23,980 bases of DNA, from positions 1 through 23,980 of the IMG/VR virus record IMGVR_UViG_3300002141_000083; one strand, given 5' to 3'. Each line of letters opens with the position of its first letter. Positions within the stretch are counted from its first letter, which is position 1. The notes below the pieces were generated by a model. That model was given only the letters and a program-made list of their open reading frames with translations. It did no database searches and was not told the origin of the DNA. The position numbers and the translations under genes are program-made. The DNA comes from a virus. This document shows, piece after piece, positions 1-23,980 of this stretch.

Positions 1-759
1 TGTGAGTTCTTAGTATTTGATGAAACTTTAATTAATAGTATTAAGCTAGCAGGCATGTCCGGAATTGACCCTATTATAAAAATGGGGCAGTGTCGCTGGT
101 ACAAGAAAATTAATCCTAAAAACACTTATCTAATTTCACTTGATCCTAGCCTAGGAACAGGAAGTGATCCGGCTGCAATTCAAATTGTAGAATTACCTAG
201 TTTAGAACAGGTGGGTGAATGGCAACATAATTTAACTCCGATACAAGGGCAGGTTAGAATCTTGCGAGATATATGTACCTTTATAAATCAAGAATTTAAC
301 AAAAAAGGCGTAACACTTAGCCTTTATTATAGTGTAGAAAATAACAGCGTTGGTGAAGCTGCCTTGGTTGCAATTAATGAGATTGGGGAAGAAAGTATTC
401 CGGGATTATTCCTAAGTGAACCAATACGCAAGGGACACGTACGCAGATACCGTAAGGGATTTTATACAACACACGGCAGTAAACTTAGTGTATGTGCTAA
501 ACTAAAACATCTAATTGAAAGTAACCGCTTAAAAATTAATAGTAAACCCTTAGTAAGTGAGTTAAAAACTTATGTTGCAAAAGGGCTGGGATTTGAAGGA
601 AAAGTAGGATCACACGACGACCTAGTTAGCAGTATGTTACTCGCAGTACGCATGATGATGGTTCTACAGGATTGGGATCCGGCAATTTATGACAAAATGC
701 GTGAAGAACGCGAAGATGAGTGGATCATGCCCATGCCAATATATGTCAACTCTTTTTAA
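1..759 (+). CDS. gp17: Large terminase subunit, C-terminal nuclease part (5' partial)
   Basis: This is the 3' end of the DNA-packaging motor gene. The reading frame is open from base 1, so the ATG at 55 is internal and the ATPase half lies outside the window. The 252 visible residues match the RNase H-like nuclease domain of T4 gp17, which cuts concatemeric DNA at the portal. An acidic residue sits in LDPSLGTGSD (about residue 48), a second in the YYSVENN strand (E113), and an HDD motif near residues 205-207 is followed by a hydrophobic helix; these fit the family's metal-binding acids. The protein ends in a Met/Pro-rich tail just before a late-promoter-like box. The next gene is not the tail sheath gene that follows gp17 in T4. 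The family call is firm; the exact catalytic residues are inferred from motif position. Confidence 0.9.
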   Translation, partial: CEFLVFDETLINSIKLAGMSGIDPIIKMGQCRWYKKINPKNTYLISLDPSLGTGSDPAAIQIVELPSLEQVGEWQHNLTPIQGQVRILRDICTFINQEFNKKGVTLSLYYSVENNSVGEAALVAINEIGEESIPGLFLSEPIRKGHVRRYRKGFYTTHGSKLSVCAKLKHLIESNRLKINSKPLVSELKTYVAKGLGFEGKVGSHDDLVSSMLLAVRMMMVLQDWDPAIYDKMREEREDEWIMPMPIYVNSF

Positions 760-765
760 TAAATA
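758..765 (+). promoter_or_regulatory. Late-promoter-like box AATAAATA
   Basis: An exact match to NATAAATA, the late promoter box of T4 (TATAAATA) and cyanophages. It overlaps the terminase stop codon and ends 5 nt before the ATG at 771. With T4 spacing, transcription would begin at or next to that ATG, giving a leaderless mRNA. No Shine-Dalgarno is present. Confidence 0.6.
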
Positions 766-770
766 ACATT

Positions 771-3035
771 ATGAAAGCTATTCAAATAATCAGCCAAGAC
801 CTGTTTGACAAAGTTCGCAGTCGTTTCTCTAAGTTAGAAATGGGCGACGAAACAGGTGCAGTAACTATTGACTCCGCAGAAGCAAGGTTTTTTGATTTTG
901 ATTTTGTTATTGAGGGCAATAACTTAGGGCGGGTAAGTATTAGCTTAAACGAATTAGGTAGTCTAAAAGTATACTATAGCCAAGGTATAACAGAAAATCA
1001 AGACGACCTTGCAAAACAGGAATGGTACAAGTTCCTTAAAGAAATGCGTTTCTTTTCTATGCGTAGATTGCTAAGATTTGACACGCGAGATATTGCTAAA
1101 ACAAATCTTGATAAAAACGATTTTCAACACTTGGCCAAAACACAAGCTCCCAAGGAATTAAACATGCCAGCGACAACCAACGAATCCAAATGGAATCAAA
1201 AAAGTACTAAGAAAACTAGTCGTGCTGTTCGTGGCGCAACAGAAGTTATTGTTCGTCACGCTCACGCAGTCGATGAAGAATATGCAGGTAGTAGAAGTCA
1301 ACGAAAAAATATCAAGGCAATTTTTATTCAAAATAGAGACGGTGAGCGTTATAAGTATCCGTTCATACATCCGGCAGGCGCATTTGCTATGGCACAACAT
1401 GTGGACCACGGCGGTGTACCACACGATCCGGCGGGCAAGGCAATCATTAGAATGAGTGAGCAAATTGCTCAATTACAAGAATTCCAAAGACAGGTACAGC
1501 ATACAAGTTTACACGACGATGCTATGGGAATAACAGAAAGGGCCGTAGGCCGACTACAGGAATTAAAAGCGAAAATTGAAGCATTGGGTAAGCGCCATCA
1601 TTATGAATCATGGGCGGCCGATGTTAATGAAACTGAAGCACCAATGTTAGGTGAACTAGATCCAGTAACTCTTGAAACATACAAACAAAAATTTACACAG
1701 TCTAATTTTAAAGAAGAACTTGCAAATTATTTTCCATTGATACATAGTATCATGCAAGAAACAAATACAATAGAATTAGAAGACTATGTAGGTGAAGGTA
1801 GTGCCGACAAGCCGGAAGATCAAGATCAAGATGCTGACGACAAGCGTTGGGACGACATGGACGAAGACCGTACAGAAACTAAAGACAAAGACGGAAATGT
1901 TACAAGCTGGATGGAAAAGGGCGAATGGAAGAAAGCTGAAAAGAAAGACGGACGCGGCAAAGTTACTAACCTAAGCGATAAAGCCCGCCGCGAAACTGAA
2001 AAGATGGCAAAATCCCCAGCAGAGTCGATTGAATATTTTGAAGAATGGGCAGATGCAACAGAGCAAGGCAAACTAGCAGACGACGAAATTGAAGAACTGA
2101 AACAAGCAATCACAGATACAAAAGAATTAAAATTAGGTCCAGATGGTCAAATAGCATGGCAATTTTTTAATAACTTTGGATTGACTGACCCCGACCTTGA
2201 AGATAAATTTAAGGCGGCCGCAGAAGTAGATCCAGAAACAGCTCCACTAGAAGTATTTAAATTATGGGCAGACGATAACTATCCCGAACTAACTGTGGCA
2301 TTAGGTATGAGTGGAGAAGCAGAACCAGAAGCTGGCGCTGAAGAACCCCCAGCTGAAGAACCAGCCGCTCCAGAAGCGGGTGCAGAACAACCAACTGCCG
2401 AAGATGAAGAACAGACTGGGGCAATGCCAACCCGCGAAGGCATTGTCAAAGAAGTTGCCAAGATTGTTAAGAGTTTTTATAACGCAGACAATCCAACTGT
2501 TGGACCATTTCGTGGTACAGAAAACATCGCACTTGACTGCAAAAAACAAGTTACAGAAAAATTTGGTGACAAAGCAGGTGAATTTGCTGAAGGTATTGCA
2601 GGACAGTTTATTGAAAAACTTACAACCGAATGGCATCAAAAGCATGGCAATGTAGGCGATGATGGATTAGCAAGATTAAAAGAACTTGTTCAAAGCATTA
2701 AAGGTCGAGTAGAAGGTATAGGTGGGGCTGTAGTAGGCGGAGTAGGCGGGGCATTATTAACTAAAACACCAAGCGGAGCAATGGCCGGGGCAGAGTTAGG
2801 TAGTAATGTGCAAGACTATTTTGCTAAAGAAAAAGAAGATAAAGAAGAAGATAATTGGCATCCATCAAAACATATAACTGATCCGCAAAAGAAAAAAGAA
2901 CTTGCACCGCACGATAAAGATGTAGAGCGTAGAAGTTACAAAGATCGTGCCGACTATCTAACCAAAGGTGGTGTTCCTAGAGCAGAAAACGCAGAAATGG
3001 AAAGTATTTTAAAATTAGCTGGTTTGGCAAAATAA
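771..3035 (+). CDS. Large acidic phage protein of unknown function, 754 aa
   Basis: I cannot assign a function. The frame is open from 720, but the ATG at 771 is preferred: it lies 5 nt after a late-promoter box and does not overlap terminase. Residues 1-130 form a mixed N-terminal domain. Residues 135-245 are basic and His-rich (VRHAHAVDEEYAG, MAQHVDHGGVPHDP) and resemble a well-conserved block of aquatic T4-like phage proteins. From about 350 it is highly charged, followed by a Glu/Pro/Ala-rich linker near 520-560. A glycine-zipper-like stretch (VGGVGGALL) lies near 655-695, and the extreme C-terminus reads ESILKLAGLAK. Position after terminase and the late-type promoter suggest a virion-associated or assembly protein; this is inference. 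Several antisense frames in this gene are artefacts of its codon bias. Confidence 0.8.
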   Translation: MKAIQIISQDLFDKVRSRFSKLEMGDETGAVTIDSAEARFFDFDFVIEGNNLGRVSISLNELGSLKVYYSQGITENQDDLAKQEWYKFLKEMRFFSMRRLLRFDTRDIAKTNLDKNDFQHLAKTQAPKELNMPATTNESKWNQKSTKKTSRAVRGATEVIVRHAHAVDEEYAGSRSQRKNIKAIFIQNRDGERYKYPFIHPAGAFAMAQHVDHGGVPHDPAGKAIIRMSEQIAQLQEFQRQVQHTSLHDDAMGITERAVGRLQELKAKIEALGKRHHYESWAADVNETEAPMLGELDPVTLETYKQKFTQSNFKEELANYFPLIHSIMQETNTIELEDYVGEGSADKPEDQDQDADDKRWDDMDEDRTETKDKDGNVTSWMEKGEWKKAEKKDGRGKVTNLSDKARRETEKMAKSPAESIEYFEEWADATEQGKLADDEIEELKQAITDTKELKLGPDGQIAWQFFNNFGLTDPDLEDKFKAAAEVDPETAPLEVFKLWADDNYPELTVALGMSGEAEPEAGAEEPPAEEPAAPEAGAEQPTAEDEEQTGAMPTREGIVKEVAKIVKSFYNADNPTVGPFRGTENIALDCKKQVTEKFGDKAGEFAEGIAGQFIEKLTTEWHQKHGNVGDDGLARLKELVQSIKGRVEGIGGAVVGGVGGALLTKTPSGAMAGAELGSNVQDYFAKEKEDKEEDNWHPSKHITDPQKKKELAPHDKDVERRSYKDRADYLTKGGVPRAENAEMESILKLAGLAK

Positions 3036-3045
3036 ACCATATTAT

Positions 3046-3064
3046 TGCAATCTTTTAGGTTGCA
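3046..3064 (+). other. Small hairpin downstream of the 754-aa gene
   Basis: TGCAATC and GGTTGCA pair over 7 bp (one G-T pair) around a 5-nt loop. There is no T-run after it, so it is not a simple terminator. It may protect the 3' end of the upstream mRNA. Its role is unproven. Confidence 0.4.
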
Positions 3065-3066
3065 TG

Positions 3067-3074
3067 TATAAATA
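3067..3074 (+). promoter_or_regulatory. Late-promoter-like box TATAAATA upstream of gp32
   Basis: The only intergenic copy in the window that matches the T4 late consensus TATAAATA exactly. It lies 89 nt before the gp32 ATG, directly in front of an intrinsic terminator. A transcript starting about 6 nt downstream would run straight into the terminator stem. Confidence 0.5.
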
Positions 3075-3076
3075 GA

Positions 3077-3115
3077 TGTGTGTATACTTAACCGTATGCA
3101 CACATTTTTCTTTTT
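3077..3115 (+). terminator. Intrinsic terminator between the 754-aa gene and gp32
   Basis: An 11-bp stem (TGTGTGTATAC at 3077-3087 with GTATGCACACA at 3094-3104, one G-T pair) encloses a 6-nt loop. It is followed by TTTTTCTTTTT at 3105-3115. It separates the terminase-side genes from the recombination block. Confidence 0.85.
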
Positions 3116-3163
3116 AGTCAGTTGGCTTTAAAGAAGAGGCATATTAAACAAGGAGAAATCATT

Positions 3164-4153
3164 ATGGCCACTTTAGCAGAAATTCGCGCAAAACTTCAAG
3201 CATCATCTCAAAACAACACCGGCGGCGCAACTGGTGGAGACAACGCAATTTATCCCCATTGGAACATGCCGGAAGGCTCGAATACTTCAATTCGTTTCCT
3301 ACCAGATGGTGATTCTAAAAATACTTTTTTCTGGATTGAACGAGCAATGATTCGATTGCCATTCGCCGGTATTAAAGGTGAAACAAACAGTAAACCAACA
3401 CAGGTACAAGTTCCATGTATGGAAATGTGGGGCGAAACTTGTCCAGTTCTAACAGAAGTCCGTCCTTGGTTTAAGGATAAGAGTCTCGAAGAAATGGGTC
3501 GTAAGTATTGGAAAAAGAAGTCTTACTTGTTCCAAGGGTTTGTTGTTGACAGCAAACTACAAGAAGATAAGACTCCGGAAAATCCAATCCGTAGATTTAT
3601 CATTGGTAGCCAAATTTTTAACATCGTTAAGAATGCTTTGATGGACGCAGAAATTGAAGAATTGCCAACCGACTATGTTCGCGGGCTAGACTTCAAAATC
3701 ACTAAGACATCTAAAGGTGGCTATGCTGACTATTCTACCAGCACATGGGCTCGTCGAGAGCGTGCCTTGAGCGAAGCAGAAAATGCGGCTATTGCACAGC
3801 ACGGGCTATACAGCCTAGGTGACTTCTTGCCCAAGAAGCCAGGTCCAGTTGAAATCAAAGTTATAGCTGAAATGTTTGCGGCATCCGTTGACGGAGAAGC
3901 ATATGACGGAGCCCGGTGGGGTCAATATTTTAAGCCAGCAGGCTTTAATAGTGGCAATAGTTCATCAAACACACCGGCAAGCGCACCTGCGCTAAAGGCA
4001 ACTCCGGCACCACAAGCATCTGCTCCTGCAGACAATGATGCTCCGTTTGATGCTGATCCGGCTCCTGCACCAGCAGAATCTACCCCAGCAAATGGTGACG
4101 CAGGCAGTCGTGCTGCCGACATCATTGCGATGATTCGCAATCGTAACAAGTAA
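3164..4153 (+). CDS. gp32: Single-stranded DNA-binding protein, gp32 family
   Basis: A T4 gp32-type protein that coats ssDNA and coordinates UvsX, UvsY, polymerase and helicase loading. The ATG at 3164 is chosen over an upstream TTG because AAGGAG lies at a proper distance (3150-3155). The core carries the family pattern: IRFLPDGD near residue 43, a Cys region VPCMEMWGETCPV (C85, C93), and the aromatic/basic block that follows. Only two cysteines occur in the whole 329-residue protein, whereas T4 gp32 binds zinc through three Cys and one His. After residue ~265 comes a Ala/Pro/Ser linker with a short acidic patch (DNDAPFDADP), but the last ten residues end in RNRNK, unlike the acidic tip of T4 gp32. 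It lies directly before uvsX, behind a terminator and a 60-nt leader. Confidence 0.85.
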   Translation: MATLAEIRAKLQASSQNNTGGATGGDNAIYPHWNMPEGSNTSIRFLPDGDSKNTFFWIERAMIRLPFAGIKGETNSKPTQVQVPCMEMWGETCPVLTEVRPWFKDKSLEEMGRKYWKKKSYLFQGFVVDSKLQEDKTPENPIRRFIIGSQIFNIVKNALMDAEIEELPTDYVRGLDFKITKTSKGGYADYSTSTWARRERALSEAENAAIAQHGLYSLGDFLPKKPGPVEIKVIAEMFAASVDGEAYDGARWGQYFKPAGFNSGNSSSNTPASAPALKATPAPQASAPADNDAPFDADPAPAPAESTPANGDAGSRAADIIAMIRNRNK

Positions 4154-4167
4154 TAAGGGGATAGAGA

Positions 4168-5226
4168 ATGGGAAAAGCCTTTGATATTTCAAAGTTTCGT
4201 AAATCCATCACCAAGTCGATCGATGGCCTAGGTGTTGGATTTAACGATCCTACAGACTGGATATCAACAGGTAACTATGCCCTAAATTACCTTATCAGCG
4301 GAGACTTCTTCAAAGGAGTTCCGCTTGGTAAGGTAACGGTGTTTGCCGGAGAATCCGGTGCAGGCAAATCATATGTCTGCGCTGGAAACATCATCCGTCA
4401 CGCACAGGAACAGGGAATTTATGTTATCCTAGTTGACAGTGAAAATGCTCTAGATGAAGCATGGTTACATGCTTTGGATGTTGATACCAGTGAGCAAAAA
4501 CTTCTTAAACTTAACATGGCTATGATCGATGATGTGGCCAAAACTATCAGTGAGTTTATGAAAGAGTATAAACTAATGGCCGAAGAAGATCGTCCAAAAG
4601 TTTTGTTCGTAATTGATAGTTTAGGCATGTTACTAACTCCGACTGATGTAAATCAGTTTGAAGCAGGCGAGATGAAAGGTGATATGGGCCGCAAGCCCAA
4701 AGCACTTACAAGTCTTGTTCGTAACTGTGTCAATATGTTTGGTTCTTGGAATGTTGGACTAGTTTGTACCAATCATACATACGCAAGTCAAGACATGTTT
4801 GATCCTGATGACAAAATTAGTGGCGGCCAAGGCTTCATATATGCATCATCAATTGTCGTTGCCATGAAGAAGTTGAAACTTAAAATTGATGCTGATGGCA
4901 ACAAAGTAACTTCGGTTCTAGGAATTCGTTCTGCATGTAAAATTATGAAGACACGATATGCCAAACCGTTTGAAAGTGTTCAAGTTGAAATCCCTTATTC
5001 AACAGGCATGAGTCCTACCTCTGGACTGCTTGACATGTTTGAGAAGATGGGTGTATTATCTAAAGTAGGCAATAAACTTGCTTATACCAGCAAAGGAACC
5101 GGTGAGATTATCGCTGAATTTAGAAAAGGCTGGACAGAAGATAAATTAATGAAGATCATGGCAGAATGGGATGCCAGTGCAGTAGTAACTACATCTACTC
5201 TAATTGAAGAAATTGAGGAAGAATAA
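4168..5226 (+). CDS. uvsX: UvsX, RecA-like recombinase
   Basis: Phage RecA/Rad51-family strand-exchange ATPase of 352 residues, close to the T4 length (about 390). Walker A GESGAGKS lies at 61-68 and Walker B VLFVID at 145-150. The sequence LVDSENALDEAW (88-99) and the NHTYAS region with GGQGFIYASS are typical of UvsX. The C-terminal tail is acidic (IEEIEEE), as in RecA-family proteins. The start at 4168 is supported by AAGGGG at 4155-4160. It sits 14 nt after gp32, so the two are probably co-transcribed, and it is followed within 1 nt by a small acidic ORF and then by uvsY. This is the central enzyme of T4-type recombination-dependent replication. Confidence 0.95.
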   Translation: MGKAFDISKFRKSITKSIDGLGVGFNDPTDWISTGNYALNYLISGDFFKGVPLGKVTVFAGESGAGKSYVCAGNIIRHAQEQGIYVILVDSENALDEAWLHALDVDTSEQKLLKLNMAMIDDVAKTISEFMKEYKLMAEEDRPKVLFVIDSLGMLLTPTDVNQFEAGEMKGDMGRKPKALTSLVRNCVNMFGSWNVGLVCTNHTYASQDMFDPDDKISGGQGFIYASSIVVAMKKLKLKIDADGNKVTSVLGIRSACKIMKTRYAKPFESVQVEIPYSTGMSPTSGLLDMFEKMGVLSKVGNKLAYTSKGTGEIIAEFRKGWTEDKLMKIMAEWDASAVVTTSTLIEEIEEE

Positions 5227-5227
5227 A

Positions 5228-5482
5228 ATGGATGAAGATTTAATCGTTGAAGTTTGGGATATATTTCGAGAGTATATTCCAGATAAAAATAAAGAAACTG
5301 CGGCAAGTCATTACATCGATATGCTACTAGGTAAAGATGTTGATCCTGAGACTTTAAAAGGTCTGCTAGGGTATGATCCTAACCTTGATGACGCTATTAA
5401 CCTAGCTATTCAAGATGAGGTCGAAGATGATGCCGACGAGTACGACGAAGATGGTTGGGATCAAAACAAAGACGAGGAGTAA
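5228..5482 (+). CDS. Small acidic protein between uvsX and uvsY, 84 aa
   Basis: Not recognised. The 84 residues begin with a predicted helical part (DLIVEVWDIFREYIP, SHYIDMLLGK) and a GLLGYDPNLDDAI segment; the tail is almost entirely Asp/Glu. The ATG at 5228 follows the uvsX stop by one base. The frame runs upstream into uvsX, but those codons overlap conserved uvsX sequence and are not needed. Its position in the uvsX-uvsY operon suggests an accessory role in recombination, perhaps binding a basic partner through the acidic tail; that is inference. Next gene starts 3 nt after its stop. Confidence 0.75.
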   Translation: MDEDLIVEVWDIFREYIPDKNKETAASHYIDMLLGKDVDPETLKGLLGYDPNLDDAINLAIQDEVEDDADEYDEDGWDQNKDEE

Positions 5483-5485
5483 TCT

Positions 5486-5941
5486 ATGTCTTGGTATGCT
5501 AAAGTCTCAAAGGACATAGCACACCTTCCTAGTTGTTTAGATCACTACTACAACGAAATCGAAAGTGCAAGAGCAGAAGTCAAGATACACGGAAGTGTTG
5601 AAAAGGCTTCTGCTTCACTTCCGGGTATTGTAGAACAAAGATTTAATCAGCTTCAGGAAATTGAAGCTATCCTTGAATATCTCAATATCGAATTGAGAAG
5701 AACTAGATCCAAAGCCTTTAAGAAATATTTGGAAAGCTATCAGCGAGCGTTAAGCTCTAGAGATGTTGAAAAATATGTAGATGGTGAAGCCGATGTTGTT
5801 GATATGGAAAAGATCATCAACGAGTTTGCTATGTTGCGAAATCAATGGCTTGGAATTATCAAAGGTCTTGATATCAAACAATGGCAGTTAAGCAACATCA
5901 TTAAATTAAGGGCAGCAGGTCTTGAAGATATTTCTATCTGA
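5486..5941 (+). CDS. uvsY: UvsY-like recombination mediator
   Basis: A 151-residue, mostly helical protein resembling T4 UvsY (137 aa), which loads UvsX onto gp32-coated ssDNA. Similarity rests on the size, the LRRTRSKAFKKYLESYQRAL basic helix (about 70-89), the VDMEKIINEF...LRNQW segment and the final helix ...IKLRAAGLEDISI, together with its place after uvsX. The start at 5486 is supported by GAGGAG at 5474-5479. It lies 14 nt before the next gene, and its last codons contain a possible -35 element for that gene. UvsY proteins diverge strongly, so this is less certain than uvsX. Confidence 0.7.
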   Translation: MSWYAKVSKDIAHLPSCLDHYYNEIESARAEVKIHGSVEKASASLPGIVEQRFNQLQEIEAILEYLNIELRRTRSKAFKKYLESYQRALSSRDVEKYVDGEADVVDMEKIINEFAMLRNQWLGIIKGLDIKQWQLSNIIKLRAAGLEDISI

Positions 5942-5950
5942 TGTTATAAT
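5922..5950 (+). promoter_or_regulatory. Sigma70-type promoter with extended -10
   Basis: TTGAAG at 5922-5927, a 17-nt spacer and TGTTATAAT ending at 5950 form an extended -10 promoter. It fits host RNA polymerase. The predicted start point falls at the next gene's ATG (5956), which has no Shine-Dalgarno. It could drive the HARP-like gene and uvsW. Confidence 0.45.
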
Positions 5951-5955
5951 TAATC

Positions 5956-7128
5956 ATGCATATTGAAGATCTCATTATTTCTTTAATTTTATCAAGGATT
6001 CCACTTAATCAGTGGGATTCAAAATTGATAAGCAGTTTCTACGACCAAATTACTAGGGGATCTGGCCTAACAGAAAAGCAGGGTGCTCTAGCAGTTAAGA
6101 TACTCAAGCGACATAGCAACGCATTAACAAACACTATTTGTAAAGATGTTACTCCCTTCCTAGAAAATCCAATTTATAAATTATCTATTCGTAAACTAAA
6201 CAACGAAAAGAAACTTTCAATTACCCCAGACGATACCTATGGTCAAAATATCCGTGCGGTATTTCCTTTCAATGAAGGACTAGTAGCAAGTATTAGAAAG
6301 TATAAAGAAGATTCAAACACTTTTGCAGTTTGGAATAAAGAAGAAAAATGTTGGATATTTCCCTTGTCCGAATCGGCTATTATGTTTCTATCTTCTCTTG
6401 AGGGATTTGATACAGATAATACTTTTCAAAATTATATTTCTCAAATAAAAGAAATACGGGACAACTTAGAAAATTACTTTCCTATTCTAGTAATGGAAGA
6501 AGGAAAACCAGTGTTAAAAAATTGCCACCGAAACTGTCCACCACTAGTGTCCACTGGTATATTAGAAGCAGTGTTCGAAGCGAGATTGCGAGGTGTGAGT
6601 ATATGGGATGAAGAAATTGACACCTACATTGAAAACGATGTTGATTCTATAACTAGAGATTTTCTAAAAACTTCCCCAGATTCTAAATTTCTAGTAAACT
6701 CAGACAACCACTCGATGTCGGTAATGTCAACAATTATAAAGAATCTATCACCTACTATAGCAGTGATCCCGGGCGGCGCCGAGTTAACTAAATTATCGCA
6801 AGCAGTTGAATTTTTCCACAACTGCGGTATTAGCAACGAACAAATGAGTGTTATGTTTAGATTAGATTCGGACAATGGTAAAGAATTTAATTGTTTTGTA
6901 AAAGATAACCAATACAACGCACCAATTACAGAAGATACTAAAGTAGTATTTGTCAGCAGTAAGTTACCGAAACCCGTAGTTAAATCTGGAATAAAATTCA
7001 ATTCTGTTGTTAATATGGGTTACATGAATGTGCATTATACAATGCAACAATATCTTGATAAACACGCAAATTTAGTGTATTATACTAAAGATAACCATAC
7101 AAGGAACTTTACCATTGGCATCATGTAA
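5956..7128 (+). CDS. HARP-like domain protein next to uvsW
   Basis: A 390-residue protein without Walker motifs. Residues about 98-147 (NIRAVFPFNEGLVASIRKY, then FAVWNKEEKCWIFPLSES) resemble the HARP domain of SMARCAL1-type annealing helicases and the N-terminal region of some phage SNF2 helicases: a short strand, a helix, and a 'W-x-W-PL' style ending. The rest is unassigned; residues 245-370 alternate strands and helices (PTIAVIPGGAEL, TKVVFVSSKLPKP) in a helicase-like or Rossmann-like way. Its 3' end overlaps the start of uvsW by 14 nt. Together they may act as one branched-DNA processing unit, with this protein as the structure-recognition subunit; that is inference from domain resemblance and position. 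No Shine-Dalgarno is visible before the ATG. Confidence 0.75.
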   Translation: MHIEDLIISLILSRIPLNQWDSKLISSFYDQITRGSGLTEKQGALAVKILKRHSNALTNTICKDVTPFLENPIYKLSIRKLNNEKKLSITPDDTYGQNIRAVFPFNEGLVASIRKYKEDSNTFAVWNKEEKCWIFPLSESAIMFLSSLEGFDTDNTFQNYISQIKEIRDNLENYFPILVMEEGKPVLKNCHRNCPPLVSTGILEAVFEARLRGVSIWDEEIDTYIENDVDSITRDFLKTSPDSKFLVNSDNHSMSVMSTIIKNLSPTIAVIPGGAELTKLSQAVEFFHNCGISNEQMSVMFRLDSDNGKEFNCFVKDNQYNAPITEDTKVVFVSSKLPKPVVKSGIKFNSVVNMGYMNVHYTMQQYLDKHANLVYYTKDNHTRNFTIGIM

Positions 7129-8569
7129 AATTATTATTAAAGATGAAGTAAATGTTAAGATAGAAAATTTAAGTCTTGACGCTCGTAAAGCCTTGGTTAA
7201 AAAATTCAAATATGAAGATCCTACAGCAAGATTTCGGCCTGCTTATAAATTAGGAAGGTGGGATGGATCAATTAGCTTTTTTGGTATTGGCGGCACTACC
7301 TACATGTCAATGCTCCCTCAAGTATTAGAATACCTTGAGAATCATAACTATTATATCGAACTCGACGATCAAAGAAATACAACAGCACTTAGTTTTGATC
7401 TTGTAGCGGCTGAGTTTTGGGGAGATCAAACTTGGCCAGAAGGTCACAGATTTGCAGGCACTAAGATCAGACTGCGTGACGATCAAGTTGAAGTTATTAA
7501 TAAATTCTTAGAACATCCACAATGTATACAAGAGATTGCCACGGGCTTTGGTAAGACAATTACCACAGCGACATTGGCAAAGATTTGTGAAAAATATGGT
7601 CGAACAATAACGATTGTTCCTAACAAGTCATTAGTTGAACAAACAGAAGAAGACTTTATCAACTGTCAGTTAGATGTAGGCGTCTATTATGGCGATCGAA
7701 AGAATCTAGATAAAACGCATACAATTTGCACTTGGCAAAGTCTAAACATTCTAGAAAAGAAGTCGCACGATAACGAAGAAGTATCGAACCTTGCAGAACT
7801 ATTAGACGGAGTTCAGTGTGTTATGGTCGATGAAGTTCATATGGCTAAAGCTGAAGTTCTTAAAAAATTACTAACGAACAACCTAGCCAATGCTCCTATA
7901 CGATGGGGATTAACGGGGACTGTGCCAAAAGCAGATCACGAGTTTCAAAGTATTAGAGCAAGTTTAGGAGAAGTTGTTCACAGAGTTAAGGCACACGAAC
8001 TACAAGAATCAGGTGTGCTTAGTGATTGTCATGTTCAAATTATACAAACAAATGAATGGAAAGAGTTTAAAAGTTACGCCGAAGAGTTAAAATTCCTTGT
8101 TACAGATGAAACTCGTATGAAATATATTTCATCATTACTATTGAATATTTCAAAGACTGGTAATACACTTATACTAGTTGACAGAATTGAAAGCGGGCAA
8201 TTTCTTGCAGAACACTTGCCTGACAGTGTGTTTATATCAGGGTCAGTTAAAACTAAAGATAGAAAAGAAGAGTATGACGAAGTTAAGACAAGTACTAACA
8301 AGATTATTGTGGCGACTTACGGTGTGGCCGCTGTGGGTATTAATATCCCTCGTATTTTTAATATGGTTCTTTTGGAGCCCGGAAAGAGCTTTGTCCGAGT
8401 TATCCAGAGCATTGGCCGCGGCATTAGAAAAGCGGACGACAAAGACTTCGTACAAATCTGGGACATGACTGCGACAACAAAATATGCAAAACGCCATCTT
8501 ACTGAACGAAAGAAGTTTTACAAAGATGCCAAATATCCATTTACAATAGAGAAAGTGAAATACCAATAA
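7115..8569 (+). CDS. uvsW: UvsW, branched-DNA helicase
   Basis: Superfamily 2 helicase that in T4 unwinds R-loops and moves Holliday junctions, switching origin replication to recombination-dependent replication. The N-terminal domain has the UvsW signature AYKLGRWDG (43-51). Walker A is ATGFGKT (142-148), the DEAH-type box DEVH (239-242), motif III LTGT (266-269) and motif VI QSIGRGIR (431-438). The 484 residues are close to T4 UvsW (503). No ATG fits; the TTG at 7115 is used, with AAGGA at 7101-7105 and an N-terminus that lines up with T4 UvsW. It overlaps the HARP-like gene by 14 nt and shares TAATG with the next gene. Confidence 0.93.
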   Translation: MASCKIIIKDEVNVKIENLSLDARKALVKKFKYEDPTARFRPAYKLGRWDGSISFFGIGGTTYMSMLPQVLEYLENHNYYIELDDQRNTTALSFDLVAAEFWGDQTWPEGHRFAGTKIRLRDDQVEVINKFLEHPQCIQEIATGFGKTITTATLAKICEKYGRTITIVPNKSLVEQTEEDFINCQLDVGVYYGDRKNLDKTHTICTWQSLNILEKKSHDNEEVSNLAELLDGVQCVMVDEVHMAKAEVLKKLLTNNLANAPIRWGLTGTVPKADHEFQSIRASLGEVVHRVKAHELQESGVLSDCHVQIIQTNEWKEFKSYAEELKFLVTDETRMKYISSLLLNISKTGNTLILVDRIESGQFLAEHLPDSVFISGSVKTKDRKEEYDEVKTSTNKIIVATYGVAAVGINIPRIFNMVLLEPGKSFVRVIQSIGRGIRKADDKDFVQIWDMTATTKYAKRHLTERKKFYKDAKYPFTIEKVKYQ

Positions 8570-9072
8570 TGCAAATATTAAGTTTAGAAAACAAGACATT
8601 CTATCTGAATGATCTACCCGATGAAATTGAGGACGATCTTAGGTTCGCTATTTTAGATAATAGCGATCACAACAATCCTGATTATTTTTATATTCCATTA
8701 ATCTTTCTCGAGAGCTTCACTGGGCCCGGAGTAGTATTAAAGATTGGAAAATATGAAATAACTATGCCACTAGATTGGTGTACGATTGTTGGCGATCCGG
8801 AAGGACCAGCTATGGAAATACTTCCACTTACAAGTCTTAATGATCGAGGCTTTAGAACTTTCTGCTTTAATCCGTTAAGTAGTTTCAGACCCGAGTTTCA
8901 CGACATTGACATTATTGATGTGTACCAAGATGTTAAATGGTACTTCCCTAAAATGAAACCCGGACAACTGCTATGTACTCCGCTAGAACCTGGCGAAAAA
9001 CCATTGTGTGCCTATTTTGTTAAAGAAGTAAGTCGACAGTGTGAACTAGTAGACTTTACTAAATGTTGGTGA
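8569..9072 (+). CDS. Conserved phage protein of unknown function, 167 aa
   Basis: Not recognised by function. The ATG shares a TAATG junction with the uvsW stop, so translation is probably coupled. The sequence looks like a compact beta-rich domain: IPLIFLESFTGPGVVLKIGKYE, then PLDWCTIVGDPEGPAMEILPL, a GFRTFCFNPLSSFRPEF segment and an ending with two cysteines. There are no membrane segments or signal peptide. The context (uvsW upstream, gp62-like gene downstream) places it in the replication/recombination cluster, but nothing in the sequence shows a reaction. Confidence 0.75.
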   Translation: MQILSLENKTFYLNDLPDEIEDDLRFAILDNSDHNNPDYFYIPLIFLESFTGPGVVLKIGKYEITMPLDWCTIVGDPEGPAMEILPLTSLNDRGFRTFCFNPLSSFRPEFHDIDIIDVYQDVKWYFPKMKPGQLLCTPLEPGEKPLCAYFVKEVSRQCELVDFTKCW

Positions 9073-9075
9073 ACT

Positions 9076-9339
9076 ATGGGAAGTTTGAGACCAAATGCTG
9101 AAATAATATACGAAAGTCCGGACGGTGGAGAAACTGTCTATGGACGGTATCGTGGAGAGACTGAACGATTCCTAGTCGGAGAAAGTCTAAAGGCCATGGA
9201 GAGGCGTACCGGTATTTCAGAGGATAAGTTGTGGAGAGATATTCGAAAAGCCGCAACAAACAATCCCACTTTACAACAAGCAATAGATCGTGCTATAATG
9301 ATATATCATTTAAGTAAGAGAGAACATGACCAATACTAA
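9076..9339 (+). CDS. Small conserved phage protein (MGSLRPNA family-like), 87 aa
   Basis: Unknown function. The opening MGSLRPNAEIIYE is of a kind common in small proteins of aquatic T4-like phages. The middle has a YESPDGGETVYGRYRG beta-like part, and the C-terminal half is helical (LWRDIRKAATNNPTLQQAI). It starts 3 nt after the preceding stop and its end overlaps the next small ORF by 14 nt, so it belongs to the same transcript. An antisense frame over it (9074-9283) is a shadow. Confidence 0.75.
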   Translation: MGSLRPNAEIIYESPDGGETVYGRYRGETERFLVGESLKAMERRTGISEDKLWRDIRKAATNNPTLQQAIDRAIMIYHLSKREHDQY

Positions 9340-9487
9340 TTTTTCAAGTTTAGTATTTGGTACTATGGGCTCTGAAGATATGACTCTCGAAGCAAGACAA
9401 GAGTCACTAACTAAATGGTACAAAGATGGAGTAGAACAAACTGAGTTAACTCCCCACACTAAGGAAGATTATGGCAGCGAAACTTGA
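9326..9487 (+). CDS. Small ORF, 53 aa
   Basis: A 53-residue frame that bridges two genes: its ATG overlaps the end of the upstream gene by 14 nt and its TGA lies 17 nt into the gp62-like gene. Without it there would be a 131-nt gap in an otherwise gap-free cluster, which is the main support. The product (starting MTNTNFSSLVFGTMGSEDM, then LEARQESLTKWYKDG) looks like a normal soluble peptide with balanced composition. The Shine-Dalgarno is weak (AAGAGAG). No function can be assigned. Confidence 0.65.
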   Translation: MTNTNFSSLVFGTMGSEDMTLEARQESLTKWYKDGVEQTELTPHTKEDYGSET

Positions 9488-9932
9488 TATTAAACGAGAA
9501 CTAAAAGCAGTAGATCTCAAGCAGTATGATTTTTATGATACACTAACGGATGAAGAAAAGAAAGTCTTTAGTCCGTATGTTCTTATGAGATATACTAGCA
9601 ATGTGCAGGGCGATCCGGACTTGCAGGAATGGTTTGTAGAAAGAACTAATGAATTTGTCAATAAAAATCATTTCGATATAAGCAAGAACCATAAAGGCCT
9701 AATGTGGAAATTGTATGCAGGCACCGGCATTGGTTCATCAATGTATCATCCGTATCTGGCGGCAGGTAAAAAAGGTAAAGCAGACAAGTTTGAAAAACTA
9801 CTTGCCGAACTGCATCCTACATATAAGATGGATGATATAAAATTACTTGCTTCTATAATGACCGAAGAAGAGAAAAAAGAACTCTTTGATAAAATGGGTT
9901 TTGATAAAAAACAACGGAAGGAATACGAATGA
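9471..9932 (+). CDS. gp62: gp62-like sliding-clamp loader subunit
   Basis: A 153-residue helical protein resembling the small clamp-loader subunit of T4-like phages, which with gp44 loads the gp45 clamp. Visible support: an N-terminal YDFYDTLTDEEKKVFSPYVL part, a helical LMWKLYAGTGIGSSMYHPY centre, the basic GKKGKADKFEKLLAELHP motif (about 105-122) and a terminal DDIKLLASIMTEEEKKELFDKMG helix. T4 gp62 is longer (187 aa) and diverged, so the assignment is tentative. AAGGA at 9461-9465 supports the ATG at 9471. gp44 and gp45 are not in the window. Its TGA overlaps the next ATG (ATGA). Confidence 0.6.
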   Translation: MAAKLDIKRELKAVDLKQYDFYDTLTDEEKKVFSPYVLMRYTSNVQGDPDLQEWFVERTNEFVNKNHFDISKNHKGLMWKLYAGTGIGSSMYHPYLAAGKKGKADKFEKLLAELHPTYKMDDIKLLASIMTEEEKKELFDKMGFDKKQRKEYE

Positions 9933-10216
9933 AATTTAGAAAAAAGCCTGTAGTAATTGAGGCAATTCAATTTGAATACTCCTCTACCGGGATTGAAAAG
10001 TTAAAAGAATTTTGTGGCAAAACCCTAGGCAATGTTCGTAAAGAACGACATCCAACAGCACTAGGCGAAGCAGAGATTGGTACACTGGAAGACGGTGTAC
10101 ATCTAAAAGTGCAACACATTGCCACAGAAGGTGATTGGATTATTAAAGGTGTACAAGGCGAGTTTTATGCTTGCAAGCCTGATATTTTTGAAGCAACATA
10201 CGAACTAGCAGAATGA
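9929..10216 (+). CDS. Small conserved phage protein (MKFRKKPVVIEA family), 95 aa
   Basis: Belongs to a widespread family of small phage proteins that open with MKFRKKPVVIEAIQF and carry a GDWIIKGVQGEFYACKPDIFEATY ending; both halves are clear here. The biochemical role of the family is unknown to me. The ATG overlaps the upstream stop as ATGA and follows GGAAGGA (9916-9922). Its stop codon abuts, with no spare base, the stop codon of the opposite-strand homing endonuclease, so the endonuclease insertion left this gene complete. Confidence 0.8.
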   Translation: MKFRKKPVVIEAIQFEYSSTGIEKLKEFCGKTLGNVRKERHPTALGEAEIGTLEDGVHLKVQHIATEGDWIIKGVQGEFYACKPDIFEATYELAE

Positions 10217-10969
10217 TTAAATTAATTGTTTTAGTTTAAATGAAGAAATCCCTAAACTATGACATGCCTCTTTCTTTGAACTGTATAAGATTCCGTTAAT
10301 CACAATAGGTTTGGCATTAGAATTATTTCCTCCTGTGTTTTTACCTTTGCGATTTTCTGACCATAATTTTTTAGTTTTGTTAGAAAATTGTCTATTTTTA
10401 AGTTTAGACGATCTGTCTTGTTTAAGTTGATTGGCTTTTTCTACTCCGTATATTTCCTCGTATGTTAGTCCCTTTAAACAAGTAGTGCCTCCCTTATTTT
10501 TAGATGGTATTCCCTTTTTAGCATGACTTAATTTTATTTTGTGCTCTAATGTTTTTGGACCTTTAGGAATGCCTTTCTGTGCAATTGATCGTTTAATATT
10601 TGATTCAACTGACTCCGGAATTCCTTTATGAGCGTAAGAAATTGCAGCACTTCGATGTTTTCTTGCAAATTCATATAATCTTGAACTTGGAAAATATCTA
10701 TTATGATTTTTATTTGAAGTTAGCATCCTAGACAATGCAAATGCCATTTTATGTTTAGCATTTCCTGTTAACATTTTTATCAATAATAAATGACAAATAA
10801 AGTGTTCCCTTGCAGTTAGTCTGACTAAATTATCCGAGAGATTTGATCCTCCTAATGATTTGGGAATTATATGATGATTTTCTGTATAAGTGTCGGTAGA
10901 TATAGGCCTTGATTGTGCTATGTAAATAATGTTATAATAAGTTGTGGTGTATTTGTTTAATTGGAACAT
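10217..10969 (-). CDS. HNH homing endonuclease with NUMOD motifs
   Basis: A freestanding selfish endonuclease on the strand opposite its neighbours. The N-terminus is typical of phage HNH homing enzymes: LNKYTTTYYNII, then the HNH core HHIIPKSLGG at 32-41, N47 and REHFICH (54-60). The middle holds repeated NUMOD3-like DNA-binding motifs (KGIPESVE, KGIPKGPK, KGIPSKNKGG; about 115-160). The C-terminus (IVINGILYSSKKEACHSLGI) resembles a NUMOD1 module. The 250-residue frame is intact. It fits exactly between the upstream gene's stop (10216) and the next gene's ATG (10974), and there is no Shine-Dalgarno before its ATG. It is expected to spread its own locus by cutting endonuclease-free relatives nearby. 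Confidence 0.9.
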   Translation of the reverse strand: MFQLNKYTTTYYNIIYIAQSRPISTDTYTENHHIIPKSLGGSNLSDNLVRLTAREHFICHLLLIKMLTGNAKHKMAFALSRMLTSNKNHNRYFPSSRLYEFARKHRSAAISYAHKGIPESVESNIKRSIAQKGIPKGPKTLEHKIKLSHAKKGIPSKNKGGTTCLKGLTYEEIYGVEKANQLKQDRSSKLKNRQFSNKTKKLWSENRKGKNTGGNNSNAKPIVINGILYSSKKEACHSLGISSFKLKQLI

Positions 10970-10973
10970 ATAA

Positions 10974-11675
10974 ATGGGTAATGTAGGATTGTTAGATCAG
11001 CCGAATGAGTGCGTTCATTGTCATAAAAAATTCATGTCCTCTCGTACTTTATTTAGCCACATGTGCGAAAGAAAGCGGAGAGCTCTACAAAAAGATGAAA
11101 AGCGTGTGCAGGCTGGGTACATGGCCTTTAACCGATTTTGGCAATTAGCACAAGGCGGAAAAAAGTTAAAAACATATGATGAATTTAGTGACACTTCTTA
11201 TTATAACGCCTTTGTTAAATTTGGATCTTTTATCAATAATGTTAATCCATTGTATCCAGATAAGTTCATTGACTATGTGATCAAAAGCGGAATTAAACTT
11301 GATCACTGGTGTAGAGATGAGTTGTATGAACAGTATCTATTTGAAGTATTAAAATCTGAACCAGTTGAGAGTGCAGTACAACGAAGCCTACAGACCATGA
11401 TGTCATGGGCTGATGAGAACTCTGCAGAATTTTCTCATTACTTCAATTATGTTAGCCTTAATAGAGCAGTACACGATATCAGAAATGGCTATGTCAGTCC
11501 TTGGATAATTTTAAATACAGTATCAGGACAATCTATGATCCAGAAGATGAATGACGAACAATTAGAGATGATTTCTCCGGCATTTGATATTCCGTTCTGG
11601 GTTAGAAAATTTAAAAGTGTTCCTGCAGATGTTTCGTTAGTTAAAGAAATATGCAAGGAGGTTGGAATAAAATGA
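10974..11675 (+). CDS. Conserved phage protein with N-terminal zinc-finger-like motif, 233 aa
   Basis: Unknown function. Residues 13-31 give C-x2-C-x12-H-x-C (C13, C16, H29, C31), fitting a small zinc finger, followed by a basic stretch CERKRRALQKDEKR that could touch nucleic acid. The remainder is helical with aromatic patches (YMAFNRFWQLAQ; YYNAFVKFGSFINN; DHWCRDELYEQYLFEVL; SPWIILNTVSGQ). I recognise the layout from T4-like phages of aquatic origin but know no assigned role. A gp59-type helicase loader was considered; the sequence does not support it. The ATG lies 4 nt from the divergent endonuclease ATG; the upstream TATAAATG is one base off a late box. The 3' end overlaps nothing and carries the next gene's Shine-Dalgarno. 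Confidence 0.75.
   Translation: MGNVGLLDQPNECVHCHKKFMSSRTLFSHMCERKRRALQKDEKRVQAGYMAFNRFWQLAQGGKKLKTYDEFSDTSYYNAFVKFGSFINNVNPLYPDKFIDYVIKSGIKLDHWCRDELYEQYLFEVLKSEPVESAVQRSLQTMMSWADENSAEFSHYFNYVSLNRAVHDIRNGYVSPWIILNTVSGQSMIQKMNDEQLEMISPAFDIPFWVRKFKSVPADVSLVKEICKEVGIK
11655..11662 (+). promoter_or_regulatory. Strong Shine-Dalgarno AAGGAGGT
   Basis: A full anti-16S complement, 9 nt before the ATG at 11672 and inside the 3' end of the upstream gene. It fixes the start at 11672 instead of the upstream in-frame ATG at 11651. Confidence 0.85.
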
Positions 11676-12058
11676 CGACTGAAAAAGAATTCTGTCAACG
11701 ACATTATATACAGGTGATTGATACCAATAAACGATTTCAGCGATTTAGGAAGGTTGAGCCATTGTTTTTTAAAGATGGTAACGACTATAATACTGTATAT
11801 AATGAAGCAATTGAGTATGAAACAGAAAAACTGCTAACTATCACGATTCCGGAGAGTGAATTAGATAGAATTAAAGAGTTTGAAGATCAAGTTTTTAACA
11901 ACATGAAAACGCACGGTGGCGATCATTATATGATGTTTGAAATGATGATGGAACAGAAACAAGAGGAAAGAAGGTTGCGAGAAAAGTATCCTTCTGTAAA
12001 AAAAGCCTATGAACATTATAGTCTTATATTAAAGTTAGCTGGAAGCGGGGAACTATGA
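11672..12058 (+). CDS. Conserved phage protein of unknown function, 128 aa
   Basis: Not recognised. The strong Shine-Dalgarno at 11655-11662 implies high translation. The N-terminal half is mixed (FCQRHYIQVIDTNKRFQRF); the second half is a long, very Met/Glu-rich helix (MMFEMMMEQKQEERRLREKY) that may form a coiled coil. The C-terminus HYSLILKLAGSGEL contains ILKLAG, the same six residues that close the 754-aa protein at 771-3035. Its start overlaps the end of the zinc-finger gene by 4 nt and its TGA overlaps the next ATG (ATGA). Probably a soluble accessory protein; no function can be given. Confidence 0.75.
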   Translation: MTTEKEFCQRHYIQVIDTNKRFQRFRKVEPLFFKDGNDYNTVYNEAIEYETEKLLTITIPESELDRIKEFEDQVFNNMKTHGGDHYMMFEMMMEQKQEERRLREKYPSVKKAYEHYSLILKLAGSGEL

Positions 12059-12264
12059 ATATACCAAAAACAGGAAGCAAATGGTTTGCCTCCGATGGAA
12101 AAAAATTTAGAGTAATTAATTTAGTAGAAATTGATGGCAATCAATGGATACATTATATTGAAGAAGGTAAAGAACAGCCAACAGAATTTAGCTGTTATCT
12201 CGAAAGCTTCTTATCAAGATTTAGTGAGGGACCTGAGTATGACTCAACTACAAGGACTCGTTGA
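12055..12264 (+). CDS. Small phage protein, 69 aa
   Basis: Unknown function. The sequence is beta-rich and compact: GSKWFASDGKKFRVINL, then GNQWIHYIEEGKEQPTEFSCYLESFLSRF. This pattern (GSKW-SDGK-F-V, W-HY, SCY-ESFL-RF) looks like the small SH3-like or 'KOW-like' phage proteins that bind other proteins or nucleic acid; that is a fold guess only. Coupled to the upstream gene through ATGA and preceded by GGGGA. Its end overlaps the cupin start by 26 nt. Confidence 0.75.
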   Translation: MNIPKTGSKWFASDGKKFRVINLVEIDGNQWIHYIEEGKEQPTEFSCYLESFLSRFSEGPEYDSTTRTR

Positions 12265-12607
12265 AAAGGGTTGGGGAAGTGAATTTATATTTGCTACCAA
12301 CGACAAGTACTGTGGTAAACTATTAAGATTTAACACAGGTGCAAAATTTAGTATGCACTTCCATGCAGAAAAAGATGAAACTTGGTTTGTATTAAGTGGA
12401 AAGTTTATCGTCCGATATATTACTACTAAAGATGCAGAACAGCACGAAGTTGAGCTATCACAGAATGATGTATGGCATAACCCGCCATTATTCCCTCATC
12501 AAATAATTTGTGTTGAGGAAGGGGTATTAGTTGAAGTCAGTACACCCGATAGTGTTGAAGACAATTATCGTGTTGGCAAAGGTGACAGTCAAAATGCCAA
12601 GGTATAG
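12239..12607 (+). CDS. Cupin-domain protein, sugar-isomerase-like
   Basis: A single-domain cupin of 122 residues. It shows both cupin motifs: HFHAEKDETWFVLSGKF (metal ligands H41, H43 and E47 expected) and the second motif around DVWHNPPLFPHQI with H86. The opening GWGSEFIFAT is like the cupin domain of type II phosphomannose isomerases and related nucleotide-sugar cupins. The frame is open from 12131, but that would overlap the previous gene deeply; the ATG at 12239 directly precedes MTQLQGLVEKGWGSE and gives a domain of normal length. Lying upstream of the ADP-heptose genes in the same run of overlapping genes, it may process a sugar phosphate; substrate unknown. Confidence 0.8.
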   Translation: MTQLQGLVEKGWGSEFIFATNDKYCGKLLRFNTGAKFSMHFHAEKDETWFVLSGKFIVRYITTKDAEQHEVELSQNDVWHNPPLFPHQIICVEEGVLVEVSTPDSVEDNYRVGKGDSQNAKV

Positions 12608-12809
12608 GAAAGATTCGGATGGAAACGGCCCTACTTATAAGAAGGGTGACAGAGTGTGGGTTGCTCCGTTATCAATGGAGGCAACAGTCATTGAACAAAC
12701 ACTTCATCACGACTATCCTGAAACATTTTACGGTAATGTTAAATTAAAGTACGATGACGGCAGTGAAGGAACTAGTAACAGTTGGCAACTATCAAGGGTA
12801 GTTAGATGA
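12594..12809 (+). CDS. Small SH3/Tudor-like protein, 71 aa
   Basis: A 71-residue protein with a predicted small beta-barrel: YKKGDRVWVAP, then ATVIEQTL, GNVKLKYDDGSEG and WQLSRVV. The spacing of GDRVWV and the YDDG turn recall Tudor/Agenet-type SH3 barrels. The ATG at 12594 overlaps the cupin end by 14 nt and has AGGTGA before it; the longer frame from 12531 is less likely. Its TGA overlaps the hldD start codon as ATGA. Function unknown; it interrupts the cupin-hldD pair but does not break the transcript. Confidence 0.7.
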   Translation: MPRYRKDSDGNGPTYKKGDRVWVAPLSMEATVIEQTLHHDYPETFYGNVKLKYDDGSEGTSNSWQLSRVVR

Positions 12810-13582
12810 AAATATTAATTACAGGACATAAAGGGTTTATTGGTCAAAATATGATCAAAGTCTTAAAAGACGAACATACTTTATCTTTTTATGAGCCCGG
12901 TGATGACCTTCCGAATATTAAGGGATTAGATTGGGTAATACACCTCGGCGCACTTACTTCTACAACGGAAACAAATGTAGAACTAATGATGCAACACAAC
13001 TATGATTTTAGCAGATGGATCGCTACTCAGTGCAGAGACAACGGTGTAAACTTTCAGTATTCGAGTAGTGCTAGTGTATACGGTTTAAAAAATAGTTTTA
13101 ACGAAAGCGACCCGTCCGATCCACGAAGTCCGTATGCGTGGAGCAAGTTCTTGTTTGATCGTTACATTGCCCACCTTGCAGGTAGCTGGCCCATACTGGT
13201 GCAAGGATTCCGTTATTTTAATGTTTACGGTCCTCACGAAGATCATAAAGGTGACCAAGCAAGTCCTTATCATAAATTTGAAAAGCAGGCAAAAGAAACT
13301 GGTGTGATCAAATTGTTTGAAGGCTCGGAAAATTATCTAAGAGATTTTGTTCCTGTTGAGCGAGTATGCGACATACATAAACAATTTTTAAACATTAAAG
13401 AAACAGGGATTTGGAATGTAGGGCTCGGCAGAGCGACCTCATTTGAATCGGTTGCTAGGATGATTGCAGAGAAATACGATGCAACGATTGAATATATTCC
13501 CATGCCAGACAACATGAAAAATCAATATCAAACTTATACCTGTGCAGATATTGATTTACTTAAACGGTACATTGACGCATGA
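12806..13582 (+). CDS. hldD: ADP-L-glycero-D-manno-heptose 6-epimerase (HldD)
   Basis: Short-chain dehydrogenase-type epimerase that turns ADP-D-glycero- into ADP-L-glycero-D-manno-heptose, the LPS inner-core precursor. The cofactor loop is TGHKGFIG (6-13); the catalytic triad is seen as S87 region (YSSSAS) and Y110-x3-K114 (YAWSK). HldD-specific blocks are very clear: GFRYFNVYGPHEDHKG (134-149), KLFEGSENYLRDFVPV and YIPMPDNMKNQYQTYTCAD. At 258 residues it is shorter than the bacterial enzyme (about 310): the section between the cofactor loop and the active site is trimmed and the last ~30 residues are missing. It shares ATGA overlaps with both neighbours, so the heptose genes are translationally coupled. 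Confidence 0.93.
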   Translation: MKILITGHKGFIGQNMIKVLKDEHTLSFYEPGDDLPNIKGLDWVIHLGALTSTTETNVELMMQHNYDFSRWIATQCRDNGVNFQYSSSASVYGLKNSFNESDPSDPRSPYAWSKFLFDRYIAHLAGSWPILVQGFRYFNVYGPHEDHKGDQASPYHKFEKQAKETGVIKLFEGSENYLRDFVPVERVCDIHKQFLNIKETGIWNVGLGRATSFESVARMIAEKYDATIEYIPMPDNMKNQYQTYTCADIDLLKRYIDA

Positions 13583-13971
13583 CGATAGTTGTAAACGGCA
13601 CCTTTGATATCTTGCATCGTGGACACATCGAAATGCTTGAATATGCCAAGAGTCTAGGTGATCAGTTATTAGTATGTATTGACACCGATCGTAGAGTAAC
13701 AGAATTAAAAGGCCCAACAAGACCAATTAACAATCAGCAAGATAGGGCATTTATTCTTCAAAGTCTGAAATGTGTAGACATTGTAGAGTTCTTTGATAGT
13801 ACAGAAGAGCTTATTAACATAATAGAAATGTACAGGCCAGATATTATGGTTAAAGGTAGTGACTACATAGGAAACCCTATAGTAGGAGAAAGTCTTTGCA
13901 AAGAAATAAAATTTTATGATAGAACAGAACATTCAACAACAAAAATCATTCAGCGTATTATTAATAGGTGA
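13579..13971 (+). CDS. hldC: Heptose-1-phosphate adenylyltransferase (HldC / HldE C-terminal domain)
   Basis: A cytidylyltransferase-fold enzyme of 130 residues matching the C-terminal domain of HldE, which joins ATP and D-glycero-beta-D-manno-heptose 1-phosphate to ADP-heptose. The nucleotide-binding motif GTFDILHRGH (7-16, HxGH) is intact, and the HldE blocks TELKGPTRPIN, QSLKCVDIVEFF, PDIMVKGSDY and HSTTKIIQRI follow in order. In most Gram-negative bacteria this domain is fused behind the kinase; here it is a separate protein encoded before it. The start codon overlaps the hldD stop (ATGA), and its 3' end overlaps the kinase gene by 56 nt. Confidence 0.92.
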   Translation: MTIVVNGTFDILHRGHIEMLEYAKSLGDQLLVCIDTDRRVTELKGPTRPINNQQDRAFILQSLKCVDIVEFFDSTEELINIIEMYRPDIMVKGSDYIGNPIVGESLCKEIKFYDRTEHSTTKIIQRIINR

Positions 13972-14725
13972 TAGTTGCCTAGATGTATATATGGTGGGAT
14001 CCGTTGACCGGCTAAGTCCGGAAGCACCAGTACCAGTAATAAAATTAGTACAAAACTATTCTGCTCCAGGGATGGCCAGTAATGTACACACTAACTTACA
14101 AGCATTAGGAGTCGATGCTGACTTTATTACTAACGGAGAAACGGTTACAAAAACTAGATATATTGATAAAAGGTCTGGACAGCATCTATTAAGAGTAGAC
14201 GACGAACCAAAAATTGTTCCATGGAGTGGCCGTACTCCGTTTCCCATGGAAGAATATGACGCTGTTATAATATCAGATTACAACAAAGGTTTTCTAAGTT
14301 ACGAACATATAGAGAATATTATTCGTACAGTTAAATGCCCTGTGTTCATTGATACCAAAAAACAGGACTTATCTAGATTCAGTGCTCCTCATGTGTATGT
14401 TAAGATAAACGAATTGGAATATAAGAATAGATTTTCCATTCCTCAAAACTTAATTGTCACTATTGGTGATCGAGGTGCTACAATTTATAGATTAGGCTGC
14501 GAAGAAGTGACCTATAGCACCACCCAGGTAGAAGTCGTGGATGTGTGCGGCTGTGGAGACACATTCCTGGCAGCGTTTGCATATAAATACCTCTTTACAT
14601 ATAAGATTAATGACGCTATAATATATGCAAATGTGGCGGCAGGTGTTACTGTTCAACATCGTGGAAACTATGCTCCAACTTTAGAAGAAATTGAAAATGC
14701 CCGACATAGACTTAGACTTTGCTGA
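13916..14725 (+). CDS. hldA: Heptose-7-phosphate kinase, PfkB family (HldA / HldE N-terminal domain)
   Basis: PfkB-type sugar kinase matching the N-terminal domain of HldE, which makes D-glycero-beta-D-manno-heptose 1,7-bisphosphate. HldE signatures are present: IGDSCLDVY (17-25), RLSPEAPVPVIKL (32-44), a PGMASNV glycine motif, IISDYNKG (118-125), VTIGDRG and the catalytic loop GCGDTF (212-217, D215 as base; bacterial GAGDT). The first glycine pair of the family (GGAANV) reads GMASNV. Between ALGVDADF and TKTRYID about 30 residues present in E. coli HldE are missing. The ATG at 13916 overlaps the transferase gene by 56 nt but is needed to keep the GD motif at the usual position. GmhA and GmhB are not in the window; the host may supply them. 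Confidence 0.9.
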   Translation: MIEQNIQQQKSFSVLLIGDSCLDVYMVGSVDRLSPEAPVPVIKLVQNYSAPGMASNVHTNLQALGVDADFITNGETVTKTRYIDKRSGQHLLRVDDEPKIVPWSGRTPFPMEEYDAVIISDYNKGFLSYEHIENIIRTVKCPVFIDTKKQDLSRFSAPHVYVKINELEYKNRFSIPQNLIVTIGDRGATIYRLGCEEVTYSTTQVEVVDVCGCGDTFLAAFAYKYLFTYKINDAIIYANVAAGVTVQHRGNYAPTLEEIENARHRLRLC

Positions 14726-15275
14726 TAGAACAAAAATCCTTGATGTAATCAAACATGTCCCTGCGGCAATAGAAACCAATGGAACTTTTAAAAAGCACAA
14801 TACCGGAGTATATTGTACTTCTATCCCAGTTAATCCACTGACTGGTACAGCAAGCATAGACTACAAAGAAGCTGAAGATCGCGGCTACTTCAAAATTGAT
14901 TTCTTGAATGTTAGTATGTACAGTGGTATAAAAGATGAAGCACATCTCACTAGACTAATGGAGGCTGAACCGCTATGGGATTTACTACAGGACGACAGTT
15001 TCACGAATTTATTGTTTCACATAAACGGGTATGGAGACTTGCTACGGACGCAGAAGCCGAAGAGTGTAGAAGAGGTGGCCGTGTGCCTAGCCTTGATCCG
15101 CCCAGGGAAGCGACACCTACAAGAGATGACGAAGATCGATATTATGAATCAGATATGGGAGAAACCGACGACCGGTGAGTACCATTTCAAGAAAGCCCAC
15201 GCTATAGCCTATGCAACGGCTATTGTAGTTCAGATGAACTTGATCTGCGAGGGAATTAGTTACGAATACAGCTAA
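14697..15275 (+). CDS. Miniature DnaE-like protein (bacterial polymerase III alpha core)
   Basis: A 192-residue protein whose blocks line up, in order, with the catalytic core of DNA polymerase III alpha. PDIDLDF (2-8) matches the DnaE motif with two catalytic Asp; FKIDFL (66-70 region, D68) matches KFDFLGL with the third; LLFHINGYGDLL, SVEEVAVCLALIRPGK (123-138) and YHFKKAHAIAYA (162-173) match FQLESRGMKDL, the LVALFRPG block and the FNKSHSAAYA finger motif. The PHP, thumb, OB and tau-binding parts are absent and the core itself is cut to under half its usual size. The ATG at 14697 overlaps the kinase end by 29 nt. It could be a degenerate or regulatory relic, an end-processing polymerase or a binder of host replication parts; activity is unknown. 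Confidence 0.8.
   Translation: MPDIDLDFADRTKILDVIKHVPAAIETNGTFKKHNTGVYCTSIPVNPLTGTASIDYKEAEDRGYFKIDFLNVSMYSGIKDEAHLTRLMEAEPLWDLLQDDSFTNLLFHINGYGDLLRTQKPKSVEEVAVCLALIRPGKRHLQEMTKIDIMNQIWEKPTTGEYHFKKAHAIAYATAIVVQMNLICEGISYEYS
14975..15178 (+). CDS. Possible overlapping ORF inside the DnaE-like gene, 67 aa
   Basis: A frame wholly inside the DnaE-like gene but read in a different register. Support: GGAGG at 14960-14964, ten bases before the ATG, and a local shift to GC-richer codons in the host gene over the same interval, as expected if two frames are constrained. The product opens MGFTTGRQFHEFIVSHKRV and ends very acidic and Arg-rich (TRDDEDRYYESDMGETDD). It resembles nothing I recognise. The alternative is a recombined or chance segment, so confidence is low. 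Confidence 0.25.
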   Translation: MGFTTGRQFHEFIVSHKRVWRLATDAEAEECRRGGRVPSLDPPREATPTRDDEDRYYESDMGETDDR

Positions 15276-15652
15276 CGCTTAGGGAGAACTCTAACTAGTT
15301 GTATAGATCTTCTCTTAATGCGTTTTTCTGCGATTTCACTTAGGTTAACTGTTGGGCCAAATATAAGCTCAGCATCTTTGCTATTAAATGTCTTAATAGT
15401 GTATCTAAAAAATTGCATTTCTTTTTTTAGGAATATATTAATGGGTATTTTACGGTTGCTTTCCCACCACCAAGTTTCTCCCATTTCTAAAAATAGAGTA
15501 CGCTCGTCTTCGGACCTAATAGTAGAGATATCGTAGATACTAGCTACAAAGTTATCTAAATTTATAACGATGCCTACATACTCAATATCATTACTTTTGA
15601 TACATGAAATAAATGGATAGTTTTCTTGAAAGGTGGTTGTTTTAGTTGTCAT
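15272..15652 (-). CDS. Conserved small phage protein, minus strand, 126 aa
   Basis: Unknown function. The sequence has the GETWWWESNRKIPINIFLKKEM block (57-78), with three tryptophans in a row, and TIKTFNSKDAELIFGPTVNLSE; I associate this pattern with small conserved proteins of aquatic T4-like phages. The C-terminus is basic (EKRIKRRSIQLVRVLPKR). Its stop codon shares bases CTAA with the convergent DnaE-like stop. A TATTTATA at 15691-15698 reads as TATAAATA on this strand and could be its late promoter with a leader of about 33 nt; a GAAGA sits before the ATG. Confidence 0.75.
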   Translation of the reverse strand: MTTKTTTFQENYPFISCIKSNDIEYVGIVINLDNFVASIYDISTIRSEDERTLFLEMGETWWWESNRKIPINIFLKKEMQFFRYTIKTFNSKDAELIFGPTVNLSEIAEKRIKRRSIQLVRVLPKR

Positions 15653-15657
15653 TCTTC

Positions 15658-15665
15658 AATAAATA
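15658..15665 (+). promoter_or_regulatory. Late-promoter-like box AATAAATA
   Basis: Exact NATAAATA match, 7 nt before the ATG at 15673 of a probable virion protein. No Shine-Dalgarno lies between it and the start codon, so the transcript would be leaderless or nearly so. Confidence 0.6.
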
Positions 15666-15672
15666 CTCTATA

Positions 15673-16515
15673 ATGCAAAATTTACCAATCTATTTATATC
15701 CAAACACCCTCGGGGTGATATTAGATCTGGATTCAACAGTCAAGGGAGTTAATCGGATTATGTATCAGCGCGAACTAAAAATACAGAAGGGCATAAAAAA
15801 TAAGATCCGTGTCCAAGTAAAAAACAGCGATCAAAAGCGGATTACCCTTAGTGATTCTGATGTCTATGTGTTTTCCTTATTTGATGCAACCAACCAACGG
15901 CTACTATTAGAAAAAGAATTAACTGTCTTAGATGACGGTGATACCTTTTCTCTAAGAGGACTAGCAGAATTTACCCTAACTGAAAGTGATACTATGGACT
16001 TGGATGTTGGTAACTATCAATATTCCGTCAAGTATCTGGATCCAGATGATCACACCTACTTGCCCGCATACAGCAACACCTATTACGGTGTAGCAGGGAC
16101 ATTAACTCTACTACAAGATGTTTATCCAAACCTACAGCCAAGCCAAGAAGTAGTGGCGTATAATCGAGTTTATAACGATTCGATAAGTTTATATCAACAT
16201 AAGAGCGGAAACATCTACGCTTACCCAGAATACAACAGTAATACAGCATTACATACCGCCGCAATGTATATGACCAATTTTATTGGTACAGTTTCCGTTG
16301 AAGGAACATTATATAACAGTCCTGCTACATTCGATCGATATGTTACCATTGAAACTCGAGAGTACAACGGTTTTACCGGAATTGATTATGTGAACTTTAA
16401 CGGTATATTCAGCTTTGTTCGATTCACTTTTCAGCCTGCTGTTGCGCCAAGCGAATCTCTTAATAATAATCCAGAATACTACGGTTCATTTGACAAGGTC
16501 CTATATAGATGTTAA
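15673..16515 (+). CDS. Probable virion structural protein, 280 aa
   Basis: A beta-rich protein typical of phage tail or baseplate components, but the exact part cannot be named. It opens MQNLPIYLYPNTLGV, then a strand-rich domain (RIMYQRELKIQKGIKNKIRVQVKN cut by turns; residues 30-60) reminiscent of the N-terminal domain of baseplate upper proteins. The second half is Tyr/Asn/Ser-rich (YNRVYNDSISLYQHKSGNIY; FVRFTFQPA). No membrane segment. The frame opens earlier (15646), but ATG 15673 is chosen because the late box ends 7 nt upstream and nothing resembles a ribosome-binding site before 15646. The late-type promoter supports a structural role. Confidence 0.75.
   Translation: MQNLPIYLYPNTLGVILDLDSTVKGVNRIMYQRELKIQKGIKNKIRVQVKNSDQKRITLSDSDVYVFSLFDATNQRLLLEKELTVLDDGDTFSLRGLAEFTLTESDTMDLDVGNYQYSVKYLDPDDHTYLPAYSNTYYGVAGTLTLLQDVYPNLQPSQEVVAYNRVYNDSISLYQHKSGNIYAYPEYNSNTALHTAAMYMTNFIGTVSVEGTLYNSPATFDRYVTIETREYNGFTGIDYVNFNGIFSFVRFTFQPAVAPSESLNNNPEYYGSFDKVLYRC
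15691..15698 (-). promoter_or_regulatory. Late-promoter-like box TATAAATA on the minus strand
   Basis: TATTTATA on the plus strand gives the T4 late consensus on the minus strand, pointing at the gene that starts at 15652. It lies inside the first codons of the plus-strand gene (IYLY), so codon constraint may explain it. Confidence 0.35.
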
Positions 16516-16524
16516 TATGTAAGT

Positions 16525-17526
16525 GTGAACGAAATACAGTCTACACTTCTAAGTCTTTTACCGCATAATAGAAAAAACACATCCGGTGGGTGGGTTAGTT
16601 TCAATGCTGTCTGCTGTCACCACCGAGGTGAGAAGCCGGACACAAAGAAACGAGGCGGTATAAAATCTGATAGCGACTCTTGGACTTATCACTGCTTCAA
16701 CTGCGGCTTTAAAGCAGGATGGAGTCCGGGCAAACTGTTAAGTGGCAATACTAAACTCCTGTTCAAATGGTTGGGATTAACCGATCTAGACATAGGTAAG
16801 TTAGGCCTTGTTGCACTCAAGCATCAAGAGAATATGCCCAAAGCAGAAAAGGTATTAAATCTCGATCTTAAAGAAATAGAATTGCCCGATGGTGCAATGT
16901 CTGTAATGGAGTGGATTAACACCGGGTACTTGCCCGATGTTGCAGAAGACATTGGCAAGATAGTAGAGTACATCATAAGTCGCGGAATGGACCTAGATTG
17001 GTACAACTGGATGTGGTCACCTGCTCCCGGTTATGTAGACAGGGTGTTGATTCCGTTCTATCAGGATAGAAAGATAGTCGGGTATACTGGGAGAAAGATA
17101 ACAGATGGTAAACCGAAGTATCTTACGGAAAGTCAAAGCGGGTATGTTTTCAACATAGACCGCCAAGACAGAAATAGACAGTATGTTATCGTATCTGAAG
17201 GGCAGTTTGATGCTATTGCAATCGACGGTGTTGGCATAATGACTAATGAACCAAACGATGCCCAAGTACTAAGGATAAATGCATTAGCCAGAGAAGTTAT
17301 TGTTGTACCTGATCGAGATCGGCCCGGTGCTAAGATGCTAAAGCATGCCATCAAACACAATTGGTCAGTTAGTTTACCACCTTGGGGCGACGATGTAAAA
17401 GATATAGCAGAAGCAGTCCGTAAGTATGGACGCATCTATGTATTGACCACGATCTTACACTATAGAGTCTCTGGAGAGATAAAAATAAATCTACTGAAGA
17501 AAAAATTAGAGGGCCTAAATGAATAA
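16525..17526 (+). CDS. gp61: DNA primase, gp61 family
   Basis: T4 gp61-type DnaG-like primase that lays down RNA primers on the lagging strand with helicase gp41. An N-terminal zinc-binding module is visible: CCHHRG (C30-H33 region) with YHCFNCGF (C57, C60). The catalytic TOPRIM domain has IVSEGQFDAIAI (E225) and VVPDRDRPG (D263, D265). Between them lies VDRVLIPFYQDRKIVGYTGR, the usual RNA-polymerase-like part. Length 333 matches gp61 (342). The start is a GTG at 16525; the ATG nine bases earlier is followed by a stop. The Shine-Dalgarno is weak. The 3' end overlaps gp41 by 8 nt, coupling primase and helicase synthesis. Confidence 0.93.
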   Translation: MNEIQSTLLSLLPHNRKNTSGGWVSFNAVCCHHRGEKPDTKKRGGIKSDSDSWTYHCFNCGFKAGWSPGKLLSGNTKLLFKWLGLTDLDIGKLGLVALKHQENMPKAEKVLNLDLKEIELPDGAMSVMEWINTGYLPDVAEDIGKIVEYIISRGMDLDWYNWMWSPAPGYVDRVLIPFYQDRKIVGYTGRKITDGKPKYLTESQSGYVFNIDRQDRNRQYVIVSEGQFDAIAIDGVGIMTNEPNDAQVLRINALAREVIVVPDRDRPGAKMLKHAIKHNWSVSLPPWGDDVKDIAEAVRKYGRIYVLTTILHYRVSGEIKINLLKKKLEGLNE

Positions 17527-18982
17527 ACCAAATTACGACCATGCAATGCAGAAATTATATCTTGAAATGTTTCTTGGAGATGCAGAAACTTTCATCCGGT
17601 GTCAAAATATATTTGATCCAAAAAACTTTGATCAGCGATTACAAGATTCTGCTGAATTCATCAGCAAATATGTTGACGAATATAAAGTCATGCCCGAAGT
17701 TAGCATCGTTAATGCTTCAACTAAGAGTCAATTTGAATCGGTACAACTACCAAAAGAAAATTACGATTGGTTGATGGATGAGTTTGAAAACTTTAGTCGA
17801 CACAAAGGATTAGAGCGAGCTATTATTGAAAGTAGCGATTTACTTGAAGCAGGTGATTACGGCCCAGTTGAAAAGCTGATTAAGGATGCTATTCAAATTA
17901 GTCTAAACAAAGATATGGGTACAGACTACTTTGATGACCCTCGGGCTCGATTAACTAAACTTAAAGATGGCAACGGGCAGGTTAGTACAGGATGGCCTAG
18001 CATTGATAAGAAACTCTATGGTGGATTTAACCGCGGTGAGTTGAACATTTTCTGCGCAGGATCAGGTGGCGGTAAATCATTGTTCCTTGCTAACTTGGGG
18101 TTGAACTGGGTACTGGCTGGTTTGAATGTTGTTTATCTAACTTTCGAGTTGAATGAGGGATTGGTTAGTATGCGGCTTGACAGCATGACTACTGGTATTA
18201 GTACTCGTGATATCTTTAAGAACATCGACGATGTTGAATTAAAGGTTAGAATGTTGGGTAAAAAGTCGGGAAGCCTACAAGTTAAGTACATGCCTTCGGG
18301 GAAAAATTGTAACGATTTACGAGCCTATTTGAAGGAATATCAAGTTAAAACTGGTCGGAAACCGGATGTTTTGTTAATAGATTACCTCGATTTGATGATG
18401 CCTTTAAGTGTGAAGGTATCGCCCAGCGATCTGTTCGTAAAAGACAAATATGTGTCAGAAGAAATTCGAAACCTAGCAATGGAGACGCAATGTATTACTG
18501 TAACAGCGTCACAGTTGAATCGTAGTGCTGTAGAAGAGATTGAGTTTGATCACAGCCATATTTCAGGTGGCTTGAGTAAGATCATGACGGCAGATAATGT
18601 GATTGGTATCTTTACTAGCAGGGCTATGAAAGAGCGGGGCCGCTTTCAAATTCAGTTTATGAAAACTCGGTCAAGCAGTGGCGTTGGACAAAAGGTAGAC
18701 CTAGAGTTTAACATTGATACTCTACGGATTAGTGACCTAGGGGATGAAGCAGATAGTTTTAGTCAGGGCGGCGGTAAACCACAAAGCCCTGCGGTCGGAA
18801 TTTATAGCAATCTTAAGAGGACTAGCTCTGTAAGTACTACTACTGATCCGGACACTGGGGAAATTATAGAAGTGGATCCTAAGCAAGGTGCAAACCTTAA
18901 GCTGAATAAATCTACTACTCCGGCTCCGCTAATTAGGCAATGGGTTAATAATATGCCTAACCTAAATCCTGAGAAAGATTAA
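17519..18982 (+). CDS. gp41: Replicative DNA helicase, gp41 (DnaB family)
   Basis: The hexameric 5'-3' fork helicase of T4-like phages. Residues 1-135 form the N-terminal interaction domain. The RecA-like motor has Walker A GSGGGKS (181-187), a glutamate after strand 2 (YLTFELNEG), Walker B VLLIDYLDLM (284-293), and TASQLNRSA (329-337), the DnaB-family motif that senses ATP state. A conserved arginine-rich end lies at FQIQFMKTRSSSGVG. Length 487 fits gp41 (475). An AGAGG lies before the ATG at 17519. The tail after residue 430 is Ser/Thr/Pro-rich and disordered. Its TAA shares TTAA with the convergent stop of the minus-strand YqgE-like gene. Confidence 0.95.
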   Translation: MNKPNYDHAMQKLYLEMFLGDAETFIRCQNIFDPKNFDQRLQDSAEFISKYVDEYKVMPEVSIVNASTKSQFESVQLPKENYDWLMDEFENFSRHKGLERAIIESSDLLEAGDYGPVEKLIKDAIQISLNKDMGTDYFDDPRARLTKLKDGNGQVSTGWPSIDKKLYGGFNRGELNIFCAGSGGGKSLFLANLGLNWVLAGLNVVYLTFELNEGLVSMRLDSMTTGISTRDIFKNIDDVELKVRMLGKKSGSLQVKYMPSGKNCNDLRAYLKEYQVKTGRKPDVLLIDYLDLMMPLSVKVSPSDLFVKDKYVSEEIRNLAMETQCITVTASQLNRSAVEEIEFDHSHISGGLSKIMTADNVIGIFTSRAMKERGRFQIQFMKTRSSSGVGQKVDLEFNIDTLRISDLGDEADSFSQGGGKPQSPAVGIYSNLKRTSSVSTTTDPDTGEIIEVDPKQGANLKLNKSTTPAPLIRQWVNNMPNLNPEKD

Positions 18983-19539
18983 AACCAAGCATTGACCTGA
19001 TATTTGGCAGCGTTATCTACTGCGGCTCGCCATTGTTCAGGTCCTTCTCCGTCAAATATACCGTCAACAGTAGCAGGAGTTATTTCCCACTTATGTGGAT
19101 AAGTTCTATCACGGGGATCTAGCATGTCATCTAACATACCATTGTCCCATAACCAGTAACCCGCACATGCTCTAAAATGTTCCGGTCCTTCATTCCTGCT
19201 AAGGGCCGCTAACACACTTACATCATTGGTAACACTGATCTGATCGTTAAGTTTTGTTGTGCTCATTCCTTTCCAATCATTGCTATGTATCACATGGATC
19301 TTATTCTGTGCTATATTACCGCCAAAGTAAACTAAATCTTCTCTTGGATAACTTTCCAATCCTATGTTATATGCTATTGTTTGTAAATTAACATCTTCTA
19401 CAGGATTATTAACTTGTAGGGCAATGCTTAACTTATCTGTGTGGCTAACTATCAGCATTACACTCTTGCCAAGTTCGTCACGGGGATTATTGGGATTAGC
19501 TACAAGTAGATAGCCGGGATATTTTTTATTTGATGTCAT
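18979..19539 (-). CDS. YqgE/AlgH-like protein (DUF179 type)
   Basis: A 186-residue member of the YqgE/AlgH family, found in many bacteria and of uncertain function (AlgH was linked to alginate regulation). The match is from the opening: KYPGYLLVANPNNPRDELGKSVMLIVSH, with the LL-A-P---D---KSV pattern, LSIALQVNNP, then YFGGNIAQNKIHVIHSNDW, SVTNDVSVLAAL, and GYWLWDNGMLDDML. The ATG at 19537-19539 is preferred over 30 codons of extension that would run across the divergent gene's promoter. GGTAAATA (one base off the late box) lies 8 nt before this ATG on the minus strand. In a phage it may bind a host partner; this is inference. Confidence 0.85.
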   Translation of the reverse strand: MTSNKKYPGYLLVANPNNPRDELGKSVMLIVSHTDKLSIALQVNNPVEDVNLQTIAYNIGLESYPREDLVYFGGNIAQNKIHVIHSNDWKGMSTTKLNDQISVTNDVSVLAALSRNEGPEHFRACAGYWLWDNGMLDDMLDPRDRTYPHKWEITPATVDGIFDGEGPEQWRAAVDNAAKYQVNAWF

Positions 19540-19547
19540 AACAAAAG

Positions 19548-19555
19548 TATTTACC
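19548..19555 (-). promoter_or_regulatory. Possible minus-strand late box GGTAAATA (one mismatch)
   Basis: Seven of eight positions match NATAAATA. It ends 8 nt before the YqgE-like ATG, about the same spacing as the exact boxes elsewhere, and lies 2 bases from the divergent plus-strand box. Confidence 0.3.
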
Positions 19556-19556
19556 G

Positions 19557-19564
19557 CATAAATA
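19557..19564 (+). promoter_or_regulatory. Late-promoter-like box CATAAATA
   Basis: Exact NATAAATA match, 7 nt before the nucleotidyltransferase ATG at 19572. The 32-bp gap between divergent genes holds it with no Shine-Dalgarno. Confidence 0.6.
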
Positions 19565-19571
19565 TCCGTAT

Positions 19572-20267
19572 ATGATCCAAAACGAATACGCAAAACCCGT
19601 AGAGTACAATACTGTACTGAATCCCGCAATTTGGGATAATAATCGTCTTAAAAGCAATGTTAGGGGCGCATTACTACGCATGGCCGAAGATTTTAAAGAA
19701 TTTATTGGAGTACCGTTTGAAGCTGTGGATGTTGTTATTACTGGCGGCAATGTTAACTACAACTATACAGAACACAGCGACATTGATCTACATCTAATCG
19801 CAGACTTTGATCAAGTTAGGTGTGATCGAGAAGTTGCAGAACTATTTGACAGCAAACGGCTCTTATACAAACGACAATACGATTTATCCATCCATGGGAT
19901 ACCTGTAGAGTTGTATGTAGAAGATCATCGTATGCCCGCAGTTAGCGCAGGAGCATACAGTGTGTTATCGGGCAACTGGCTTAAGAAACCTCAACAAGAT
20001 TTACCAAAGTATAACGAAAAAGAACTAGCACATTGGGTTGCAATTTGGAAAAAAATATTCCGTCAAGCAATTAAAACCGGTGATCTGCGGACCTGTCGAA
20101 ATGCGTTAAAATTATTAAGGCAGTATAGAAAGTTGGGTTTGAAAAAGCCCGAGGGTGAATTTAGTATACCAAATCTGGTCTACAAAAGCCTACGCAATGA
20201 TCAAGTAATACAGGGCATCTCAATACTAATTGATAGACTACATGATCAAGAATTAAGTATCAGTTAA
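19572..20267 (+). CDS. Nucleotidyltransferase-fold protein
   Basis: A 231-residue protein with the pol-beta/MNT nucleotidyltransferase signature: VITGGNVNYNYTEHSDIDLHLI (56-76), with GG and the paired acids D70 and D72 that bind metal and nucleotide. The third acid probably lies in GIPVELYVED (about 110-118). The second half is helical (LAHWVAIWKKIFRQAI...RKLGLKKPEGEF), like the substrate-binding helical part of this superfamily. Families with this fold add nucleotides to RNA, proteins or antibiotics; the substrate is unknown here. A late box sits 7 nt upstream and there is no Shine-Dalgarno, so it is probably a late gene, perhaps packaged in the virion. The following unknown gene has its own late box. 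Confidence 0.8.
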   Translation: MIQNEYAKPVEYNTVLNPAIWDNNRLKSNVRGALLRMAEDFKEFIGVPFEAVDVVITGGNVNYNYTEHSDIDLHLIADFDQVRCDREVAELFDSKRLLYKRQYDLSIHGIPVELYVEDHRMPAVSAGAYSVLSGNWLKKPQQDLPKYNEKELAHWVAIWKKIFRQAIKTGDLRTCRNALKLLRQYRKLGLKKPEGEFSIPNLVYKSLRNDQVIQGISILIDRLHDQELSIS

Positions 20268-20274
20268 GTACGCG

Positions 20275-20282
20275 GATAAATA
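20275..20282 (+). promoter_or_regulatory. Late-promoter-like box GATAAATA
   Basis: Exact NATAAATA match ending 5 nt before the ATG at 20288, with T4 spacing placing the start point on that ATG. No Shine-Dalgarno is visible. Confidence 0.6.
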
Positions 20283-20287
20283 ATCGT

Positions 20288-21022
20288 ATGAATATTACAT
20301 CTCAACAACAATTTGATGAATTAACAAAGTTAAAAAAAACTTATCGATTTAAAAGAACATTTGGCTTTACATTAACAAGTGTACGATATCACAGTCTAGT
20401 TCATAAGCCAACTAGTAGACTATTGTTCATTAGTTATTGGGAAGCTGTTCCTAATATACTTGCAGAAAGTACCTTAAATACAATCCAATCATTTTGGGTC
20501 AACTCTGTTGCTGCCCCAGTTATTACTAAAGATTTTGATTCTAGTAGACCATGGATGTATCAGTGGGATAACTCTCAAAAGAAATATCTAAAATCCGATC
20601 CTTCATTAACCTTTGATGAAAAATACTTCTATATACTAATAGCAGAAAAGGCAGCGGTACTAGATATCATATTGCATAAACTACAACATTATCGCAGAAT
20701 GTTCAGTCATGATTATTTGTTTCAACAGGACATATATCGATTAAAAGCAAACGAGTCTTTGGAGATAATAAAAAATAAAATTACAGACATGAACGGCGAC
20801 TTTCCTTTTACAGAAGCCTATGCTGAATTTGAGGGCATTGACCTACAGACTGCCGCACAAAGTATAAACATACAGGATAAATTTTTTCAAACTCGTATGT
20901 TGAATACAGAAATGCTTAGATTAAAATATCTTAGAAAAATAAAAGATTGTTCTGATGTACAGCAACTACACCCAATTTTAAATGATTTTTATAAAGAAGG
21001 AGAAGTATATGGCAGACTCTAA
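20288..21022 (+). CDS. Phage protein of unknown function, 244 aa
   Basis: Not recognised. A soluble, mostly helical protein rich in aromatic and basic residues. Notable stretches: TYRFKRTFGFTLTSVRYHS (18-36), RLLFISYWEAVPN, RPWMYQWDN, and a long helical part FDEKYFYILIAEKAAVLDIIL. A DMNGDFPFTEAYAEFEGID loop lies around 160-180. There are no cysteine clusters, signal peptide or membrane segments. The late box 5 nt upstream suggests late expression. Its 3' end contains the AAGGAGAA for the next gene, and the two overlap by 14 nt, so it is probably linked in function to the PP-loop gene. Confidence 0.7.
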   Translation: MNITSQQQFDELTKLKKTYRFKRTFGFTLTSVRYHSLVHKPTSRLLFISYWEAVPNILAESTLNTIQSFWVNSVAAPVITKDFDSSRPWMYQWDNSQKKYLKSDPSLTFDEKYFYILIAEKAAVLDIILHKLQHYRRMFSHDYLFQQDIYRLKANESLEIIKNKITDMNGDFPFTEAYAEFEGIDLQTAAQSINIQDKFFQTRMLNTEMLRLKYLRKIKDCSDVQQLHPILNDFYKEGEVYGRL

Positions 21023-22139
21023 TCTAATATTTTATAATTCAGTTGATCTATTTCATCCGGAAAAAAGTAATTTATATGCAGAATTTGTAAATGAAAAACC
21101 GGGGTTTGATTTATTTCAATATATGTTTCGTATCTTTGCTGCCAACCTTTCTCTAGTAGATCGGACTAAAACTTTAACAACTCCACTAAACATGCAGTTG
21201 TTAGATTGTTGCAAATTGCCCAACTACGATCCAGATTTTAGTTTAGACTTTACTGATATATGTCAGGCACGGGCAAGATGGTTTTTAGACTATGCTCAAA
21301 ACACAAATAGAAAAATAGTAGTAATGTATAGTGGAGGTATTGATAGCACTTTAATATTATCAAGTTTCATTATGGTCGGCACCGTTGAAGAACTAAAAAA
21401 CAACATAGTCGTATTACTGACTAATACTAGTATTGACGAAAATCCTACTTTTTATAGAAATCATGTTTTAAAAAAGTTTACTTTAGAATCAGGATATGCA
21501 TTTCAAAATTTTTTAGGAAACCCAAAATACATTGTGGTTACCGGAGAGGGTAATGATCAGTTATTTGGATCAGTAGTTATGCATCGTTTTGTTCTTAAGA
21601 AAGGTCCAGATATCTTAACGGCAACTCCTACCTCAAATTTAATATCAGAACTTATAAATGAATCAGTTTACGATCGAGAAAAGAGTGAAAAAATAACCGA
21701 ATTGTTTAATCGTGTTGTTAACAGTGCTCCCATGAAAATAGAAACAGTGAACCAATATTTTTGGTGGCTAAACTTTACATTAAAATGGCAAAGTGTTTAT
21801 ATGCGTATAGTTGCCTACACTTCTCCTAAGTTTAGATCAACTGTTAAAATTGAAGACAATTATTTTACATTTTTTCATGCTCCAGATTTTCAAAAATGGG
21901 TGATGCGCCATCCTGACCAGTTAATTAGAGAAACTTGGGCTAGTTATAAATGGAAATGTAAAGAAGTGATATTCGAAGTTAATCCGGATGAAAACTATCG
22001 AGATAATAAAACTAAATTTGGTAGTTTAATACGAGTGGTATCAGGAAAACACATTGCCAAATGTATTGATAGTAACGGAGTATTTTACGATACTAACTAT
22101 CCAACAGATTGTTGGAATACAGAAAACGATTTTATTTAA
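21009..22139 (+). CDS. PP-loop ATP pyrophosphatase, asparagine-synthetase-like
   Basis: A 376-residue N-type ATP pyrophosphatase. The PP-loop VVMYSGGIDST (104-114) is clear, and TGEGNDQLFGS (178-188) matches the T-GEG-DE-FGGY motif of the asparagine synthetase family, with N and Q in place of G and E. There is no N-terminal Ntn glutaminase domain, so ammonia or another nucleophile would have to come from elsewhere. Enzymes of this group adenylate a carboxylate or amide to form amide bonds, or modify bases. AAGGAGAA at 20997-21004 sets the ATG at 21009; the longer frame is excluded. It ends 9 nt before a symporter with a linked Shine-Dalgarno, so it may act on the transported substrate; this is inference. 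Confidence 0.8.
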   Translation: MADSNLIFYNSVDLFHPEKSNLYAEFVNEKPGFDLFQYMFRIFAANLSLVDRTKTLTTPLNMQLLDCCKLPNYDPDFSLDFTDICQARARWFLDYAQNTNRKIVVMYSGGIDSTLILSSFIMVGTVEELKNNIVVLLTNTSIDENPTFYRNHVLKKFTLESGYAFQNFLGNPKYIVVTGEGNDQLFGSVVMHRFVLKKGPDILTATPTSNLISELINESVYDREKSEKITELFNRVVNSAPMKIETVNQYFWWLNFTLKWQSVYMRIVAYTSPKFRSTVKIEDNYFTFFHAPDFQKWVMRHPDQLIRETWASYKWKCKEVIFEVNPDENYRDNKTKFGSLIRVVSGKHIAKCIDSNGVFYDTNYPTDCWNTENDFI

Positions 22140-22148
22140 GGAAAAAGT

Positions 22149-23504
22149 ATGGAAATTATTATCACATCATCGTTATTTTTATTAATGATATTTGCAGGTC
22201 TTGTGTTTGCTGGCACCGGATGGAGCTCGAGCATTAACAATTTTTTATTTGCAAATAGAAATTTAGAAAAGGTCTCTAGTAGTTTAGCAATTACCAGTCA
22301 TTGGTTTTGGGCTATTGCTATATTTGTAGGCCCGGCAGTTGCATACAACTGGGGCTGGCAGGGATTATTATGGTTTGCTATACCTAACGGTATCAGTTGT
22401 TGGATTGTAGGTTACTTAGCACACCGTGTGCGAGACAAATATCCAGACGGATATAGTTTGACTGAATATATTAAAGATAACTTTTCATCTCGTGTTAGTC
22501 GACTTTTTCAACTACAATTTGTATTAATTAGCTTGGCCGCACTACTATTAGGCTTCACTGCCATTAATAAACTGTGGAGCTTTACGAACCTTGCAGGCTA
22601 TATTGAACCTATATATGCCAGTTTAGCTGTTGGGTTAATTACTCTTGGGTTCACACTGCGTGGCGGAATTCGAACATCGGTCTTTACGGGTGCAATACAA
22701 ACAATACTATGGATAGGACTGTTAGCAGTTACATCTTTATTACTGGTTAACTTAGATTGGTCATGGTTTTCTTCCGGAAAAAACAATTTAGATTCAGTTG
22801 TTAATTTAGATTTTATGTCTAAATTTTCTGTAGCATTTTTGATATCTATTTTAGTCGGAGCAAGTTCACATGGCATGATGTGGCAAAAAGCATTTTCAAT
22901 GCCCAAAGAAAACATTAAACCTACATTCTATACCGCTGGTGTTATATTTTCGTTGATTGTCGTTGCGCTAGGAAGTTTGGGGCTTTATGCTCAAGCACAG
23001 GGATTAGAAGTTAAAGTTGCTGACACTGCACAAATGGTATCAATGTTAGCCATCGGTGGACCGTTGCTATTAACTGCGTTTGCTGTTATTTTAATCGGTC
23101 AAACATCTACAGTAATGGATTCAAGTTTAAATTATATTTCTAGTTTAATTACTCGTGAATGGTTACATAAAGATAGCGTTAACACTAGCCGTGCAATTAT
23201 GGTACTATTTGTATTATTAGCCTGGTTGATATCTTGGGCAAAATTAGAAATATGGACTATCTTAATGCTAATGAGTGCTGTCCGTATTGTAATGTTTGTG
23301 CCACTAGTGTTGGAAATTATGAAGAAGAAATTTAACGAGAGTTGGGTATTTTATTCATCAATTATTAGCATTGCTCTAGCAGTATATCTTGCTTGGCAAG
23401 CCCGAGAGTTTAAAATGCCAATTTATGATATGTATTCTGCACTAGTAGCATTGGGGATTCCGGTAGGCGTATATCTTGTTACAAAGCTAAATAAGAGTAG
23501 CTAA
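22149..23504 (+). CDS. Sodium:solute symporter family membrane protein
   Basis: A 451-residue inner-membrane protein with about 13 predicted membrane segments (first 1-22; later ones include LQFVLISLAALLLGF, AIQTILWIGLLAVTSLLL and IWTILMLMSAVRIVMF). The SSS-family signature TLRGGIRTSVFTGAIQ (about 168-183) matches R-GG-RAV-WTD-IQ, and GQTSTVMDSSLNYISS resembles the transmembrane segment with the sodium-site Ser/Thr. The length is near the family norm (450-550), so it looks complete. Substrates of this family include sugars, amino acids, organic acids, urea and vitamins; none can be chosen from sequence. AAGGAAAA (22138-22145) precedes the ATG. A phage-encoded copy is unusual. Confidence 0.88.
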   Translation: MEIIITSSLFLLMIFAGLVFAGTGWSSSINNFLFANRNLEKVSSSLAITSHWFWAIAIFVGPAVAYNWGWQGLLWFAIPNGISCWIVGYLAHRVRDKYPDGYSLTEYIKDNFSSRVSRLFQLQFVLISLAALLLGFTAINKLWSFTNLAGYIEPIYASLAVGLITLGFTLRGGIRTSVFTGAIQTILWIGLLAVTSLLLVNLDWSWFSSGKNNLDSVVNLDFMSKFSVAFLISILVGASSHGMMWQKAFSMPKENIKPTFYTAGVIFSLIVVALGSLGLYAQAQGLEVKVADTAQMVSMLAIGGPLLLTAFAVILIGQTSTVMDSSLNYISSLITREWLHKDSVNTSRAIMVLFVLLAWLISWAKLEIWTILMLMSAVRIVMFVPLVLEIMKKKFNESWVFYSSIISIALAVYLAWQAREFKMPIYDMYSALVALGIPVGVYLVTKLNKSS

Positions 23505-23530
23505 TATTAAATTAGTTTGGGAGAGTTAAT

Positions 23531-23854
23531 ATGATCAAAAGAACCAAAACTTGGATAAGACCAAACACAAGCGTTAAATTCCACAAGGCTAACGCTGAGT
23601 ATTCTGCCTATATAAAAACAGCTTATGTTGACACAGGTAAGCGAGTTTTCATATCTAAGACATTGAGCGAAGACAAGCTAACACTAACTCTAATTACAGT
23701 ATGGCGCGACTTAGCCGCACACGATGAGTTTGTTGCTGATGTAATGGTACAAGCTGATGTAGAGACTCGAATAGCATACAACAGAGCAAACGGAATTCAA
23801 AATACCAATGTTGAGCCCGAAAAGGTAACGATTGAAACAATTTCATCAATCTAA
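23531..23854 (+). CDS. Small conserved phage protein, 107 aa
   Basis: Unknown function. The opening MIKRTKTWIRPNTSVKFH and the middle SEDKLTLTLITVWRDLAAHDEFV recall small dimeric ferredoxin-like (ABM-type) domains and a family I have seen in aquatic phages; the link is a fold guess. No catalytic motif or membrane segment is visible. GGGAGAG at 23519-23525 supports the ATG. It is the last gene before a strong terminator, so the run from 20288 ends here. Confidence 0.75.
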   Translation: MIKRTKTWIRPNTSVKFHKANAEYSAYIKTAYVDTGKRVFISKTLSEDKLTLTLITVWRDLAAHDEFVADVMVQADVETRIAYNRANGIQNTNVEPEKVTIETISSI

Positions 23855-23875
23855 ATAAACATAGTCAGTATTCAC

Positions 23876-23900
23876 AAAAAAAGGGCCTAGGCCCTTTTTT
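23876..23900. terminator. Palindromic bidirectional terminator
   Basis: A perfect palindrome, A-run plus AGGGCCTAGGCCCT plus T-run (23877-23900). It gives a GC-rich 6-bp core with A/T tails that would terminate on either strand. It closes the unit ending at 23854 and insulates the next gene. Confidence 0.9.
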
Positions 23901-23902
23901 CT

Positions 23903-23910
23903 ATTAAATA
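23903..23910 (+). promoter_or_regulatory. Possible late box ATTAAATA (one mismatch)
   Basis: One base off NATAAATA and 8 nt before the HAD-like ATG at 23919. It lies right after a terminator, where a new promoter is expected, and no Shine-Dalgarno is visible. Confidence 0.35.
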
Positions 23911-23918
23911 TGCATATA

Positions 23919-23980
23919 ATGACAACTCAACAAAAATTTACCCTTTACTTAGACATGGACGGGGTTCTGGCAGATTTTAA
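23919..23980 (+). CDS. HAD-like phosphatase, 5'(3')-nucleotidase type (3' partial)
   Basis: Only the first 20 codons are present; the window ends inside the gene. They contain TLYLDMDGVLADF, the HAD superfamily motif I with nucleophile Asp and the second Asp two residues on. DMDGVLADF is typical of 5'(3')-deoxyribonucleotidase-like proteins often found in phages. An in-frame ATG at 23910 is an alternative start. With no sequence beyond motif I, the substrate cannot be judged. Confidence 0.75.
   Translation, partial: MTTQQKFTLYLDMDGVLADF

Follow-up and report, generated by a model that had tools for sequence, protein, structure and literature searches.

A small phage gene that probably encodes the C-terminal chain of a two-gene minimal family C DNA polymerase

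The open reading frame at 14697-15275 of the DNA analysed here (a stretch of 23,980 nucleotides, hereafter the window) is probably one of two genes for a minimal family C (Pol III alpha) DNA polymerase, the one that specifies its C-terminal catalytic chain. Sequence and structure models place the three metal-binding aspartates on this chain, along with a shortened finger region and the second part of the palm; on the same grounds, the palm's first part, which includes the GRGS motif, is assigned to a second small protein of its relatives, PHROG 11127. We call the two chains the C half and the N half. Beside the family B replicase of these phages, their role is most likely an auxiliary one, in replication or repair. 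The coordinates of the frame, its motifs and its neighbours are collected in Table 1.

Table 1. Features of the window around the candidate polymerase chain (neighbour counts refer to loci of the C-half set)
Feature	Positions	Strand	Remarks
Probable C half of a split minimal Pol III alpha, PHROG 11778	14697..15275	+	192 aa, ATG at 14697 to stop at 15275
Predicted catalytic DxD codons, D3-I4-D5	14703..14711	+	Equivalent to E. coli DnaE D401/D403
H34 codon, KKHNTG motif	14796..14798	+	Aligned with the histidine of DnaE GKHAGG
K66-I67-D68 codons	14892..14900	+	K66 equivalent to DnaE K553; D68 to the third catalytic acid, D555
R135-P136-G137-K138 codons, RPG block of the fingers	15099..15110	+	E. 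coli RPGPL from 639
H163-Y172 codons, HFKKAHAIAY finger motif	15183..15212	+	E. coli FNKSHSAAYA from 756
Convergent neighbour of unknown function, PHROG 11637	15272..15652	-	4-base overlap with the C half; 88/90 loci with room
Upstream gene, PHROG 11058	10974..11675	+	Weak C2H2 zinc-finger match, E 0.0072, below cut-off; 77/79 loci
Virion structural protein family match, PHROG 14467	15646..16515	+	79/83 loci with room
DNA primase, PHROG 47	16525..17526	+	70/74 loci with room
DnaB-like replicative helicase, PF03796	17519..18982	+	62/66 loci with room

Relation of the window chain to DnaE

The 192-residue chain presents DnaE-type motifs in order, as an earlier note on this DNA had it: MPDIDLDF (residues 1-8), FKIDFL (65-70), IRPG (134-137) and YHFKKAHAIAYA (162-173). 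The strand bearing the third aspartate is present and carries D68, and it is spelled KIDFL here, where the note wrote of a KFDFL-like strand. Because the frame matches PHROG 11778 (E 5.9e-63 in a profile search) and tblastn at E≤0.01 detects its relatives in 63 phage records, with 80% or more of the query covered in 61, it represents a real family and not a chance reading. Among the matches listed, the best 40 of the 63, the record length is 284-490 kb for 39, and Atu_ph07, Phosso, PA5oct, GAP32 and 121Q are included. RefSeq names the protein “DNA polymerase” in GAP32 and Atu_ph07 and “DnaE-like DNA polymerase III alpha” in Phosso, and most of the other matches listed are annotated as hypothetical or membrane proteins. 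A scan of genome contigs for cellular relatives returned 8 loci, every one in a contig titled MAG, and we read these as binned phage contigs.

Taken as a single sequence, the C half appears only weakly similar to DnaE: the Pfam finger domain matches it at E 0.0085, under its cut-off, NCBIfam TIGR00594 at E 0.0003, far under its cut-off, and the best phmmer match in the PDB has E 0.5. Compared as profiles, the C half and a set of four DnaE sequences align clearly (hhalign E 2.2e-8, which is not a database E-value), with residues 1-30 put in the wrong place by this local alignment. We draw the equivalence of the DxD pair from the shared MPDxDxDF motif and from the structural alignments with 3e0d, 2hpi and 4iqj, which start at 461, the catalytic aspartates of the Thermus enzyme being D463 and D465.

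The AlphaFold2 model of the window sequence (54-row alignment, pLDDT 87.2) shows a DnaE-like arrangement of palm and fingers, and 182 of its 192 residues align to E. coli DnaE. On DnaE 400-784 it gives Z 8.5 over 179 residues with 4jom and Z 8.7 over 182 residues with 2hnh, at an rmsd of 4.2-4.3, the structural alignment to the E. coli protein starting at 400 or 401 and not at 399. The best unrelated chain reaches Z 3.4, and the first 13 structural matches are DNA polymerases, of family C as far as their titles tell. A Z near 8 is middling when taken alone, but with polymerases in all of the first 13 rows it supports the match. The model is least certain at its last two residues (pLDDT 53) and at residues 1-10 (66), the stretch that would lie against the N half. 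The kinship with DnaE that the earlier note proposed is thus borne out by profile-profile alignment and by structural alignment, and a palm and finger fold is indeed what the model predicts.

Several parts of DnaE appear to be absent. The spacing between DxDxD and KKHNTG is about 25 residues in the window frame and about 100 in E. coli, counted there from D405; since the E. coli thumb occupies residues 433-510, the thumb region seems to have gone from the C half, and the profile alignment shows that its fingers are shortened relative to those of DnaE. A Pfam search of the frame found no PHP or helix-hairpin-helix match, and at E≤0.01 neither PHP (PF02811) nor the helix-hairpin-helix domain HHH_6 (PF14579) was found in any of 27 relatives’ records, the same searches ringing in 14 of 14 and 11 of 14 control genomes, respectively. 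The lack of thumb and PHP had been pointed out in the earlier note, and it extends to these relatives in the case of PHP. A possible clamp-binding motif, QMNLI (residues 179-183), was dropped, as it lies within a helix homologous to YQTLWLK of DnaE.

With the thumb gone and PHP and HHH_6 in 0 of 27 records, the polymerase reading does not account for the grip on primer and template, which counts against it. These absences speak for a reading in which the two chains form an active nucleotidyltransferase that does not copy a template and would, for example, add nucleotides to the end of DNA or RNA, the Pol-beta-type palm chemistry having been kept and the primer-template grip discarded. The Pol-beta-like fold is common to many non-replicative transferases, and the relatives already have a family B polymerase, both of which fit such an activity. 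We nevertheless consider it unlikely, because the family C-like finger motifs RPxK and FKKxHxxxY vary little or not at all and both gene neighbourhoods are replication modules.

The partner gene and the break between the halves

The GRGS palm motif is absent from the window chain, and GxGRGS sits in the partner protein of its relatives. When the whole Phosso, GAP32 and Atu_ph07 records were searched with PF07733, each held a second small gene, PHROG 11127, whose product of 172-177 residues has GVGRGS or GLGRGS and matches PF07733 positions about 18-96, the palm segment ahead of the PDIDLDF motif. PF07733 finds no N half in the window, a 24-kb fragment; in the 12 named phages among the 27 records, the halves lie from about 11 kb (Slicko01) to about 224 kb (Phosso) apart. 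GAP32 gives one more PF07733 match, a weak one (56579-56737, E 0.008); its 53 codons are interrupted by two stops, and it was rejected as chance.

The N half modelled with AlphaFold2 from the Atu_ph07 sequence (55-row alignment, pLDDT 92.1) superposes on E. coli DnaE 278-393 (4jom; Z 11.4, rmsd 2.4, 97 residues). Pol III alpha chains head both structural lists, at Z 12.6 for the N half and 8.7 for the C half, and the two halves as modelled match adjoining, non-overlapping parts of DnaE (278-393 and 400-784). Along E. coli DnaE, the alignment of the N-half profile stops at N393 (hhalign E 6.9e-12, from one profile and not a database), and MPDFDVDF of the E. coli protein starts at M399, the position equivalent to the start of the window C half, which places the gene break in a loop of DnaE, after FLNPERVS and before MPDFD. 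Residues 1-73 of the N half (6001-6219 of locus L102) have a confident model and are unaligned to DnaE in all 15 polymerase rows.

Splitting by an intein was rejected from the chain ends: the N half ends in the palm loop, the window C half begins with MPDID and the C halves of annotated relatives begin within about 20 residues of it, so an intein would not fit at the break in either half. We also rejected a third gene product, encoded beside the N half, as the source of the thumb. The adjoining gene, PHROG 14844, is found downstream of the N half in 80 of 83 loci and encodes a short charged protein with no useful family match.

The two halves were looked for together in the 27 records, which comprise 12 named phages (141-490 kb, from the 63 tblastn records) and 15 contigs. 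The C half led to 4 of these contigs (out of 80 loci, the ones longer than 140 kb), and the N half to the other 11 (out of 80 loci, the ones longer than 190 kb, Atu_ph07’s own record excluded). The N half is present in 24 of the 27, the C half in 26 and both in 23, including all 12 named phages; put differently, of the 26 records with the C half, 23 also have the N half, and 10 of the 11 contigs found through the N half hold the C half. A T4-like family B polymerase, which the earlier note expected alongside, occurs in 24 of the 27 records and in all 23 that have both halves. N half and family B polymerase are both missing from three contigs of 142-191 kb that carry the C half, and a 193-kb contig with the N half has no C half; these four may be fragments. 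As expected of a piece of DnaE, the N-half profile also gives matches in 8 of 14 control genomes of bacteria and archaea (the C-half profile in 0 of 14), but the open frames it marks in the 24 records span only 169-213 codons, so the N half there is a small separate gene.

This distribution bears on the earlier note’s view of the frame as a whole miniature polymerase. A self-sufficient enzyme of 192 residues would account for the three acids and the finger motifs, and 182 of its residues align with DnaE in the model. The view is not supported, and we regard such an enzyme as very improbable: the chain has no GRGS palm unit, the gene that carries GRGS accompanies the C half in those 23 of 26 records, and the model is weaker at residues 1-10, the likely packing site of the missing half.

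The pairwise distances of the two halves correlate among the paired genomes (Mantel r 0.69, n=23, 0 of 5000 permutations), a figure obtained without a control gene and with only part of the length of the Slicko01 and XacN1 N halves, and one to be read knowing that co-inherited genes correlate anyway. Both halves, along with family B matches in two separate frames, occur in Alishewanella phage Slicko01, whose 141-kb genome is recorded as circular, and the split system is therefore not confined to phages above 200 kb. An epsilon-like exonuclease domain, PF00929, was found in 12 of the 27 records (10 of 12 named phages and 2 of 15 contigs), and a dedicated epsilon proofreader as an obligate partner was rejected on that count.

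Conservation and gene neighbourhoods

For the C half, 104 loci gave 77 unique rows and 65 representatives below 90% identity, in all of which D3, D5, D7, H34, G37, K66, D68, R135, P136, K138, H168 and Y172 are invariant; no other column with a D or E majority is invariant in the 65. The scanned loci among these were fetched with six peptide patterns, and D3-D7 and H168 are partly favoured by this, being covered by MPDIDLDF and EYHFKKAH, while H34, K66, D68, R135, K138 and Y172 lie outside all six. Among the 23 paired genomes, only one of which (G004) entered through a C-half pattern, D3, D5, D7, H34, K66, D68, R135, P136, K138, H168 and Y172 are kept in 23 and G37 in 22. For the N half, 86 loci gave 66 unique rows and 62 representatives, and both glycines, R, G and S of GxGRGS are kept in 62/62, the N-half fetch patterns not covering GRGS.

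The C half is under purifying selection. Between the window and its nearest relative (locus L020), dN is 0.10 and dS 0.75, a ratio of about 0.14, and dN/dS is 0.04-0.12 among the 15 pairs listed out of 25 close ones. The frame is much smaller than DnaE and domains are missing, as would befit the decaying remnant of a captured host dnaE, but these ratios and the invariant active site contradict decay, as does the fact that phages infecting several genera of proteobacteria have retained the C half, and we give such a remnant next to no credence. The earlier note had argued against decay from the retained acids; D3, D5 and D68, far from varying freely among homologues, are the same in 65/65 representatives.

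The neighbourhood of the C half was surveyed in 92 loci (80 fetched by pattern and 12 named phages, not thinned for similarity), and each neighbour was counted over the loci long enough to show it, those “with room” in Table 1. Around the N half, a gp44-like clamp loader lies within 6 kb in 48 of the 52 loci with full flanks, out of 83 in total. Both halves sit in a replication-module context.

Closeness to primase and helicase, together with small size and a DnaE-like surface, would also suit a catalytically dead scaffold or decoy that binds parts of the host or phage replisome. This is a decidedly unlikely role for the C half, given that the metal ligands, K66 and the partner’s GRGS are all invariant across distant phages, and that the regions of DnaE contacting epsilon, beta and tau are among the parts missing here. 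The decoy of the host replisome that the earlier note had raised gains no support because the active-site residues are kept in both halves.

Other genes of the window are less constant companions. A heptose-type cassette lies upstream (12806-14725) and consists of genes for a sugar-nucleotide epimerase, a small nucleotidyltransferase and a PfkB/HldE-like kinase, the last of which runs 29 bases into the C half; relatives of the three occur in 5/86, 18/88 and 12/92 C-half loci with room, respectively. On the minus strand, 10217-10969 looks by eye like an HNH homing endonuclease and was found in 1/68 loci with room. The frame at 20982-22139 has an SGGIDS motif as in ATP-pyrophosphatases (by eye) and a weak QueC-like PHROG match (E 0.0039), and 22149-23504 encodes a hydrophobic protein of 451 residues, transporter-like by eye, which belongs to PHROG 20720 (unknown function), has no Pfam match at E 0.1 and has relatives in 0/34 loci with room.

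Proposed working and comparison with known systems

We infer that the two chains would associate after translation, without an intein, and so rebuild one nucleotidyltransferase palm. In the rebuilt palm, GRGS on the N chain would bind an incoming dNTP by its triphosphate, and the two metals and the end of the template would fall to the C chain; together the chains would catalyse template-directed DNA synthesis. Because thumb, PHP and clamp-binding domains appear to be missing, the enzyme probably has low processivity by itself, and its task next to the family B replicase may be a limited one, such as primer extension or handover, gap filling on the lagging strand, or repair. More tentatively, as a possibility we would not favour over its negation, the two-chain palm without a thumb of its own may be an active family C polymerase that passes primers from the primase to the family B replicase while other phage proteins grip the DNA. 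We know of no smaller family C polymerase core, should this handover by two chains prove true.

The split system is small, about 370 residues in two genes, and is present in named laboratory phages such as the E. coli phage 121Q, where the halves are genes 16 and 56. If the halves reconstitute an active enzyme, they would define a minimal core of the bacterial replicase family and a palm able to work in trans without its own thumb, and they would raise the question of why a second polymerase is retained by phages that have a family B replicase.

The earlier note raised the question of a new repair or priming enzyme. The system is not new: Iyer et al. 2021 (PMC7824862) describe a split minimal Pol III alpha in group 2.2 jumbo phages. 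The window frame corresponds to the C-terminal unit of that system and differs in nothing essential. Its metal-binding acids and finger part are on a separate protein. In the relatives, the distant N-terminal NTP-binding gene was found in 23 of the 26 records holding the C half, and the family B polymerase in 24 of the 27 records. What may go beyond that account is this member of the family, the break point relative to E. coli DnaE, the counts of conservation, co-occurrence and neighbourhood, and the models, and likewise the 141-kb carrier Slicko01, below the usual 200-kb jumbo limit. In other papers, gp316 of Atu_ph07, which is the N half, is named Pol III alpha (Attai et al. 2018, PMC6102473), a truncated CBB_328 is remarked on (Buttimer et al. 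2017, PMC5259590), and a marine survey (PMC9123017) reports PF07733, possibly that of the N half, in 51.9% of one jumbo phage cluster. According to a Pseudomonas phage paper (PMC6892783), the polymerase B of MIJ3, a relative of PA5oct, is split and bears an intein. No study of the biochemistry of the split minimal Pol III was found in the open-licence literature searched.

Over both halves jointly, the phage system appears to share with E. coli DnaE (b0184, family C) D401, D403, D555, K553, the GRGS, RPG and FNKSH motifs and the palm and finger arrangement, but it is made of two chains, its thumb region and fingers are shortened, and PHP and helix-hairpin-helix were not found. Cyanobacterial DnaE is also split between two genes, and its halves are joined by a split intein. 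The phage polymerase would likewise be of family C and encoded in two genes, whereas the cyanobacterial break lies at another site and the phage halves have no room for an intein at theirs. Full-length DnaE proteins of the same catalytic family are borne by Streptomyces phage Izzy, Pseudomonas phage nickie and Bacillus phage PJN02, and unlike the split halves these are single chains of 1120-1159 aa.

Follow-up and report, generated by a model that had tools for sequence, protein, structure and literature searches.

The window analysed here (the whole 23,980-nt stretch, positions 1 to 23,980 of IMG/VR record IMGVR_UViG_3300002141_000083) carries a real and intact gene for an SSS-type transporter, and it does so within a genuine T4-like phage. 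The strongest clue to the role of this transporter comes from the neighbouring genes, which the earlier note had passed over: it is preceded by genes for a 'helper' protein and an AsnB-like ligase. We put at about even chances the interpretation that it is a LeuT-fold SSS/SLC5 permease forming an optional part of an ATP-dependent phage module that consists of the helper, the ligase and often a cupin. The features concerned are the following.

20288-21022, plus strand: 'helper' protein of 244 aa, of no known family, whose gene runs 14 nt into the ligase gene
21009-22139, plus strand: AsnB-like PP-loop ligase of 376 aa, with SGGIDST and GEGNDQLFG motifs
22138-22142, plus strand: Shine-Dalgarno sequence (AAGGA) of the transporter gene, 6 nt 5' of the ATG
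22140-23874, plus strand: swappable segment (transporter gene plus 107-aa gene), from alignment with the sibling phage L011
22149-23504, plus strand: divergent SSS/SLC5-type (LeuT-fold) transporter of 451 aa, from the ORF, homology and predicted fold
23531-23854, plus strand: small protein of 107 aa, with a sub-threshold hint of an ABM domain
23875-23901, plus strand: palindrome with a T-run (AAAAGGGCCTAGGCCCTTTTTT), a likely terminator, read by eye

The transporter ORF is complete from ATG to TAA, with zero internal stops. It starts 9 nt after the ligase gene, whose own start was placed at 21009 by an AAGGAG at 20997-21002; together with the helper/ligase overlap, this spacing is operon-like. 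The Shine-Dalgarno sequence that the earlier note had assigned to the transporter shares bases with the stop of the preceding PP-loop gene (TAAGGA). Because AAGGA occurs in the window about as often as expected by chance (8 found versus 7.1 expected), the one argument for this assignment is its position, which does fit.

Membership in the SSS family (SLC5, TC 2.A.21) is established through homology to recognized members and through a predicted full-length LeuT-type SLC5 fold. No Pfam or NCBIfam match to the window protein was obtained at 1e-3, and the gathering cut-off of the Pfam SSF model (PF00474), which is a detection threshold and not a biological trait, was not reached by the window protein or by its relatives L006, L007 and L091, although it was passed by the relatives L004, L037, L188, L190 and L191. 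The 'recognisable family motifs' of the earlier note are therefore there by way of intermediate relatives, the window protein itself falling below PF00474. BLASTP against L004, an SSF-positive homologue, gave E = 6e-35, a plasmid gene annotated 'sodium:solute symporter' was matched in tblastn (E = 4e-22), and the nameless family PHROG 20720 was matched at E = 7.5e-31, the other protein here matching that family being L004, an SSF protein by Pfam. When a profile of ten relatives was compared with the PDB, DUR3 came first (E = 5e-30), followed by other SLC5 proteins. An AlphaFold model of the transporter (pLDDT 79, pTM 0.81) matched SLC5 structures over residues 1-451 (DUR3, Z = 34.9; CHT1, 34.5; NIS, 31.4), and its top structure matches were SLC5 proteins (Z = 27-35, about 400-430 residues). 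A library of viral protein structures held no close viral SSS protein, an absence which is not proof. From the sequence-profile, BLASTP and fold matches we conclude that the protein belongs to the SSS-type permeases as a divergent member; the earlier note's view of a near full-length transporter of this type in a phage is thus borne out.

The setting is that of a phage. Genes for terminase, UvsX, UvsW and a DnaB-like helicase are present in the window, and a sibling phage contig (L011/G628) matches it at 2499-9935 (97.3% identity), 10980-15062 (93.8%), 15018-22139 (96.3%) and 23875-23980 (92.5%). Between the last two blocks the sibling lacks the segment 22140-23874 and has in its place a cupin gene on the reverse strand, along with a gene for a 97-aa protein homologous to the 107-aa one; the palindrome at 23875-23901, which our scan did not report, is also present in the sibling. 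With phage sequence on either side of it, the transporter gene is cargo at a defined place, that is, a host-type gene inside a genuine phage, as expected of an auxiliary metabolic gene. A host-phage chimera, which the earlier note had named as a possible refutation, is ruled out by the same matches. The composition of the gene resembles that of the window. In a relative, the 192,832-bp contig L091, T4-like baseplate genes are present and the SSS copy lies far from the contig ends. No T4 late promoter motif (TATAAATA) was found near the transporter gene, and the motif was not in excess. Searches of these contigs for Terminase_6N and gp23 gave no matches, and the gp23 search, which gave none in the controls either, carries no information. 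Two other parts of the window deserve mention. An ORF at 10217-10969 (minus strand), HNH-endonuclease-like by eye, sits inside a gap of the L011/L186 alignment (about 9936-10979) and is likely a homing endonuclease confined to one sibling; at 12806-14725 stand three consecutive genes resembling those of ADP-heptose synthesis (epimerase, adenylyltransferase and kinase; HldD/HldE parts), which score below the NCBIfam cut-offs.

Six more aquatic phage proteins were found (L002, L003, L005, L006, L007 and L091), with 46-58% identity to the window protein; all seven phage copies are full length and their frames are undamaged. The best cellular relatives, obtained by scanning 84,980 species genomes, show about 30% identity or less, and closer ones could have been missed because the scan depends on short patterns. 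An initial scan with three close sequences returned no relatives; a ten-sequence SSS profile succeeded and gave 103, the nearest being SSS proteins of Alpha- and Gammaproteobacteria, Patescibacteria, Bdellovibrionota and Clostridia. Some bacterial relatives are accompanied by PP-loop genes, either the same or others, but the bacterial proteins differ from the window protein in their identity (≤30%), in passing PF00474 (those tested) and in having D241 and T/V51 in place of histidines. Maximum-likelihood analysis placed the seven phage copies together in a single clade (support 100/100) with a long stem; the tree singles out no cellular protein as the closest neighbour of this clade, and its deeper joins are unsafe because of long branches. 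The homologue L004 (MT836198.1, GenBank 'Bacteriophage sp.' from human faeces) was considered as a second phage lineage, but over about 8.7 kb its DNA shows 95-97% identity to a Yanshouia hominis contig; as it could be of bacterial or prophage origin, it was set aside.

The earlier note had stressed the rarity of such genes in phages, a claim that does not hold as a novelty: SSS genes occur in phage records of Aeromonas (19) and Campylobacter (2), and a full-length SSS protein in a T4-like phage has been known since 2006 from Aeromonas phage 44RR2.8t, where ORF234c was reported as SSF (PMC1524935). ORF234c and its relatives (PMC1524935, AY375531) are like the window protein in this respect. 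However, ORF234c is SGLT-like (as are the genes of the 19 Aeromonas records), has 507 aa, belongs to PHROG 15045, matches PF00474 at E = 6e-53, adjoins motA with no PP-loop ligase annotated beside it, and is separated from the window protein in the tree by a very long branch. What is new is an aquatic, phage-only SSS clade on a long stem, falling below the Pfam SSF model and marked by phage-only histidines in TM1 and TM6. Also new is the arrangement in which the transporter is preceded by helper and ligase, with the same partners beside different SSS proteins elsewhere.

The partner ligase has the SGGxDS and GEGxDQ motifs of asparagine synthetase B and of lasso cyclase-like PP-loop ligases. 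It differs from asparagine synthetase B in that no glutaminase domain was seen, and it forms a family of its own, with no match in 50,697 phage records. A weak PF00733 match was obtained in a homologue, and a low-confidence model (pLDDT 63) gave a weak fold match to asparagine synthetase. A ligase profile scan of IMG/VR yielded 328 relatives, from which 60 dereplicated loci were taken for neighbour counts. The helper family occurs in 35/60 of these loci and a second family takes the same place in 17/60; a cupin is present in 26/60, the family of the 107-aa protein in 6/60 and an SSS gene in 5/60. The SSS protein is therefore not essential to the module. L007 shows the order helper, ligase, cupin, SSS. 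In another phage (L037), genes for methyltransferases, a class IV aminotransferase and a hydrolase lie upstream of helper, ligase and a distant SSS protein that passes PF00474. Seen from the transporter side, a PP-loop gene lies within two genes of the SSS gene in 7 of 8 phage SSS loci (within-locus chance 3e-4, or roughly 1e-3 when L037, which is not independent because it was found through the ligase, is left out). This linkage is weakened by the fact that some of the linked islands, such as that of L006, are rich in PP-loop genes anyway. In L005 the ligase is elsewhere on the contig, none being found within 5 kb of the SSS gene. The literature searched contained no papers on a helper-ligase-cupin module.

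Other genes in the phage islands were noted by eye. Around the SSS gene of L091 are four fatty-acid-desaturase-like genes (6370-7919 and 15150-16711, minus strand) as well as ATP-grasp-like and radical-SAM-like genes. Solute-binding proteins resembling TRAP DctP and TctC receptors share islands with SSS in L006 (4488-6443), L002 (1847-2743) and L003 (3-353).

The same partners were met in cellular genomes at three loci that had been found by a genome scan with SSS alone. Two of them are in small-genome bacteria: in G003 the SSS, helper and ligase genes are consecutive and a cupin gene is close, and the Kaiserbacteria genome G001 has helper, ligase and SSS. In Bdellovibrio G002 a cupin directly precedes SSS. 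The SSS proteins of all three fall outside the phage clade in the tree; hence the pairing is not confined to that clade. A cupin-only search of 241 genomes of the phylum of G002 gave seven positives, G002 included; in the stretches read, SSS was close to the cupin in only 2 of the 7. In another of the seven, the Bdellovibrionota genome G489, a cupin, ligase genes, a helper, an amidase (PF01425, 8.7e-87) and an SSS gene (PF00474, 3.6e-25) lie within about 8 kb, the amidase gene abutting SSS; a third, G533, has a methyltransferase, a helper, two ligases, a carrier protein and a cupin with no SSS close by. Among 380 genomes of the Kaiserbacteria phylum the ligase was found in G001 only, and is thus rare there. 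An SGGxDS gene lies within 5 kb of SSS in 61 of 81 cellular SSS loci, a count left out as independent evidence because it comes mostly from one Clostridial operon; in L101, L115, L167 and other Clostridial loci this operon comprises, by eye, SSS, a PAPS-reductase-like PP-loop protein, a ParB/IbrB-like protein and an IbrA-like PP-loop protein. A second cellular SSS-ligase pairing is seen in L097, L099 and L103, where a 581-591-aa SGGIDS gene (asparagine-synthetase-like by eye) stands directly upstream of SSS and follows a gene for a 323-330-aa zinc-ribbon-like protein. On contig 15 of G003 (L093/L094), about 11 kb with SSS, helper and ligase is present twice, in identical form, either as a tandem duplication or as an assembly artefact.

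Enzymes of the AsnB type make amides by way of carboxylates activated as acyl-adenylates. By analogy, the phage ligase would adenylate a carboxylate with ATP during infection and would form an amide-type bond on a small molecule, and the permease would move a precursor (more likely) or the product across the host inner membrane. The residues of the transporter bear on its substrate and its coupling ion. DUR3/UreA urea-H+ symporters are its best sequence and fold matches, at about 17% identity, and the TM1 W-x-W is common to both: in the alignment W52/W54 correspond to UreA W82/W84, the urea sandwich that binds urea (PMC9783183). W52 is kept in 7/7 phage copies and W54 in 6/7 (F in L003). This motif is general in the cellular relatives too, and so is not specific to urea transporters. 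The TM7 Asp286 required in UreA is replaced by His241 in all phage copies, and the transporter is not filed as a DUR3 member. The retained W-x-W and the amidase next to SSS in G489 give a hint only of a small amide or ureido substrate, and uptake of a limiting nutrient, as put forward in the earlier note, found no support, nothing identifying substrate or direction.

In a comparison of the 7 phage copies with 78 cellular relatives, His51 (TM1) and His241 (TM6) were invariant in the phage copies, where the cellular relatives have T/V/A/S and, in 78/78, Asp, respectively. The sodium-3 Asp present in many SSS proteins is Gly181 (TM5) in the phage branch; 13 of the 78 cellular relatives also have Gly at this position. 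The classical Ser/Thr sodium pair of TM8 (PutP S340/T341) is paired with T321/V322 by ungapped alignment, in which the second sodium hydroxyl is V/I in 7/7 phage copies and T/S in 77/78 cellular ones. Profile alignment to one cellular set slips by one residue and pairs S320/T321 with the sodium site; profile alignment to another set is ungapped. As the two alignment methods disagree on the TM8 register, we favour neither an intact Na2 pair at S320/T321 nor a broken one at T321/V322. Sodium coupling as assumed in the earlier note is thus not supported, and the disrupted sodium site that the note would have taken as refutation appears in all phage copies in the ungapped register, while the slipped register keeps S320/T321.

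A proton-coupled or ion-independent permease, in which the sodium site is lost and the phage-only His51 and His241 are used, is a possibility that we hold only tentatively; it concerns energetics and is compatible with a role in the module. The two histidines speak for it, as do known family members: SiaT requires both sodium-site hydroxyls, S343A abolishing transport (PMC5931594), UreA/DUR3-type proteins are proton-driven (PMC4077062), and so is CbrA (PMC7096432), an SSS member whose SLC5 domain does not conserve the classical pair, though it is fused to a kinase and transports histidine (PMC7096432). On the other hand, one profile alignment restores the S-T pair, and the histidines may serve the substrate instead. 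A stand-alone sodium-driven importer that takes up a limiting solute and is functionally unconnected with its neighbours is rather unlikely: SSS proteins are typically Na+/solute importers, S320-T321 could be an intact pair if the helix were shifted by one residue, and SSS is missing from most ligase loci, but the partners recur across phages and bacteria, and V/I at the second hydroxyl in the ungapped alignment, together with Gly at the sodium-3 position, argue against it.

That the protein exports or senses the product of the module (as an exporter, sensor or transceptor) instead of importing is improbable. A role with the end product would suit a gene that follows the ligase and is exchanged for a cupin gene in the sibling, and some SSS domains act in signalling proteins (CbrA), yet characterized SSS proteins mostly import and a signalling domain is absent here. 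Its presence or absence between sibling phages could also suggest a passenger gene, acquired by chance and useless to the phage; this we regard as very improbable in view of seven intact full-length copies in one phage-only clade and a composition like that of the window. The module permease thus remains our preferred reading. A bolder extension of it, to which we give a low probability, would make the transporter part of an undescribed small-molecule pathway that T4-like phages have in common with bacteria that are small or predatory (Patescibacteria/Kaiserbacteria and Bdellovibrionota). In it, helper, AsnB-like ligase and cupin would often be joined by methyltransferases, an aminotransferase and, in a single genome, a carrier protein, and the phage permease would have moved from sodium to proton coupling.

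The roles of transporters carried by phages are difficult to infer, since sequence rarely reveals their substrates, and here the gene neighbourhood offers a testable handle on the role of one of them. If the parts cooperate, phages and host-dependent bacteria would share a small-molecule pathway undescribed in the literature searched, the product of which could be sought directly, and the phage SSS branch would be a natural test of a change of coupling ion in an SSS permease.
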